A stretch of 64,000 nucleotides of DNA from contig NZ_NFLH01000010.1 in the NCBI RefSeq assembly GCF_002160815.1, positions 1-64,000 of the forward strand, in the 5' to 3' direction. Positions 1-64,000 of this stretch are shown here, one piece after another (positions within the stretch are counted from its first letter, which is position 1; each line of letters starts with the position of its first letter). Origin of the DNA: Massilimicrobiota sp. An134. GTDB taxonomy: Bacteria; Bacillota_I; Bacilli_A; Erysipelotrichales; Coprobacillaceae. The notes below the pieces were generated by a model. That model saw nothing but the letters and a program-made list of their open reading frames with translations. It was not told where the DNA came from and made no database searches. Both the position numbers and the translations under genes were made by a program.

Positions 1-54
1 AAAATCATTCTTTGGATTTACTTCTTTTTCTTCAGCAATAACTACTATTCTCAT
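1..54 (-). CDS. Start of an unidentified gene running off the left edge
   Basis: An ATG at 54-52 opens a frame that stays open to the window edge (18 codons, N-terminus MRIVVIAEEKEV). A good ribosome binding site, GGAGGT, lies nine bases upstream. The fragment begins with a hydrophobic beta-strand-like segment and is too short to assign to a family. It is transcribed away from the agr region. Confidence 0.5.
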   Translation of the reverse strand, partial: MRIVVIAEEKEVNPKNDF

Positions 55-578
55 ATTTAAATTACCTCCTTCTTTTATATAAATGTAACTATCGATAATT
101 AAGAATTATCGTTAATTAACAAATTAATTATAACATTTATGTTATAAAAAAAACATATGCCTAATAAATTGTCAAAAAATGTAAAGATTATGTAAAAATT
201 AACACATCTCTCTTTAAAATTTATATTCATTACAATATTATAAAAACAAAACTCAAAAAATATAAAATATTATTTATACATATATATATTAAAATTGATT
301 ATTCTTCAAAACATTTGATTTTTTCATTATCAATTTGAATATTAATTTATTTTTGCTTATTTAAGTCTATTATTTGCATTTATTAATTGAATATTTAGAA
401 TAAAAGTCATCATTTATACAACATTTAACTTTATTGTATAAATGATGATTTCATACCATTATAAACATTTTAATATTTTCCAATTATAAAATATCTTTCA
501 TGAATATACTTGTTATCAAAGTATAAATCACCAATATAAATATTATGTAATAACTTACACAAAATACTGAAACTACAT
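55..578. other. AT-rich intergenic stretch
   Basis: Very AT-rich spacer between the edge gene and agrD. The only structure I see is the 15-bp inverted repeat at 407-448, listed separately. No convincing coding frame on either strand. Confidence 0.6.
407..448 (-). terminator. Perfect 15-bp inverted repeat, likely agrD terminator
   Basis: Arms 407-421 and 434-448 are perfectly complementary (TTGTATAAATGATGA on the plus-strand right arm) with a 12-base loop. On the minus strand the stem is followed by a short U-rich run (CUUUUAUU). It lies 130 bases beyond the agrD stop, so it probably ends that transcript. The U-tract is modest and the stem is AT-rich, so this is a moderate call. Confidence 0.55.
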
Positions 579-731
579 TTAACCTTTTATTTTCTTATAT
601 CTTGATAAACTCTCTGGCTCTTCAGGTTGACCGAAGACAATATTACATGCACTATTAACTCCTACAATCGCTAAAAGTGTTAATAATCCTGCAAAAGCAT
701 TAAGCATCAATTTTTTTAAATTATATGTCAT
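579..731 (-). CDS. agrD: AgrD-type cyclic peptide pheromone precursor (50 aa)
   Basis: A 50-aa peptide with AgrD architecture: an amphipathic N-terminal leader (residues 1-25), a core around NSACNIVF (26-33), and a charged C-terminal tail starting GQPEEPESL that carries the Pro/Glu pattern recognised by AgrB in this family. By analogy with AgrD of Staphylococcus and Clostridium, Cys29 to Phe33 would form a five-residue thiolactone ring (C-N-I-V-F); the exocyclic tail length cannot be read from sequence. The start at 731 is preferred because AGGAGG (741-746) sits nine bases away; an in-frame ATG at 737 is too close. A TATAAT at 791-796 may be its -10 box. It is encoded opposite to agrB, which is unusual. 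Confidence 0.85.
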   Translation of the reverse strand: MTYNLKKLMLNAFAGLLTLLAIVGVNSACNIVFGQPEEPESLSRYKKIKG

Positions 732-842
732 AGTCATTCACCTCCTATTTTTAATTTAACATTTATTATTTAGTAAATTAACATACTTAGATTATAATAC
801 ACATAAAATGTATAAAAAGAGTAAAAAATTTATCAAATTATC

Positions 843-880
843 AATATATGAACATTTTTTCTAAAATTTGTTCATATATT
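843..880. promoter_or_regulatory. 12-bp dyad, candidate operator between agrD and the regulators
   Basis: Two perfect 12-bp inverted arms at 843-854 and 869-880 (AATATATGAACA and its complement) are separated by 14 bases in the divergent spacer between agrD and the first Xre regulator. The position suits autoregulation by an Xre-type repressor or control of both divergent transcripts. Function is inferred from position and symmetry only. Confidence 0.45.
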
Positions 881-904
881 TTCATTTTTGTCAATATTTG
901 TAAA

Positions 905-932
905 TTACAAAACATTTAAAGAAAAATATACT
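905..932 (+). promoter_or_regulatory. Candidate promoter of the Xre-agrBAC operon
   Basis: TTACAA (905-910) and TATACT (927-932) are 16 bases apart and lie just upstream of an AGGAGGT ribosome binding site (944-950) and the ATG at 955. Both boxes deviate from consensus; assignment is by position. Confidence 0.4.
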
Positions 933-954
933 AATCAATATATAGGAGGTTATT

Positions 955-1257
955 ATGAAAAATATTACAAATATAGGTCTTAAACAAGCAAGATTAAATA
1001 AAAACTTATCGGTCTCTGAGTTGGCAATCTTATTACATAAAGATCCTTCAACTATTTCACTTTGGGAAAGTGGTTTGCGTACAATTGATCCATCATCTTT
1101 ATTACAGGTATCTAATATATTAGAATGTTCAACTGAAATGATTCTTTTTGGAGAGACAAGAACAGGGTTAAAATTAGATAATCTTACATTAGAACAACAA
1201 AAAGAGGTATTCAATCTTGCAATGTTCTTAAAAAAATATTATGAGGAGAATAATTAA
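955..1257 (+). CDS. Xre-family helix-turn-helix regulator 1
   Basis: A 100-aa protein with a Cro/CI-type helix-turn-helix in residues about 8-65 (GLKQARLNKNLSVSELA, then a recognition helix around PSTISLWESG) and a helical C-terminal tail that could mediate dimerisation. It opens an operon: its stop overlaps the start of the next regulator by one base, and agrB follows. It most likely controls the agr genes, perhaps through the dyad at 843-880, but the target is inferred from position alone. Confidence 0.8.
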   Translation: MKNITNIGLKQARLNKNLSVSELAILLHKDPSTISLWESGLRTIDPSSLLQVSNILECSTEMILFGETRTGLKLDNLTLEQQKEVFNLAMFLKKYYEENN

Positions 1258-1568
1258 TGGATTTTGCAGATAAAATAAAATTTTTAAGAGAAGAATTTTT
1301 AAATTTAAGCCGTGTAGATTTAGCCAAAAAATTAAACATTAGCAGAACTAGTATATATAACTGGGAAATTGGTGTTTCAAAGCCGTCACTAGAAAATATA
1401 AAAGCAATTTCTCTTTTATGTGGCATCTCCACAGATTATTTAATGAAAGAAAACTATCCTTTAGAACTATCTTTATTCAAAATAGATAATAAAGGATATG
1501 ACATTTTAGACAATCTCATTAAATATTTAGAGGAAAGAAATCAGGTGAAAAATAAAAATGAAAAATAA
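1257..1568 (+). CDS. Xre-family helix-turn-helix regulator 2
   Basis: A 103-aa protein with an N-terminal Cro/CI-type helix-turn-helix (residues about 5-62; KIKFLREEF, SRTSIYNWEIG, DYLM). It is translationally coupled to regulator 1 (one-base overlap) and overlaps agrB by 11 bases. Two consecutive Xre regulators ahead of agrB are not part of the classical agr operon. They may be paralogues with different operators, or one may be an anti-repressor-like partner; sequence does not decide. Confidence 0.8.
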   Translation: MDFADKIKFLREEFLNLSRVDLAKKLNISRTSIYNWEIGVSKPSLENIKAISLLCGISTDYLMKENYPLELSLFKIDNKGYDILDNLIKYLEERNQVKNKNEK

Positions 1569-2109
1569 AATTTACAACTATCTTGTAAATAATAATATAT
1601 ACTTAGAAAAAGATGTTTTTGAATATGGATTTGAATACTTTCTCTCGTATCTTGTATATTTACTTATTGTCATTCCTATATCAATTCTAACAGATTCATT
1701 TATAGAAATAATGCTATTTATAATTTTATATATCCCAATACGTAAAAATATAGGCGGATTACATCTAAAAAAACGATATCACTGTCTGATGCTCTCAATA
1801 ATAATTACACTGGTTGTACCAATTTTAACAAATTACATATTTTTAAACATTTATTTACTTTTAATTCCTATAATTTTAAATACTTTTTTATACATTATGT
1901 TTGTACCTGTTGATTGTAAGGAAAAGAAACTTTCCCAAGTTGAAATAAAATATTATAAAATTAAATCTTTAATTTTACATCTTATATACTTTACTCTTTA
2001 TACGTTTACATTTTTATACAATATTGATTTTGTTTTTCAAGTACTTTGCATTATTGAAATAATATCATCATTTAGTATTATAACTTCAAAAATAAAAGTA
2101 TATATATAA
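1558..2109 (+). CDS. agrB: AgrB-type membrane peptidase processing the pheromone
   Basis: A 183-aa polytopic membrane protein with about six hydrophobic segments. The AgrB active-site signature is present: GGLH (His69) and Cys76, seven residues apart as in S. aureus AgrB (His77/Cys84). In this family the cysteine peptidase cleaves the C-terminal tail of AgrD and forms the thiolactone ring at the cytoplasmic membrane. It overlaps the upstream regulator and is followed after about 120 bases by the response regulator gene. Length is close to the usual 185-210 aa. The agrD substrate lies divergently at 579-731. Confidence 0.9.
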   Translation: MKNKIYNYLVNNNIYLEKDVFEYGFEYFLSYLVYLLIVIPISILTDSFIEIMLFIILYIPIRKNIGGLHLKKRYHCLMLSIIITLVVPILTNYIFLNIYLLLIPIILNTFLYIMFVPVDCKEKKLSQVEIKYYKIKSLILHLIYFTLYTFTFLYNIDFVFQVLCIIEIISSFSIITSKIKVYI

Positions 2110-2233
2110 CATTATTAATACAAAACTTCTTAAACTATAAATTTACCTTATATATCAAAATATACATTTATTTTGATTTTTAGATTAAATTATTTTACAA
2201 TGTAGTTTAGTAAGACAATAGGAGAGGATAAAC

Positions 2234-2935
2234 TTGAACATTCTTATATATGATAATAGTATTAACGATATTAATCAGTTAAAAAAATGTATTGATTGCT
2301 TTTTTACCTCTATCAATGAACCATATACTATTCAATGTTGCCAAAGTAGTAATGAATTATTTTCTACAATTCATCTCTATGATTTACTTTTTTTAGATAT
2401 TGAATTATCTAATGAAAATGGTATTGACCTAGGTATGCAATTAAAAAACAAAAAATTTGATTGTATAATCATCATAACAACACATTTTATGAAATATGCA
2501 ATTGACGGATATAAAATCAATGCTGAAAGATATTTTATAAAACCAATTGATCAATCTGAATTCAATTTAGAAATGACATCGATTATCCATAAATATCACA
2601 ATAACTTATTAGGATTTTATGATTCCAAAATATCTAAAAATAAAATTCACTTTAAGAACATATTATATTTTGAATTTTTCAATCGTAAAACTATTATTCA
2701 TTTGATAAATAACAAAACAATTGAAACAGCCTATCCTCTAAAACACTGGATACAAATAACAAAAGATACATTTTTTTCTCAACCACATAAATCTTTCTTG
2801 ATCAATTTAAATTACATTAGTGCCTTAAAGAAAAATGATATTATAATGTTTAACGATGATTTGATTCCACTCTCTAGACATTTCAAAACATCATTCTTAA
2901 AGGAATATGAAAACAATTTACACGAGGTTATATAG
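2234..2935 (+). CDS. agrA: LytTR response regulator (AgrA-like)
   Basis: A 233-aa response regulator. The receiver domain covers residues 1-120 with phospho-acceptor Asp55 (LLFLDIEL) and conserved Lys in FIKPID. The C-terminal LytTR DNA-binding domain spans about 130-230 (IHFKNILYFE, QPHKSFLINL). The start is TTG at 2234, placed by the GGAGAGG ribosome binding site seven bases upstream. By analogy with AgrA it should activate agr promoters after phosphorylation by the adjacent kinase. In classical agr operons the kinase precedes the regulator; here the regulator comes first. Confidence 0.88.
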   Translation: MNILIYDNSINDINQLKKCIDCFFTSINEPYTIQCCQSSNELFSTIHLYDLLFLDIELSNENGIDLGMQLKNKKFDCIIIITTHFMKYAIDGYKINAERYFIKPIDQSEFNLEMTSIIHKYHNNLLGFYDSKISKNKIHFKNILYFEFFNRKTIIHLINNKTIETAYPLKHWIQITKDTFFSQPHKSFLINLNYISALKKNDIIMFNDDLIPLSRHFKTSFLKEYENNLHEVI

Positions 2936-2939
2936 ATAT

Positions 2940-4193
2940 ATGAATATAATAATTGCTAATTTTTTTAATCTTTGTGCATTAACTTACATTTGTAATAATT
3001 TACTACATTATAGATTTGAAAAGAAATATATACGTTATTTGATATTCTGTATAGTTTTACCTATACTCTCTTTTGTAAACTTTAGGGGGACATCTAATAA
3101 AAAATCATTAATTATTTTTACTATTTTTCTTTTGTACACATTCATTCAATTCAAAGATACAATTTTTAAAACACTATGGGCTACTATTCCCTTTTATACA
3201 TTTAGTCTATTATCTGAATTGATTATAGGTGTTATATTGAATTACTTATTTAATTTTTATAAAACAACACAAATCAATTCATGGATATATAATGTTGGGC
3301 TTATCAACTCTGTTTTATTATTGATGTTATTCTCTTATGCCTTTGTTAAATTCATACATTATTTAGAATTAAATTCATTTCCAAATTATTGTGAAATTAT
3401 CTTTGTTTTCCCACTAGCAACTGTCTTTCTCCTGTCTTTCTTAAATAATTATTACGAAATAATAAATGACACAGCTATAACATTATTAATTTTTTTATGT
3501 ATTTTGATTTCTAATTTTGCAATACTCATTATTTTCTTCTTGATTATGCGCTCAAATCAAATGTCTTTACATTTAAAACTGGCTCAATATGATAAAAATG
3601 TTATTGATACTAAATATAACTTATTGAAAAATCATTACAATAACAATTTTTCTTTTCTACACGATCTTCTTCACCGATGTTACAAAATGCATGAGTTTGT
3701 TGAAAATAATGATATTATTCATTTGGATGAAGAACTCAACAATCTTATTGATATAACTTTTGATAAATTTAACTCTATATACTCAAATTCTTTAGTTCTT
3801 AATTATATTATTAATGATTATATTGAGTTACTACAAAAAAATAAGATAAAAATTTCAAGTTCAATAAAATATAACGATTTTAACTTTCTTACATTGAATG
3901 AACTAACAGAAATATTTTCTAAATTTTTAGATTACGGAATCTTGTTAAATCAAGTCACACCTGAAGATAAACGTAATATCATTATTAAGTCTAATAAAAT
4001 AGGAAATCAGATTATTATAGGCACAATAATTACATGCCAAAACATTGAAGATGATCTGATAAAGGAAATAAAACAAGACTTTCAACCTATATTAGAAAAC
4101 AATACAAATAGCAATATTTCTATCAAAGTGAATTCTAATAACTCTATTAGCATTATTTTATATTTTACACATTTTAACGCAACCACAAAATAA
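2940..4193 (+). CDS. agrC: Agr-type sensor histidine kinase (AgrC-like, GHKL family)
   Basis: About 417 aa: six or seven N-terminal membrane segments (residues 1-205), a dimerisation/phosphotransfer helix with a candidate His in SFLHDLLHR, then a C-terminal region resembling the GHKL ATPase domain (YIINDYIELLQ as the N-box region). I prefer the ATG at 2940, downstream of CGAGGTT and just after the regulator stop. An in-frame ATG at 2907 would overlap agrA by 29 bases. It presumably senses the mature cyclic peptide at the outer face of the membrane and phosphorylates Asp55 of the LytTR regulator. The glycine-rich ATP-lid motifs are weak, as often in AgrC relatives. Confidence 0.82.
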   Translation: MNIIIANFFNLCALTYICNNLLHYRFEKKYIRYLIFCIVLPILSFVNFRGTSNKKSLIIFTIFLLYTFIQFKDTIFKTLWATIPFYTFSLLSELIIGVILNYLFNFYKTTQINSWIYNVGLINSVLLLMLFSYAFVKFIHYLELNSFPNYCEIIFVFPLATVFLLSFLNNYYEIINDTAITLLIFLCILISNFAILIIFFLIMRSNQMSLHLKLAQYDKNVIDTKYNLLKNHYNNNFSFLHDLLHRCYKMHEFVENNDIIHLDEELNNLIDITFDKFNSIYSNSLVLNYIINDYIELLQKNKIKISSSIKYNDFNFLTLNELTEIFSKFLDYGILLNQVTPEDKRNIIIKSNKIGNQIIIGTIITCQNIEDDLIKEIKQDFQPILENNTNSNISIKVNSNNSISIILYFTHFNATTK

Positions 4194-4446
4194 TATAGTC
4201 ACTATGTCTACAATTTTTTCCCATTCGCAGATTATTATCTATAGGTTTTAATAAAAAATTCCTGCCAGTAAATTGGTAGAAATATATATTATATATAATG
4301 TATATATAATGATTATTTCATTCATTATAGAACACCTAATTCACAATTCATGCATCAATTGTATACAGTTTAAGCACAACTTTTGAAATATAGAATTTAT
4401 TTGTAATGCACCATTAATTCATGCATATGCCCTCACTTTTGTTATT

Positions 4447-4923
4447 ATGATATTGAGAGTAATAGACTTTCTAATCCATAACGAAAGGAGGGTTTTTATT
4501 ATACCTAAAAAAGTTTCTGTCAAACCAATTCTTGAACTGTGTGCTCATGACTTATCAATGCGTAAAATTAAAGCTATAATGCATATTTCAAGACATACTA
4601 TCTCAGCTGTTTATAAAGCCGCTGATAGTCATTCTATTTCTTGGAACAATGTTAAAGTCTATGAAATGTTATTTCCTTTACCATAAAAGTCTTCTATCTA
4701 TGAAGATGCAGATTATAATTATGTACATTCTGAATTGAAAAAAACAGGTGTTAATCTCAAGTTTCTTTGGAATGAATATCGCAATCATTGTATTTCCAAG
4801 AACACTGTTCCTTGTAGGTACACAAAATTCTGTAAGGATTATTCTAAGTATGTACAATTATCGAATGTTACTAATCATCTAACACATATATTAGGAAGCA
4901 CTATTGAGTTCGACTGGTTATGA
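4447..4923 (+). pseudogene. istA transposase remnant (IS21 family)
   Basis: Two frame-shifted pieces, 4447-4686 and 4735-4923, together resemble the N-terminal part of an IstA transposase: a helix-turn-helix region (ILELCAHDLSMRKI, SRHTISAVYKA), then LWNEYRNHC and YTKFCKDYSKY. A strong ribosome binding site, AAGGAGGG at 4483-4490, precedes a lost start codon. The catalytic DDE domain (normally another 250-300 residues) is missing or unrecognisable before 5185. The element can no longer move by itself. Confidence 0.75.
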
Positions 4924-5184
4924 GAATTTTTGTATAGCCAGTCTTATATGACAGATGGCAAGAGCCACTCTGTTCGCTATATGAAAGCCCTCAGCAAACA
5001 GTTGGTTAGAGTCACATTGTCTACACCACTAAGTTTTTAACCCCCCCACCTTCAGGTACAAAGTATCGTTGATTTTTTTATTACATCTCAATTCCATGAT
5101 TTCTAGAATGAGTATTTCACTAAAAAGATGACACCATTTTCACTCATTTGATGACGTCATCAAACAGGTAACACCATTCGATTT

Positions 5185-5391
5185 TTAAAGTGAACTATTC
5201 ACTAGAATGCTATTGACTTCTGTTTCATTTACTAATGATAATAAAAATTCATCAATGATAAGTAGATTAATTTTTCCTAACTGCTTCATCATCTTGCGAT
5301 ATGTTCCTTGAATCTTAACTCTTTCTAAATACATAAGCAGTTCTGGAAAGCGAATATATTTTATATGTTTTTTAACAACATACATGGACAC
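5185..5391 (-). pseudogene. istB fragment in reverse orientation
   Basis: A 68-aa frame resembling the central part of IstB ATPase (KYIRFPELL, GTYRKMMKQLG, then a Walker-B-like LLIIDEFLL). It runs opposite to the istA remnant and to the second istB fragment at 5509-5901, so it comes from a different IS21-like copy or from an inversion. It lacks the Walker A segment and is not expected to be functional. Confidence 0.6.
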
Positions 5392-5508
5392 CTAATGCAT
5401 TTGAAATCCAGGTCTTTCCATAATGTAAAATTTCACATTAAGGTAAATTTTTTCTATCGAACTGTTTAAAAAAAGTAGCCTGTCGTGATGGCATAAGTAC
5501 ATGTTACA

Positions 5509-5901
5509 TAAGAACACCAGATTTATTTGCTCAGCAAGAAGAACTTAAGAGAGGAAGAAATAAACTTATAAAGAAGCATGAAAATTGCCCACTATTAAAA
5601 CTTGATGAGTGGCTAATCAATTCAATGAGCGAACAAAAAATTAGATTTATCTTTGAACTTGTAGAGAGAAGATATTAAAACAACTCTACTATCTTTTGTA
5701 CACAATTTAAGATTAAATCATAGCATTCACACTTGTGTGAAGAAGTCCATGCTAATGCCATCATAAATCGTATCATCCATAATTTAATGACAATCAATGT
5801 AGAAGATATCAATATGAGAGAAAACACTAGTAAGCGTAAAATGAAAAAGCCCTATTATCAATCAACGACATTGATTATAATTAGAGCTGTAATAAATTGA
5901 C
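5509..5901 (+). pseudogene. istB remnant (IS21 family helper ATPase)
   Basis: Plus-strand codons read as IstB pieces: CYIRTPDLFAQQEELKRG, a Walker-B-like LLKLDEWLIN, then KIRFIFELVERRY followed by a stop at 5681-5683. The C-terminal end continues in another phase at about 5740-5901 (VHANAIINRIIHN, SKRKMKKPYYQ). Interrupting stops and phase changes make it a pseudogene. It lies where IstB should be, between the istA remnant and the right terminal repeat of the decayed element. Confidence 0.7.
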
Positions 5902-5931
5902 AATTTATATATGTATGATTTACAGGACTCG

Positions 5932-5965
5932 ACTAAAAGATCGTATCTCTACGATTTTTTAGTCA
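5932..5965 (-). terminator. Hairpin at the end of tnpC
   Basis: Arms 5932-5946 and 5951-5965 pair with one mismatch around a TCTC loop. The stem overlaps the last codons of tnpC and has A/U-rich flanks. Probably terminates the IS66 transcript, or blocks read-through at the element edge. Confidence 0.55.
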
Positions 5966-7529
5966 GATATGTATTATCAGGCAATTCTTTTGACCATGGC
6001 ATATAATTATCAAGGGCTTCTTCATCATTGATATCTATTTCTGTCAATGATGACAAAAGATAGTTAAAATATTCATAGGGATTGAGATTGTTTAGCTTTG
6101 CAGTTTCTATAAGTGAATATAAGGCAGCGCTTGTCTGTGCTCCCTGAACCGTATTGGTAAACAGCCAGTTGCGTCTGCCTACACAGAATGGGCGTATCGC
6201 ATTTTCTGCTCGGTTGTTTGATATCTCTATTCTCCCATCTTCAAGGTAGACTCTTAGTTTTTCTTCCTGGTTGATGCTGTATTTTAGTGCTTCACTTAAC
6301 TTTGTTTTATCCACTGCAACTTTTGCACATTCCCTGACATCTTCAAAGAAATCATCAACCAGTGGTTTTGACTGTTCCTGTCGAATTTGCCTGATTTCTT
6401 CATAGCTTCTGTCCGCGTTTTCCTTTTCAATTTGAAAAAGCTTGTTGATCTTATGAAAAAGCCTATAGCTGGCAGTTTGTTTGAGATCTACCCCAGCAGG
6501 CGCACTGTCTAGTGCTTCCTTATATTTTCTACGACAATGAGCCCAGCATCCCATGTGTGTAATGCCTTCAAGTTTCTCATAGGCCTGATAGCCATCCGTC
6601 TGAAGTATATGATGATAGCCCTCCAGATGCTTCTGGGCATGCTCGTGTCCTCTTGTATTTTCGTATATGAAAACAACTATCTGCTTCTCCTCGCTGCGTC
6701 CTGTCTTGTATACCCACATATAGGATTTTGTGGTTGCCTTTTGATGCGGTGCCTTTAAAACCTGAACAGACGTTTCATCTCCGTGCAGGTATTGACTTTT
6801 TAACAGAACCTTATGCATATGACTAGCGATTGTCCTGAAATATTCATCATGCAGTTTGATTATCCAGTTGGCCATCGTCTGTCTTGACAGCTTCAGCCCC
6901 ATCTGATTGAACATGACTTCCTGTCTATACAGAGGCAGTGCTTTGTTGAACTTGTTATCAATGATATATGACAGAAGTGATGGCGATGCAAAGCTCTTGT
7001 ATATGACCGGTTCCTTCATGGGTGCCTTGTATATTGGCGATTGAACAGCTTCCCTGTCACATCGATCGCACGTATAGACATATTGAATATGTTCAATGAC
7101 TTCATATCGTGCAGGATGGTAGACAAGCTCCTTTCTTTTGTTTTCGCCTATCTTTCTAAGCGGTGCACCACATTCTGGGCAGCTTTTATTGTCAATATCA
7201 TGAATAACCTTCTTTACTGGCAGTGATGAAATATCTATTCCTCTCTGTCTGCTTTTTCTTTTTCTTCTGTATGTGATTTCTTCAAGTTCCGGTTCCTGCT
7301 TGATTGGTGTGGATTCTAGTTCAATTTCATCAAAAAGAGAAATCTGATCAGGAAGAACAGTCTTTTCTGAAGATGAACCAAAAAGCTTCTTCTGCTGAAG
7401 CTTGATCTGCTGACTGTACCAGTTCAGCTGCTCAGTCAATGCTTCAATCTTTTTATCCTTTTCATTGATCATCTTGATCAGTTCTTCCTGACTTAGATTT
7501 CTCAAGTTCATGACATCTTCACACCCCAC
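5949..7529 (-). CDS. tnpC: IS66-family DDE transposase TnpC
   Basis: A 526-aa transposase of full family length. An N-terminal coiled coil (residues 10-55) leads to a zinc-finger segment with CPECG and CDRC, then the DDE catalytic core: HGDETSV near residue 248, QTDGYQAY around 310, and NNRAENAIRPF around 440. All three acidic positions look intact. It catalyses cut-and-paste movement of the IS66 element together with TnpA and TnpB. The N-terminal MGCEDV may be preceded or replaced by the internal Met at residue 6 (MNLRNLS). Confidence 0.93.
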   Translation of the reverse strand: MGCEDVMNLRNLSQEELIKMINEKDKKIEALTEQLNWYSQQIKLQQKKLFGSSSEKTVLPDQISLFDEIELESTPIKQEPELEEITYRRKRKSRQRGIDISSLPVKKVIHDIDNKSCPECGAPLRKIGENKRKELVYHPARYEVIEHIQYVYTCDRCDREAVQSPIYKAPMKEPVIYKSFASPSLLSYIIDNKFNKALPLYRQEVMFNQMGLKLSRQTMANWIIKLHDEYFRTIASHMHKVLLKSQYLHGDETSVQVLKAPHQKATTKSYMWVYKTGRSEEKQIVVFIYENTRGHEHAQKHLEGYHHILQTDGYQAYEKLEGITHMGCWAHCRRKYKEALDSAPAGVDLKQTASYRLFHKINKLFQIEKENADRSYEEIRQIRQEQSKPLVDDFFEDVRECAKVAVDKTKLSEALKYSINQEEKLRVYLEDGRIEISNNRAENAIRPFCVGRRNWLFTNTVQGAQTSAALYSLIETAKLNNLNPYEYFNYLLSSLTEIDINDEEALDNYMPWSKELPDNTYLTKKS

Positions 7530-7579
7530 ATTACATGATTTCAGCTGTTTCGTATTATACCATAAAACAAACTGCTTTG

Positions 7580-7927
7580 TTAGATGAGAAGCTGCTTTTC
7601 TTTCAATTTTTCATCATATTCAAGACCCTCCAGAAGCCAACTGAGCTGACGGGAAGTGATGGCTCTTGTCAATGATTCCTGCGATTCCTGGATTTTGAAT
7701 TTTCCATGTTCAAGTCTCTTGATGAACAGCCAGAAGCCGTTGCTTTCATAATAGAGAATCTTGATGCGATTTCTTGATCGGTTGGTAAAGATAAAAAGGC
7801 TGTGATCAAGGACATTCATCTGGAATTGGGAATGCACAATGAGTGTCAGACCATCTATCGACTTGCGCATATCCACGAAATGCGTTGAAACGTAGATATT
7901 CTTGACTTCATCAGCGTTGATGATCAT
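7580..7927 (-). CDS. tnpB: IS66 accessory protein TnpB
   Basis: A 115-aa protein of the IS66 Orf2 (TnpB) family with the hallmark segments VDMRKSIDGL, FIFTNRSRNRIKILYYESNG and FWLFIKRLE. It is required for IS66 transposition but its biochemical role is not settled. It overlaps tnpA by four bases, so the two are probably translationally coupled. Length and motifs are normal. Confidence 0.92.
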   Translation of the reverse strand: MIINADEVKNIYVSTHFVDMRKSIDGLTLIVHSQFQMNVLDHSLFIFTNRSRNRIKILYYESNGFWLFIKRLEHGKFKIQESQESLTRAITSRQLSWLLEGLEYDEKLKEKQLLI

Positions 7928-8187
7928 TTGAGAGCACCAATGATTCTGTCAAGAAGTGCAGGATCAAATTCAATACAATGACCATCAATGGTCATTGATA
8001 CATTGGGGTGGGCATCATCCACAACCTCGACAGGAACAAATAAATCACTTTGAAGTTCATCATTTTCCAGTCGTCTTTTTGACTTATAGAAAGAAGACAC
8101 ACAGATATTGTTCTGTCTGCAGAATTCCTTGACAGTCAAAGTGCTTTCCTTTTGACTATTTATGATTTTTTTCCAATCATATTGCAT
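7924..8187 (-). CDS. tnpA: IS66 accessory protein TnpA
   Basis: An 87-aa protein resembling the small IS66 TnpA, with a helix-turn-helix region (WKKIINSQKESTLTVKEFC, then NICVSSFYKSKRRL) and a short beta tail. It probably binds the element ends. It is the first gene of the IS66 transcript, with GGAGGT nine bases before its ATG. Confidence 0.85.
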   Translation of the reverse strand: MQYDWKKIINSQKESTLTVKEFCRQNNICVSSFYKSKRRLENDELQSDLFVPVEVVDDAHPNVSMTIDGHCIEFDPALLDRIIGALK

Positions 8188-8548
8188 ATAGTAAGTACCT
8201 CCTTTTTTATTGTACTTACATTTTAAATGAATATCCGCAGTCTTGTTAGTGCCTTTTCATTTGTCGCTTACAAACACTACAATCATAAGTAAAAATATGC
8301 ACCACTTTTAAGTGGTGCTATCAAAACATATCAATGGTGATCAAATTGTATACAATTGGTGCATGAATTAAGAATTAAGTGGCTGACTAAAGCAAAATAA
8401 TCAGTATAGTACTTTATTTATTAAACTTGATTATTTATTGTAAATTCTAATAACTTTTTTATCCTCATGTTTTTATGATATATTATTGACTTGAACAGTG
8501 AGTAACAACATAATATTTTCGTTTTATACATGTAATTAGAAAATTATA
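8188..8548. other. Right ends of the IS66 and IS21 elements and adjoining spacer
   Basis: Contains the IS66 right end (about 8260-8271), several GGTGCT/GGTGAT subterminal repeats typical of IS21-type ends (8300-8365), the right terminal repeat (8348-8381), then about 165 bases of AT-rich sequence with no recognisable gene. Confidence 0.6.
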
Positions 8549-9061
8549 CTAATTTGGAATAATAATTTCTCCTGCATCGGCACCTAACTTTCCTCCACCA
8601 CTGCTACCACCATTTCCCAAAGTGAGTCCTAGCTCAGATTCTGGATATGAACTATAATTTTTAATGATATAACTCCATCCTCCTGGTGCAGTGTCTTGAT
8701 TAATAAAGCATGCAAATTTATCTTGCCACCCATTAGGTGCCGTTACATAATATGCAGCTTTTGGACAAGTAAAACTAGAATTATGTAAATAAACTCTATA
8801 AGATGCATAAGGTACATCAGCATATGTTATACTCTTATGCACCCATATACACTCGTTAGTCTCTTTTCCCGGTGTCCCTAATCTATGATCACCATTATAA
8901 TCATTTGCTCCTTTACCATAAGTATATCCAGTACTTTTAAAATTACCAGGTGCTGAAGACAGTGGATCATTATCAATAACTATATATTTAGCTGCATACA
9001 CACTAGTAATCGTAACTAAACAAACTATAAACACTGAAAACATTCCTATTATTTTCTTCAT
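8549..9061 (-). CDS. Small exported protein, golvesin-like fold suspected
   Basis: A 170-aa protein with a clear signal peptide (residues 1-23, KKIIGMFSVFIVCLVT, cleavage after VYA). The mature part has a pattern seen in golvesin C-terminal-like carbohydrate-binding domains: an opening strand (KYIVIDNDPLSSAP), a middle ICWVHKS-like segment (CIWVHKSITYADV) and a closing AAYYVTAPNGW. The tail is glycine-rich (GNGGSSGGG). Three nucleotides separate it from the upstream gene, so both are likely one operon. A ribosome binding site (AAGGA) precedes the ATG. The fold suggestion is by eye; the function is unknown. Confidence 0.65.
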   Translation of the reverse strand: MKKIIGMFSVFIVCLVTITSVYAAKYIVIDNDPLSSAPGNFKSTGYTYGKGANDYNGDHRLGTPGKETNECIWVHKSITYADVPYASYRVYLHNSSFTCPKAAYYVTAPNGWQDKFACFINQDTAPGGWSYIIKNYSSYPESELGLTLGNGGSSGGGKLGADAGEIIIPN

Positions 9062-9064
9062 TTC

Positions 9065-10003
9065 TTATCCTTCCTTTATCATACTACTATGTTTATCAAA
9101 TACGTTTGTCTTTAAAATTTGATTGATATTTAATGTATTGATTTGAGTGAAAAATGTATCATTTCCTTCATCATCAATTAAATGTGATTCAAGTAAAATA
9201 CCTGTAGATGAATCAATAATAAATTTTGAAGAAATAGCATTATGTTTTTCTTTATAATATTCATTTAATTTAGACTCTACAACCACACAATTTCTACCTA
9301 GGTATTTATCATTTGAAACAATATTCCATTTATTGAAATCTGTACCCATAAATCCAATCGCAAAATCTTCAGGTAATAAAACTGTTTTAGTAATTCCCAT
9401 AAGTGAAGTTTCAGTTTTTCTAACATATGTTTCTTTTCCATCGGTTGTTATTATCCTATCCTCTATTGAATCAATATTTTTACTTTTCTTTTTCAATGAA
9501 TCAGGAATAAAGATTTTATCATAACTTAACTGACTATACTCCCCATTTCTTGCTGATTCATCTGATACACCTTGTGAAGCAAGATAATCATCACTTCTAT
9601 ATACAGAATAGTATTCCCCATTAAAGACACTTTCTTCAAACGGATCAGTAATACTCTTTGTTTTTAAATTTCTAAATGTATTTTTCTCATATGACTTGGA
9701 GTTCTCTATGTCAACAATAAAATCAACATCCATATCTGTATCAGCATTTTTTGAATAATATCTAAATGAACCTGATGCATTTTTAAAATAATCAATAGAA
9801 TTAATCATCATATTTAATAGTTCTCTCTTATCTGCATCTGAATTTGTAAAAACTTTTGATGAATTATTACTAAGATTTAAGGTTTCATCATTTGATATTG
9901 CTTTAGCATTTTCTATGGGATTATGAGCATTATAAAGTGTTATAGTACCCACAAACAGACCTAAAATAACACCACTAATCAAAATTTTCTTTCTCTTCTT
10001 CAT
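9065..10003 (-). CDS. Membrane-anchored or exported protein, LolA/RseB-like fold possible
   Basis: A 312-aa protein with a basic N-terminus and one hydrophobic segment (residues 8-24). The long exported part ends with alternating strands (NCVVVESKLNEYY, SKFIIDSSTGILLES) that resemble the LolA/RseB-like fold used by sigma-factor regulators and lipoprotein carriers. I cannot name a family with confidence. It is the first gene of a two-gene unit with the golvesin-like protein, and AAGGAG sits nine bases before its ATG. A partner role on the cell surface is inferred from co-transcription. Confidence 0.6.
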   Translation of the reverse strand: MKKRKKILISGVILGLFVGTITLYNAHNPIENAKAISNDETLNLSNNSSKVFTNSDADKRELLNMMINSIDYFKNASGSFRYYSKNADTDMDVDFIVDIENSKSYEKNTFRNLKTKSITDPFEESVFNGEYYSVYRSDDYLASQGVSDESARNGEYSQLSYDKIFIPDSLKKKSKNIDSIEDRIITTDGKETYVRKTETSLMGITKTVLLPEDFAIGFMGTDFNKWNIVSNDKYLGRNCVVVESKLNEYYKEKHNAISSKFIIDSSTGILLESHLIDDEGNDTFFTQINTLNINQILKTNVFDKHSSMIKEG

Positions 10004-10200
10004 AGATATAGATCTCCTTCATTTTATACGATAAGATTAATTTTATAAGCTAGCCTATGTATAGAAAACTATCATAAATAAATTTTTATGTAAATATACT
10101 TTGAACAAAATGCACATATATTGTATAAAAAGACAATATTAAAATATAGTAACAATAATTATGAAATAGATAATTCTATTTATGCTATTATTTAACTTGG

Positions 10201-11160
10201 TTAATCACTTGTCACAGTGTTAATCAAATTAGATAATAAAATCGTAAAAATGATTTCAACAATATAAAAAATGAAGTTAAACCTTATATCACATTTTTGC
10301 TTTCTCTTTTTAATAGACGTTGTACTATGCCTTGCATCTGCTACATATGTTTCTATTGTATCTCCATATTCAAAATCCAAGAAATCCTTTAGATGATAAA
10401 AGGCTGTACTATCATGAATATTACCTGAATCCAGGCTCATTCCTAGTATGTATCCATGTCCGTCACAGGCAACATTGACATTGTATGCAAAGCATTTTTC
10501 CTTTTCTCCCTTATGAAAATAGCCACAGGCTGGGTCGCTTAGGCTCGTTTTAATTTCTTTTGTGTCTGGAAGTTCTTTTTTTTTACGCTTTAATTCCTTC
10601 TTGAAATGTTCCGCTCTATCCTTATCTATTTCTTCATCAAGTTCCTTCTGATATCTTTTCGATGCAATCTCAACTTCCTTGTTGATTGATTTGTTTTTAT
10701 TGGCATTGGCCTTAAGATGTGTTCCATCCACAAATACAACACTTGGATCTACTATGCCACATTCAACAAGTTCCTTGATGTAATGTTCAAAAATTTTAAT
10801 AGCTGTATTATCCTTTTTAAACTTTCTTATATAGTTCTGAGAGAAAGTGGAATGATCAGGAACTTCTTCATCGAGTCCCAATCCAAGAAACCATCTATAG
10901 GCAATATTCACCTTGACTTCTTCACATGTTCTTCTCATTGAATGAATGCCAAAAATAATATTGATAAACATCATCTTAAATAAAATAACAGGATCAACTC
11001 TATTCGTTCCTTCTTTAGAATAAAGTGGAACACAGATTTCATAAATAAAGTCCCAGTCAATGAATTCATCTAGCTTTCTGACAAAATGATCCTGTGGGAC
11101 AAAATCATCAAGCATTCCAAGAATAAAGCTTTGATTAGCTACATATCTGTTTCTTGCCAT
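10201..11160 (-). pseudogene. Truncated IS1182-type DDE transposase
   Basis: A 319-aa frame with the N-terminal two thirds of an IS1182-family (DDE) transposase: FIDWDFIYEICVPLYS, a domain around VPDHSTFSQNYIR, the first catalytic Asp in VFVDGTHLKAN, a cysteine region (YFHKGEKEKCFAYNV), and the second Asp in YVADARHST. The sequence then departs into KKRKQKCDIRFNF and an unrelated hydrophobic tail; the final glutamate region is absent. Usual length is 450-500 aa, so it is 3'-truncated and probably inactive. Confidence 0.8.
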
Positions 11161-11747
11161 AAAATATCAGTCCTTCCATACCTCTATTATACTACAATAC
11201 AAAGGACAATATTTCATTTATATGATCATCGAAATGAATAAAAAATTCTAATTTTAACAAGAATTAATTTTTATTATTTACCATAAGCATTGAATAGTTA
11301 ATCAAAATAATCAGAAAATATCACTTAATTAAAAATGTAAGAATAGTTAATCAACACAACCAAAATGATTAGTCAATTTGAACAGAATATTCAATAGAAA
11401 ATATTTAAATACATATCAAAACAGAATTATTAGAAATATACCATATCGATTACGATAATTACAGTAACATTAAAAGTATATCATCAAGGTTATTATAGTA
11501 TATTTTGATCACAACAAATTATAATAACTTTTCTTAAAAAATCTCAATTAATTATTTACTCTATGTTGATTATTAGCTCTCCTAAAATCACTTAGCTTAT
11601 TAAAATTTTGATAATGATGGATCAACATGTTTTAATACCATTAAATGTATTTCGTACACAATTTATGCCTCTTATTCAAACACAATTTACAATTTTTATT
11701 TCATATATTATCTTATATATATATTTGTGCAAAGGAGGTGTTCTAAT
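11161..11747. other. AT-rich spacer with short direct repeats
   Basis: About 590 bases upstream of the IS1182 relic and the next exported protein. I see only a 14-bp direct repeat (GAATAGTTAATCAA at 11292-11305 and 11341-11354) and many TTAATCA words. It could hold the decayed IS end. No gene recognised. Confidence 0.5.
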
Positions 11748-12170
11748 ATGATAAAAAAAATAATATCTTGTGCAGTTGTAATGTTCATTTTTGCATTATC
11801 ATGTACAAATTCTTTTGCCGTAACAGATAGTGCTTCGAAATCTTATTCAGGTTATGGTACCTTAAAAGGGACAATTGAAATGGAAAAAGCAAGTAACTCA
11901 AAATCTGTTTATCTAGTTACAACAATTGGAAAAAAATGTAACTATGTTGGCTGGAAATTATCTATCAAAAATGCAACAAGCGGTGAAACATACTTAAGTA
12001 CTGTAACGAGAAGCTCAAGCAACACTACTAAACATTCTGAAGGCATGATTTTTCAAAAAGGTTACAATAGTACACACACAAAAATTTTTAATAACAAATG
12101 CGTTGCTTATGGTACTCATGAATTCAGACATACTACGTCAGGCGTAGTGTATACAAAAGTTGTATTATAG
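11748..12170 (+). CDS. Small exported protein of unknown function (140 aa)
   Basis: The start is set at 11748 because AAGGAGGTG lies seven bases upstream; an upstream ATG at 11727 is unlikely. A signal peptide occupies residues 1-24 (IISCAVVMFIFALSC, cleavage after SFA). The mature 115 residues are rich in Ser, Thr, Lys and Tyr and look all-beta, with two cysteines (KKCNYVG, NNKCVAYG) that could form a disulfide. The size and style resemble the exported protein at 14770-15174. No family recognised. A strong hairpin follows at once, so it is a single-gene transcript. Confidence 0.75.
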   Translation: MIKKIISCAVVMFIFALSCTNSFAVTDSASKSYSGYGTLKGTIEMEKASNSKSVYLVTTIGKKCNYVGWKLSIKNATSGETYLSTVTRSSSNTTKHSEGMIFQKGYNSTHTKIFNNKCVAYGTHEFRHTTSGVVYTKVVL

Positions 12171-12175
12171 TAAAG

Positions 12176-12215
12176 AAAATAATAGATAAATTCCATATTT
12201 ATCTATTATTTTTAT
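12176..12215 (+). terminator. Strong intrinsic terminator
   Basis: Perfect 15-bp arms at 12176-12190 and 12198-12212 with a 7-base loop, ending in a U-rich run. It begins just after the stop of the exported protein gene. Confidence 0.8.
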
Positions 12216-12730
12216 AAATTATAGATATTTTATATCTTACTTGCCTACCTTGTTCTATCAATACATGTATATATTATTTTTTCATTATATTAAAACCTGA
12301 GTGAAAAACAAAACGGAAAAAGTTTTACACATTTAAATTAGTTTAATTCATAAAACTTTAATTGACTAAAGGATTATACATAGTCCCTTTAATAAATATA
12401 AATATTACAAATTTCAAAGAAAGGAGAATAGTGAACTATTTAAGAATTATGACAAATTAAAGTTTTCAAAAATACATAATAAGAATTAAATATCTAAACT
12501 TTTTGTCTTTGAAAAATGGCTTGTTTACGTAATGAATAGTAGTAAACATACATAAATAAAATAATTACATCTGTATTAGAAAGATATAAAACAACATAGT
12601 AAATCATTTAATCTAAGATAATCAGTAATATTATGTATTTCAATTAGAAATTTTTATATACTTTTGATTTAGTATAATTTAATCACATATTTGTCATTTT
12701 TACCTTAATAAAGCTTACTTCATAACAGAA
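12216..12730. other. AT-rich spacer before the lipoprotein gene
   Basis: About 515 bases with no recognised gene. A ribosome-binding-site-like AAGGAGA at 12420-12426 precedes a nine-codon frame (GTG at 12432) that could be a leader peptide, but nothing supports its expression. Confidence 0.45.
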
Positions 12731-13597
12731 ATGATTATTAAAAAATTTTTGATATGTTTTCTCGTTATATGTTTATGTGGGTGTACTGTTTCAGAAGATA
12801 AAAACGAAGAAAATAATCAAGAAATATTATATTCTTTTGAACAATCAACAAATCTCACAAATAATCAGTATATAGAGTCATCAATAAATTTTGACTACAC
12901 TTTTAATAATAACGGAACAAGTATTACTTATGGATTAATGATTTTCATTGATGGTTATATACAAGAGTTTAGATTAAATAATTCTTCTAATAATTTTTTT
13001 CAAATTATATCATCTTCTGAAAATACTTCAACAAAGTATTCCATAACCATTGATAATCCAATAGTTAATGCACAATCTAAAAATCATACAATTAATATAG
13101 CCGGAATTCTTAATCCGGCAAAAAAATATGAATTAAATAATTATAACATAGAACACAGCTTATCCCAAACAATAAACTATTCTATTCAAGGCAATTTTAA
13201 AAGAAGATACAGTATAGATGATTTTAAATGCATTTTACCAAAAAACAATTTAAATGATTCAATGTTAAGTGAACTTAACATTGAAAAGAAACAATTAAAC
13301 CAAGAAATATTTTTTGAATTTATACAGTCTAATAAAAAAATCATTGACACAATAAACAAAAAAAATAATTTAGATATCAGAATATTTGGAAAAACAGGAA
13401 AATATGCAATCTATCTATTTACTGATGGTATACCATATGAAAATAAACCAATGAAAATTATTGATGTGCAATCAAATCAATATACCGAATTTAACATTGA
13501 TTTAGCTAAATATGATTGTAAAAATTTTTTCTTAATAGCTTGTCCAATGAATAATAAAGATTATATATACCAATCTGCTAAATTTGTCATGGAGTAA
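12731..13597 (+). CDS. Lipoprotein of unknown function paired with a DivIB-like protein
   Basis: A 288-aa protein with a lipoprotein signal peptide: hydrophobic IIKKFLICFLVICLCGC, lipid-acceptor Cys at residue 18. The mature part is Asn/Ser/Ile-rich and mostly beta, with no recognisable domain. The ribosome binding site is weak. The stop lies four bases before the DivIB-like gene, so both form one operon, followed by a terminator at 14343. It probably works on the outer face of the membrane with its neighbour; this is inferred from linkage only. Confidence 0.7.
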   Translation: MIIKKFLICFLVICLCGCTVSEDKNEENNQEILYSFEQSTNLTNNQYIESSINFDYTFNNNGTSITYGLMIFIDGYIQEFRLNNSSNNFFQIISSSENTSTKYSITIDNPIVNAQSKNHTINIAGILNPAKKYELNNYNIEHSLSQTINYSIQGNFKRRYSIDDFKCILPKNNLNDSMLSELNIEKKQLNQEIFFEFIQSNKKIIDTINKKNNLDIRIFGKTGKYAIYLFTDGIPYENKPMKIIDVQSNQYTEFNIDLAKYDCKNFFLIACPMNNKDYIYQSAKFVME

Positions 13598-13601
13598 AAA
13601 A

Positions 13602-14342
13602 ATGAGTAGTTATACAATATATAAAATATTACAAAAAACTAAAAAAAAACATAGAATAAAAAAATATAAGATAGCCTTCATTATTATTCTCATTGCATTA
13701 ATAATATCTTTATTTGCAAGTGATATTTTTAAAATAAAAAACATTGATATTAATTGTAATGACCAAATCATTTCACAAAATGTTCGAGAAGCCATGAGTA
13801 ACTACATTAATAAATATTATTTATTTTTGGATGAAAATAATATAAAAAATATAATAATGGAAACAAACAAAAACATCAAGAAAGTTGACATAACAAACAA
13901 ATATAATGGATCAATTGAAATAAATATCGTAAAAGCTGAATCTATAGCATATTCAGAAATAAACAGTCATTATTATATAATCAATGAACTTGGAAATATA
14001 AGTCAATGCAGTCAGGATCAATTACCTTTATATACTACTAAATGCATAAATTTCCCTTCCAAAGATATTCTTGAAAAATTTGCAAAACAATATTATAAAA
14101 TAAGAGACATTATAAGAAATGATGTTAGTGATATTGAGTTTGTATCAGATGATTATAATTCAATTTTAATTCGCCTTTATTTAATAAATACTAATGTAAT
14201 TCAAATAAGAGTTGAAGATATGGTTTCTCAACTTGAGAAAGACACTTTTCCCTATGAAGCATATATGCAAGTATATAAAAATAATTATATTTTTAGTTTT
14301 GAAGGAAAATATGTTTATATAAAGAAAATAAAATTACAATAA
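13602..14342 (+). CDS. FtsQ/DivIB-like single-pass membrane protein
   Basis: A 246-aa protein with DivIB architecture: a basic cytoplasmic N-terminus, one membrane segment (residues about 25-42), a POTRA-like domain beginning FKIKNIDINCN and running through YLFLDENNIKNII, then a beta domain (IEINIVKAESIAYSEI, YYIINELGNI). The start at 13602 has GGAG eight bases upstream; an earlier ATG would overlap the lipoprotein. DivIB organises the FtsL/DivIC division complex in Firmicutes. A copy on an accessory region beside a lipoprotein, away from the dcw cluster, is unexpected; it may be a paralogue with a specialised task. Confidence 0.7.
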   Translation: MSSYTIYKILQKTKKKHRIKKYKIAFIIILIALIISLFASDIFKIKNIDINCNDQIISQNVREAMSNYINKYYLFLDENNIKNIIMETNKNIKKVDITNKYNGSIEINIVKAESIAYSEINSHYYIINELGNISQCSQDQLPLYTTKCINFPSKDILEKFAKQYYKIRDIIRNDVSDIEFVSDDYNSILIRLYLINTNVIQIRVEDMVSQLEKDTFPYEAYMQVYKNNYIFSFEGKYVYIKKIKLQ

Positions 14343-14393
14343 AATACCTTGCCACAAATGTTTGTTAAACGTTTTGCGGCAAAGTATTTTTTA
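14343..14393 (+). terminator. Terminator of the lipoprotein-DivIB-like operon
   Basis: AATAC-TTGCC pairs with GGCAA-GTATT across a 25-base loop that can fold further, followed by a run of six U. It starts right after the stop codon. Confidence 0.75.
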
Positions 14394-14435
14394 TTGTGTA
14401 TTTATGATTTTATATAAATATGTACTTAGCAATTT

Positions 14436-14630
14436 TTACTCCATATCTATTATAAAATTATTTTTTAACTGCGCACTCTTCTTTACACTCATCATTACTA
14501 TTACCTTAAATTTTATATATTTATTTTTAGTTCCCTCTACAATTCCAACATAATAAGACTCATTATCATAATGTCTATCATAGAATATTAAATTACCATA
14601 TGATTCATCTATATGTATTATTTTATTCAT
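14436..14630 (-). pseudogene. Fossil CHAP domain, relic of a second copy of the hydrolase gene
   Basis: The minus strand encodes GNLIFYDRHYDNES and YYVGIVEGTKNKYI, which align by eye with the CHAP C-terminus of the hydrolase at 16837-18384 (GDLIFFDWNNDNDPDHVGIV). The DNA is also similar along about 150 bases, including CATCATTACT-TTACC. The catalytic cysteine region is gone, the His is replaced by Tyr, and the frame is degraded downstream. It is a leftover from a duplication or an older, related element. Confidence 0.6.
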
Positions 14631-14769
14631 AAATATTGCCTTTTATTCATAAATATTACATTTTGTTCATAACACATTTACATATTTTTATAACTATATT
14701 TTAATATATATGGAAAGGAGAATTCACAATTCTAAATTATATTTTAAATAACAGGGAGGAATGAATATT

Positions 14770-15174
14770 ATGAAAAAAAATAAACTTTTTTTGAAGTCAG
14801 CATTAGTATTATTTATAGGAATTTGTAGTATATCAAGTGTTTTTGCAAGTAGTTATACTGGAAAGTTTACCATGACACACATGATTGTTTCAAAACAATC
14901 ATTGTATTTATCTGGGAAAAAAACTGTTAAAGGAACAGCAAAGATTACAGATCTTGGAGGTGGTAATGTAAGTGCCGCAGCTTTAACAGCTGAACTTGTT
15001 CAACCACAGATTTTTGGATATAAGATTTGTTACACCACATCTGCTGGCAAATTAAAATTAGGTTCAAGATCCTTTACTTTTGGAGAAAAAAAATACCCGG
15101 GTGATACATATTACTTTGCATTAGAACATGGAACTGGATTCCCTATATCTGGAGAATTTACAGTTAATTGGTAG
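14770..15174 (+). CDS. Small exported protein of unknown function (134 aa)
   Basis: The start at 14770 is preferred because AGGGAGG ends ten bases upstream; an in-frame ATG at 14761 is too close. A signal peptide covers residues 1-27 (FLKSALVLFIGICSISSVFA). The mature part is all-beta in character (GKFTMTHMIVSKQSLYLSG) and ends in an aromatic strand FTVNW. The VanZ-like gene starts nine bases after its stop, so the two are probably cotranscribed. It resembles the exported protein at 11748 in size and style, but I cannot claim homology. Confidence 0.75.
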   Translation: MKKNKLFLKSALVLFIGICSISSVFASSYTGKFTMTHMIVSKQSLYLSGKKTVKGTAKITDLGGGNVSAAALTAELVQPQIFGYKICYTTSAGKLKLGSRSFTFGEKKYPGDTYYFALEHGTGFPISGEFTVNW

Positions 15175-15182
15175 AAAAAAGT

Positions 15183-15794
15183 ATGAGGTTTATCATTGAT
15201 TTACCCTTAAAAACATTTATTGTTTTGTTTATAATTTGTTCAATAATTGTCATGATTTTGCATTATCTACGTTATAAACAAAAAAAAGCTAAGTATTCTC
15301 TTTTCTTCAAACTATCAATATTACTTTACATTTTATTGTTGATCAAAGTCGCATTTTTAGGAATACAAATTACAGATGAAGAAGGATATAAAATCCTTTT
15401 GGAGTATGGCTTGATTAACAATGCACGATTTATTCAATTAATTCCTTTTAAAACAATATTAGATGTTTTAAGTACTGTAGAGACATTAAGTGTAACATAT
15501 ATACAAATTGTTGGGAATATTATTTTATTGACACCACTTTCATTTATATTATGTTATATCAAGGAGTTTTCAGCAAGAAAAACATTGTTATTTACTTTTT
15601 TTGTGTCATTGTTTATAGAATCATATCAATTGATCATAAGTTTAATAACTAAGATTCCTAGTCATACATTTGATATAGATGACATAATATTAAATATTTT
15701 TGGGGCAGTAATTGTAATAGTAGTATCAATATTTATTAAGAGAAATGAAAAAATAAAAAATTTCATTGATAATTTTATATATAAAGACAATTAA
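15183..15794 (+). CDS. VanZ-like membrane protein
   Basis: A 203-aa membrane protein with about five hydrophobic segments and the VanZ-family signatures: FIQLIPFKTI, QIVGNIILLTPLSF, SLFIESYQ and FDIDDIILNIFGA. VanZ-like proteins can lower teicoplanin susceptibility or act in membrane/cell-wall adaptation; the precise activity is unknown. The ATG at 15183 is preferred over TTG at 15168. It follows the exported protein gene closely and a terminator-like hairpin lies about 105 bases downstream. Confidence 0.8.
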   Translation: MRFIIDLPLKTFIVLFIICSIIVMILHYLRYKQKKAKYSLFFKLSILLYILLLIKVAFLGIQITDEEGYKILLEYGLINNARFIQLIPFKTILDVLSTVETLSVTYIQIVGNIILLTPLSFILCYIKEFSARKTLLFTFFVSLFIESYQLIISLITKIPSHTFDIDDIILNIFGAVIVIVVSIFIKRNEKIKNFIDNFIYKDN

Positions 15795-15900
15795 TATGTT
15801 GCATAGTATATATTTTTGTTCGTTTATTGATTTACAGTAATTATATTTTTTATAAGTAATATATTTAAAAAATTTATTATGGTTTGAATGATATCAACAG

Positions 15901-15955
15901 CTGTAACGATATGGCTTTCAAAAGGTTATTTCGTTGCAGCATTTTTCGTTACACA
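15901..15955 (+). terminator. Terminator downstream of the VanZ-like gene
   Basis: GCTGTAACGA pairs with TCGTTGCAGC (one mismatch) and is followed by AUUUUUCG. It lies about 105 bases after the VanZ-like stop. Confidence 0.6.
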
Positions 15956-16087
15956 TACGTTATTTTTTATAATTACTGATAATATACTAAATAATATAAA
16001 TATTTGGATTTTCATACATAATTACTGTATATCAATATAAGTAAGAATTAATTACAATGAATTTTTATTTATCATAGGCCACTTGAA

Positions 16088-16638
16088 CCACTTATTTTTT
16101 GTAAGTAATTTTAAATTGATTATTTCATGCGTTATGCACCATCGATACACAGTTTAAGCACCATTTTATAATATTCAATTCACATGTAAAGCACCATTAA
16201 TACACATGATTAGCTCCACTTTTGTTATCATAATATTGAGAGTGACAGACTCAAAGTTTCTGTCAAACCTATTCTTGAATTAGGTGCAGCAGGTATTTCA
16301 ATACGTAAAATTGAGGCTTAACGCATGCATCAAGCTCATTGGTAAGCTATTTATAAACCCACTAATATTTATTCTTAATTATTAAGGCATAGCTGATTAA
16401 ATATTATGATTTAAGTTGCTCATCAATTCTGATAAAACTGATTAATAGGTTGACCAGCCAAATAATATACTCCTTTTGATGTCATATTTAATTGTAGATA
16501 GGTATCAAAAATATCAATACAAAGTCAATTCTACAAGATTTATTCATATTCTAAGAAAGTTTTTTGAATGGTGCTATTCATTTGCATAGGTGGTGCTACA
16601 ATTATCTACTGCTGGTGCTGATGTTGTGAATTAAGTGG
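16088..16638. mobile_element. Internally deleted IS21-type relic (about 550 bp)
   Basis: The ends AACCACTTATT (16086 onward) and the complement of AACCACTTAA (to 16640) face each other. The left part is colinear with the left end of the decayed element at 4332: subterminal GCACCAT repeats, GTTATCATAATATTGAGAGT, then istA codons (VSVKPILELGAA, SIRKIEA). Here the istA start and nearly all coding sequence are deleted. The right part has the GGTGCT repeats seen near 8300-8365. Confidence 0.65.
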
Positions 16639-16836
16639 TTGAAGAACGTGAAATAATCATTAAATTTTGGATTTTTTAAAAAATAAGCAATATAAATCAA
16701 CTTTTTTCTCTAAAAAATATAAAATATTTTCGACAAGTGTGTCTGATGGTCTATGATATTTTTATTTATTAAAAAAGTTTGAAACCACTTTAGTTCATTG
16801 TTCAAAACTTTAATCTTCAAAATATTTTATATACCA

Positions 16837-18384
16837 CTATTTCATTCCATATCCTCTAACAACTTCATTAATTAAACTATATTTCTTTTCTCTACATTCA
16901 TCATTACTGTTACCTTCTATTGTATAGACATATTGATTATCAGATGATTCTACAATTCCTACATGATCAGGATCATTGTCATTGTTCCAATCGAAAAATA
17001 TCAAATCTCCACTCTTGGGCTTATAATTCTTGTCAGCCCATTTTTTATTATCCTCGAACCATTGTATTCCATCTTCAACCCTAGAAAATTTAGGTATACT
17101 TACATTCAAATCACCACTTTCGTTTGCACACCAGCTCACGAAAATAGCACACCATTCTACATGAGAATCAAATCCATACCATTTCCAGTATTTTTTCCCT
17201 CCAACATTACCCACCTGTGATTTTGCTACTGCAACAATATCTCCATTTGCTATGTGATAATATCTTAAAACATGTTCTACATAGTCAGGATCACCATAGA
17301 CATCTACCTTCAGCTTTGCTTTCATTTCATCTGAAAACAGTTTTGCATTAGCTCTGGTATAACCTTCAAAATGTTCTAAAGCCCAATCAATATAACCATT
17401 TCCATAGTTATATCCTTGTAAAGCCAATGAAATATTTTTCATATCAGATATACTTTTTACACTTGCTGCTTTTAAGCAATCTGACAAATAATGGACACCA
17501 CAGTCAATCGAATATTCAACATCTTGAATTCCATCTGGTTGTTTAGCATATTTTTCATTATATGGGCACTCTGAAGATTGCATCGGGTCTAATCCTTTGC
17601 CACCACTTTCCTGCATCATCACTGCTTGAATAAGGGGAACATATTCAGAAACTGCATATTTTTCTGCATACCTTTCTATGATTTCTGTATATTCAAGAAC
17701 TTCAGCTGAAACATACATTGTTCCATTTTCTACACTCGAATCATCTGATAGTGCTGAAAAAACACCAATAAAAAGAACTATGACTATCAACAATATCAAT
17801 CCTGTCCCTAAAGATATGATATTATTGACTTCTGTCACAGTTTTCTTGACTGCACCAACTGTACCTTTAAAAATTTTAGCCGAGTGATGAGATGACTTTT
17901 CTATCGTAGAAAGAGAATCTTTGGTCTTTCTTATCTTTCTTTTTTTTTTGGCTATAAAAAAAGATTTCATTTGCTGATTATAATGATTTGATACATTCTC
18001 ATTTGAAATCATAGTATTGTCATTCTTTATTTTTATAACTTTTTGATTGGCAGATTTTTCCATTTTTTTATTCACAATTAAATCTTTAGAATTATTATTT
18101 GTCTTTGCTTTTTTGAATTCATTGTTTTGTTCTTCATTCTGTTTTCTATTCTTTTTCTTCATGAATAACTTCTTATTATAACGAAAGCTCTGATATGCTG
18201 TTTTCTTTTCTCTATCCACTACTTTATTGACTGCATAGTTATTATCCTGCACTTCAGCATTATTTTCGTCTTTTTTATGCCTTTTAAATTCAATACTATT
18301 TTTCTTGATGAAATGCTTAAGATTGTCATTCTTCTTATTTATTTTAATGGTATGATTCTTTTCTTTTGTCTTTATGTCTTTCAT
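16837..18384 (-). CDS. Bifunctional peptidoglycan hydrolase (lysozyme-like + CHAP)
   Basis: A 515-aa protein: a long, Lys/Asn-rich cytoplasmic N-terminus (1-185), one membrane segment (about 190-215), a lysozyme-like transglycosylase domain with the catalytic Glu in MMQESGG (near residue 257) and ALQGYNYG, and a C-terminal CHAP amidase/peptidase domain with Cys in VEWCAIFVSWC (about 411) and His in DPDHVGIV (about 471). This is the architecture of Tn916 Orf14/CwlT-like proteins, which open the cell wall for the conjugation channel. It is the last gene of the transfer operon. The N-terminal tail of 180 residues is longer than usual. Confidence 0.92.
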   Translation of the reverse strand: MKDIKTKEKNHTIKINKKNDNLKHFIKKNSIEFKRHKKDENNAEVQDNNYAVNKVVDREKKTAYQSFRYNKKLFMKKKNRKQNEEQNNEFKKAKTNNNSKDLIVNKKMEKSANQKVIKIKNDNTMISNENVSNHYNQQMKSFFIAKKKRKIRKTKDSLSTIEKSSHHSAKIFKGTVGAVKKTVTEVNNIISLGTGLILLIVIVLFIGVFSALSDDSSVENGTMYVSAEVLEYTEIIERYAEKYAVSEYVPLIQAVMMQESGGKGLDPMQSSECPYNEKYAKQPDGIQDVEYSIDCGVHYLSDCLKAASVKSISDMKNISLALQGYNYGNGYIDWALEHFEGYTRANAKLFSDEMKAKLKVDVYGDPDYVEHVLRYYHIANGDIVAVAKSQVGNVGGKKYWKWYGFDSHVEWCAIFVSWCANESGDLNVSIPKFSRVEDGIQWFEDNKKWADKNYKPKSGDLIFFDWNNDNDPDHVGIVESSDNQYVYTIEGNSNDECREKKYSLINEVVRGYGMK

Positions 18385-18515
18385 TTTTAGCTTCCTTTAA
18401 GTTAATTTTTAATTGTATCATTTCTAACACTCCCTCTCAACGATATGAAATTCAACATTCGTACATTTGTATGAAAAAGGCATTATGTTTATGATGTTAC
18501 TGAGGTGATTGACAA

Positions 18516-18872
18516 ATGGATGAATATTTAAAACAAATTTTTGATCTGTATCTAAACGATGAAATATATTCAAATCAAATTACACACGATAAACAGTACA
18601 TGGCTTTACTCGAAGAAATACATAACCTGCAGGAAAAAATAATAAAAAGTTTAAAATGTAATTCAAAAGATTCAAATATGGATTTATTAGTACAGAACCT
18701 ATTCAATACACATATGGAACTTTCCAATCTATACCGATACTATGATTTCGTAGAAGGATTTGCTCTTGGTACCCTCAATGGTATAAATTGCACAAAGCAT
18801 GACGATAAAACTGTCTATAAAATAAATAAAATGACAAAAGACTTAATATTAAAAAACAAAAACATAGATTAA
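18516..18872 (+). CDS. Small helical protein, DUF6809-like
   Basis: A 118-aa all-helical protein (LKQIFDLYLNDEIY, NLQEKIIKSLK, YDFVEGFALGTLN). The YxxFxxGFxxG-like ending resembles small DUF6809-type proteins frequent on Firmicute mobile elements; function unknown. It reads opposite to the transfer operon, with its own ribosome binding site (GAGGTGATTGACAA before ATG), and shares a bidirectional terminator with the gene at 18937. Confidence 0.6.
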   Translation: MDEYLKQIFDLYLNDEIYSNQITHDKQYMALLEEIHNLQEKIIKSLKCNSKDSNMDLLVQNLFNTHMELSNLYRYYDFVEGFALGTLNGINCTKHDDKTVYKINKMTKDLILKNKNID

Positions 18873-18922
18873 AAAAAGAGATTTCCAATTCCCTTAATCA
18901 GGAAAAAGAAACCTCTTTTTTT
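18871..18922. terminator. Bidirectional terminator between convergent genes
   Basis: AAAAAAAGAG-TTTC pairs with GAAA-CTCTTTTTTT across a 24-base loop, giving an A-tract/stem/U-tract in both directions. However the CHAP gene lies beyond on the minus strand, so minus-strand termination here would separate it from the operon. Confidence 0.7.
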
Positions 18923-18936
18923 ATTGTTATTGATGG

Positions 18937-19683
18937 CTAACGGATTGGTTCTTTATGAATAGTCTTTTCATCTTTTCGATGGTTTGATTGGTTTGATATA
19001 AGCTTCAGATGACTTCTGACCGATTCTCTTTTGAAATGATCAAGCTGATTTAACATCTTTGAGGTTTTCATAGCCATGCCTTTAACTAATTGATGAATAG
19101 AACGGGAAGATTTTTGCATAAAATTAAGTTTTGAAAAATCATTGCTTTCATGAACTGCTTTTTTACCCATAAACAACAAACCAATATTCTTGATATTTCT
19201 TTTGGCATTTCTCACTTCAACAGTCATGGAATCAACTGTCTGAATCATATGGTTTGTTTTGCTTAATGCTTTTATAAAAGACTTCTGCAAACTCGTTAAA
19301 GCATCTTTGATATGCAGTAAATCAATAGTCTTAACAATTCCACTTTTGCCATGCTGTTTAAAAGATTGAATGCAGCCTTTCATTGAATTCGTTACATCTC
19401 TTTTTAGGTTGTTCAATTTATTCATGCTTATATCAACAACATCCTGTGTCTTATTTAATGTTGATTCCAATCTCATCTTCATTGTTGGATTTTGCATAGC
19501 ATTCAACTGTTCCTTTATATCCCCTAATTCCTTGATAACCAATTCAAATTGTTTTTCCATACTTTCAATATAATTAGTCAGGCCTTTTGTATTGTCATAT
19601 TCCTTGTGTTGATCATTATCCAATAGCATTGACATATATTTCTTGACAATAGGATCATTCATAATAGGTAATTGCTTATCCAT
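18937..19683 (-). CDS. Element protein, DUF6674-like, coiled coil
   Basis: A 248-aa helical protein starting IMNDPIVKKYMSMLLDN and containing long heptad-like helices (residues 40-170), followed by a basic C-terminus. It resembles the DUF6674 proteins found next to virB4 in Tn1549-like elements. Its start overlaps the virB4 stop by one base, so translation is coupled. It is probably a structural or regulatory part of the transfer machinery; the role is unproven. Confidence 0.65.
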   Translation of the reverse strand: MDKQLPIMNDPIVKKYMSMLLDNDQHKEYDNTKGLTNYIESMEKQFELVIKELGDIKEQLNAMQNPTMKMRLESTLNKTQDVVDISMNKLNNLKRDVTNSMKGCIQSFKQHGKSGIVKTIDLLHIKDALTSLQKSFIKALSKTNHMIQTVDSMTVEVRNAKRNIKNIGLLFMGKKAVHESNDFSKLNFMQKSSRSIHQLVKGMAMKTSKMLNQLDHFKRESVRSHLKLISNQSNHRKDEKTIHKEPIR

Positions 19684-22025
19684 TATTTGTCACTTCCTTT
19701 CATTTCTCTATCCGATGGCTTTGTCGTCATTAATTTATATAATTCTGTATTCTTTGGAAACCTATTTACAAATGGAACAAGACTTCCTCCATATCTAATC
19801 AATCCACAGCCTGGTTCTGCATTGGTTATATAAGTTAACTGTTCATCACTGATATTCAACAATGTAGCGAGTTTTTCTCTATCCTGATATGCCTGATTCA
19901 ACATCACAACAAACTCGGAATTTGATAACATTGTACTTGCCTGAACACTATCAAGCAGATACTCTACGTTTTGCGTAATGCCAATAGGGTATCCATCACG
20001 TTTTCTGAATTGTCGCCATGCTGAATTGAAGAAACTTGCACTTTCTTCATTTTCAAAGACAACATGAAATTCATCAATGATGATATGCGTTCTTTTCCCT
20101 TTTCTCCAGTTATCATTGACACGATTAATCATGGCATCTGTAATGACCAATAATCCCATTGTCTTCAGTTGCTTCCCTAATTTAAAAATATCATAGGAAA
20201 CGATACGACTAGATGTGTTGACATTTGTTTCATGAGCAAATGCATCTAACGAACCATCCGTAAATAATTCAAGTTTCAGTGCAAGACTTCTTGCTTCTAT
20301 TTCAGGCTGTTCTAGAAGTTTCTCTCGTAATGTTATAAGAGTTGGCACTTGCTTAGTTTGATAGTAATCCTGATAGACGAGTGTAACACATCTATCAATA
20401 ATACTTCTTTCGCTAGGCTTGACTCCATCCCTATCAAGCTGTTCAAATAATGACATGACAAATTGTGACTTGTCCCCAACAGGATTTCCACTATCGCCAT
20501 ATCCTTCATTCATATCCATTGCATTGATATGATTAGGACTTCCTGCAGCTATTTGAATGACTTCGCCACCTAATTCTTTGACAAGCAAAGAATATTCACC
20601 TTCTGGGTCACAAATGATAATATCGTCATCTGTTGACAATGCTATAAAGATAATCTGTTCCTTTGTCAAAAATGATTTTCCACTACCCGGTACACCTAAT
20701 TGAAATGCATTGGGATTCATCAGTTTTTCCTTATTGCATAGAATAAGGTTATTTGTAATGGCATTCTGTCCAAACCATATTCCACCTTCATCAATTATTT
20801 CCTGTGCTCTAAAAGGAATAAAAACAGCTAGACTTTCAGTAAGTAATGTTCTTACAATATCCAGCTTGTTGATACCGATAGGCAATACACTCATGAGCCC
20901 ATCAAGTTGTCGACTAGCAAAAGCAAGTGGTGATAATTCACACATATACTTTCTTGCAGTAGCCATCAATAACTCTGAGTCATTATCAAGTTCTTCCTTT
21001 GAATCTGCAAGATGGACAATTGTCATGCAACCAAGCATCATCCTTTGATCACGAACAATCAAATCATCAAGAAATTCCTTTGCTTCCTTACGTTGATTTT
21101 CCATATCATAAGGTATCACAGCACTGAAATTATTATTGGCATTCTGACGTCTTTGCCAGTTTGTAATATTGGTTTCAATTCCCAAAAGACGATTTTCAAC
21201 TTCCTTAATAGCTTCATCAGTAGGCACGGTTATAATATCCATGCTATACATAAGATTTCTATTCAATGAACAAAGTTCAGCAACAAATCCATCCTTGATA
21301 TAACTTGCATAATTTGATAGATATAATACTCGACCATATTTATCTCCTAATTTGAAATACTTGTTATAAAACTCTGGCTGATAAGGACAGATTGCATCTT
21401 TGAAATCATGTCCTTTGTACATAAAATCATTAAAATCAAATTGAAAATGTTCTTCCATTCCGTTCCGATAAAAATCATGTAAGATTTTTAGTCTTTCTAC
21501 TGCATCAAGTTCTTCTAAAGAAGAACCTAATTTTGAAAAATGAGATGACAATTCAACTGTTGTTCTTGAGAAAAAATTTCTTGCTTCATCAATGTTATTT
21601 TTAAAAACAGTAATCGTTATATATTTTTCTTGCTTGATGCTATCTGTCCCTGATATTTTTTCAAGAAGCATATCATTATACTCTTTACGATATTTATCAA
21701 GGTGATCCCCCTTTAAGGGAATCAATATATGATTCTTAAATTCTTGTATATTAACCTTTCGATTATTGATAGTAATCTTGGTTGTAGTAGAACTATCCAA
21801 TGAATTCAACAGTTCACTGTAATTCAAAAATAAATTGATCTTTTCTTCTTTAGAGGCAATAGAGTAATTGACATCCTTAAAACAATACGTTTTAGAATAC
21901 TTATTTCCAGAACAAAAAATACCATCTTTATAGATGATATCAATATCAATAACGTCCTGTGCTCGTTTTGGTACTTTTATTTTATCTTTGTTTTGTTTTC
22001 TTAATTTTTCGTAGCTTTTTATCAT
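19683..22025 (-). CDS. virB4: VirB4-family conjugation ATPase
   Basis: A 780-aa cytoplasmic ATPase. The N-terminal half resembles the CagE/TrbE/VirB domain (FFSRTTVELSSHF region); the C-terminal half is a RecA-like motor with Walker A LGVPGSGKSFLTK (near residue 447), Walker B THIIIDEFHVV (about 655) and a conserved GITQNVEYLL segment. It energises assembly of the type IV secretion channel and substrate transfer. It overlaps prgI by 44 bases at its start and the DUF6674-like gene by one base. Full length, no defects seen. Confidence 0.95.
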   Translation of the reverse strand: MIKSYEKLRKQNKDKIKVPKRAQDVIDIDIIYKDGIFCSGNKYSKTYCFKDVNYSIASKEEKINLFLNYSELLNSLDSSTTTKITINNRKVNIQEFKNHILIPLKGDHLDKYRKEYNDMLLEKISGTDSIKQEKYITITVFKNNIDEARNFFSRTTVELSSHFSKLGSSLEELDAVERLKILHDFYRNGMEEHFQFDFNDFMYKGHDFKDAICPYQPEFYNKYFKLGDKYGRVLYLSNYASYIKDGFVAELCSLNRNLMYSMDIITVPTDEAIKEVENRLLGIETNITNWQRRQNANNNFSAVIPYDMENQRKEAKEFLDDLIVRDQRMMLGCMTIVHLADSKEELDNDSELLMATARKYMCELSPLAFASRQLDGLMSVLPIGINKLDIVRTLLTESLAVFIPFRAQEIIDEGGIWFGQNAITNNLILCNKEKLMNPNAFQLGVPGSGKSFLTKEQIIFIALSTDDDIIICDPEGEYSLLVKELGGEVIQIAAGSPNHINAMDMNEGYGDSGNPVGDKSQFVMSLFEQLDRDGVKPSERSIIDRCVTLVYQDYYQTKQVPTLITLREKLLEQPEIEARSLALKLELFTDGSLDAFAHETNVNTSSRIVSYDIFKLGKQLKTMGLLVITDAMINRVNDNWRKGKRTHIIIDEFHVVFENEESASFFNSAWRQFRKRDGYPIGITQNVEYLLDSVQASTMLSNSEFVVMLNQAYQDREKLATLLNISDEQLTYITNAEPGCGLIRYGGSLVPFVNRFPKNTELYKLMTTKPSDREMKGSDK

Positions 22026-22383
22026 TTGGATTCATTGACTCCTTTCTTTGATTTTCTATATAATCTTTTAATATTTCATAATATAAATTGTATGGTTTAA
22101 AAGTAAGTTGACGATGACTCATCAAAAATGAACGCCATACATTGATTAATATTCGCTCAAAATTCATACCTTGATATGAAACAAATCCTAAAGCAGCAAA
22201 TGGTATGGCCACAACAATACATAACCAACTTGTCACTTCAAGACCTAATACATCTATAAATATAAAATACACTATAACTGCAACAATACATGCCAGTATA
22301 GAAAAAAAGCATTGTCTAAGAGTTAATCCCAAGACAATGCTCTCTGTATAATTTCTTATTTCCTTGTTAATTTTGATTTCCAT
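21982..22383 (-). CDS. prgI: PrgI-family membrane protein
   Basis: A 133-aa protein with the PrgI layout: short N-terminus (IKINKEIRNYTESIVLGLT), two adjacent membrane segments (residues 22-70) around LTSWLC-like loop, then AALGFVSYQGMNFERI and a basic C-terminus. PrgI-type proteins are VirB3-like inner-membrane partners of VirB4, and the gene order prgI-virB4 here is the usual one. The 3' end overlaps virB4. Confidence 0.85.
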   Translation of the reverse strand: MEIKINKEIRNYTESIVLGLTLRQCFFSILACIVAVIVYFIFIDVLGLEVTSWLCIVVAIPFAALGFVSYQGMNFERILINVWRSFLMSHRQLTFKPYNLYYEILKDYIENQRKESMNPNDKKLRKIKKTKQR

Positions 22384-22447
22384 TTATACACCTTCCTTTA
22401 ATGAAAACGAGTACACTATTATAACATTCATTTCCATAAATTAACCA

Positions 22448-22864
22448 TTATTCATAATGGATTGTTTCAATATCATATATATCATGAAAACTTATTTTCA
22501 CTCCATTTTGAAACAGAATATATTGTTCAAAATCATCTACCTTTTTTACCTTATCAGATATTTTGAAATAAATGCCACCTTTTTTCTTATTATCTTTTTT
22601 AAAATAGGTCATCATAACTCTTGGAGAACTCTTTATATGATCTTTGATTTCATTCAACTGAACATTAATTTCTAACAGCTGATATTCATCTAAATCCAGC
22701 TTTTCATCAACCATTCTCGCTGTTTCATTAATAGCTTCCTGATGTCCAGTCAGTGCAGCAAATGGAGAAAATTGAGCTGCACGATCTTGAATGGACATTC
22801 TAGGATGAACCTTTGAAATATGATGTGGTAAATTAATAATATCACTATAATCTTTATCCCTCAT
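22448..22864 (-). CDS. YolD-like protein
   Basis: A 138-aa protein with the YolD-like signature RAAQFSPFAALTGHQEAI and the strand-rich C-terminus ending FHDIYDIE. YolD-like proteins are typically encoded beside Y-family polymerases (as with uvrX/yolD pairs) and may act as cofactors. Here it overlaps the polymerase gene by four bases, confirming the pair. The pair is cargo inside the transfer operon. Confidence 0.88.
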   Translation of the reverse strand: MRDKDYSDIINLPHHISKVHPRMSIQDRAAQFSPFAALTGHQEAINETARMVDEKLDLDEYQLLEINVQLNEIKDHIKSSPRVMMTYFKKDNKKKGGIYFKISDKVKKVDDFEQYILFQNGVKISFHDIYDIETIHYE

Positions 22865-24369
22865 GCTTTATGTCCCCCAATCTGCTTATTTCTATCCTGT
22901 GTCGTTGCTCCATCTTCTAAATCCATTGCTTTTAAGACACTATTTTTACCATATTTCTTCTTAATTTTATTAATGGCTATCTGCAATTGATGTTCCTCTT
23001 CAAGTTTTTCTTTTTCTTTTTTTAGACTTTCTGCATCATATTTTGAATAAGAAAAAATATCCATCTGGTCATAAAACTCTTTGTTCTTAACGCTCTGACT
23101 ATCTACAAGATGATTCGCAGAGATATTTAATCGTCTAATAAATAATTTTTTATTAACAATTCTATCATAAAGTTCTAAGACTTTTTCAGTTATCAGTTTT
23201 GTTGATGAAGTTGGAAATTTCATATTTGCTGTTCCATGCGAATGCTTTGGAATTTTTCTGCCATACATATCTATCTTCGTTTCTCCAGTATAGGAAGGAT
23301 TGATATTCTTTATATCATATCCAATTGTCAAAACTACCTGATCAGTAACAAGATTTTTATCAACCAAATCCAATGTTAACATATCAACCATTTCTTTTAC
23401 AATCAATCTTGCCTTATCATAAGTATATGGTTCATGTAACACTTGTCCAGAACCAATACTTTTATCTCTAGGCTTATATTTCTTGATATCCTTGATTGTA
23501 CATGGTTCATATCCCCATGCATGGTCAATAAGAAGTTCTGCATTTACACCAAATAACTTATAGAGTAGTTCTTCATTGTAATAGTCTTTTTCACTACCTA
23601 ATGAACATATTGCTATATCACCCATAGTATATAAATGAACATTTTCTAGTTTTTTAGCATAACCCTTACCTACTCTCCAAAAGTCAGTAATAGGAGTATG
23701 ATTCCACAAAAGACGACGATATGACATTTCATCTAATTCAGCAATTCTAACACCATCTTCATCCGCTTCAACATGCTTTGCTACAATATCCATAGCTACT
23801 TTACAGAGGTATAAATTTGTACCTATTCCAGCTGTTGCAGTTATACCAGTTGATTGTAAAATATCTTTAATAATTGTTCTTGCAAGGTCATGAGCTGACA
23901 TTTTGTAGTTCTTTAAATAATCGGTAACATCCAAAAAGACCTCATCAATTGAATAAACATGTATATCATCCTGAGAAACATATTTTAGGTATATATCATA
24001 AATTTTTGTACTATATTCAATATAATAAGCCATTCGTGGAGGCGCTGCTATAAATGAAACAAGCAAATTTGGATTGTTTTTTAGTTCTTCATCTCTGAAT
24101 GATTTCTCTGTCAGTTTTCTTCTTGCCTTTCTCTGTCTTTGGTCATTGACTTCTTTCACTTTTTGTATAACTTCAAATAATCTAGCACGACCAGAAATAC
24201 CATATGCCTTGAGTGACGGTGACACTGCCAAACATATCGTTTTTTCAGTACGACTGGCATCAGCAACTACAAGATTTGTAGTAAGTGGATTGAGTCTACG
24301 TTCAACACATTCTACAGAAGCATAAAATGACTTCAAATCAATAGCGATATATTTACGTTCTCTAGGCAT
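22861..24369 (-). CDS. Y-family DNA polymerase (UmuC/ImpB type)
   Basis: A 502-aa translesion polymerase. The catalytic domain begins YIAIDLKSFYASVEC (first metal-binding Asp at about residue 10) and contains YSIDEVFLDV near residue 143 with the Asp-Glu pair; finger and little-finger regions follow (GIGTNLYLCKVAMDI, DFWRVGKGYAKKL, SIGSGQVL). The start at 24369 is chosen for AAGGAG seven bases upstream; the frame extends upstream to 24468 without support. With YolD it forms an error-prone repair module often carried by mobile elements and used when DNA enters or is damaged. Confidence 0.93.
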   Translation of the reverse strand: MPRERKYIAIDLKSFYASVECVERRLNPLTTNLVVADASRTEKTICLAVSPSLKAYGISGRARLFEVIQKVKEVNDQRQRKARRKLTEKSFRDEELKNNPNLLVSFIAAPPRMAYYIEYSTKIYDIYLKYVSQDDIHVYSIDEVFLDVTDYLKNYKMSAHDLARTIIKDILQSTGITATAGIGTNLYLCKVAMDIVAKHVEADEDGVRIAELDEMSYRRLLWNHTPITDFWRVGKGYAKKLENVHLYTMGDIAICSLGSEKDYYNEELLYKLFGVNAELLIDHAWGYEPCTIKDIKKYKPRDKSIGSGQVLHEPYTYDKARLIVKEMVDMLTLDLVDKNLVTDQVVLTIGYDIKNINPSYTGETKIDMYGRKIPKHSHGTANMKFPTSSTKLITEKVLELYDRIVNKKLFIRRLNISANHLVDSQSVKNKEFYDQMDIFSYSKYDAESLKKEKEKLEEEHQLQIAINKIKKKYGKNSVLKAMDLEDGATTQDRNKQIGGHKA

Positions 24370-24483
24370 TAGCATTCTCCTTTCTGAAAAATAGTTGATA
24401 TACATTATTATGAACGTACTTTTTTTAAAATATAAATAATTCAAATCAATTATACAATTCTTCAACAAGATTGAAAAGAAAAT

Positions 24484-25314
24484 TTATAACCCCATCATAT
24501 CTTTCACAACACGATCGCTCATCTTAACTGTTCCCACTAAAACAAGCATATTGAAAATTGTTTCTCCAATATATGTCCATAACATACTAATAGCTGATGA
24601 TGAACTATCAATGACAGGTGGAGAAGCTACAAACTGTGAAAAAATAATACATGCTAATACAATAATTGTTCCTTCCAAACAAACACCAATGTAACTTTTT
24701 AAAAAAGTCAATGCTACAGACTGTGTATTCTCTGAAGCTGATGTTGATAACGGTATTGGGCTTATTGCTGTATACATATATAATTTAAAAAATCTTCCAT
24801 AGACTGTCAGTATAAGTATAAAAGACAATATTGTTATGAATATTCCTCCAAGTAATGTCACTGCCCATACTGGTATACTTTCTAGAAATCCACAATCCTC
24901 AACAGCCTTAATGATTTCCTCAGGAATTGTTGTAGTTGTTGCACTACCTGCACTCACTGTAGACATAATCTTGGATGTAATACCTTGAATGATTTCAAAT
25001 ACTTTTGTCATGATAGTCATTCCATACACGACAATGCCTCTTGCAATGGCAAATCTTAAAAACAATCGTAATGCATGTTCTGGACGTTTGATTTCTGTAA
25101 GATTGGTACAAGTTCTTACCATTCCAATGACAAAAAACAAGACAAGCAACGCTAAACCAATTGCCGTTAAAGTACCATGTATCTTCACAATGATTTCCCA
25201 TATATGACCACCCTTAAAATTTTGAGGTGTTTGTGTCAACAAAATCCATATTTCTGCCATCTTCTCATTCCAAATATTAATTGCATTGGTGAGATTATCA
25301 ATGATTCCACCCAT
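24484..25314 (-). CDS. virB6: VirB6/TrbL-like conjugation membrane protein
   Basis: A 276-aa polytopic protein with about six membrane segments (for example ALLVLFFVIGMVRTC and FITILSFILILTVYGRF) and the typical loop MYTAISPIPLSTSASE. It matches the VirB6/TrbL-like proteins of Tn1549-type elements (CD1112-like group), which form part of the inner-membrane channel. ATG at 25314 with GAGGTG six bases upstream is preferred to GTG at 25323. It follows the VirB2-like gene. Confidence 0.85.
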   Translation of the reverse strand: MGGIIDNLTNAINIWNEKMAEIWILLTQTPQNFKGGHIWEIIVKIHGTLTAIGLALLVLFFVIGMVRTCTNLTEIKRPEHALRLFLRFAIARGIVVYGMTIMTKVFEIIQGITSKIMSTVSAGSATTTTIPEEIIKAVEDCGFLESIPVWAVTLLGGIFITILSFILILTVYGRFFKLYMYTAISPIPLSTSASENTQSVALTFLKSYIGVCLEGTIIVLACIIFSQFVASPPVIDSSSSAISMLWTYIGETIFNMLVLVGTVKMSDRVVKDMMGL

Positions 25315-25345
25315 TATGTTCACCTCACTTTATCCATATATGGAA

Positions 25346-25663
25346 TTAACCACCAACAATGAGATTTAATATTTCTTTTGCAAAAGTAATGATAATCCCT
25401 CCTGCTAGAGTTAAAAAACCATTGGCACGTTGCGACGGATCATGACTTTTCAAACTTAAACCAACCTGAACAACACCAAATCCCAGTAAAATCATACCAA
25501 TAGCTCTAATCAAGCTAAAAATAAAAGTTGATAAATTATTAACCACAGTTAATGGATCTCCATCTGCAAATACTGGAGTTGCTCCAAAGTTAAGAAATAA
25601 AACACTCAAAACATATGCTAAAAATAACATTCTTAATTTTTTAGAAAATTTTATATAATTCAT
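25346..25663 (-). CDS. VirB2/TrbC-like small membrane protein (pilin-like)
   Basis: A 105-aa protein: signal-like N-terminal hydrophobic segment (MLFLAYVLSVLFLNF, then a possible cleavage after VFA), followed by two membrane helices (IFSLIRAIGMILLGFGVVQ and TLAGGIIITFAKEIL) separated by a polar turn. This layout is that of VirB2/TrbC-like subunits of Gram-positive conjugation systems. It is immediately upstream of virB6 and downstream of the hairpin after virD4. Confidence 0.75.
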   Translation of the reverse strand: MNYIKFSKKLRMLFLAYVLSVLFLNFGATPVFADGDPLTVVNNLSTFIFSLIRAIGMILLGFGVVQVGLSLKSHDPSQRANGFLTLAGGIIITFAKEILNLIVGG

Positions 25664-25696
25664 ATCTACTTTTCCTCCGATTCATTTTTAAATAAT

Positions 25697-25733
25697 AAAA
25701 AAGTGTAGTGATGATTTTTTAATCTCACTACAC
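25697..25733 (-). terminator. Hairpin after virD4
   Basis: Perfect 9-bp arms (GTGTAGTGA at 25703-25711 and its complement at 25725-25733), followed on the minus strand by six U. It sits between virD4 and the VirB2-like gene, so the downstream channel genes may be expressed by read-through or from a promoter in the spacer. Confidence 0.75.
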
Positions 25734-25783
25734 CTGAACAATGACATATTCATTATTTGTTGCGTAATACCAAAATTTTTATA

Positions 25784-27562
25784 TTACTCTTTTTCTGTTC
25801 TTAAAAGTTCCTTAAAATATTCTTCAATATCCTCATCTGAATAAAGTTCATAGTCCTCATCAGTGAGAAGAATATTCTGCCAATCATCAATCACATGATT
25901 TATCTTTCCATGCACATAAGGCTTAGCTTCCCCATCTTTTGTATATTTCACATTAGGATGTTTCAAGATGTCAAATTTCTTGTCAAAGATTGGTCGTTCA
26001 CCACGTATAAACAACAATGAATAATCATTATCTAATAGTCGCACCTCATCAGGTGCCAGAAGTTCCCTTCCGGTCTGCTGATAATTGGTAGAATAATTCC
26101 CATTCTTTCCTCCTGATTTGCCATACGTATTTGTATCCAACGTTTCCTTACCAAGATATTCACTAAGGAACTTGTGAGTAGATTGTTCATTTCCACCAAG
26201 ATAGTATAAAGTGTCACAATTACCTATGAGGCTTTCCCATGAATCTTTATACAGTGCTTTTATCTGAGCAAGATTTTGAATAATAATAGATACAAATATT
26301 TGTCTTGAACGCATGGTGCTCAGCAATTTATCAAATTCATCTGGCAATGCGACATTAGCAAATTCGTCCATTAAAAAGTGAACAGGTACAGGCAATTCTC
26401 CACCATGAACTATATCTGCCTGACAATACAGCATCTGAAACAATTGAGTATACAACATTCCAATTATAAAGTTGAATGTTGAATCATTATCTGGTATGAC
26501 ACAAAAAATGGCAGTCTTTCTCTCTCCTACTAGATTGAGTTCAAGTTCATCAACAGCTGTTAGCGAAGCAATACTTTCAAGATTAAAAGCTGCTAATCTT
26601 ACCCCAACACTTATAAGAATTGATTTCGCTGTTTTCCCGGCTGCCTGTTTATATATCTTGTATTGTTTTAAGGCTAAACTATTGGGGGTTCTTAATTCAA
26701 GTCTTTCAAACAGTTCATCTAGAGGACTTTGATAATCTTCATCGTCCTCTCGTACATCGGCTGCAACAATCATTTCCATGACCATTGTAAAATTCTGTTC
26801 TTCCTTAGGTGCTTCATGCAATAAATAAAGACATAATGCTTCTAATAAGGCAGTTTCGGACTTTTCCCAAAATGGATCATTCGTTTGACTTCCTTTTGGG
26901 GTTGTATTTCTAATCAAATTAGTAATCAGTTTTAAGATATCTTTATCATCCTTGATATACTCGAAAGGATTGTAACAATGTGACTTTGACATATTGATCA
27001 AGTCAACAACTTTAATGACATACCCTTCCTTTTCTAGAAGATAACCAGTATCTCTTAAAAGCTCTCCTTTTGGATCAAGGCAAACAAAACTTGTATTACA
27101 TTGCATTAGATTTGGCTTTCCATAAAACCTCGTCTTTCCAGCCCCACTTCCACCAATGACAATTGTATTCAGATTACGTCTGTGTTTTTTCCCATCAAGT
27201 CCAATACGAACATTTTGACTTAGAATTTTATTCTGTGAAAAATTTTTATTGGCATATTTTTTATTGACACTTCTATTGTTTGCCCATCTTGCTGAACCAT
27301 ATTCTTCTTGACGGCGATAGTTTCTCTTATTAGAAAGATAAATCCCCGTTCCACATACATAAACAATAATAAATAAACTTATTGTTCGTAAACTACCCTT
27401 ACTCCATACAATAGAAAAAGGACTATTCATTGCTTCACTGATATACGGTAAAGCATTCAATAGTCCATCATCAATATAAGGAGCAATTTTAAGGCTAAAC
27501 CATATTACAGGTATAAAACCTATAACAAAAAGTACAAGGTCATCACGATTATCTTGTTTCAT
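25784..27562 (-). CDS. virD4: VirD4-type coupling protein (TraG/TraD family)
   Basis: A 592-aa protein with two N-terminal membrane segments (residues 10-30 and 55-75) and a cytoplasmic motor: Walker A IGGSGAGKTRFYGKP near 138, Walker B HFLMDEFANVALPD near 400, and a terminal LLFIRGERPIFDKK. It docks the relaxase-DNA complex on the secretion channel and drives transfer. The acidic C-terminus is typical. It starts inside the end of the upstream small gene (14-base overlap). Confidence 0.95.
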   Translation of the reverse strand: MKQDNRDDLVLFVIGFIPVIWFSLKIAPYIDDGLLNALPYISEAMNSPFSIVWSKGSLRTISLFIIVYVCGTGIYLSNKRNYRRQEEYGSARWANNRSVNKKYANKNFSQNKILSQNVRIGLDGKKHRRNLNTIVIGGSGAGKTRFYGKPNLMQCNTSFVCLDPKGELLRDTGYLLEKEGYVIKVVDLINMSKSHCYNPFEYIKDDKDILKLITNLIRNTTPKGSQTNDPFWEKSETALLEALCLYLLHEAPKEEQNFTMVMEMIVAADVREDDEDYQSPLDELFERLELRTPNSLALKQYKIYKQAAGKTAKSILISVGVRLAAFNLESIASLTAVDELELNLVGERKTAIFCVIPDNDSTFNFIIGMLYTQLFQMLYCQADIVHGGELPVPVHFLMDEFANVALPDEFDKLLSTMRSRQIFVSIIIQNLAQIKALYKDSWESLIGNCDTLYYLGGNEQSTHKFLSEYLGKETLDTNTYGKSGGKNGNYSTNYQQTGRELLAPDEVRLLDNDYSLLFIRGERPIFDKKFDILKHPNVKYTKDGEAKPYVHGKINHVIDDWQNILLTDEDYELYSDEDIEEYFKELLRTEKE

Positions 27563-27752
27563 GACTGTTTCTTATTCCTTTCATTATATTTGCTTTCGCT
27601 GATTTAGCAATGATTGTTTCAATGAAATCATAGTTCTTATTCTCTCTAATCTGTTCATCTCGTAATTTTTTTAGAGCGTAAATAATAATTCTTCTTTCAC
27701 AGTCGGTTACATATATACAGACTGTTTTTTCTTTTGATGAAAATAAACTCAT
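27549..27752 (-). CDS. Small element protein upstream of virD4 (67 aa)
   Basis: A 67-aa basic, mostly helical protein (CERRIIIYALKKLRDEQIREN). It is translationally nested between the ArdC-like gene and virD4, overlapping both. Similar short genes occupy this position in Tn1549-type elements. Function unknown. Confidence 0.65.
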   Translation of the reverse strand: MSLFSSKEKTVCIYVTDCERRIIIYALKKLRDEQIRENKNYDFIETIIAKSAKANIMKGIRNSHETR

Positions 27753-28660
27753 TATCTGCTCACATCATTTCTTTGTTGAATTTTTTCTTGTTGAGATTTA
27801 TAGATACCTCTATCAATACGTTCACTAACATCTTCACATAAACTCTTAATATTTCCCAATTCTTTTTTTATGTCTTTTAACTCCATACCATAAAAGTATT
27901 GAGTCACTTGATCAGCAAATTTAATATCATGATGAGGTATACCATATTTTTGACAAAGAATATAAGCCGAACTTTCAATAAAAAATTGATTGTTTTCACG
28001 ATTATAATCAGAATACTGTTTATCGAATTCCACATGACAGTATTCTCTTGCAAGTCCCTGAATCAACTGTGTAGGACTCAAGTTATTAGCATAATAGATA
28101 CATTTGGCATCAGGTGAATAAAATACAGGTTCACCACCATCAAAGGTATCCAATTGTTGTAAAGCCACTGGTGAAAGATATGTCAAACCATTAATCATGT
28201 TTGCAACATTCATTTGTGGTGCATTATATAATATTTTCTTTGTATTAATCTGTGAAACATCAAAAAGGTACTTCGCATTAAAGTTTGCTCCATATGAACC
28301 ATCTTCTCTTTGGTATTCACCGGTAGGTTCTAGAATCTGTATACCCTTTGCTCCCTTTTTTATATAAAATCCACTATCACGCCAATGTTTGCCATCCTTC
28401 AGCATCTTTGCATCAGGATTCTGTGCCATAATCAAAAGAGTATTCGTAATCGTATAATCCAATCTTGCCATGAGATTTAAAAACTGCAGATATTTCTGTG
28501 GAGAAGAAACAACTTCACCAGACTGAACTTCTGCTAGTCTATACAGATGATTTCGTTTATATTTCATCTGTTTTGCATATTCCTCTTTAGATAATCTTGG
28601 CTGTTTTCTTTCATTTGATCTTTGAGCATTTTTATTTAGCATTGCATAAATATTTTCCAT
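27752..28660 (-). CDS. ArdC/LtrC-like protein with degenerate peptidase motif
   Basis: A 302-aa protein. The N-terminal region (MARLDYTITNTLLIMAQNP, then [16 protein letters not shown]) is the ArdC-like ssDNA-binding fold also seen at the N-terminus of the giant helicase. The C-terminal half resembles the ImmA/IrrE-like peptidase part, but the HExxH zinc motif reads REYCH at LAREYCHVEFD, so catalysis is doubtful. ArdC proteins protect incoming single-stranded DNA against restriction. Located between pcfB and virD4, it is part of the transfer operon. Confidence 0.75.
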   Translation of the reverse strand: MENIYAMLNKNAQRSNERKQPRLSKEEYAKQMKYKRNHLYRLAEVQSGEVVSSPQKYLQFLNLMARLDYTITNTLLIMAQNPDAKMLKDGKHWRDSGFYIKKGAKGIQILEPTGEYQREDGSYGANFNAKYLFDVSQINTKKILYNAPQMNVANMINGLTYLSPVALQQLDTFDGGEPVFYSPDAKCIYYANNLSPTQLIQGLAREYCHVEFDKQYSDYNRENNQFFIESSAYILCQKYGIPHHDIKFADQVTQYFYGMELKDIKKELGNIKSLCEDVSERIDRGIYKSQQEKIQQRNDVSR

Positions 28661-28666
28661 GAAATG

Positions 28667-29407
28667 TTACCTCACTTTCTTCTTGATTTTTTTCCTTTTG
28701 ATATTCTTATGCTGACTCTGTTGTTTGACAGTCGTCTTCTTTTCTTGCTGTTTCTTGATTTCATTGAGTTCTTTTCTCACCGATGGACGCTTATCAATAA
28801 TATTTGGTTCTTTTCCTGCTTTGACTGAGGTAGGCTCGAACGGACTGGCGTCCTTTGTCGTTCGAGCAGTAGTCGGGTTTTCAGAAAAGCTCTTTTCTTC
28901 TTTCTTCATTGAATTCATTAATGATTGCACAAGTTTATCATGCTCTTCATCACTCATTGTAGGAACATCCTTAAATGCCTGATTTTGTTTTGAAGTAGCA
29001 TAATCATTAATTGTCTTTGCATCGACAGTTGCCAGTTCAAATTTATCAACTATTCGACTGATTTTCGATGCATCCTCTGCTCTTACCATAATGTCACATA
29101 TCCCATCAATGTTGTTTTTTTCTTTCAGCACACAATACATAACACCATAGCGTTTTGCTTCCTGACAGAAAACCTTCAAATCATTATGATGAATAGCAAA
29201 GACTTTCAATTCCTTTCCAGACTTCAACATGGAATTAAGTCTTGCTTTTCCCTTAACTTTTTTCTTGTCCGTCAAAATAGCATAAAGCATTGCTGCTAAA
29301 GATTTAGATGCCATACCACCAGCTTTGAGTGCAACATTGGCAGCAACTTCAATGCCTTGCAAGGTCATTCTTGTCATCTGATCAGCTGTTTCCCCACCTG
29401 TAGTCAT
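28667..29407 (-). CDS. pcfB: PcfB-family protein (DUF3801)
   Basis: A 246-aa protein: N-terminal helix-rich PcfB/DUF3801 domain (MTRMTLQGIEVAANVALKAG, then LKVFAIHHNDLKVFC and VRAEDASKISRIVDKF) and a basic, low-complexity C-terminus with KKKI repeats. PcfB works with the coupling protein and relaxase in Gram-positive conjugation, processing or recruiting the transfer complex. It is the first gene of the transfer operon, with a structured leader upstream (29448-29565). Confidence 0.85.
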   Translation of the reverse strand: MTTGGETADQMTRMTLQGIEVAANVALKAGGMASKSLAAMLYAILTDKKKVKGKARLNSMLKSGKELKVFAIHHNDLKVFCQEAKRYGVMYCVLKEKNNIDGICDIMVRAEDASKISRIVDKFELATVDAKTINDYATSKQNQAFKDVPTMSDEEHDKLVQSLMNSMKKEEKSFSENPTTARTTKDASPFEPTSVKAGKEPNIIDKRPSVRKELNEIKKQQEKKTTVKQQSQHKNIKRKKIKKKVR

Positions 29408-29447
29408 TTTTTCACGCTCCTTTTGTTGAAATTCAAATATTTAGAAA

Positions 29448-29477
29448 TACAAAAACGATGAATTGAATCATCGCTTA
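29448..29477 (-). terminator. Hairpin with U-tract in the pcfB leader
   Basis: On the minus strand CGATGA-TTCAAT-TCATCG is followed by UUUUUG. It lies about 45 bases before the pcfB start and could act as an attenuator of the transfer operon. Confidence 0.6.
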
Positions 29478-29502
29478 AGATTAAAAATTGATAAAACTGT
29501 AT

Positions 29503-29565
29503 AGAAAAAGGTATGGCTCCGCATCAATCTGCACATCCCGCCACAAGAGGCAAGAAAACCATACC
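29503..29565 (-). ncRNA. Candidate structured RNA with a three-way junction
   Basis: Minus-strand RNA can form an outer stem GGTATGG/CCATACC (29559-29565 with 29510-29516) enclosing two small hairpins, GCC-TCTTGT-GGC and GCA-GATTGA-TGC, with purine-rich joining segments, then UUUUUCU. It sits just upstream of the pcfB leader terminator. It may be a regulatory leader, a small antisense-type RNA, or a terminator of the upstream gene. Pairing was done by eye. Confidence 0.5.
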
Positions 29566-29636
29566 TATAAGAGTATACTCTCTTTCTAAACACAATATAC
29601 CATTAATTCTTCATTATGTCAACTAATGACATAATA

Positions 29637-30209
29637 CTATTCAATTGAACGATAATTCGTTAGAAGATAATATAATGTACTGTCTTTTTCATAAATATGA
29701 TGACGTATAATACTACATATATTGTCTATAAATTGTAAACCATATTCTAAACGAGAATCCTGTTGGACAATAGATAAAACATTATTATTTTGTTTTATTG
29801 ACTCGATTATTTTTAGTTCAAAATCAGTTTTATTAAATGTATCAAAAATGATATCAATTTCACAATCAATTTGTGAAACAATTTTATTCAATAACGAAAT
29901 ATAGACATTTTACTTTTCTTGCTGATAAAACGATTTACTTTTTTTCTTATAAATAGCATAATAAATGGAATAATTCATTGTGCTTATATGTTCAAGCATA
30001 CACACTTTAATCCTTTGATATTTTTTATCTAGTATTACTGATTTAAACTCTGTAAAGATTTTTTCTTTATCTTTTGGAGAAATGGGAAAGTTCTTTACCT
30101 TCTTCGTGAATTTTTTAAATGTTGCATCTGTTTTTAATTTAGAATCTGTTAATAAACCTGCAACTATAAAGTAATCCTCACATTCTGTTTCATCAACAAA
30201 TAATATCAT
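29637..30209 (-). pseudogene. DUF3800 gene interrupted by one in-frame stop
   Basis: The N-terminal part (ILFVDETECEDYFIVAGLL) is the DUF3800 start, with its conserved DE. The frame stops with TAA at 29910-29912 after FYQQEK, but the same frame continues through NVYISLLNKIVSQI to CEIDIIFDTFN, the expected second half of DUF3800, ending at 29637. The distance between the two stops is a multiple of three, so a single nonsense change explains the break. DUF3800 proteins are RNase-H-like proteins frequent on mobile elements. Confidence 0.75.
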
Positions 30210-30256
30210 TATATGATTTCCTCTTTCTCGTTAATAGTCTTTTTACATTCTATCAT

Positions 30257-31612
30257 TTATCGTTCTGTATTTCTATATAATCTGTTGAATTGTGTATCAT
30301 TTTGTCTTTCATTCATTGCTTTGATAATTTCTTTCATCTTCAATGAACGATTTTTTATTCCCTCATAAAGCCTCACCTCCTTTCGTAATTCCTTGATTTC
30401 TTCAGAAAGACTATACACATCTCTTTGAAGTTTCTCTTTTGTATCAGGATTTTTACAACGTCTAATTTTGTTATAAATACATCTGCGTTCCTTAATAAGT
30501 GATTCCAGTCTATTCTTGACAGTTGATTCTTCTTTTTTTAAATCATCAACTGTTTCAATTCTTTTTTTACACAATAGAGTCGCTTCCTTTGTTATTTGAT
30601 CCATGTATCTTAATTCCTCTCTCAATAAAAAATGCACCCTTCTTTTATGAGGTGCGTTCTTAGGCAATATTCCCATTTCAAACATATAACGAACATACAG
30701 TGCACGAAATCCTGTTATCTTTTTTGATTTTTTAATATTTCCCTGATAGTGATATATTCTTGGTTTAACTTCTTGGATTGTTCCTTTTAGCCCTATACCA
30801 TTATTCAAAATACGAAGTTTAATATTTTCCTCACTATATGATTCATCTTTGGTGAGATTATGAAGTCTGAAAAATTTTTCAGCACCCGGTGGTCTGATAG
30901 CTATATACTTGACATTTGTTTTAACTTCATATCCCATGAATTTTAAATATCTAATAAATTGTGTGAAGGTCATTGAATTGTTGATGGCTCTATCAACATC
31001 ATCTATCATAAGTGTTCGTCTAGTAGGCATTTTTTGTTTTTCAGCCAACCACTCACTATAATGCTTTCCTTTCTTTGGATTATCAATAATACTCAAACGA
31101 TATTTTCTACAGATTTCATCAGACAAACGTCTTAATCTATCATAATCCTTATGCTTGTTTAAAAATCTTTTATGTGTTGCCCAAGATACAGAGTTTACTA
31201 CAAAATGATTATGATAATGTTCCTTATCTAAATGCGTTGTCACCAATACTTCAAATTCATCGCCCCACATCTTTTGAGCAAGTTCTACACCAATGGCATG
31301 TGCCATTTCTGCACTCACCTCTCCATGTGCAAATGATTGATAACCATGAAAGGCAAGAACACTATCTTCCTTATGTGCCGCCTTCTTTGTTTGAATCATC
31401 TGATCATACACATTGTAAGGACTGCAGTTGACACCACTAACATAGAATTGCTTTTCAGTTTTGAAATCATTTTCTACATATTCGATAACATTTTCAAGTC
31501 CCTGAAATTCATAATCATTGAAATCCTTGTTTTCTGTTTTCATTGGATTAACAACATAATCAAGGACATCCTTCAAGCTATACTTGACAGCCCACATAGA
31601 AGTTGTTGCCAC
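30257..31612 (-). CDS. Relaxase/mobilisation nuclease (VirD2/MobA type)
   Basis: A 451-aa relaxase. The N-terminal nuclease domain has the metal-binding three-histidine motif THLDKEHYHNHFVVN (near residue 126) and an upstream ELAQKMWG segment; a basic coiled-coil C-terminus follows. It nicks oriT and is piloted with the DNA strand into the recipient. The start is GTG at 31612, overlapping the TAG of mobC (TAGTG) with GAGGTGG upstream. It belongs to the MOBP-like relaxases of Tn1549-type elements. Confidence 0.92.
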   Translation of the reverse strand: MATTSMWAVKYSLKDVLDYVVNPMKTENKDFNDYEFQGLENVIEYVENDFKTEKQFYVSGVNCSPYNVYDQMIQTKKAAHKEDSVLAFHGYQSFAHGEVSAEMAHAIGVELAQKMWGDEFEVLVTTHLDKEHYHNHFVVNSVSWATHKRFLNKHKDYDRLRRLSDEICRKYRLSIIDNPKKGKHYSEWLAEKQKMPTRRTLMIDDVDRAINNSMTFTQFIRYLKFMGYEVKTNVKYIAIRPPGAEKFFRLHNLTKDESYSEENIKLRILNNGIGLKGTIQEVKPRIYHYQGNIKKSKKITGFRALYVRYMFEMGILPKNAPHKRRVHFLLREELRYMDQITKEATLLCKKRIETVDDLKKEESTVKNRLESLIKERRCIYNKIRRCKNPDTKEKLQRDVYSLSEEIKELRKEVRLYEGIKNRSLKMKEIIKAMNERQNDTQFNRLYRNTER

Positions 31613-31953
31613 TATATATCCACCTCATCTTTTCTGTATTCACCATTGACATATAAAACATATTGAATCTGTTTTTGAAGCTCCTCAAAATTCTTTTTAT
31701 ATTTCATGACATCAATGGAGCCAGTCTTATAGGCAATCACTGCAATTTGGTTGATGTTATTTCCTATCTTTCTTAATTGATAAATGGTTTCTTTTAAATC
31801 CGGATAGGGCTTTTCAGCTGGTACAATCTTTTGAATAATCAAACGAAGATATGCTTCTCTTGAAAGTCCTGTTTTAGCGACTGCCACATTCAAATGATTT
31901 AATTCATCATCACTTAATCTGATTTCTATTCTATTTTTTCTTTTCACTTTCAT
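31612..31953 (-). CDS. mobC: MobC-type relaxosome protein
   Basis: A 113-aa protein with a ribbon-helix-helix N-terminus (NRIEIRLSDDELNHLNVAVAKTGLSREAY is the family region) and the MobC signature LRKIGNNINQIA. MobC proteins bind oriT and help the relaxase open it. ATG at 31953 has GGTGGT nine bases upstream; an extended start at 31995 lacks support. One-base overlap with the relaxase gene. Confidence 0.9.
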   Translation of the reverse strand: MKVKRKNRIEIRLSDDELNHLNVAVAKTGLSREAYLRLIIQKIVPAEKPYPDLKETIYQLRKIGNNINQIAVIAYKTGSIDVMKYKKNFEELQKQIQYVLYVNGEYRKDEVDI

Positions 31954-32040
31954 AATATCTACCACCCTGTATAATGCACATAATAATAACTCCACATAAT
32001 GCTCCTAGTTCAAACACTCCCAACAATTTCAACCATTCCA

Positions 32041-32130
32041 TCACTCTTCACTCCTTTCTTGGGGTATTAGGGGGATTTCCCCTAACAAGCTGACTTTTGC
32101 CATCAAAAGTCCTTGCTTGCTACAATTTAC
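32041..32130. other. Candidate origin of transfer (oriT)
   Basis: Upstream of mobC lie two adjacent inverted repeats: TTAGGGG/CCCCTAA (32067-32073 and 32079-32085, loop GATTT) and GACTTTTG/CAAAAGTC (32092-32099 and 32104-32111, loop CCAT), followed by CCTTGCTTGCTAC. The location next to mobC-relaxase and the clustered dyads are typical of oriT. The nick site itself is not identified. Confidence 0.55.
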
Positions 32131-32185
32131 GACATAGAAATAGGTATCTTTTATTATGAGTCCTAATTTACCTAACGAAAGTAAG

Positions 32186-32383
32186 CTATCTAGCATAATC
32201 ATCACGTTTTCTTACTTTTTCAATAACTTTAAATTCTGTCGTTATATAATTTTTCTCATTTAAAACAAGTTCTTCATTTCGATATTTTTCTTTTAATTTG
32301 ATAAGTGCTTCCTGTTCATTTTCTGCTTCAATGATTTCCTGATACTGTAATATTTCTGTAATTTCAACTTTATATTTAGCCAT
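32186..32383 (-). CDS. DpnD/PcfM-like small protein
   Basis: A 65-aa protein with the DpnD/PcfM pattern YKVEITEILQYQEIIEAENEQE-type start (residues 4-25) followed by KYRNEELVL. Such proteins are common next to mobilisation genes of Gram-positive elements; the function is unclear. Its start abuts the upstream coiled-coil gene. Confidence 0.75.
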   Translation of the reverse strand: MAKYKVEITEILQYQEIIEAENEQEALIKLKEKYRNEELVLNEKNYITTEFKVIEKVRKRDDYAR

Positions 32384-32595
32384 TATGTTTCATCTCCATT
32401 CCTTATATTTTCAAAAAAAGAATCAGTATTCTTTTCAAGTTTTTCATACTGATTTTTCAAATTATTTAAATCTTTTAATCTTAAATTCATGATGTTAATT
32501 TCTTTATCTAACTGATTTCTTTTTTCAATTTTTAATTGCTTTTGTTGTTCTAGTTTTTGTATTTCTTTTATGATTTTTTTAATCAAATCAACCAT
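32383..32595 (-). CDS. Small coiled-coil element protein (70 aa)
   Basis: A highly charged coiled coil (IIKEIQKLEQQKQLKIEKRN, then LDKEINIMNLRLKDLNNLK). The ATG at 32595 is taken although the purine-rich GAGAGGAG directly abuts it; TTG at 32628 is an alternative. Stop and start overlap the PcfM-like gene by one base. Function unknown. Confidence 0.55.
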   Translation of the reverse strand: MVDLIKKIIKEIQKLEQQKQLKIEKRNQLDKEINIMNLRLKDLNNLKNQYEKLEKNTDSFFENIRNGDET

Positions 32596-32612
32596 CTCCT
32601 CTCTAAATTTAC

Positions 32613-32650
32613 ACAAAAGAAAAAGCAACTTCTTTTTTAGAAATTGCTTC
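32613..32650 (-). terminator. Terminator after the DUF4238 gene
   Basis: On the minus strand AAGCAA-TTTCT-AAAAA-AGAAG-TTGCTT is followed by UUUCUUUU. It lies 50 bases beyond the DUF4238 stop and just before the small coiled-coil gene. Confidence 0.65.
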
Positions 32651-32695
32651 TACCTTTATACTCTAATCTTAAATAATCAGTTATTTTTCTACCAA

Positions 32696-33694
32696 TTATA
32701 ATAATTGTAGGCATATGTTCTTATTTTTTACATTGACTGTTACTTTACTAAAAACCAGTTCAACATTTTTTAAAAGATTTAATTCATCAACATAGGTATA
32801 CACTTGATTTTGACAGCTTTGATAAATAAGTGTATTAATTTTCTTAACCTTTTTAACATCACTACAAGATTTAATATACCAATCATTACTTAATAAAGGA
32901 GATGTTTTAAAAACTAAACAAATTTCCGTTGACAATGGAAAAATAATCATATTACAGTCCCCTTTTTTAAAAATAGAATATTTATAATGACTATCATCTA
33001 CTTTTTTTAAAGTGCATATAGGAGAATCGCTTGTAATAAATGTTTCTTCCGTTTTATTTATCAAAACATCACAAGTCATTTCCCCTATGCACATCATCTT
33101 TGCATTATAGTTATCTAATTCTCCAATTTGTCTTATATGATGTACTTTAGCATCATCATTATCATGAATACCAATATCAATTTTTTTATTATTAAAATTT
33201 TTTATGCCATTATTTCCACAAATTTCATTAACTGCATTGTAAATTTTGATATACATATTTTTATACAATGGAGATCTCATATATTGAATTAAAATATATA
33301 AAATGATATATTTTCGAGTTTCAAAAAATTGTGAAAATGGAATAACTGTATTTATATTTTTTTCATTTAAAATATACTCTTTAAATTTTGAAAAAATATT
33401 ACCCATAACAGATTCTAATTCTGAAAAAAATTTTTCCATATTGTTTGTATGAACATAATCCTCAAACTTTTTATTTTTAAAATCGATACCTTTAATCACT
33501 TCCTCTAACAATGGAGAAGTTGGTTTATCTAAAGAAATATCAAAATAATCATTTTCACAAGCTACATTTCTAATCAACTGATTTTTTAAAATTTTATTTT
33601 CTTTTTTTAAATATACATTTATTTTGTCTTCATTTATGCAAAAATATTTTAAATAAAACTGTGGAACATAATGTTGTTTCTTAGTGTAATTCAT
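32696..33694 (-). CDS. DUF4238 protein
   Basis: A 332-aa protein whose N-terminus, KKQHYVPQFYLKYFC, is the hallmark of DUF4238, followed by the conserved ENDYFD segment and a later FITSDSPIC. The family is of unknown function and is frequently carried on mobile or defence-related loci; a nuclease-like role has been suspected but I cannot show it. GAGGTG precedes the ATG by about eight bases. It is much more AT-rich than the conjugation genes around it, so it may be a separately acquired cargo gene. Confidence 0.8.
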   Translation of the reverse strand: MNYTKKQHYVPQFYLKYFCINEDKINVYLKKENKILKNQLIRNVACENDYFDISLDKPTSPLLEEVIKGIDFKNKKFEDYVHTNNMEKFFSELESVMGNIFSKFKEYILNEKNINTVIPFSQFFETRKYIILYILIQYMRSPLYKNMYIKIYNAVNEICGNNGIKNFNNKKIDIGIHDNDDAKVHHIRQIGELDNYNAKMMCIGEMTCDVLINKTEETFITSDSPICTLKKVDDSHYKYSIFKKGDCNMIIFPLSTEICLVFKTSPLLSNDWYIKSCSDVKKVKKINTLIYQSCQNQVYTYVDELNLLKNVELVFSKVTVNVKNKNICLQLL

Positions 33695-33745
33695 TCGGAG
33701 TCACCTCTATTAAATTATCTCACTATACCTTTACGAAAACAATAT

Positions 33746-34696
33746 TTACCTTAACATTGTTTTTTTCATCATTGAATTATTCAACAATATCTCATTTATA
33801 TCTTTAAACTTCTTTGGACTTCTGTCAAAAATTTCATATCTTCCACTTAAATGATGTTTAATCTTTTCACTTGTTTCATAACCTGCTCTATCATTATCAA
33901 GATGTAAAATGATTTCTTTTATTTGTTTATTATTCATTAAAAAATATTCTAATGCTATTGGCAATTCTGAATTTTCAATATTCTTTCCAAAATTTGATGC
34001 ACCACCCAATGACAAATAGTTTTCATGATTCCAAGATCTGCCCTTTTGTTTTTCTAAAGTCTGAAATGACATTAAGTCAATTGGACTTTCAAACACATGA
34101 AGGACATCATTTGTTGCATTAACAAGTCTAAAACTATAGTGTTTATCACTTCCATACACATCTTTTTTCCAGTTATCATTGGTTGCTCTTTTAGATGCAA
34201 ATCTTTCTTTACCTTTTTCATCATACCCTATAAAGAGTACTGAATGATCTTTTTGACATTCGTAGATATAGCCTCTTAGATAATAGAAATCGACAATATC
34301 TTTATCAATACATCTTTCATTGACTAAATAATTAAACATATTTTTTGATTGAGAACATACTTTTGGCAATTTAAAGTCACAAGATTGTTGCTTCATATGA
34401 TATGCTTTTTGATAAACAGGTGGCTTTTCTGTGATGCATCTATATATCAAAAATGCAGCATCTAAAAAGGACATGTCACAAACTTTTATCAGATAATCCA
34501 ATGCACTTTTTCCACCTATTCCTTTGGACCACCACATCCACATGCCATTAGTCATATGCAGACTATCATGTGTTCTTGTGACATAATCATTATGTGATTT
34601 TCTAACAAGCTCATTAGGTTCATAATTTGATAAATAAGTTAATAGATCAATTTTTTTCACCATTGCTAGTTCTTCAGGCTTTAAATATTTTTTCAT
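33746..34696 (-). CDS. Toprim-domain primase-like protein (DUF3991)
   Basis: A 316-aa protein with an N-terminal DUF3991-type zinc-less primase region (IDLLTYLSNYEP, MWMWWSKGIGGKSALDYLI) and a C-terminal toprim domain with HVFESPIDLMSF (Glu) and ILHLDNDRAGYE (DxD). It probably primes replication of the transferred strand. It follows the giant helicase gene by 47 bases, and the two likely cooperate in element DNA processing. Confidence 0.88.
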   Translation of the reverse strand: MKKYLKPEELAMVKKIDLLTYLSNYEPNELVRKSHNDYVTRTHDSLHMTNGMWMWWSKGIGGKSALDYLIKVCDMSFLDAAFLIYRCITEKPPVYQKAYHMKQQSCDFKLPKVCSQSKNMFNYLVNERCIDKDIVDFYYLRGYIYECQKDHSVLFIGYDEKGKERFASKRATNDNWKKDVYGSDKHYSFRLVNATNDVLHVFESPIDLMSFQTLEKQKGRSWNHENYLSLGGASNFGKNIENSELPIALEYFLMNNKQIKEIILHLDNDRAGYETSEKIKHHLSGRYEIFDRSPKKFKDINEILLNNSMMKKTMLR

Positions 34697-34742
34697 TTTC
34701 TTCCTCCCAATTATAAAAAGCCGATAAAATATATTATCAACT

Positions 34743-37700
34743 TTATCTTTCTAATGATATTGGTGTTCGATATTTTTCTTCTGGAACTTCATCATCAAAA
34801 ACTAAAGATTCCTTATCATCTTTTCCTCCAATATCAAGCTCTTTATCCAATTTTGATAATCTTTTACTTAAACTTTGTAGCTCGTCTTTTTTTTCAAAAG
34901 GCTTCTCCACTTCTTCCTTCGCATTCATAAACTGCTGATAAGTTTCATCATATAATGCTTTTTCTATTTCCAATTTTTTAGGAATGGAATCTATAACATT
35001 ATCAATACGGGTGATATTTCCATAGACATCATCACCTAATTCAACAGGATGACCCAAATGATTTTTTAAAGTTAAAATATGAACATTATGAAACGAGTCA
35101 TATCTTAACGACATTTCAAATCCTCGATAGTTCCCTATCATGATTTCCTCCTGAGATTTTAATTCCTGACATGCTAAAAGGATGGCTTGTCCTGCCTGTT
35201 TTTTATCATGAAATGTGATATCTTTAACAGTCATTTCACCAAATTCATTTTGATGAACAATTGATTCTATATCCTTTTTATAACCATGAATTCTTTCTTC
35301 GATAAGTTTGATTTTTTGAGGATAATACTTTACTATCCTATCTTCAAGCTCATATTTTTGTGAAAGATAATTGGCTTTAGCCAGTTTAAGCTTAGCCACT
35401 TTCGTATCTAGTTCCATCTTTTCCTTGACTTTAGGATTTCCACTAGCTAATGCTTTTATCTCAGCATAACTAAGTGAAGCTTCGTCGATATCTTCAGCAG
35501 AACGAACAGGAGATTTGCTTGTCATAATCTGACTAATAAACTTCTGTTTATTTTCAACAAGCTGATACAAATAAGCGTCAAATGTCCCTTCCGTTACATA
35601 TCTATAAATATACACATCACTGTTTGTATTTCCCTGACGAATGATACGACCGGCTCTTTGCTCCAGATCACTTGGTCGCCACGGGCAATCTAAATCATGA
35701 CTAGCAACAAGCCTATCCTGAACATTTGTTCCTGCTCCCATCTTGCTTGTTGAACCAATCAAGATTCGTACTTTTCCTTGTCTGACTTTGGAAAAAAGTT
35801 CCTTCTTTTTGGCATCGGTTTTTGCGTTATGAATATAGGCAATCTCATCATCAGGCACACCATTTTCAATGAGTTTCTTTCTTAGTTCATCATATATATT
35901 GAACTCATTTGCCTTTGGTGTAGACATATCACAGAAAATCAATTGTGTTGACCTTTGGTTTTTAGTTTCATGGTAAATCTTTAAGACATTATCAATACAT
36001 GCATTGACTTTACTATTTTCATATTCCGACAGTAACGGATTGATAAGCCTCTGATCTAATGCCAGTTTTCTTCCATCATTTGTGATTTTCAGCATATTAT
36101 CTTTGCTAGGGTCAACAGCACCATCTCTTATCTTTTCAGCACGTTTCCCTAATGATTCAACAATCTCTTTTTGGATTTCACTAGGCTTGACTGATACATT
36201 ATGATAATGAGCCTTAGGTACTGGAAGATTAAGCATATCTGCAGTCTTTATATCGGCTACTTCTTTGAACATATTAATCAATTCAGGCAGGTTAAAAAAT
36301 TTCGCAAATCTTGTTTTCATACGATATCCCGTTCCCTCTGGTGCAAGTTCAATGGCTGAAACTGTTTCACCAAATGTACTTGCCCAACTATCAAAATGCT
36401 GTAAATTGTGTTTGACAAGAGTTCCATATTGCAGGTATCTTTGCATTGTATACATTTCAGTCATTGAATTACTTATAGGCGTTCCGGTTGCAAAGACAAT
36501 TCCCTTTCCACCAGTGATTTCATCTAAATAACGACACTTCATAAATAAGTCAGAAGATTTCTGTGCTTCAGTTTGAGCCAATCCTGATACATTTTTCATT
36601 TTTGTAAAAAGAAAAAGATTTTTATAATAATGAGCTTCATCAACAAAAAGACGATCAACACCCAATTCTTCAAAGGTAATCAAATCGTCTTTTCTGTCCC
36701 GATTATTCAGTTTTTCTATTTTAGCTTTTAATGATTTCTTTGTCCTTTCCATCTGCTTGATAGTAAATCTTTCTCCATTATTCGCCTTTAAATCCTGAAT
36801 GCCACGAGTGATTTCCTCTATCTGATTTTCAATCGTCTGTATCTGCCTTTCAATAGACATCGGTATCTTTTCAAACTGTGAATGACCGACGATGACCGCA
36901 TCATAATCACCTGTTGCAATACGTGAAAACAGCTTTTTACGATTTCTTTTTTCAAAATCTCGTTTTGTTGTGACTAATATATTGGCACTTGGATATAATT
37001 GCAGAAATTCACTTCCCCACTGTTCAACAAGATGGTTGGGAACAACGAACATAGATTTATTGGACAACCCAAGTCGTTTGAGTTCCATACAGGCAGCCAC
37101 CATTTCATATGTTTTTCCTGCACCAACTACGTGTGCAAGAAGAACATTATGACCATAAAGAATATGAGCAATGGCATCTTTTTGATGTTTTCTCAATTCT
37201 ATCATAGGGTTCATGTTTGGAAAAGTGAGATGACTGCCATCATATTCACGAGGTCGAATACTGTTGAAATTTGTGTTATAGATTTTCGTCAGTCTATCTC
37301 GTCTTTCCATATCCTTCCATACCCATTCCACAAACGCTTCCTTGATAGAGTCTTGTTTCTGTTGAGCAATCATTGTTTCTTTTTTATTAAGAACGGCAAT
37401 TTTTTTACCATCATCATCGTATTCATAATCAAATATCTTTGTTGATTTTAAATTCAAACAATCCTCAATCAGTTTATAGCCACTCACTCGATGTGTTCCA
37501 TAAGTCTTGTCTGCTTTGACATTGTTTTTATCATAACTTTTACCATTGATATTCCATGCCCCTGTTACATTGGAATAGGTGACATTGATATAGTCACGAT
37601 AATATGCAGATGTACCTAGAAGTTCATGCACAAACTGTGTATAAATATCTTCAGGTATCCATGTAGCTCCGAGCCTAACCTCAATTTCACTTGCACTTAA

Positions 37701-40700
37701 ATCCTTTGGTAAAACTTTTTCCAGTGCTTGAACGTGTTTATGATATGTTGAATCAATTGCAACAGATAATCGTGCAATTTCCAATTTTTCACGTACATTC
37801 CCACTTAAATATTCATCAGCCGTGATATATTCAGCTTTAGTATCACTATTTAAAACGTTAGGTACTTTGTAGATTACACCATCAAGTTCATCAATCATAT
37901 CATCAATGGAATGATTACATAGTTCACTCATATACTCAAGGTCAACTTTTCCTTTTTCTCCAAGTGATACCATCAACGCTTCGTTTGCAGTATCAACATG
38001 GGTAACATCTACTTTCTTTCTAATGGTACGTTTTGTAAACATATCAGCCTTGCTTTTGAGAGTTCCATCTTCATTAATATTTTCAAGCGAACACAACAAA
38101 TAAAATGAACTATCATCTCGGAATGCAAGACTATTTGCACGACTATTGATAAGTCCATGCTTTGATGTAAAGCTATCATAGATTTCGTTTAAATAAAGCT
38201 GCTCAGCCTTAATTTCTTCCTCCGAGTAATCTTGACTCTGAAATTCAATTAAACGTCTCACAGACTCTCTAATAGCGATTAAACCTATAATTCTATTCTT
38301 TGCAGTTGATGAAACATCAACTTTGTTCATCATGCTATTGATACGATAATAGATTTCACCATCAACGACTGTATAGCTGAAATTTCTAATATTTGGATCT
38401 GCTGGAATACTTTCAATGACTTCATCTTCTGCTATATCATCTTCTATGACATATTCATCAATATTGCCATGAATATTGTCTGTTGCATTATTAATAGCGT
38501 CTTTTAAAGAAATATCTTCATATGGGATAACTGTCAAATCTTCTCGACCATACATGCTTCTTGTCTTTTCAACTGTTCCAAGTATCATTTCAGGATGGTC
38601 AATAAAATATTGATTCATGATGTTACCATACTCATCAAAACCAGTAGAAACCCATATATCATCACAAACAACAGGTCTATCCCTTTTCTTTAAAAAGATA
38701 ATGTCACTGACCGCTTTTGTATCATCGAATGCGTTATTCGGTAAACGGATAGCACCTATCAATTCACATCTTTCATTGATATATTTTCGAGCAGTGCTAT
38801 TTTTCTTATCCATTGTATAACGTGATGTCACAAATGCAATCAGACCTCCCGGTCTTATTTTATCAATTGTTTTTGCAAAGAAATAATCATGAATGTTAAA
38901 ATTTAATTTATCATATTGCTTATCTACGACCTTAAACTGTCCAAAAGGAACATTCCCTATAGCAACATCAAAAAAGCTATCTGGAAGTTTGGATTTTTCA
39001 TAACCCTCAACTGCAATATTGGCATTTTGATACAGCTGTTTAGCAATTCTACCCGTAATTGAATCCAATTCAATCCCATAAAGTCTAGACTCTTTCATAT
39101 GATTAGGAATCATGCCAAAAAAACGACCTATACCACATGATGGTTCTAGAATATTCCCATAATGAAATCCCATCTTCTCTAGTACCTTATATATACCCTC
39201 AATCACAATGGGAGAAGTATAAAATGAAGATAATGTTGATTCTCTTGCCATCGCATATTCACCATCATTTAAAAGATTTTTAAGTTCCTCATATTCCTTT
39301 GACCATGAGGATTTAGATTCATCAAAAGCATCCGAAAGTCCACCCCAGCCAACATATTTAGCAAGTATTTCCTGTTCTTGTGATGTCGCAAGACGATTTT
39401 CTTTCTCCAAAGAAAAAAGCAACTTAATAGCTGCTACATTGTTTCTGTATCTTTCTTTTGGTGTACCTGCCCCTAAATGTTCATCTTTTATCTGATAATT
39501 AATACGTTCAGTTGAAATGATAGTTTTATCATTAGATTCATTTTCAACAATGGCTTCACCATAATTATCAATATATGCTTGAGGAATATCTGTATAAGTG
39601 ATTTTTCCATTTTCATCAAATTCAATAGAATAAAGATTATCTTTTTCATCGTTTACATATAAACGCTTATATGCGAGATAATATCCTTTATCACGAATAT
39701 TTTGAAGCCATCTAAGAGCATATTCTATCATATCTTCAATAGCTATGTCAGATGTTGAGTCCCATTCAATATTCATATCTTGATTATAATAATAAACCGG
39801 TTTAACAGTTTTATCATTTTGATCAATTGAAAATCTCATATGATGATTCATGATTTCTATACCATTCGTTTCATAGAAATGATACATATCAAAAATGCCT
39901 TCATCACGATCATAACTCAATGACAAGGGATAGTCATTTTCGTTTTTTGTCTTCAATGTCAAAAATGGTGAATTTAAACTTAAAAATTCAGAATCAAGCT
40001 GACGAAAAGCATCATATAACTTCATTTGTTTTTTCATATTTGGTTTAGAAAACGATATATCATTATATATCCTATCTAAAAGTTCATTAATCATCTGCTC
40101 TCTAAAAGTTGAATCAGTTGTATATAAATCATAGATATCAGGATCTGTGATATTGATTGAAGTCATAATATCAATCATTGCTTCACGAATAAATAGTTCT
40201 GCTTCATGTTCATCCGTATCACGCTCTTTTAATTGTGGATAATATTCACTTTTCTGTATCTTATTAACAAATATAGGAATATATTCATCAAAAAGCTGTT
40301 CGTTAGTTTCAAGATTATCTTCTTCGATTGCAACAAGTAACTTATCATTGAGTGGGTTTTCTTTTAAGAGATTCTTGAAATCTTCTCTTGATAGGTAATC
40401 AATAAATAAAGGAAATTCATCACTTTGGATAGCAATCTGATTGCCATCTTCGATGATGGTGTATTCATCAATTCCTTTATAAAAGGTATCTCCCACTTTC
40501 CAACGATAATCTTTCTTGACATTCTCATCTGAACTGTTTTCCACGACCATACCAGTTGGCTCATGATTTAACCTTTTACGTTCGTATTCAAGCTGCTGTT
40601 CCATCTGCTCATGGAGAAACTCTGGATAGCGTTCCATTTCATCCTTGCTAAGATAACGATTGGCAACAACAAGTTCATTGATCCTTTTCGCAATTTTCTT

Positions 40701-42923
40701 CCAGTTGAGTGTTATCGTGATTTCTTCCTTGCCTATCTGTCGACTTCTAGAAAAAGTGATTCCTCTGCTGTCGTAATTTATATCAATCAGTCCTACTACT
40801 GGAGCAAAACCACCAATTCCATATTCTTCTTTTAAAAATTGAGCATTTTCGTTGAGTGACAGTTTTTTGAGCATTTGCTGATAGATTCTGTATTTTCCAT
40901 CTACGAAGCCACTGCCACAAACAAGGACACGATCAATTTCTTCTTGAGAAAAATAAATGCCATTTTTTAATTGTTCTTCATTTTCATATATGGCTGTTTG
41001 CTGTTCTTCAACAGTTGGAATCTGAATACTAGGATCAAAATAGCGTGATAGAATCATGCCATCTATTTCATTTTCTACAAGTGACCAACTGTAATCGCTA
41101 GATGCTTTCTGATTATCATGCGGTCCCATGTAGATATGCAGATGCTCATTCTCTTTCTTGAATCCAAGAATGACACCATCCACTTCCATTTCTACAATCT
41201 CGTCAGGATAAAAGTCTTTTATGAAGTGTATTCGTTTTTGTTGATCTTGTTCATTGCTTAAAAATTCAATAATTTCAGTAGAGCTTTTTTTGAACTCACT
41301 TTTATATGAAAACAGGTAATAATCTACATTTCTATTCATTGTTCCATTTTCATAAGTTACTTGAATAGATGACATTCTTTCCCATTTAGAAAGTAGATAT
41401 TCGTTATTTTCAATCAGTTTTGCGACTTCCAATTGAAGCTGAAAGAAAGATAAATGAGATTTGGATTTTTTGTTTTGCCAGCTCCCAGCCCATACATTAA
41501 GTCCATTACCATCTTTCTTATAGCCAATATAAGAAAAATCATTTCTTTCTGGATGTCTGAAAGTTTCCACTAAAGTATCATCATAACATTCTGCAAGATA
41601 TTGAGTACGTTCATTATCATCGGTATGTTCCATAAAGAACTGCTGAATTTCTTCACGAGAATGTTGAAGTGAAACATCTTCACGTAATAATGCAGGTAAA
41701 TCCTGCAAATCAAAAGGTGGTAAAGTATTTTCTTCTTCACCACCTAATCCTAAGTCTAATTGTAGATTATCTCCTTGAGAATGATTTCCTCGACTTGTAC
41801 CTTTAGATTGTTCATATGCTGTACCCATTCCATCTGATAAGTTTCTTTGTTCGGTGCTGGATGTTTCACTAACATCTGTTCCATCATTTTTTCCATCTTT
41901 GCCTGTGCTTGTTCCTCGACTTCCTTGAGATGTTTGTTCAATGTATTGCTTGCCCTCAAGGCGAACAGATGTGCCGGTTGGTTGGTTTTGAGATAATTCA
42001 TTCTCAGCATTGCGTATTTCCCTAATGGATTTTCCTCGTTCCCTATCTTGAGATTTGGAAACTGATAATCCCCTACTTGATTGTATATGACTTCCTTCAT
42101 ATATAACACTCCCTTCATTATCACCATCATCTATATTTTGACTTATTTCTTTAGACTGTACAAATGTACGATTTTCTGATTGTATCAATTTTCGTACCAC
42201 TCGACCGATTTCACTTAATGCCACATCCGTTAAATCCTTATTGGCAGTTCCTAAAACACCAATAACATCAAATGTATCAAATAAAGATATAGCGTCGAAA
42301 TCCCCCTTTTCAAAATAAAATATCGGGTCAATATCACTTCTTCTCATCAGACAGTATGCTATGGAGTTTTCAAGAATCTTTATAAATACTTTTTTAATTT
42401 CAAATACTTCCATATTCTCAAAAGAACTATTTTGATTATATTTTATGATCTGTTCTAAATAATCATCACCGTTATCTTTGACAAACATATGAGCCAATGA
42501 TAAATATGCACTTCCTAAATCTTGCTTATTTTTTAAAATGCCATAACTATTCGACAATGATTCAATAACAGCATCATACATTGATTCGTTAATTGCCCAT
42601 AGCTTTAGATTTTGGTGTTGTGGACTTCTTGTATCTGCAATATCAAAGACATATCTCAAACTAGAGTATTTTTTTGAATCATCTATTAATGCTATACCTT
42701 TAGCTCCTTTTTTAATCCATCTTTTCATTCGATTATTCCAATAATCAAATGTTGCACATGCTTTCGCATCTGGCTTTTGAGCATAAATTAAAAGCTGATC
42801 AGCAAAATCGTATTTAAACATATAAGACGATGTATCTAAAAAGGACAACCATGATTTCTCATCTTTTACAACCATCTTTGTTGTTTCAGCTAATAAATCA
42901 TTGATCATATCAAACTTATTCAC
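34743..42923 (-). CDS. Giant multi-domain protein: ArdC-like, methylase-like, SNF2-type helicase (2726 aa)
   Basis: One uninterrupted 8.2-kb gene, GTG start with AAGGAGGTG upstream. Domains: an ArdC/LtrC-like N-terminus (1-110, [17 protein letters not shown]), a low-complexity linker (about 270-390), several repeats of a poorly defined domain ([12 protein letters not shown] and kin), a methylase-like Rossmann part with [12 protein letters not shown] (about 1264) and NVPF in place of NPPY (about 1321), then a superfamily 2 helicase: Walker [11 protein letters not shown] (about 1934), DEAH box VDEAHYYKN (about 2094), ATGTPISNS (about 2148) and [11 protein letters not shown] (about 2424), ending in a coiled coil. 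Equivalent giants occur in Tn1549-like elements and probably protect or process transferred DNA. Confidence 0.88.
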
Positions 42924-42950
42924 TTTTGCACCTCCTTTTCTTTCTAAAAC

Positions 42951-42982
42951 AAAAAAGAGATCTCAATTTTTTTTGAAATCTC
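42951..42982 (-). terminator. Terminator-like hairpin just upstream of the giant helicase gene
   Basis: GAGATTTCAA/TTGAGATCTC (one mismatch) is followed by UUUUUU on the minus strand. It ends only about 30 bases before the helicase start codon, so it either ends the upstream transcript or attenuates the helicase gene. Confidence 0.65.
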
Positions 42983-43004
42983 TCATATTCAAATCATTTT
43001 AAAA

Positions 43005-43038
43005 GAAAACATAAGAAACTAATGTCCCTTATGTTTTC
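43005..43038 (-). terminator. Perfect 11-bp hairpin at the end of the small basic gene relic
   Basis: GAAAACATAAG (43005-43015) and CTTATGTTTTC (43028-43038) are perfectly complementary; on the minus strand the stem is followed by UUUUAAA. It overlaps the last codons of the relic at 43019-43230. Confidence 0.6.
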
Positions 43039-43230
43039 TTTTTCTCTTTTGCTGTTTCAATTCAAACTTACGTTCATTATCAATCCTTTTTTGTTTATGG
43101 CTTTGAATCTTACGAACTTTTTTATTTTGTTCTTGTTGTAATTTTAAAGTCTGTTGAGATTTAGTTCCAATTCTTCTTAAGAAATTCCTTCCCTTTTTCT
43201 TAACAATAGTATTTTATCTACTATTTTCAT
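43019..43230 (-). pseudogene. Frameshifted gene for a small basic protein
   Basis: A frame of about 60 codons with no start codon reads through FLRRIGTKSQQTLKLQQ, then KKVRKIQSHKQKRID and ends RKRKHKGH. Shifting one base near the A/G-rich run at about 43190-43200 joins it to an ATG at 43230 (MKIVDKILLLRK). It looks like the short lysine/glutamine-rich proteins present at this point in related elements, broken by a single-base indel. Too short and interrupted to be seen as an ordinary gene. Confidence 0.5.
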
Positions 43231-43346
43231 TGAAAATGTTTCATTCTCTATTCTGGCTATATTATACGTACTATCTTGATTATATTTATACTAAGTGAAT
43301 ATAGCAATTTGTCAGCCAGCAGTTGCGTATAATCAATTTGGGTTTG

Positions 43347-44015
43347 TTAGAAAAGTTTTCCTAATACATAACCTATAACAGCACTTAATATGCAGAAAAA
43401 CCAATTATTTATATTTTGAATCTTTTTTTCTTTAGCATTTTCTTCTTTTTGCACTTTTAGTTCTTCTTCATGTACTTTTTGAGAATGAATCATTTCATCA
43501 TATATCTGTCCCACTTTCTCTTCTAATCGCTCAAGAACTTCTGCTGATGGTGTGGTCTCAGAACTTACAATTGTGGACTTAATTCGTGACAACACGTCCT
43601 TACTTGTCAAAACAGAAATATTGGTATCATCTTCTCTTATATAGGCTCCACCACCTGCAATAACTATTGACTTTGATTTTTCGACTTGGATAACAATTAA
43701 CGCTTTTTCCTCATACTGAACAATATAAGCATTACAAACATCTTCAAGATGATTTGTCGAAATAACTCTCTTTATTATTTCAAATTCATCCATGGAAGTG
43801 CCAATTACTGATTGATTTTTTTCATCATAACCCAAAATTATGACTCCACCTTTGGTATTAGCAAAGGCACTAATAACTCGAGGCAAAAATTTGATTGCAC
43901 CTCTCGTCATCGCTTTAAATTCTACTGTATTACTTTCACCAGCTAGTAATATCGAATTTATGTTATCCTTAGTAACAATCTTCACCTTTATTACATCCTT
44001 TCCTCCTGTAGCCAA
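43347..44015 (-). CDS. Membrane-anchored Schlafen AlbA_2 protein
   Basis: A 222-aa protein with an AlbA_2 (Schlafen-type) domain in residues 20-145: AGESNTVEFKAM, SAFANTKGGVIILGYD, and VEKSKSIVIAGGGAYIRED. A coiled coil (150-200) and one C-terminal membrane helix (203-220, WFFCILSAVIGYVLGKLF) follow. AlbA_2 domains bind nucleic acids and occur in regulators and in anti-phage proteins. The start is uncertain: TTG at 44015 lies before AGGAGG, and GTG at 43985 is the next candidate. It is the second gene of a cargo pair with the kinase at 44281, 265 bases upstream. Confidence 0.78.
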   Translation of the reverse strand: MATGGKDVIKVKIVTKDNINSILLAGESNTVEFKAMTRGAIKFLPRVISAFANTKGGVIILGYDEKNQSVIGTSMDEFEIIKRVISTNHLEDVCNAYIVQYEEKALIVIQVEKSKSIVIAGGGAYIREDDTNISVLTSKDVLSRIKSTIVSSETTPSAEVLERLEEKVGQIYDEMIHSQKVHEEELKVQKEENAKEKKIQNINNWFFCILSAVIGYVLGKLF

Positions 44016-44280
44016 CAGGACTTTCTACCACTATTAGTGCAAGAATATCCTTGTTAAATTCATCAATTTATGAACATCAATGAAGTTTCGCATTTTTCTA
44101 TGAAGCTGTATACTAATTTAAACTCTTCATATACAAAAATATAATCACTAAATTTACTTTTGTAAATATTAACTAAATAAACAAACTGAAATATAAAGAC
44201 TTTTCTTCTACACAAAAGATAACAAAGAAACTATCACTAACCACTCGCACATTTTTCTTTTATTCCAATTCACCATAAAA
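44016..44280. other. Spacer between the kinase and AlbA_2 genes
   Basis: AT-rich, with no visible gene. Large enough for a promoter of the AlbA_2 gene, but no clear boxes were identified. Confidence 0.4.
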
Positions 44281-45867
44281 TCAGCTAATAAGTTGAGCAA
44301 CTAGTCCCATCAGTTTCTGTTCATCAAATAGTTCTACATTAGAAGAATAAAGGCTAGTAGCATTAATTCCTCTCAACGCCTTATCAAGCTCATCAATTTT
44401 AAATGCAAAAGGTTCTTGTTTTGGTTTATATTGTGTTAGATATATTGCATTATTCTTATTTCTTAAAATATACCAATCACCATATATTTCATCTGTTTGT
44501 ACCAACCAAAGGTTAAACCCTAAACCATTTGTATTTACAATTTCAACCCATCCCATAATATTTCTATTTTTGTACTGTGGGGTATATGCCACTTCATAAC
44601 TACCATATCCAACATCATCCATATCCAAAAGACCATATGCTCTATCTACATCAACCACACGAGTAAACGAATTAGGCAGAATTACTTTACATTTAACTTT
44701 AATATCTGTAACAGAAGGGATGGTTAGGTGGTATGAAAATAGTTCCATTAATTCAAAATCTTGCATGTCTGATTCGAATCTACACTTATCATTTCCGGCC
44801 AAATGATTATTATATTCATCAACAAATCGCTCAAAAAAATCTACTATAACTGATTCAAATTGATTTCTCACTAAATTAACGTAATCTTCTTGTTCTTTTC
44901 TTTTACGATTTTCCTCCTCAATTTGCTGTTGTTTTCTTGTATCAGCCTCAATTTTCTTGCCGATTGCTAAACTCACAATATTCCCTAAATCACCAACTAC
45001 TTCAAGAGAGGGTTTTCCTAATTGTCCTTCAATCTCTTCCCATGATTTTAGTCTCTTCTGTATCGGTTTTTCTAACATAGCTAAAATTATAGATGCTACA
45101 TCTGCTCCTAAAATATTTTTTAACTCACTCGTTCTTTTTATTCTAGAAAACATATGTGCACTTCTATATGCATCCACATCATTAGAAGCAATATCATATG
45201 GATAATCTAATAAAGCTAATTCATAAAAAACTATGCCCATAGAGTAAATATCCATTTGAATAGTGTTTTTTTCTGATTTCCAAGCTTCAGGAGCAATATA
45301 TTTCAATGTACCATATCCCTTAAAAGACATAGTTCTAGTAGATTCTGAAGCTACTTTTGCAAGTCCAAAATCAGTAATCTTGCATATTCCATTACAAATA
45401 AGTATATTCTCTGGTTTTATATCTCTATGAACTAATTTTTTATTAATTGACTTCATTCCATCAACAAGTTGAAGAAATAGATTTCTCAGTTCCACTGTTG
45501 AATATGGATTATTCGTTTTTTTTCGCTTATCAATCTGGTCTGCTAGTGTTCCGCCATCTGCATACTCCATAATGATATAAGGAGGTAATTCAGGATATTC
45601 ATCACCATTATGTGCATAAAGGTAATGTATTACATGTTCTCCACTTACTTCTGATGAGAGTTTTATTTCATTTTTAAAAGAATTAGCTGTAGCTTCATCA
45701 CCAAAAGAATGCAATAAAGTTTTCACTGCGTACACTGTTTTATCAACATCACATACTGCTTTATATACACATCCAAAACCACCATGACCTAATTCTTCTG
45801 TTAGTGTATAAATATTTCCTTCTCCATCTTTCACCTTTGATCCAATTGTAATAATCAATGTCTTCAC
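44281..45867 (-). CDS. Hanks-type serine/threonine kinase with a novel C-terminal domain
   Basis: A 528-aa soluble protein. Kinase domain residues 18-290 with all key motifs: glycine loop ELGHGGFGCVYKAV (25-38), Lys49 in YAVKTLL, HRDIKPEN (147-154), DFG (166-168), and APE (192-194). A coiled coil (310-340, QQQIEEENRKRKEQED) leads to a C-terminal domain (340-528) I do not recognise. No PASTA repeats and no membrane segment, unlike PknB/PrkC. The start is GTG at 45867 or TTG at 45858, the latter better spaced from GAGG. A TATAAT (45896-45901, minus strand) may be its -10. On this element it is cargo; a defence or signalling role is inferred. Confidence 0.88.
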   Translation of the reverse strand: MKTLIITIGSKVKDGEGNIYTLTEELGHGGFGCVYKAVCDVDKTVYAVKTLLHSFGDEATANSFKNEIKLSSEVSGEHVIHYLYAHNGDEYPELPPYIIMEYADGGTLADQIDKRKKTNNPYSTVELRNLFLQLVDGMKSINKKLVHRDIKPENILICNGICKITDFGLAKVASESTRTMSFKGYGTLKYIAPEAWKSEKNTIQMDIYSMGIVFYELALLDYPYDIASNDVDAYRSAHMFSRIKRTSELKNILGADVASIILAMLEKPIQKRLKSWEEIEGQLGKPSLEVVGDLGNIVSLAIGKKIEADTRKQQQIEEENRKRKEQEDYVNLVRNQFESVIVDFFERFVDEYNNHLAGNDKCRFESDMQDFELMELFSYHLTIPSVTDIKVKCKVILPNSFTRVVDVDRAYGLLDMDDVGYGSYEVAYTPQYKNRNIMGWVEIVNTNGLGFNLWLVQTDEIYGDWYILRNKNNAIYLTQYKPKQEPFAFKIDELDKALRGINATSLYSSNVELFDEQKLMGLVAQLIS

Positions 45868-46206
45868 CTCAATATTTCAAACTTAATAAACGACAATTAT
45901 ACTCTATGTAAAGTCCATTTTATCGTCCTTTATAAAACTATTGTACAGTTACACAACAAACACTAACCTTTTTGCAATGCTAACATGAACTACCTATTCC
46001 AAAGTAATGCTATCATTTTTTATTGTAGGTTCAATCATTGCATATGTAATATTACTAAAATAACAGATTTCTTATTACATTTCATCCACCTATAAAGGCT
46101 CATTAGTTTGTGAAGCAAGAACAATTAACTTGAATTTTTCCATATCGCATAATTCCAATTTATTTAATTAAATTATCTCATGAAGAAATTTTGTTTACAA
46201 GATAAA
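45868..46206. other. Spacer upstream of the kinase gene
   Basis: About 340 AT-rich bases between the kinase start and the LPD28-like gene stop. Apart from the TATAAT at 45896-45901 I see no gene or strong hairpin. It marks the edge of the cargo slot. Confidence 0.45.
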
Positions 46207-46935
46207 TTAACGAGAATGATTAGATTTCACAATAGGATATTTCTTAAGATAATCATGGAGTGAGATACTTCTAGCATCTGCAAATAACATATCTTTAATT
46301 TCATCTACATTTCTATAACCATGATGTAATCCTATCTTCTTTGTAGTCAATATAGTTCCCCAGAAATTGACATGAATACATTTTCCTATCATTGTAATTA
46401 TCCCGTCCTGATTATCATCATGCTGACATTCATATTTGTATACTCCTTTTAGAAGTGATTTACTATCAATTCGATAAGGTGTGAATAAAGCTGGTTTATT
46501 GAAAATTGTTATTTCCTGAAATCTTATATCTTCTAGTTTTAGCTTTTGTGGGTTGGGTATATTATTGTTTTTATTATTGTTATAGAGCTGATATAGATTT
46601 CCTTGAAGCAGTATATCCTTGATTGAATGAACCTGTTGTGTTTTTATTAACACACTTAAATGTTTATCAAATCCTTTTTCATGTTTAAGGTATTGATAAG
46701 CTCTAAATACGTCCATGATGTAATCATCTTTATCAACAATCTGAGCTAGATATTTTAAATTTTCGTTACTTTGATGTGTAAATTTGAATCTTACATGAGC
46801 AAATTTAACATCATAAGGATAATATCCTAACTTGTTTAGAGAATTAGAAACATAATTATATCCTTTTGAAAGGTCGATATATACTTTCTTATCATCATTC
46901 TGTAATATCATCTTGAATGAATTTTCATCGCTCAT
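46207..46935 (-). CDS. Element protein with an LPD28-like domain
   Basis: A 242-aa protein. The C-terminal part (FNKPALFTPYRIDS, then CIHVNFWGTILTTKKIGL) resembles the LPD28 domain found in large polyvalent proteins of conjugative elements; the N-terminus (VYIDLSKGYNYVSNSLNKLG) is unassigned. The ATG at 46935 with AAAGGA upstream is preferred; the frame extends to 46983. It overlaps the upstream paralogue gene by 11 bases and is the third gene of a small coupled operon. Confidence 0.6.
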   Translation of the reverse strand: MSDENSFKMILQNDDKKVYIDLSKGYNYVSNSLNKLGYYPYDVKFAHVRFKFTHQSNENLKYLAQIVDKDDYIMDVFRAYQYLKHEKGFDKHLSVLIKTQQVHSIKDILLQGNLYQLYNNNKNNNIPNPQKLKLEDIRFQEITIFNKPALFTPYRIDSKSLLKGVYKYECQHDDNQDGIITMIGKCIHVNFWGTILTTKKIGLHHGYRNVDEIKDMLFADARSISLHDYLKKYPIVKSNHSR

Positions 46936-47650
46936 ATTTCTTTGTTCCTTTGATTGGCTTTGTTTTATTTCTTTCAAATTCAAGATGTTTGCTCATGATG
47001 ACCTGACATCGCTCTTTATAATCCTTGAAAGCATCTGTGTAACTTGAAAAATAGTGTCCAGCATAATATCCATGTTTTCTGTTAGGCGTAGTATCCCATG
47101 TCACATAAGGTGATGGAGAGATAGAGCTATGTCCTAGAACAATCGTTCTACTCCCAATACTTGTTTCGGCAATAATTTTATATGGTCCATTTGCCTCCTG
47201 ATAAAGATCAGAAATATCTATATGTTCTGAACTATATAATGAAATGACTTGTGAAGTGATTTCATGTTGTTGGCAGTAAGACAAATATTTCTGGAGTCCT
47301 TCCATATGAAAAATGTCGTCACGCCAGTTATCGATGGTGTACCAGATGCCACAATGCTCATCTATTGTCATATATTCTATCTCAAACCCATTTTCAAGAT
47401 CATCCAATAGATAGTCCTCTATGTTATAGTCCCATTCAAGAATTTTCATATATTCTGATTTTCCTTGAATATTTTCACGAATGCATCTTATTTCATCAAG
47501 ATTACTTTGAGATACAGCTATTGCCTGAAATCCAGTTGTACCATCTCCGTTTTTAAATGATAATACTTGACTGATGACCATATCAAATTCTTCCTTATCC
47601 CTTAATATTTGATAAGAGTTATTGATGAAATCTTTAACTACTTTCTTCAT
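46925..47650 (-). CDS. Element protein, paralogue B of a tandem pair (241 aa)
   Basis: Start at 47650 with GGGAG nine bases upstream; the frame itself begins at 47689. Unknown family. Its central segment (IEYMTIDEHCGIWYTIDNW, then YLSYCQQHEITSQVISLYS) matches the upstream gene product by eye, so the two arose by duplication. The C-terminus is basic. Overlaps both neighbours, giving a coupled three-gene unit. Confidence 0.6.
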   Translation of the reverse strand: MKKVVKDFINNSYQILRDKEEFDMVISQVLSFKNGDGTTGFQAIAVSQSNLDEIRCIRENIQGKSEYMKILEWDYNIEDYLLDDLENGFEIEYMTIDEHCGIWYTIDNWRDDIFHMEGLQKYLSYCQQHEITSQVISLYSSEHIDISDLYQEANGPYKIIAETSIGSRTIVLGHSSISPSPYVTWDTTPNRKHGYYAGHYFSSYTDAFKDYKERCQVIMSKHLEFERNKTKPIKGTKKYER

Positions 47651-48275
47651 TTTCTGTTCTCCCGTCAAGAATCTTGTAGCATAGTTCATTTCTGAGTTCT
47701 AGGGAAGTTATCATACGATTGTTACTTTCTATCATAGTTTTGACTAGCTCCTTAGATGATTCAAATGTGACTTCACCTAAAAAATCATGAATGAAATCTG
47801 GAAAATATCCACAGCTATAGTGGGATAAAAAAGTAGAAGTAAGACCAATTCCATAACAGAAAGACATATAATAAATGAGACCATCATCAAAAATATCAAT
47901 GCTGTGATAATAATTGTCTATAAATCCCCATAATTCAATATGAAAGTCAATGGACATATAGATAATCTTATAACCCTTCTGCATTTGCTGGAGAACATAA
48001 CCTTCAATACATTCTTTGAACAATTTTTTGTATTCTTGCTTTTCATAGCGAAGGTTTTGAATGGGAATTGATTTAGCTCTAGCTTTTGGGCGAAATAGAA
48101 AAGATTCATCTGGATTGATTTCATTTGAAATACCAGCTGTATAGTAATCTTTTCCATTGATTTCCTTGACAAGAACAAAATCAACATGTGGATATTCGTA
48201 TAGATTTGAATTTCCTATTTCATTGAGGACATTTTCGAGATGTTCCACTCTGGTTTTAAAAATCATAATTTTCAT
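47634..48275 (-). CDS. Element protein, paralogue A of a tandem pair (213 aa)
   Basis: Unknown family. The central segment (IIYMSIDFHIELWGFIDNY, then YMSFCYGIGLTSTFLSHYS) is related to paralogue B. It is the first gene of the three-gene unit and has AAGGAAAGGA upstream of its ATG. The 17-base overlap with the next gene indicates translational coupling. Possibly an antirestriction or DNA-processing accessory protein, by location only. Confidence 0.6.
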   Translation of the reverse strand: MKIMIFKTRVEHLENVLNEIGNSNLYEYPHVDFVLVKEINGKDYYTAGISNEINPDESFLFRPKARAKSIPIQNLRYEKQEYKKLFKECIEGYVLQQMQKGYKIIYMSIDFHIELWGFIDNYYHSIDIFDDGLIYYMSFCYGIGLTSTFLSHYSCGYFPDFIHDFLGEVTFESSKELVKTMIESNNRMITSLELRNELCYKILDGRTENEESS

Positions 48276-48296
48276 TCCTTTCCTTGTTTAATTATT

Positions 48297-48333
48297 TAAA
48301 AGCAGGCAGCAATGATGCTACCTGCTTTTAAAA
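48297..48333 (-). terminator. Terminator of the adhesin operon
   Basis: AAAAGCAGG-TAGCA pairs with TGCTG-CCTGCTTTT around a 4-base loop and has A/U runs at both edges. It follows the small membrane gene at 48341. Confidence 0.75.
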
Positions 48334-48340
48334 TAGATTG

Positions 48341-48466
48341 TTAATGTTTATGTTTCATTTCAATGAGTTTTCTTTTTTGTTTTTTGACTTTGACATATAT
48401 CTTGATACCTAAAACAGCTATCATGATTGACAATGTAACTGTTGCAATCCATAAGGCATTATTCAT
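48341..48466 (-). CDS. Small single-pass membrane protein (41 aa)
   Basis: The frame MNNALWIATVTLSIMIAV is one membrane helix, followed by a very basic tail (KVKKQKRKLIEMKHKH). The ATG at 48466 overlaps the end of the adhesin gene by eight bases, so it would be translated by coupling. No family recognised; it might stabilise or export the adhesin. Confidence 0.55.
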   Translation of the reverse strand: MNNALWIATVTLSIMIAVLGIKIYVKVKKQKRKLIEMKHKH

Positions 48467-51400
48467 TCATGTCACCATCTTTCTTTGATTTTCTTGATAT
48501 CACTAGGACTGCAATTCCTGCCATTGCCATGACTGCTAGATATAATCCTGTTTGAGAATTGTCACCAGTTTTCACAACAGTTGTCTTAGGTTGATCCTTC
48601 ATGACAACTTTTTGAACCTCTCCAGTATCAGCAATAGTAAATTCCACATCACTGGCAACTTCATAACCTGCTGGGGCAAGATCTTCATGCAAGATATAAA
48701 CTTTTCCTACTTCCAGCCCTTCGATTCTATGTGGTTCTTTCTTTGAAGTCCAAGATTCAACAACTTTTCCAGTTTCCTTATCTGTTAAAGTTAATTTTGC
48801 ACCTTCAATTTCTTTTTGATTTGTTGCATCGACCTTTGAAATATCTACTTTTGTGATTTCATCTTTCATAGTCACTTTTGTTGGAGTTCCATCAGCATTA
48901 ACTGTAAAAGTGACAGCTGAAGCAGTTGCATATCCGATTGGTGCTAAATCTTCATGAAGTGTATATTTTTCACCAGCCAAAAGCCCTCTGATGATATGTG
49001 CTTCTTTACCAGAAATCCATTCTTCAATGATGTTTCCATTCTTATCTTTCAATGATAAGTGAGCACCTTCAAGTTCTTGATTATTTGTTGCATCAATCTT
49101 TGAGATTTCAGTTGTTGTTTTTTCATTTTCTATATTGATTTCTTTTGTATAGATAATTTTGTCACTGTGATCATAGCTTAAATCAATATCATAGACAGTA
49201 TCGTTTGGTACATATCCTTCAAGAGTCTGAACTTCTTTCAATTCATATTTTCCTAATGGAAGATTTCCAATATGGATTTCTCCAAGTTCGTTGGTTACAT
49301 ATAATCCATTTTCAGAAATATCTACGGATACTTTATCACCAGCTTTATACAGTAATGTATTTCTTCCATCAAGAGAATAGATATCTTCCTTTGCTGTTAA
49401 TTCAAATGTAATGCCACCTAATGGTTCTTTTGTATCCTTATCAGTCTTAAATAAATCAATCTGTCCGTATGGAGCAATATTAGTGACATTGATTTCATGA
49501 GTATATTCCTTAGTTGTTATATCTTCTGCCTTGAAGATAATGTCATGTACAGTTTCATCTAAAACATACCCTTCATTTGTCAATGTTTCCCTTAATTCAT
49601 ATTCACCCATGAATAAATCGTCAATAATAATTTGTCCATTGACATCCGTTTTTCCTTTAGCAACAGTTTCTCCTTTTTTGAAAAGAATAGAGCCATCTAT
49701 TGCAGAAACAATATCATTTTTAGCAGTCAACAGATACTCAATATCTGTCATGGCTTTACCAGTTTCCTTATCTGTTTTATTGATGATGATTTTTCCTTTA
49801 GGTTGAGCATTGGCTACCTTTACAGTAAGAATAGGTGCTTTATCATCGTCTACGTCATAATCATATTGATTAGTGATTGTAAATGAAATTGGTTCCTCTA
49901 AAGCTAAAAATCCTTCAGGAGTTTTCACTTCTTCAATGGTATATGTTCCTGCATCCAATTCTAATGGTAAAGTCACTTCTCCTAGTTCACCAAAAGGAAC
50001 AGTTACCTGATTCTTTGCATTTGTAGTAAATGTATCAACTTTTTTACCTGCAACTTTTTGAACAACATAGTTACCTTGACTATCCTTGATTTTAAAGCTT
50101 GCACCATTTAAAGTGACAGTCTTTCCTGTTTCTTCATCAACTTTAATTAATTTAACCTGTGAAGTGAAAGGTCTATTGTTGATATTGATAATCTTAATCT
50201 GTTCAATATCTTCATATTCTGTGTAATCATTAGTCACACTGATTGTAAAGTCTGGAGCAGTGATATAGTCCTTTGGAGTCTTTGTTTCTTTGACCAAATA
50301 TTCTCCATGAGGAAGATATGGAGTCGTAGCACGACCATTTTCATCAGTAGTGATGATTGCATATGTTGTTGCATTATCCCAACCTACATGATTGACTTCA
50401 CTTTTCAATTTCCATGTAAATTCTGCACCCTGCAGTCCTTTTACAATACCAGAAATCCCATCTTTTTCACCAGATTTAAACACCTGAATTTTTTGCATGT
50501 TAACACGATCTGATGTATCAGCTTCTTTGACAACTTTAGAAACTGTCTGACCTTGATAGTCAAGTGAAACATTGATAATAGAAGTATTTAAGACTAGAGA
50601 ATCATTAGAATTAGATTCCTGAATATAGTATTCTCCTAGAGGGAGATTATCCCAAGTAATTTTTCCATCTTTGTTTGTTTTCTTGGCTGATACTAAAGCA
50701 TCTTTTTCATAATATGTTTTTGTACCAGCTTTATTCATGATTCTTTCTTTGGCACGCAATTCATAAGTATTTCCCTCCAATGTTGCATCACCGATTAAAC
50801 CATTTGTTTTAGAAGAATCAATGGATTTTGTTAATTCTATCTTTCCGGTTGGTTCATCATTTGTAAAATCAATAGAAGTTGTTTCATTTGCTGTTATTTC
50901 AAATGATTTCTCATTCACATTGATGAGATATCCATTAGCAGATTTTGTTTCAACTGCTTTATATTCACCTAATTCCAGTTTATCTAGAATGATTTGTCCA
51001 TTTCCATCTGTTGTGTACGTTTTATCATAACCATTTGGTCCTGTAATTCTGAATGTCGTATTTGGAATAGTGGCACTCTGATCATCATTATATTTTGTTA
51101 ATACAAGCTTTCCGAATTGATTGACTGTCACTTTCATTGAAGTCTGCATGACATCATCAATTTTGAAACTTGCAACTGCCTGACAGTCATCAGCAGTATA
51201 ATAAATACTGACTCCTGTTTCACTTGCAGGAATGTCTTTCTTCAATACAATATTTGCTTCGGTAATAGATGATGCTCCTTTTACAGTTAACGTATTTCCA
51301 CTGATCTTAACGTCCAGACCACCATCGTCTACAACTACCATATCTTCCAAGACACCTTTTGTATCAGTCAAGGTCAATGTCTTATCTGCATCAATGTTGT

Positions 51401-51929
51401 GCGTCTTATTGGCAAATGATGGGGCTACATAAAACTTATCAACATCAGCTAGAATTTCTTTCCACTTTTGCTGAACTTCTGCATAAGTGTAGGCAGTTGG
51501 AGTTCTCACCCACTCCAGATCATCTCTTTCATGAATCTCTCTCCATAGAAGCCCCTGAGTGATTGCATACCAATCCTTATCTGTTCTTCCTGCAACCTTC
51601 GTTCCATAATAAGCTATCAAAGACAATCTCTTTGCCTTTTCTTTACTAATACCAATATCTTTATATGTTCCAGCTGTTACTTTCTTGTTGTTACGAAAAG
51701 TTGTAAAGTAATCTACACAGAATACAGGCTGATTGTCAACCAACAAGTATCCCTCTGTTCCATGTTCACTTCCATCGGTAGGATCAATAAGAATCCAATC
51801 CTTATATCGAATTGAACTGGTTGTTCCAGTTAATGCAAACGCATTTGTAACAAGTCCATTCATTAACATCATGACACTTGCTATACAAAGAACTGATTTC
51901 TTTGTTATTGTTTTTATTTTATCTAGCAT
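48459..51929 (-). CDS. Cell-wall-anchored adhesin with thioester and Cna-B/VaFE repeats (1156 aa)
   Basis: Signal peptide (residues 1-32), then a thioester-type domain with Cys in PVFCVDYF (about 70) and Gln in AITQGLLW (about 123), the pair that forms the adhesive thioester bond in this fold. About nine Cna-B-like domains follow (starts KLVLTKYND, QVKLIKVDEETG, KIIINKTDKETG, QIDLFKTDKDT), the last two being close VaFE-type copies (EISKIDATNN and DISKVDATNQ). The C-terminus has VVKTGDNSQTG, a membrane helix and SRKSKK, a sortase-type anchor without classical LPXTG. It likely mediates host or cell-cell contact during conjugation. Confidence 0.93.
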   Translation of the reverse strand: MLDKIKTITKKSVLCIASVMMLMNGLVTNAFALTGTTSSIRYKDWILIDPTDGSEHGTEGYLLVDNQPVFCVDYFTTFRNNKKVTAGTYKDIGISKEKAKRLSLIAYYGTKVAGRTDKDWYAITQGLLWREIHERDDLEWVRTPTAYTYAEVQQKWKEILADVDKFYVAPSFANKTHNIDADKTLTLTDTKGVLEDMVVVDDGGLDVKISGNTLTVKGASSITEANIVLKKDIPASETGVSIYYTADDCQAVASFKIDDVMQTSMKVTVNQFGKLVLTKYNDDQSATIPNTTFRITGPNGYDKTYTTDGNGQIILDKLELGEYKAVETKSANGYLINVNEKSFEITANETTSIDFTNDEPTGKIELTKSIDSSKTNGLIGDATLEGNTYELRAKERIMNKAGTKTYYEKDALVSAKKTNKDGKITWDNLPLGEYYIQESNSNDSLVLNTSIINVSLDYQGQTVSKVVKEADTSDRVNMQKIQVFKSGEKDGISGIVKGLQGAEFTWKLKSEVNHVGWDNATTYAIITTDENGRATTPYLPHGEYLVKETKTPKDYITAPDFTISVTNDYTEYEDIEQIKIININNRPFTSQVKLIKVDEETGKTVTLNGASFKIKDSQGNYVVQKVAGKKVDTFTTNAKNQVTVPFGELGEVTLPLELDAGTYTIEEVKTPEGFLALEEPISFTITNQYDYDVDDDKAPILTVKVANAQPKGKIIINKTDKETGKAMTDIEYLLTAKNDIVSAIDGSILFKKGETVAKGKTDVNGQIIIDDLFMGEYELRETLTNEGYVLDETVHDIIFKAEDITTKEYTHEINVTNIAPYGQIDLFKTDKDTKEPLGGITFELTAKEDIYSLDGRNTLLYKAGDKVSVDISENGLYVTNELGEIHIGNLPLGKYELKEVQTLEGYVPNDTVYDIDLSYDHSDKIIYTKEINIENEKTTTEISKIDATNNQELEGAHLSLKDKNGNIIEEWISGKEAHIIRGLLAGEKYTLHEDLAPIGYATASAVTFTVNADGTPTKVTMKDEITKVDISKVDATNQKEIEGAKLTLTDKETGKVVESWTSKKEPHRIEGLEVGKVYILHEDLAPAGYEVASDVEFTIADTGEVQKVVMKDQPKTTVVKTGDNSQTGLYLAVMAMAGIAVLVISRKSKKDGDMNE

Positions 51930-51957
51930 TTTTCTTCTCCTTCCATATCTTTGTTTT

Positions 51958-51996
51958 CTTTACATAAAAAAAAGAGGAACTATTATTTTGTTCCTC
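51958..51996 (-). terminator. Hairpin in the adhesin leader
   Basis: AGGAAC-AAAATAATA-GTTCCT followed by eight U on the minus strand. It lies about 30 bases before the adhesin start codon and so could act as an attenuator. Confidence 0.7.
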
Positions 51997-52047
51997 AATC
52001 AAAGCATGGCGATCTAATTCTAATTTTCATATTTCTCCTTTCCAACA

Positions 52048-52077
52048 AAAAAAGCATCTCGTATCAAGATGCCTATC
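52048..52077 (-). terminator. Terminator of the small membrane protein gene
   Basis: GGCATCT-TGATACG-AGATGCT followed by UUUUUUU on the minus strand, 25 bases after the stop of the gene at 52101. Confidence 0.8.
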
Positions 52078-52100
52078 TATATTTCATTTATTCATTTGTT

Positions 52101-52235
52101 TTAATCCAAATATGGTGCAATATTCTTTTCTATTTGTTCAAAATTTCTTTCCATTTGTTGTTGTTTTTCCTCATTATCCCAAGTCAAATACACAGCCAAA
52201 CCAACTATAAATAAAATTAACAATAACTTTTTCAC
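52101..52235 (-). CDS. Small membrane or exported protein (44 aa)
   Basis: GTG start at 52235 with AGGAG nine bases upstream. N-terminal hydrophobic helix (KKLLLILFIVGLAVYLTW), then a charged, Gln/Glu-rich tail (EEKQQQMERNFEQIEKN). It has its own terminator, so it seems to be a separate short transcript. Function unknown. Confidence 0.55.
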   Translation of the reverse strand: MKKLLLILFIVGLAVYLTWDNEEKQQQMERNFEQIEKNIAPYLD

Positions 52236-52339
52236 ATTTATCAACTCCTATTCTTTTCATTTATAGTTTAAACTAAAAATAAGATATTAACAAATATATG
52301 AAATAAATTATTAAACGATAATTTATATAGTCAATAGAA

Positions 52340-52480
52340 ACATAATCCACTTTCTTCCGTCTGGTTAGATATACCCGTTTGGTTAGAAAGGGGTTCTTAG
52401 GGGAAAACGCAGTCACGTTTTCAGGCAAAAAAAGACAGACTCCCCCTTATAAGCCTGTTAAAAACATAATTTACAATTTT
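52340..52480. other. Less AT-rich, repeat-containing segment downstream of parB
   Basis: Contains a 7-bp dyad GAAAACG/CGTTTTC (52403-52409 and 52416-52422, loop CAGTCA), a direct repeat GGTTAGA (52362 and 52381 region), the word TTAGGGG shared with the candidate oriT, and GGCTTATAAGGGGG on the minus strand. Non-coding. Could be a second origin-like or ParB-related site; no consensus parS is present. Confidence 0.45.
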
Positions 52481-52504
52481 TAAAGTCACATGTGTAACTA
52501 TCAT

Positions 52505-53461
52505 TTATCTTTCTTGTTCTTTATTTCGTTTTTTTGCCCATGATTTCAACAGTTTCAAAATGACTTCACTTTTTTGTCTTGGTGTATAATCTTTAGGAAA
52601 GTATTCATCAATATCCTCCATTTTAAAAGAAATCTTTTCTTTTTGATTAGGTTTAATTTCAGTCAATATAGAATAAATAACGTTTTCATCTAATCTATTT
52701 ATTTTTGACAATTCTTTCAGTCTGATAGCTTGAGCATGACTTGGTGTTAAATCAAGTTCTTCAATGTATTTAACAACAAATTGTTGATTTTCTTTAGATA
52801 AGTAAGATAATTCAACAGCTGGATTCAATGCTATTTTCTTTTTATCCTCTCTTAATCCATCAACCATATCTCTTAATGGTTCAATCAGTTCTGTTAAACG
52901 AATATATCTTTGTATTTGATTTTTACTTTCCCCAGCTTCTTTAGCTAATAACTCTACTGAATAAATACCTTTTAACTTCTGCCCAAGTTGGGCAGAAGTT
53001 AAATCAATTCGTTTTCCTTGATGTTTCATTGCCTCTAATTTCATCTTATAAGCAAAACCTCGTTCTGTTGGCAATATTGTTTCTCGCTGAATATTGCTAT
53101 CCACCATGATGATGGTCGCCTGTTCATCAGTCAAATCACGTACAATTGCAGGAACTTTGTCTAAACCATTCATTTCAGCAGCTTTCATTCTTCTATGACC
53201 AGAAACCATTTCATAACCTTTTCCATCTGGAGAAGGTCTAACAAGTGTTGGTAACAATATACCATTTTCAGTTATACTTTCAGTAAGTTTTATCATTTCT
53301 TCATCTTGTCTAACCTTAAATGGATGATTTTTAAATTCATGGATTTCATCAATTGGTAGTTCCATAATTTTTTCTAGTTTCGCTTCTTGACGTTGTTCTT
53401 CATTAGTAAACAAATCATCGTATGAAGGTATTCTTATGTCGTTTATGTTCTTTTTCGGCAT
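52505..53461 (-). CDS. parB: ParB-family DNA-binding protein
   Basis: A 318-aa ParB/Noc/Spo0J-type protein: N-terminal ParB/sulfiredoxin-fold domain with ITENGILLPTLVRP and the CTP-binding signature SGHRRMKAAEM, then a helix-turn-helix region (YSVELLAKEAGESKNQIQRY). Together with ParA it partitions the element or controls its genes. Its start overlaps the parA end by 47 bases. Full length, no defects. Confidence 0.93.
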   Translation of the reverse strand: MPKKNINDIRIPSYDDLFTNEEQRQEAKLEKIMELPIDEIHEFKNHPFKVRQDEEMIKLTESITENGILLPTLVRPSPDGKGYEMVSGHRRMKAAEMNGLDKVPAIVRDLTDEQATIIMVDSNIQRETILPTERGFAYKMKLEAMKHQGKRIDLTSAQLGQKLKGIYSVELLAKEAGESKNQIQRYIRLTELIEPLRDMVDGLREDKKKIALNPAVELSYLSKENQQFVVKYIEELDLTPSHAQAIRLKELSKINRLDENVIYSILTEIKPNQKEKISFKMEDIDEYFPKDYTPRQKSEVILKLLKSWAKKRNKEQER

Positions 53462-54236
53462 TTAAGATAACCTCCTTTGTAAAAGCGTTATATGCTTTGG
53501 TTGCTGAACCTTTTGGGTCATACATAAATATACTTTGTCCTGTTCCTGTCGATTCAGCTGCTCTTGTACATCGTGGAATTGTCATATCAAATATATTTAT
53601 ATGACTTCCAAAATTCCTCCTCACATCATTTGTAATTTTTTTGGAAAGATTTGTTCTTTCGTTTGTCATGGTAATTAATACCCCTTCAATTTTTAAATAA
53701 TGATTGAGGTTATTTTTAACCATATTAATTGATTTTAATAAATCTGCCATTCCTTCTACTCCATAAGGTTCAGCCTGAACAGTAATAATGACCTTATCTG
53801 AAGCAGTTAATGCATTGATAGGTAAATTGTCCAATGATGGATTAGTATCAATAACAATAAAATCATAATCTTCTCTGACAGTATCAATAAATCTTTTCAC
53901 AACAGTTTCTCGACACATAGCACTCTCTAATGTTGCATTAATACTTGCTAGTGATATATTCGATGGAACAATATCTACATTTTCATCACTATGTAAAATA
54001 AGTTGTTCCTTATCAATGGGAATATCTTGAATAACAGATAAAATCACATCCCTCATAGATAAAGGATATTGACTACTATCATAATATCCAAATGCTTTTG
54101 TTGAATGACCTTGTGGATCTAAATCTACAAGTAATACTTTTTTATCATGTAGTGCTAGACATGCACTTAAACTTACAGATGTCATTGTTTTACCAACGCC
54201 ACCCTTTTGATTGGCAATTGCAATAACTTCAGCCAT
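53415..54236 (-). CDS. parA: ParA-family ATPase
   Basis: A 273-aa ATPase with deviant Walker A NQKGGVGKTMTSVSL (residues 8-22), the LLVDLDPQGHSTKAFG segment and Walker B FIVIDTNPSLDNL. The ATG has GAGGTGAA seven bases upstream. It forms an operon with parB and is the first core gene from the right end, as in Tn1549-type elements. Maintenance of the excised circular form is the likely role. Confidence 0.95.
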   Translation of the reverse strand: MAEVIAIANQKGGVGKTMTSVSLSACLALHDKKVLLVDLDPQGHSTKAFGYYDSSQYPLSMRDVILSVIQDIPIDKEQLILHSDENVDIVPSNISLASINATLESAMCRETVVKRFIDTVREDYDFIVIDTNPSLDNLPINALTASDKVIITVQAEPYGVEGMADLLKSINMVKNNLNHYLKIEGVLITMTNERTNLSKKITNDVRRNFGSHINIFDMTIPRCTRAAESTGTGQSIFMYDPKGSATKAYNAFTKEVILNAEKEHKRHKNTFIR

Positions 54237-54310
54237 GTTTATTCACCTCAATCCATTTATATAACATTTTTAATCCTCCTTCCACTTTGCCAGAATAAAC
54301 TCCGGCTATG

Positions 54311-54350
54311 TAAAAAAGTCATCTCATATAATCAAGATGACTTATCAATA
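54311..54350 (-). terminator. Terminator upstream of parA
   Basis: AAGTCATCTT/AGATGACTT arms around a short AT loop, followed on the minus strand by UUUUUU. It separates the DprA-like gene from parA. Confidence 0.7.
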
Positions 54351-54368
54351 AAATATGTTTGTAAATGT

Positions 54369-54812
54369 TTATCTTTCCATTTGCTTTTTCTTAGGTTTGT
54401 CATAATTCTTCATAGGGAGTCCTTTACTTTTCAAGTGTTCTAGCATCTTTTCCAAATCTTCTTGACTTTCAGCACCAACAACATAATCAAATATAAACTT
54501 TCCATTCTGTTCTATTGGAATGACTGTACTAATAAACCTTTTACCATTTTCAAGTGTAGAGTATTCCTTTGGTAAATCTTTATCAATAAGTTCAAGATTT
54601 CCTTTATAAAACAATACTATAGGTGGACAGTTCTTTGATTTAAAGTATTCAGGATAGTTATGATTCATGACAGTCACATACTTATGTTTAATCTGTTTTT
54701 TATACTCTCTAAGTATTTCGTTATCAATAGACTCTTTTGTTGTAATAGCAACATACATCTTTCTAAAATCTCCTTCATATTTCATAGCAAAATATAATAA
54801 TAAATCATCCAT
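54369..54812 (-). CDS. DprA-like small protein (147 aa)
   Basis: The middle part, YPEYFKSKNCPPIVLFYKGNLELI, residues about 54-77, follows the N-terminal DprA pattern (YP..L.....PP..L..kGn). The Rossmann single-strand-DNA-loading core of real DprA (about 200 more residues) is absent, so it is a short relative rather than a full recombination mediator. The ATG has GAGGAGG nine bases upstream. Common on Tn1549-like elements, role unknown. Confidence 0.65.
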   Translation of the reverse strand: MDDLLLYFAMKYEGDFRKMYVAITTKESIDNEILREYKKQIKHKYVTVMNHNYPEYFKSKNCPPIVLFYKGNLELIDKDLPKEYSTLENGKRFISTVIPIEQNGKFIFDYVVGAESQEDLEKMLEHLKSKGLPMKNYDKPKKKQMER

Positions 54813-54829
54813 ATCATTTCCTCCTCAAA

Positions 54830-54857
54830 AATAAAAGGCCATTAAAATGACCTTTTA
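54830..54857 (-). terminator. Terminator between the methyltransferase-like and DprA-like genes
   Basis: AAAAGGTCAT/ATGGCCTTTT pairing around TTTA, with U-rich sequence after the stem on the minus strand. It overlaps the last codons of the methyltransferase-like gene. Confidence 0.65.
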
Positions 54858-55574
54858 AAAATATGTATTTCCTATTTTAATATGAAAATGATATTTATAA
54901 TTTCTCATATCATTTCTTATTATATGTTTTTTTCTTTTTGCATGGATATATCCAATGCGATGCAAATGTGGATTCATATGCCCAATATGACCGTAATCAA
55001 TTCTTAATTTATTCCTTTCTTGATAATGAATAATATCCCATTCATTAAGATTGAAATAAGAAATCATTTCACTTGTTCGTAAGTATTGATTTTTGGGATA
55101 TGTATAATCATCTTCATCATTTACAGCCAGATGGTAGTATATGTATATTTCACCATGATCATTGACTGCTTCTTGTAATTTTTTTATTTTATGCTTCATT
55201 GTCATATCGCCATGACAATTTCTGTGCAAAGATTTATAAACATGTATCAAATCATATGTATCCACACTTTTTTGTCTAAAAAAATCTTTATGAAAATATT
55301 TCACTTTCTTTTTAGCATTATAAACATGTATACGTTTCTTCAATCCATCTACATTCGTGCTTTTATTTCCTTCAACAATCTCACCTCCGTCAATAAAAAT
55401 AGATTGTGGTTCATAAGTTTCTACAGTATGACCTGCTCTCACAAAAGGAAAAACATGCCATCCATCAAATCCATCTACGATAAGCACTTTTGAACCCTTT
55501 TTTAACGATTTTGCTAATTCATATGAAACTTTGCTCGGTTCCTTAAAAATACTCGCCATTCTTCTCTTTTTCAT
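54855..55574 (-). CDS. SAM-dependent methyltransferase-like protein at the element's right end
   Basis: A 239-aa protein with a Rossmann-type start (GSKVLIVDGFDGWHVFPFVRAGH, residues about 27-49, then VETYEPQSI with an acidic ribose contact), a middle DTYDLIHVYKSLHRN and GEIYIYYHLA strands. This is the layout of TehB/UbiE-like class I methyltransferases, though the GxGxG loop is altered to DGFDGW. The substrate cannot be told. It is the outermost gene, only about 75 bases from the broken end of ftsW, so it lies next to the attachment site. Confidence 0.6.
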   Translation of the reverse strand: MKKRRMASIFKEPSKVSYELAKSLKKGSKVLIVDGFDGWHVFPFVRAGHTVETYEPQSIFIDGGEIVEGNKSTNVDGLKKRIHVYNAKKKVKYFHKDFFRQKSVDTYDLIHVYKSLHRNCHGDMTMKHKIKKLQEAVNDHGEIYIYYHLAVNDEDDYTYPKNQYLRTSEMISYFNLNEWDIIHYQERNKLRIDYGHIGHMNPHLHRIGYIHAKRKKHIIRNDMRNYKYHFHIKIGNTYF

Positions 55575-55647
55575 TTTATGACCATCCTATCAATGTTTTT
55601 TAGATGATGTAACGTTTATTTTTAAGCAGTAGATATTCTTCTCGTAA

Positions 55648-56640
55648 TTACAATGTTTCACCTGTCACCGGAAATAATCCTACCACAACTCCCAGATTAA
55701 TTAAAGTCTGAATACCAATCATCGAAATAATTCCAATCATCAAAAAGCCACCAAATAGATCAGGTGCATTTTGACTCACCTTTAAAACCGTCTTAAATAG
55801 ACTGGTATATAATCCAATCACAATAATTCCCCCTATAAAGCCAAATTCTTCTGCTATAATCGCAAAAATAAAATCTGTCTGGGGTTCTGGTAAATAAAAA
55901 TGTTTTTGAATACTTTTATCAAATCCAACGCCTAATAATCCACCTGGTCCAATGGCATATAGAGCCTGTATAGCCTGAAAACCACTGCCTAATGGATCCT
56001 GGAATGGATTTAAAAAAGACAATATACGCTCCATACGATAAGGAGCAGATAAAATCATAATCACAATTCCAATGACTCCCAGTATTCCCAACCCCACAAA
56101 ATAACGAAAGGGAAATGGCGAAACAATCATCATCACAATGACACTACACGCCATAACAACACCACTCCCAAAATCTGGCTGTAACATAATCAGCAAAAAA
56201 CCTAGTCCCATCATAAGTAAAACTGGCAGGCTATATCTGATTTTTTTCATATGATAGTAATGCTTTTCCATATAAACCGCACTAAAAATAATAATACCAA
56301 TTTTAAACAACTCACTTGGCTGCAATGCAAAAATACCAAAATTAAACCAGCTGCGACTCCCACCTCTGACAACCCCTAAACCTGGTATTAAGACAAGAAT
56401 TAATAAAAGAAAACAGATGATTAAAATAAACTTATAATATTTTTTGTAAAGATGATAATCAATACGTGAAGTCACAAACATGGCTATAAAACCTAAAACA
56501 GCAAAAATCATTTGTCTTTTGATGTAATACAAAGCATCATCATATTTATAAAGTGCCCAAATATGAGAAGAACTATAAACACTTATTAATCCTATAATGA
56601 CAATGATGATTGTTAAAATCGTGATTTTTTTTGTTTTCAT
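55648..56640 (-). pseudogene. ftsW: ftsW truncated by the conjugative element
   Basis: A 330-aa SEDS-family protein with the FtsW/SpoVE features: GGSRSWFNFGIFALQPSELFK pattern (residues about 93-113), LQPDFGSG, the SPF and FLNPFQDP region, and YLPEPQTDFIFAIIAEEFG containing the catalytic Asp. The reading frame ends at LFPVTGETL, exactly where family members continue with a LPFxSYGG motif and two more membrane helices (about 40-60 residues). The stop codon is therefore created by foreign sequence. SEDS glycosyltransferase FtsW is normally essential for septal wall synthesis. GGAGGTG precedes the start. Confidence 0.85.
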
Positions 56641-56675
56641 GGTGGCACCTCCATCATTTTACTATATGAAAAAAA

Positions 56676-56709
56676 GACAAAAAAAGAAGATACATCTTCG
56701 CATCTTCTT
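56676..56709 (-). terminator. Terminator between the MATE gene and ftsW
   Basis: AAGAAGAT/ATCTTCTT arms (56684-56691 and 56702-56709) with a 10-base loop and, on the minus strand, a long U-rich run. It closes the MATE transcript and would force ftsW to depend on read-through from upstream. Confidence 0.75.
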
Positions 56710-56722
56710 ATCTATAGATTTT

Positions 56723-58047
56723 TCATTGTGTTGATAAATGGCGTGTATATTTAATCATTGATACACCAGCATAAATAGCCACAATGATTTCTGTCAATAC
56801 CATAGCTAACCATAAAGCATTAGGATTTATAAGTGACAGAATGAAAATCAAGACTCCACTGATGACCAATCCTCTAGAAACTGAAACAATAAAGGCACTT
56901 CTTGGTTTTAATATAGCCTGAAAATAATATGTTGAAAAAATATGAAAAGGCAATAAAAGGAATGATAAACCATAACATCTTATAACCCAAGGAGCTATTT
57001 TCATAATTTCAGGTGTTGGCGTCATAAAAATACAAACAAATAGCATTGGCGCAAATAAAGACAATGCTGTCCATAAAAGGCTAAAAAATGCAACACTCAT
57101 AAGTGCATATTTTAAAACTTCCTGAATACGTTGAGGTTGATGAGCACCAAAATTAACAGAAATAATAGGTTGTGCTGCCTGTCCCACACTATAGGCACAA
57201 CATTGCACAAAAGTTGAAACATTCACAATAATACCATATACAGATAAAGCATTTGTTCCCAAATATTTCATAATCTGACGATTAAATAAGATTGTTAAAA
57301 TTCCCATAGCCACATCAATAAAAAATGTTGAAAAACCAGTCACTGTTATTTGAGACAATCTAGCCATAAAATGTTTTGGTCTGACTAATTTTAAGGTATT
57401 GCTCTTTTTTAAAAAATGAGTGAGCATAACAAGTGTCGAAATGACTGCTCCAATAGCAGTCGCCAAACCTGCACCATAAATTCCCATATCAAACACAAAT
57501 ACAAAAACATAATCTCCAAAAATATTGAATATTCCACCAGAAAGGACACCCGCCGTTGCAAGAGCCGGATCATTGTCATTACGTAAATACGCTGCTAACA
57601 TCTGATTAAACAAAAAGCATGGCACAACGAATTGAATCGGTTTGAGATAACTTAAACCAAGTGGAAGTAAATTTTTTTCAGCTCCAAAAATGTTAATAAC
57701 GGCTGATCAAAAACAACAATAACAAACCATGATAGTAAAGCTAATAATATAGAGCCTATCACTGAAACAGTAAAAAATTCCCCTGCTTCATCATCTTTTT
57801 GAGATCCCTGTCCTTTAATTGTACTAAAAATAACTGCTCCACCTATTCCCATTAACAAGCCAAGGCTATAAATAATATTCCATATTGGAGCAACGACCGC
57901 CAAAGCAGCTGTTCCATCAGGACCTTGATATTGTCCAACCATGGCCATATCTACAATCGAATAAATAGAAGTGACTAATGCGCTTCCAAAAGCAGCAGCC
58001 AAATATTTAAAATATATTGGTCTTATCTTTCCGTGAATAAAATCCAT
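56723..58047 (-). pseudogene. MATE-family efflux transporter with a one-base frameshift
   Basis: N-terminal part to 57652 (start MDFIHGKIRPIYFKY at 58047 with GGAGG seven bases upstream), then the rest 57625-56723 in another phase. Restoring one T in the five-T run (57686-57690) rejoins QPLLTF to GAEKNLLPLGLSYLKPIQF and MPCFLFNQMLAAYLRNDNDP, giving a 440-aa MATE protein with twelve membrane segments. MepA-type MATE pumps export organic cations with sodium or proton. A homopolymer slip suggests phase variation, decay or a sequencing error. Confidence 0.8.
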
Positions 58048-58071
58048 ATAATCCTCCTTTTTTGTAAAAAT

Positions 58072-58175
58072 AAAAAACTGGATAAGAAACAGGTATTTCA
58101 ACCTGTAGCCTTATCCAGCTCACCATTTCTCATGAATGGCTCACCCTCCGAGCAAGCACTCACATTTAATCACAT
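58072..58175 (-). promoter_or_regulatory. Candidate guanidine-IV (mepA) riboswitch with terminator
   Basis: The minus-strand leader of the MATE gene has conserved-looking elements (GCTTGCTCGGAGGGTGAGCC, then CCATT-CATGAG-AAATGG and GTGAGC) followed by a strong intrinsic terminator, CTGGATAAG-GCTACAGGT-TGAAAT-ACCTGTTT-CTTATCCAG with UUUUUUAUUUUU, 25 bases before the ribosome binding site. Riboswitch-controlled MATE genes of Clostridia carry the mepA motif, which senses guanidinium by antitermination. The class is proposed from gene context and recall, not from a covariance match; the attenuator itself is clear. Confidence 0.6.
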
Positions 58176-58232
58176 ATTTTTCATACGTCAAGTCATAGTC
58201 ACAATGATTTTGACTTTTATAAACTCCTTTGA

Positions 58233-59579
58233 CTATGAATTCCATTCATTAATAATCTGTTTAAAAACTCTTCCTCTTTCTTCATATCCACTAAATTCAT
58301 CATATGAACTTGTTGAAGGGGATAATAATACAACATCTCCTTCATGAGCAATTTCCTTTGCTTTCATCACAGCATCTTTCATATGTTCAACAACAATTGT
58401 ATTGTCTATATACATTTCTCTAGCAAATCTTTCCTTTGCCTCACCAAAACAAATAAGCGTTGAGATCTTTGAAGCATAAGATGACATCTCTGTTAAATCC
58501 AGACCTTTTTCATGACCACCCATTAATAATATAACCGGCTGTTTAAAAGCTTTTAAAGCAATAATTGCTGCATCTGTATTTGTCGCTTTAGAATCATTAT
58601 AATATTTAACACCGTGATATTCTCTTACAAATTCTATACGGTGTTCTACTCCCTGAAAAGAAGCCAAAGTATCATGAATATCTGATAAAGACACATGACT
58701 TAATGCACAGGCAATAATGGCAATCATCATATTTTGAATATTATGATCACCTACTATTTTTATTTCATCCAAATCAATAACATGATTTCCTTTATAATAA
58801 ATCGCTTGATTTTGAATCATACAATCAGCTGGTTTAGTTAAAGAAAAAGTCACTCTTTGAGCCAAAACAGGATATTTTCTTAAATAACTCTGCAAGATTT
58901 CATCATCCAAATTTTCAATAAAATAATCTTGCTTATCTTGATTCATATAAATACGTGTTTTAGAAGCATAATATTCATCCAGTGAAGCCATATAATCCAA
59001 ATGATCTGGAGTCAGATTTATAATTGTAGAAATATGTGGATGAAACTTTTCAATATCTAATAATTGAAAATTAGACATTTCTAAAACCACATCATACCCA
59101 TCACGATGAAGCAAATCATTGTCTAGAACACAAGAGGAATAAGGTATACCCACATTACCTGCCAAACAAGACAAATGATGGGCATGTTTTAAAATCTCAT
59201 CAATTAATGTCACTGTTGTTGTTTTCCCATTTGTTCCTGTAATAGCAATATAATTTTGCATTTTAGCAACTTGATAAGCCAGTTCAATTTCAGTATAAAC
59301 TGGAATTCCTCTTTCTTTCAACCTTAAAACAAATGGTTTATGATAATTAATTCCTGGATTTTTCACAACAAAGTCAAAATCTCTTTCAAACAGTTCTTGT
59401 GGATGTCCTCCTGTAATCATCTCGATACCACGATGCACATATTCATCATAACAAGCAATCTTTTCACGACTAGCATATTCATTCACTGTGATAGTTGCAT
59501 GTAATGCAGTCAATAATTCGACTGCTGCTTGACCACTTTTAGCCAATCCTAAAACTAAAACTTTTTTCCCGTTCAACAT
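58233..59579 (-). CDS. murD: UDP-N-acetylmuramoyl-L-alanine:D-glutamate ligase MurD
   Basis: A 448-aa Mur ligase. The ATP-binding loop is ITGTNGKTTTVTLI (residues about 113-126), with the N-terminal UDP-binding start VLVLGLAKSGQAA, HPHISTIINLTPDHLDY in the central domain and the C-terminal GVEHRIEFV, YNDSKATNTDA and LLMGGHEKG segments. It adds D-glutamate to UDP-MurNAc-L-Ala in the cytoplasm. It lies one base after mraY in the same transcript, the usual dcw order. Confidence 0.97.
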   Translation of the reverse strand: MLNGKKVLVLGLAKSGQAAVELLTALHATITVNEYASREKIACYDEYVHRGIEMITGGHPQELFERDFDFVVKNPGINYHKPFVLRLKERGIPVYTEIELAYQVAKMQNYIAITGTNGKTTTVTLIDEILKHAHHLSCLAGNVGIPYSSCVLDNDLLHRDGYDVVLEMSNFQLLDIEKFHPHISTIINLTPDHLDYMASLDEYYASKTRIYMNQDKQDYFIENLDDEILQSYLRKYPVLAQRVTFSLTKPADCMIQNQAIYYKGNHVIDLDEIKIVGDHNIQNMMIAIIACALSHVSLSDIHDTLASFQGVEHRIEFVREYHGVKYYNDSKATNTDAAIIALKAFKQPVILLMGGHEKGLDLTEMSSYASKISTLICFGEAKERFAREMYIDNTIVVEHMKDAVMKAKEIAHEGDVVLLSPSTSSYDEFSGYEERGRVFKQIINEWNS

Positions 59580-59580
59580 A

Positions 59581-60564
59581 TTACATAACTCCTAAAACAA
59601 TCCCAATAATTCCACAAATAAAACCTAAAAACCAAAATGAAATAACAACTTGTTGTTCACTCCATCCAAGCATTTCAAAATGATGGTGAATAGGTGCCAT
59701 CTTAAACACACGTTTGCCTCTTGTTTTGAAAGATACAACCTGAATAATCACTGATAAAGTTTCAATCAAGAAAACACCACCAATTAAAATAAACAGAAGT
59801 TCCTGACGTGTTAATACAGCCAAAGCTGCTAAAAATCCACCTAAAGCTAATGAACCAGTATCTCCCATAAAAATACGTGCAGGATGATAATTAAAACACA
59901 TAAATCCTAGTAATGTTCCCACCACTGCCATAGCATAGATGGCAATGTCATAATCTTTATTCATAATCGCAAAAATAACAAAAACAGAAATCGCAATCAT
60001 CGAAAGTCCTGTTGCTAGACCATCTAATCCATCTGTTAAATTCACCGCATTGCTGCCTGCTGTAAACATAAAATATACCAAAATAGGATATAACCATCCA
60101 ATATCAATTTCTATATGTAATAAAGGGATAGAAATTGCAGTATCAAATCCAGGTATAAAAAACTTAGCTAAAATATAAAAAGCAATGGCCACAACTGATT
60201 GTAATGTATATTTATATAAAGGTTTCAATCCATCATTTGTCTTTCTGACAACAATTAAATAATCATCAATAAATCCAACCAATCCAAAACCTACAAAAGA
60301 AAAAGTTAAAAGATGTATATAAGGATTATTTAACGAAGTGAAATTCAAAATATAAACCACAACTACAGCACATAAGATAAAGACAATTCCACCCATTGTT
60401 GGTGTACCACCTTTTGCTTTATGCGACTGTAAACCTTCTTCTCTTTCTACCTGTCCAAATTTTAATTTTTTTAAATACTGAATCGCTTTTGGCATAACAG
60501 CCAACACCAAAATAAATCCCACTAAAAAGTTCAAAACAATTCTTAAAAAGACCATATTAAACAT
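59581..60564 (-). CDS. mraY: Phospho-MurNAc-pentapeptide translocase MraY
   Basis: A 327-aa polytopic enzyme with the MraY hallmarks: GTPTMGGIVFI (residues about 52-62), FIDDYLIV with catalytic Asp pair, NAVNLTDGLDGLA and the histidine-rich MAPIHHHFEMLGW loop. It attaches phospho-MurNAc-pentapeptide to undecaprenyl phosphate, making lipid I. The first gene of the local dcw operon; a promoter is visible at 60599-60627. ATG at 60564 or the Met four codons on (MVFLRI) could both serve. Confidence 0.97.
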   Translation of the reverse strand: MFNMVFLRIVLNFLVGFILVLAVMPKAIQYLKKLKFGQVEREEGLQSHKAKGGTPTMGGIVFILCAVVVVYILNFTSLNNPYIHLLTFSFVGFGLVGFIDDYLIVVRKTNDGLKPLYKYTLQSVVAIAFYILAKFFIPGFDTAISIPLLHIEIDIGWLYPILVYFMFTAGSNAVNLTDGLDGLATGLSMIAISVFVIFAIMNKDYDIAIYAMAVVGTLLGFMCFNYHPARIFMGDTGSLALGGFLAALAVLTRQELLFILIGGVFLIETLSVIIQVVSFKTRGKRVFKMAPIHHHFEMLGWSEQQVVISFWFLGFICGIIGIVLGVM

Positions 60565-60598
60565 AATAAGACTCCTTTACCACTTTTATCTTTTTTAC

Positions 60599-60627
60599 AA
60601 TATATCATATTTTCCACACAATAACAA
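60599..60627 (-). promoter_or_regulatory. Promoter of the mraY-murD operon
   Basis: On the minus strand TTGTTA (60622-60627) and TATATT (60599-60604) are separated by 17 bases, about 35 bases upstream of the mraY start. Near-consensus sigma-A boxes. Confidence 0.6.
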
Positions 60628-60744
60628 CAATCAAAAAAGTCCTCTCTATTTATAATTATCAATATTTATCGACATAATATTTTTTTATTATTTTCTTTAT
60701 CTTCAAACCATTTTCTATATAATGTTGACTAGGAGTGAGAGAAA

Positions 60745-62211
60745 ATGAAAAAAGCATTTAGTAATGAATTATATGTAGAACTACAATCTAAACACATTCA
60801 AGAAAGAATTGCTCAATTCGACAATAAATTATATCTAGAATTTGGGGGAAAACTTTTCGATGATACACATGCTTCTCGTGTTTTACCTGGTTTTGAACCC
60901 GACAGCAAGTTAAAGATGTTATTAACTTTAAAAGATAAAGTAGAAGTGATTATCGCTGTTTGTGCTAGAGACTTAGAAAGACATAAAATGCGAAGAGATT
61001 TAGGTATTTCATATGATGATGAAGTTATTCGATTAATTAATGAATATGAAAACGTTGGATTATATGTAGGAAGTGTCACAATTACACAGTACCAGCATCA
61101 AAATTCTGCCGATACTTTTAAAACAAAGCTAGAAAAACGTGGCATTAAAGTTTTTATGCAATATCCTATCGAAAATTATCCTCATAATGTTGATCATATT
61201 ATTTCACCAGAAGGATTTGGTAAAAATGATTATATTATCACGACAAAGCCATTAGTTGTTGTAACTGCTCCAGGTCCTGGTTCAGGAAAAATGGCAACAT
61301 GTCTATCTCAGCTTTATCATGAACATCTTCATGGCATTCGTGCTGGATATGCAAAATTTGAAACTTTCCCAATTTGGAACTTACCATTAAAACATCCTGT
61401 TAACCTTGCTTACGAAGCAGCAACCATTGATTTGAATGATGTCAATATGATTGATCCTTTCCATCTTGAAAAATATGGAGAAACAACTGTCAACTATAAT
61501 CGTGATATTGAAATTTTCCCTGTATTAAATACAATGTTTAAGAAAATTTTTGGAGAATCACCATATGCTTCTCCTACTGACATGGGAGTCAACATGGCTG
61601 GTTATGCAATTATTGATAATGAAGCCGCTAAAGATGCTAGCTGTCGTGAAATTGTACGTCGTTATTATCATGCGCAAGTTGATTATTTAATGGGTAAAAT
61701 CAATGATCAGTCTTTAGAAAAAATGCAGATGTTATTATCTCAGGCAGGTGTCGATGCGAAAAACCGTAAATGTGCCATTGTAGCTAGAGAAGTAGCACAA
61801 ACACGCCAAGGTCCTGTCTGTGCAATAGAATTAAATGATGGTCATTTAATCAGTGGGAAAACATCATCATTATTACGTGCTTCCAGTGCAGCTATGTTAA
61901 ATGCATTAAAATATCTGGCTGGTATTGAACAAGATATTGAATTAATTTCACCAACGATGTTACATTCTATTCTATCTTTAAAAAATGACTATTTAAATAT
62001 GAAAACACCATTATTGGATATTGATGAAGTCTTACTGACATTAACAATTGCTTCAGCTCAAGATCAAAATGCAAAAAAATGTCTGGAAGCTCTTCCTTTA
62101 TTAAAGGATTGTGAAATTCATTCAACTGTCATTTTAAGTAATAAAGATACAGAAACATTAAGAAAACTCAAAATGAACTTAACTTGTGATCCTAAGCATG
62201 CCAGTGCTTAG
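60745..62211 (+). CDS. DUF1846 family protein
   Basis: A 488-aa cytoplasmic protein of the DUF1846 family: HASRVLPGFEPDSK, VCARDLERHKMRRDLGI, VVVTAPGPGSGKMATCLSQLYHE (residues about 172-194, a P-loop-like stretch), KFETFPIWNLPL, and PTDMGVNMAG. Structure-based work has linked the family to nucleotide or acetyl-transfer chemistry, but the reaction is unknown. Full length. GGAGTGAG lies ten bases upstream and TATAAT at 60718-60723 may be its -10. It is divergent from mraY. Confidence 0.9.
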   Translation: MKKAFSNELYVELQSKHIQERIAQFDNKLYLEFGGKLFDDTHASRVLPGFEPDSKLKMLLTLKDKVEVIIAVCARDLERHKMRRDLGISYDDEVIRLINEYENVGLYVGSVTITQYQHQNSADTFKTKLEKRGIKVFMQYPIENYPHNVDHIISPEGFGKNDYIITTKPLVVVTAPGPGSGKMATCLSQLYHEHLHGIRAGYAKFETFPIWNLPLKHPVNLAYEAATIDLNDVNMIDPFHLEKYGETTVNYNRDIEIFPVLNTMFKKIFGESPYASPTDMGVNMAGYAIIDNEAAKDASCREIVRRYYHAQVDYLMGKINDQSLEKMQMLLSQAGVDAKNRKCAIVAREVAQTRQGPVCAIELNDGHLISGKTSSLLRASSAAMLNALKYLAGIEQDIELISPTMLHSILSLKNDYLNMKTPLLDIDEVLLTLTIASAQDQNAKKCLEALPLLKDCEIHSTVILSNKDTETLRKLKMNLTCDPKHASA

Positions 62212-62220
62212 GATTTTTTT
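62189..62220 (+). terminator. Terminator of the DUF1846 gene
   Basis: Perfect 10-bp arms ATCCTAAGCA/TGCTTAGGAT (62189-62198 and 62205-62214) with a six-base loop and a run of seven U. The stem overlaps the end of the coding region. Confidence 0.9.
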
Positions 62221-62228
62221 ATAGAAAA

Positions 62229-62252
62229 AGAACCTATTTTTTTAGGTTCATT
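62229..62252 (-). terminator. Terminator of the DUF3783-LCP operon
   Basis: AACCTA/TAGGTT arms around six A on the minus strand, followed by CUUUUUC. Overlaps the stop of the DUF3783 gene. Confidence 0.65.
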
Positions 62253-62620
62253 TGCATCATTTGCTGATATTCACTAGCTACACTTTGATAAAGTCTGGCA
62301 AATGTATAATCAACATTATATTGTGTTAAAACAGCTTTATAAGGAATATGTGGTATTCCTTTCATTCTAAACAATTGTAATAATAAATCTAATTGTTCAT
62401 CTTTATTTAAAGCAAAGAAAACAAAAGGTTGATCCATAGATGAAGAAGGCAGCATCTGTTCCTGATATGTATAACCATCCATATTTAATAAATAACCCAT
62501 TTTCTGATATAGATGCTGTATAGAAATATCTCTTACATCAATATCTAATTCATTTGCTATTTCTTTTATCTTTCCTTTGATATCATCACTTAAACGATAT
62601 ATTAAAATTGTATCTTTCAT
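62234..62620 (-). CDS. DUF3783 domain protein
   Basis: A 128-aa protein. The C-terminal part FFALNKDEQLDLLLQLFRMKGIPHIPYKAVLTQYN (positions about 67-101) is the DUF3783 signature, centred on GIPHIPYKAVLT. Small cytoplasmic protein of unknown function, conserved in Firmicutes. It follows the LCP gene by 12 bases and is probably cotranscribed. Confidence 0.8.
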   Translation of the reverse strand: MKDTILIYRLSDDIKGKIKEIANELDIDVRDISIQHLYQKMGYLLNMDGYTYQEQMLPSSSMDQPFVFFALNKDEQLDLLLQLFRMKGIPHIPYKAVLTQYNVDYTFARLYQSVASEYQQMMQMNLKK

Positions 62621-62632
62621 AATAATCCTTTC

Positions 62633-64000
62633 TTATTGTTCCAAATCGCCTAATTCTGTTTCAATTTTTTCATTATCCATGAATTGATCAATATATTCAC
62701 ATGCCTGTGTAATAGACAACTCATTAGGAATAATGACAGATGCATTCATTCCCACTGAATAACATGGCATAGAAGCACTATCACCTATAATCTGATAAGA
62801 CTGAATATCCCAATTTGGCATTTGAGATAACTGCATTTGAACAAGCGCATTCATTTCGTCACTTGGCATATTGGTTTCAATACTTTGACTGATTGTATCC
62901 AAAACTTGTGAAAAAGATGTTAATATTGCTGGTGAGCAAACTTTTTTTACAATAGCCGAAATCATGCGTTGCTGGTTTCTTCCTCTTGCAAAATCTCCAT
63001 CAACAAATGATTTTCTTTCTCTTACAAAAGCCAATGCCTCCTTGGCATTCAGATGATTTTCTCCTTCTTGAATCTGATAGCCACCAATCTTGGTTGTAAA
63101 TTCTTCTGGAGAATGAACTGTCACACCACCCAATGCATCTACAATATCCATAAATGAAGTAAAATTCATACGCACATAATAATTAATATCCTGATCAACC
63201 ATATCTGTTAAAGTATCAATACTTTCCTGTAATCCATACATTCCTGTATGCGTAAATTTATCATATTCACCATTTCGATGTAATGGATAATAAATATCAC
63301 GGGGAATACTAATCAATAATATTTGCTTGGTTGTAGGATTAATACCTACCAGCATATTCACATCACTACGTGATACAGCCGTTAAATCTCCATATTCATC
63401 ATTACCACTAATATAAACCAAAAATGGTTTTTCAGTCACATCAACACTTTTCGCATTCACCGCAGCTTCATCACGTTTAACCTGAAAAATAACACGTGTA
63501 TCATCAGAAAAGCTTTCTTTTTCCTGCTCAACCAAGCTTCTAAAAGCTTCATCTAAAATAATAGCGTCAACATCTTTCTGATATAATTTGGTAACCAGCT
63601 GATGAAAATCAGATGAATCATCTAAAGAAATCTGTCCCACTTCTTTTTCTATTTGCGATACCGTATAATCCATTGTTGATTCATCCACATAAGAAACATG
63701 TGAAAGTAAATGTTCAGGTAGCTGATATTCATTCTTAATTGGTGAGTCTTTTAAAACAATAACAGAAATAGCACGTGTCTGAAACTGTTCATCACCAAGC
63801 AAATCAACGACTTGCCCTGTTCTATAAACATAAAATGAAGCAACAACCATCAAACAACTTAAAACAAGGCTCAAAAACTGCGTCAATAAAGAACGTTTAC
63901 TTCCCTGTTTTTTATAGAAAATCAAGAAATATTCTCCCACCATCAAAGCAATGAGAATAATTCCAACTATCATCATATATTTCATTGGTACAAAACGAAT
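62633..64000 (-). CDS. LytR-CpsA-Psr (LCP) family cell-wall polymer ligase, 5' end beyond the window
   Basis: At least 450 aa. N-terminal membrane segments (IVGIILIALMVGEYFLI and FLSLVLSCLMVVASFYVY), then an accessory region and the LCP catalytic domain with SRSDVNMLVGINP, ISIPRDIYYPL (conserved Arg), HTGMYGLQESIDTL, MDIVDALGGV and FVRERKSFVDGDFARGRNQQ. LCP enzymes attach teichoic acids or capsule to peptidoglycan. The frame stays open from Met at 63985 to the edge (codons I R F V P), and related LCP proteins have a further membrane helix before a similar PMKY, so the true start is probably outside. Confidence 0.92.
   Translation of the reverse strand: MRFVPMKYMMIVGIILIALMVGEYFLIFYKKQGSKRSLLTQFLSLVLSCLMVVASFYVYRTGQVVDLLGDEQFQTRAISVIVLKDSPIKNEYQLPEHLLSHVSYVDESTMDYTVSQIEKEVGQISLDDSSDFHQLVTKLYQKDVDAIILDEAFRSLVEQEKESFSDDTRVIFQVKRDEAAVNAKSVDVTEKPFLVYISGNDEYGDLTAVSRSDVNMLVGINPTTKQILLISIPRDIYYPLHRNGEYDKFTHTGMYGLQESIDTLTDMVDQDINYYVRMNFTSFMDIVDALGGVTVHSPEEFTTKIGGYQIQEGENHLNAKEALAFVRERKSFVDGDFARGRNQQRMISAIVKKVCSPAILTSFSQVLDTISQSIETNMPSDEMNALVQMQLSQMPNWDIQSYQIIGDSASMPCYSVGMNASVIIPNELSITQACEYIDQFMDNEKIETELGDLEQ

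Follow-up and report, generated by a model that had tools for sequence, protein, structure and literature searches.

A conjugative element splits spoVE, a sporulation-type SEDS gene of Massilimicrobiota sp. An134, at a codon targeted by one clade of serine recombinases in 12 species

We describe, in Massilimicrobiota sp. An134, an integrated conjugative element (ICE) whose right end lies inside the SEDS gene of the dcw cluster; on comparative sequence evidence the interrupted gene is spoVE, and its interruption is not lethal. Elements whose serine recombinases (LSRs) form a single clade occupy this codon in other species too. We suggest that they most likely form a new branch within the skin/SPbeta/gin class, whose members interrupt sporulation genes, and that spore formation in the carriers probably depends on the element excising itself. 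The window, i.e. the whole 64,000-nucleotide stretch that was analysed (NZ_NFLH01000010.1, here contig C2), holds one junction, and contig C32 of the same genome (G000) the other. A second carrier, Massilimicrobiota sp. BRZ_IC__bin65 (G003), and a third, G438, appear in the list of features for comparison.

1 to 55660: right part of the integrated conjugative element, presumably extending to the left end of contig C2
C32, 1 to 12584: left element end with the serine recombinase
19683 to 22025, minus strand: VirB4/TraG P-loop ATPase (PF19044)
25784 to 27562, minus strand: VirD4/TraG coupling protein (PF02534)
30257 to 31612, minus strand: MobA/VirD2-type relaxase (PF03432)
34743 to 42923, minus strand: 2726-aa protein, a sequence reading, presumably of the helicase/methylase type of Tn1549-type ICEs
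52505 to 54236, minus strand: ParB/ParA-like pair (sequence reading)
54855 to 55574, minus strand: element gene adjoining attR, conserved in G003, with a 35% homologue next to the attR of G438
55648 to 56640, minus strand: 5' fragment of spoVE: 327 host codons, the last being the Gly of PVTG, followed by E-T-L and a stop from the element
55651 to 55668, minus strand: attR core GTGACAGGTGAAACATTG, with the putative crossover dinucleotide GG at 55661-55662
58233 to 59579 and 59581 to 60564, minus strand: murD and mraY, host dcw genes upstream of spoVE
G000, C32, 12577 to 12594: attL GTCACAGGTGTAACCTTG, the opposite junction of the element

The frame at 55648-56640 (minus strand) reads ...NLGVVVGLFPVTGETL* at its C-terminus; its host-derived SEDS sequence ends ...INLGVVVGLFPVTG, with ETL-stop after it, and the stop codon at 55648-55650 lies three codons inside foreign DNA. 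A search of the whole genome with PF01098 returned four matches, namely this 5' fragment (profile positions 4-328 of 356), intact SEDS genes on contigs C1 and C23, and a 32-position piece on C32 (positions 322-353, at 12577-12672; sequence VTGVTLPLMSYGGTSLVITLMSIGILINISKSCHDML). The last of these places the missing 35 residues of the SEDS protein directly 3' of the 546-aa LSR, with a gap of 40 bases between the LSR stop and the piece, and downstream of it follow murG, murB, divIB, ftsA and ftsZ. An earlier note on this DNA had described an FtsW-like frame breaking off at PVTGETL through insertion of a conjugative element, and had expected the missing C-terminus at the other junction. The frame and the piece beside the LSR confirm the break and the expectation, and the insertion is likewise supported, with the correction that 55648-55650 is the stop codon and the crossover lies at 55661-55662. 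As to the part said to be lost, the LPxxSYGG loop is indeed missing from the fragment, but the 35 residues would supply one membrane helix and not two. Joining the flanks across the empty site yields an uninterrupted 361-aa ORF in G000 and likewise in G003, precise excision would give an intact joined spoVE ORF in all seven carriers tested, and the relatives G002 and G004 have the gene uninterrupted.

Since the assembly is a draft and places the two junctions on separate contigs, an assembly join error or a chimeric contig has to be weighed; its chance is practically negligible. G003, an independently assembled species, has the same junction with diverged flanks, and both halves together with the LSR lie on one contig in three other carriers (G015, 6.6 kb; G039, 35 kb; L089, about 3 kb), on which grounds we exclude it.

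The element would measure at least about 68 kb if its C2 and C32 parts are wholly element, the two contigs not being joined in the assembly. Its ICE hallmarks are divided between these unjoined contigs, with the relaxase, VirD4 and VirB4 in the window and the LSR (P0001; 546 aa, with Resolvase, Recombinase and zinc-ribbon domains in Pfam) on C32. A Pfam search of the 54855-55574 product gave no match. At 13584-14339 (plus strand) the element also encodes a paralogue of DivIB/FtsQ that shares 33% identity with the host DivIB over 221 aa, an unusual cargo for an ICE. Near the left contig end lie agr-type quorum-sensing genes (AgrB-, AgrA- and AgrC-like; 955-4193, plus strand), to which genes on C32 (3234-5244) are similar.

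All seven intact orthologues tested match the spoVE model TIGR02615 best (409-452 bits), although its cut-off of 448.8 bits is exceeded by one of the seven and all seven also pass the ftsW model. Among 43 genomes of the family, the SEDS type and SpoIVA occur together in 30, SpoIVA alone in 1, the SEDS type alone in 2 and neither in 10 (Fisher P=4e-7); against the SpoVD-type PBP, defined by 660-692 bits for full-length hits with the next class at about 200-300 bits, the corresponding counts are 31, 1, 1 and 10 (P=6e-8). The dcw SEDS gene is absent from 11 of the 43, ten of which lack a SpoIVA over the cut-off, and these sporulation-negative relatives still divide with two SEDS genes. All 12 carriers of a split copy have both other SEDS genes intact, and one of these two adjoins rsmD and a YlbF-like gene, a neighbourhood that we take to be that of Bacilli ftsW. 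In sporulating Bacilli the dcw SEDS gene has been described as spoVE, with ftsW located elsewhere, and the dcw copy is missing from non-sporulating Bacilli (PMC10693644); in Clostridioides difficile spoVE is needed for the cortex and dispensable for growth (PMC10693644). Considering the phyletic pattern, the model scores, the two intact SEDS genes and this literature together, we assign the gene to spoVE and regard its splitting as not lethal.

The contrary reading, in which divisional ftsW is interrupted and the cell relies on constant excision or a substitute, draws on the gene's dcw position and on the truncated copy passing the ftsW model cut-off (343 against 337.5 bits). We consider it very improbable, given that spoVE is the best model for every intact orthologue tested, that relatives lacking the gene divide with two SEDS genes, that a separate FtsW-type SEDS gene adjoins rsmD and the YlbF-like gene, and that Bacilli dcw SEDS genes are spoVE, dispensable for growth in C. 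difficile (PMC10693644). The essential-FtsW interpretation of the earlier note is accordingly rejected, because the gene tracks SpoIVA and SpoVD, whereas its suggestion of a second SEDS protein is borne out by the genes on C1 and C23. With two other intact SEDS genes in every split-copy genome, no essential-gene paradox arises.

Nor are murG and divIB probably cut off by the element, as had been proposed from their separation from the mraY promoter. An extended -10 promoter, TGnTATAAT, lies within the last spoVE codons, shortly 5' of the murG start, and is conserved before murG both in carriers and in intact relatives; because murG keeps this promoter of its own, the two genes are probably still transcribed, and a polar effect on murG was rejected as likely. 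Between spoVE and murD, a MATE-family exporter gene (56723-58101, minus strand) is broken into two ORFs; its counterpart in G001 is a single 452-aa frame.

We have narrowed the site of exchange by comparing the two Massilimicrobiota carriers, G000 and G003, in which host/element identity switches at the core and confines the exchange to ACAGG. When attP is reconstructed from the two ends of the element, it proves palindromic about a central GG, with 18 of 28 arm positions symmetric against a shuffled mean of 8.2, and because the arms are symmetric about it we take the GG at 55661-55662 to be the crossover dinucleotide. These two bases open the Gly codon of the conserved P-V-T-G motif. Ten attP sites were reconstructed, with arms clearly symmetric in seven, weakly so in two and not above chance in one (G255). 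The predicted junction of the empty spoVE is ...CCGGTGACAGG^TGTAACC... and that of the circle ...GTCACAGG^TGAAAC...; a search of the source assembly for an attB or attP copy, i.e. the excised form, found none, and a minor form would escape assembly.

The search for LSR relatives of P0001 covered 316 genomes of the order, 395 sampled from the class and a collection of genome contigs. A clade LSR was found in 12 species (the source and eleven others), and spoVE is split at the same codon in 12/12, with both halves found. The spoVE-targeting LSRs form a single group with 100/100 support; the target label requires one change on the LSR tree, against 8.6 in shuffles, while identity to P0001 within the clade falls to 44% and the hosts are spread over at least three families. 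LSRs further removed from P0001 (410-500 bits), from other Bacilli, were not at spoVE in the loci fetched. Viral contigs gave only LSRs about 26-37% identical, and since the loci fetched held no spoVE fragments, no phage was seen at the site. In G003, which has the same element at the same spoVE codon, element DNA is 96-100% identical to that of G000 up to the core, as against 74-89% per kilobase for the host flanks. The element is thus far more alike than its surroundings, which argues for interspecies transfer with separate insertions: on this nucleotide comparison, it is an element that moved horizontally between two Massilimicrobiota species.

What the elements carry differs widely among the carriers; the site is therefore what is conserved, not the cargo. 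The window element brings the relaxase, VirD4, VirB4, the giant helicase/methylase protein and ParA/ParB. The G039 element (L099/L100, 6330-37039) holds 35 kb of capsule/exopolysaccharide genes plus a radical-SAM peptide-type gene, and no homologues of the window's conjugation proteins were detected in it. The 6.6-kb element of G015 encodes an AraC regulator and a wall-anchored, esterase-like protein of 907 aa, and that of L089 (genome G278), about 3 kb long, has a single oxidoreductase gene. A VirD4 homologue is present in L090, and in G438 a homologue of the 54855-55574 gene and ParA adjoin attR.

In the mechanism that we propose, the element's own LSR integrates it into spoVE, the dcw-cluster gene for the sporulation-specific SEDS glycosyltransferase, where the GG of the conserved Gly codon (PVTG^xTLP) in attB is recombined with the palindromic attP. 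Vegetative growth would be untouched, because two other SEDS proteins would serve division and elongation and murG keeps a promoter of its own. The 330-aa remnant, without the LPxxSYGG loop and apparently the last helix, is presumably inactive, so that synthesis of the spore cortex would need precise excision, which, as with skin, SPbeta, gin and yin, would most likely take place in the mother cell of a sporulating culture or in part of the population. A split SpoVE that works without excision, as a two-piece protein or with an alternative ending, seems to us highly unlikely: the 330-aa part does retain the stretch (LPEPQTDF) that holds the likely catalytic Asp, but the element-encoded tails vary among carriers (ETL, VIL, VTW, VTLYLRNNFI) and an in-frame stop stands directly before the 38-codon 3' piece.

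Reversibility of the insertion is possible, and we give somewhat better than an even chance to regulated or population-level excision that would allow sporulation, considering the precedents (skin, SPbeta in spsM, gin in gerE, yin in yabG) and the sporulation genes that carriers keep. All six carriers within the family, where 32 genomes have the gene, retain SpoVD and SpoIIP, and 10 of 12 carriers overall retain SpoIVA, the exceptions, G003 and G278, being incomplete genomes. The dN/dS of spoVE in carriers is 0.05-0.10, as in intact relatives, values that a recent insertion would also give. The main competing view is that spoVE is a mere convenient, non-essential and conserved attB under no developmental control, the sporulation of the host lineage being abolished until an ordinary stress- or conjugation-induced excision. 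It is a serious possibility, though clearly below even. LSR promoters look to be of the sigma-A type, and a scan upstream of 11 LSRs showed no enrichment of sigma-E-like promoters (3 found, 5.1 expected); the elements appear recently acquired, their cargo is typical of ordinary mobile elements, and SpoIVA was not found in the incomplete G003 and G278. Against this view, six of the 32 genomes that have the gene in the family are occupied by an element and yet keep spoVD, spoIIP and mostly spoIVA. Moreover, the missing sigma-E site is a weak argument, since the LSR gene of SPbeta also has a sigma-A promoter, the sporulation promoter being only on the gene for its directionality factor (RDF) (PMC6957869).

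No directionality factor was identified in the window element. In eight loci from outside Massilimicrobiota (L027, L028, L029, L030, L085, L089, L090 and L091), an ORF of about 42-57 codons and similar pattern lies closely upstream of the LSR and is a candidate RDF, missing in G000 and G003; three such ORFs gave no match in a Pfam search, and a related ORF also stands before the LSR, a distant one, of L122.

The closest relatives of the spoVE elements are the intervening elements of other sporulation genes, with which they share the features of the class: a position inside a sporulation gene, an own serine recombinase with att sites, and a gene that is intact when rejoined. Like the window element, skin in the sigK of Bacillus subtilis and C. 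difficile combines a serine recombinase with a split sporulation gene and intact rejoining, and sigK, like spoVE, is not needed for growth; however, skin is a defective prophage, whereas the window element is an ICE whose developmental excision is putative. SPbeta in spsM resembles it in an LSR-type integrase, a sigma-A-like promoter and an element end inside a sporulation gene (PMC4191935, PMC6957869), but is an active phage whose RDF gene, sprB, has a sigma-E/K promoter, where the window element has no identified RDF. The gin element in gerE of Bacillus cereus likewise is no prophage and joins serine recombinase(s) and varied cargo to a sporulation gene target (PMC5595907); it has three recombinases and 28.6 kb and is reported in B. 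cereus and B. toyonensis, in contrast to one LSR clade, at least three families and about 3 to >60 kb, conjugative machinery included, for the spoVE elements. In yabG of Clostridium botulinum, yin has an LSR with the same three Pfam domains and expected integrated and excised forms (PMC10747680), but is prophage-like and reported from a single strain, whereas the spoVE elements recur in 12 species. Outside sporulation, SCC cassettes and Ccr at orfX offer a parallel, an LSR family that brings interchangeable cargo (e.g. capsule genes) to one codon. The best NCBIfam match of P0001 is indeed CcrB, at 111.6 bits against a cut-off of 900, which places it outside Ccr. Insertion of SCC leaves orfX undestroyed, whereas the spoVE element destroys its target. 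Finally, Durrant et al. 2022 (PMC10083194) describe site-specific groups in which diverse LSRs similarly share one conserved coding-sequence target; the main text does not name spoVE or ftsW among the targets, though the supplement may list it.

The element class is thus known, while the spoVE target, the conjugative/cassette-like nature and the dedicated LSR clade appear to be new; none of the open-access papers searched describes insertion into spoVE. We tentatively suggest, with chances just short of even, that the clade is specialised on one spoVE codon of spore-forming Bacilli as a shared, swappable site for cassettes (ICE, capsule cluster, surface enzyme, single metabolic gene) with excision tied to sporulation, in which case mobile DNA would stay silent in growth and the cortex synthase be rebuilt when spores are made. 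If so, this would be the first reported family interrupting spoVE, with an ICE in the role of a switch for a sporulation gene. In place of the paradox of a broken essential gene stands the question of how spore-forming gut bacteria are transmitted with their cortex synthase gene occupied. Further, spoVE joins the short list of sporulation genes serving as attachment sites, its occupants being conjugative and cargo-cassette elements rather than prophages, and the clade provides LSRs whose target codon is defined and highly conserved. Annotators would label such copies truncated ftsW, or the strains non-sporulating; both labels would be wrong if excision occurs.

Some spoVE copies may be dead, since in G438 the gene is cut twice and in G042 its halves are opposed. 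The second cut in G438, at about profile position 230 after YAIGPGGL (L249 2227-3705, contig C14), is due to another small element, whose LSR falls outside the spoVE clade. In G042, a complete genome, the spoVE halves lie in opposite orientation about 47 kb apart (L102 15835, L103 14942), which probably reflects a chromosomal inversion that has one of its ends in the element; here, recombination of attL x attR would invert the segment and restore spoVE. Additionally, a similar gene of 500-530 aa, AAA/PD-(D/E)XK-like (MGIYLNPTNQNFYEAVNKEIYVDKSLL...), stands at one end of several spoVE elements (L005 9166-10722; L105 4145-5749; L102 14101-15686; L099/L100 of G039, 37793-39361); it is frame-broken in G042 and is a possible recombination partner.
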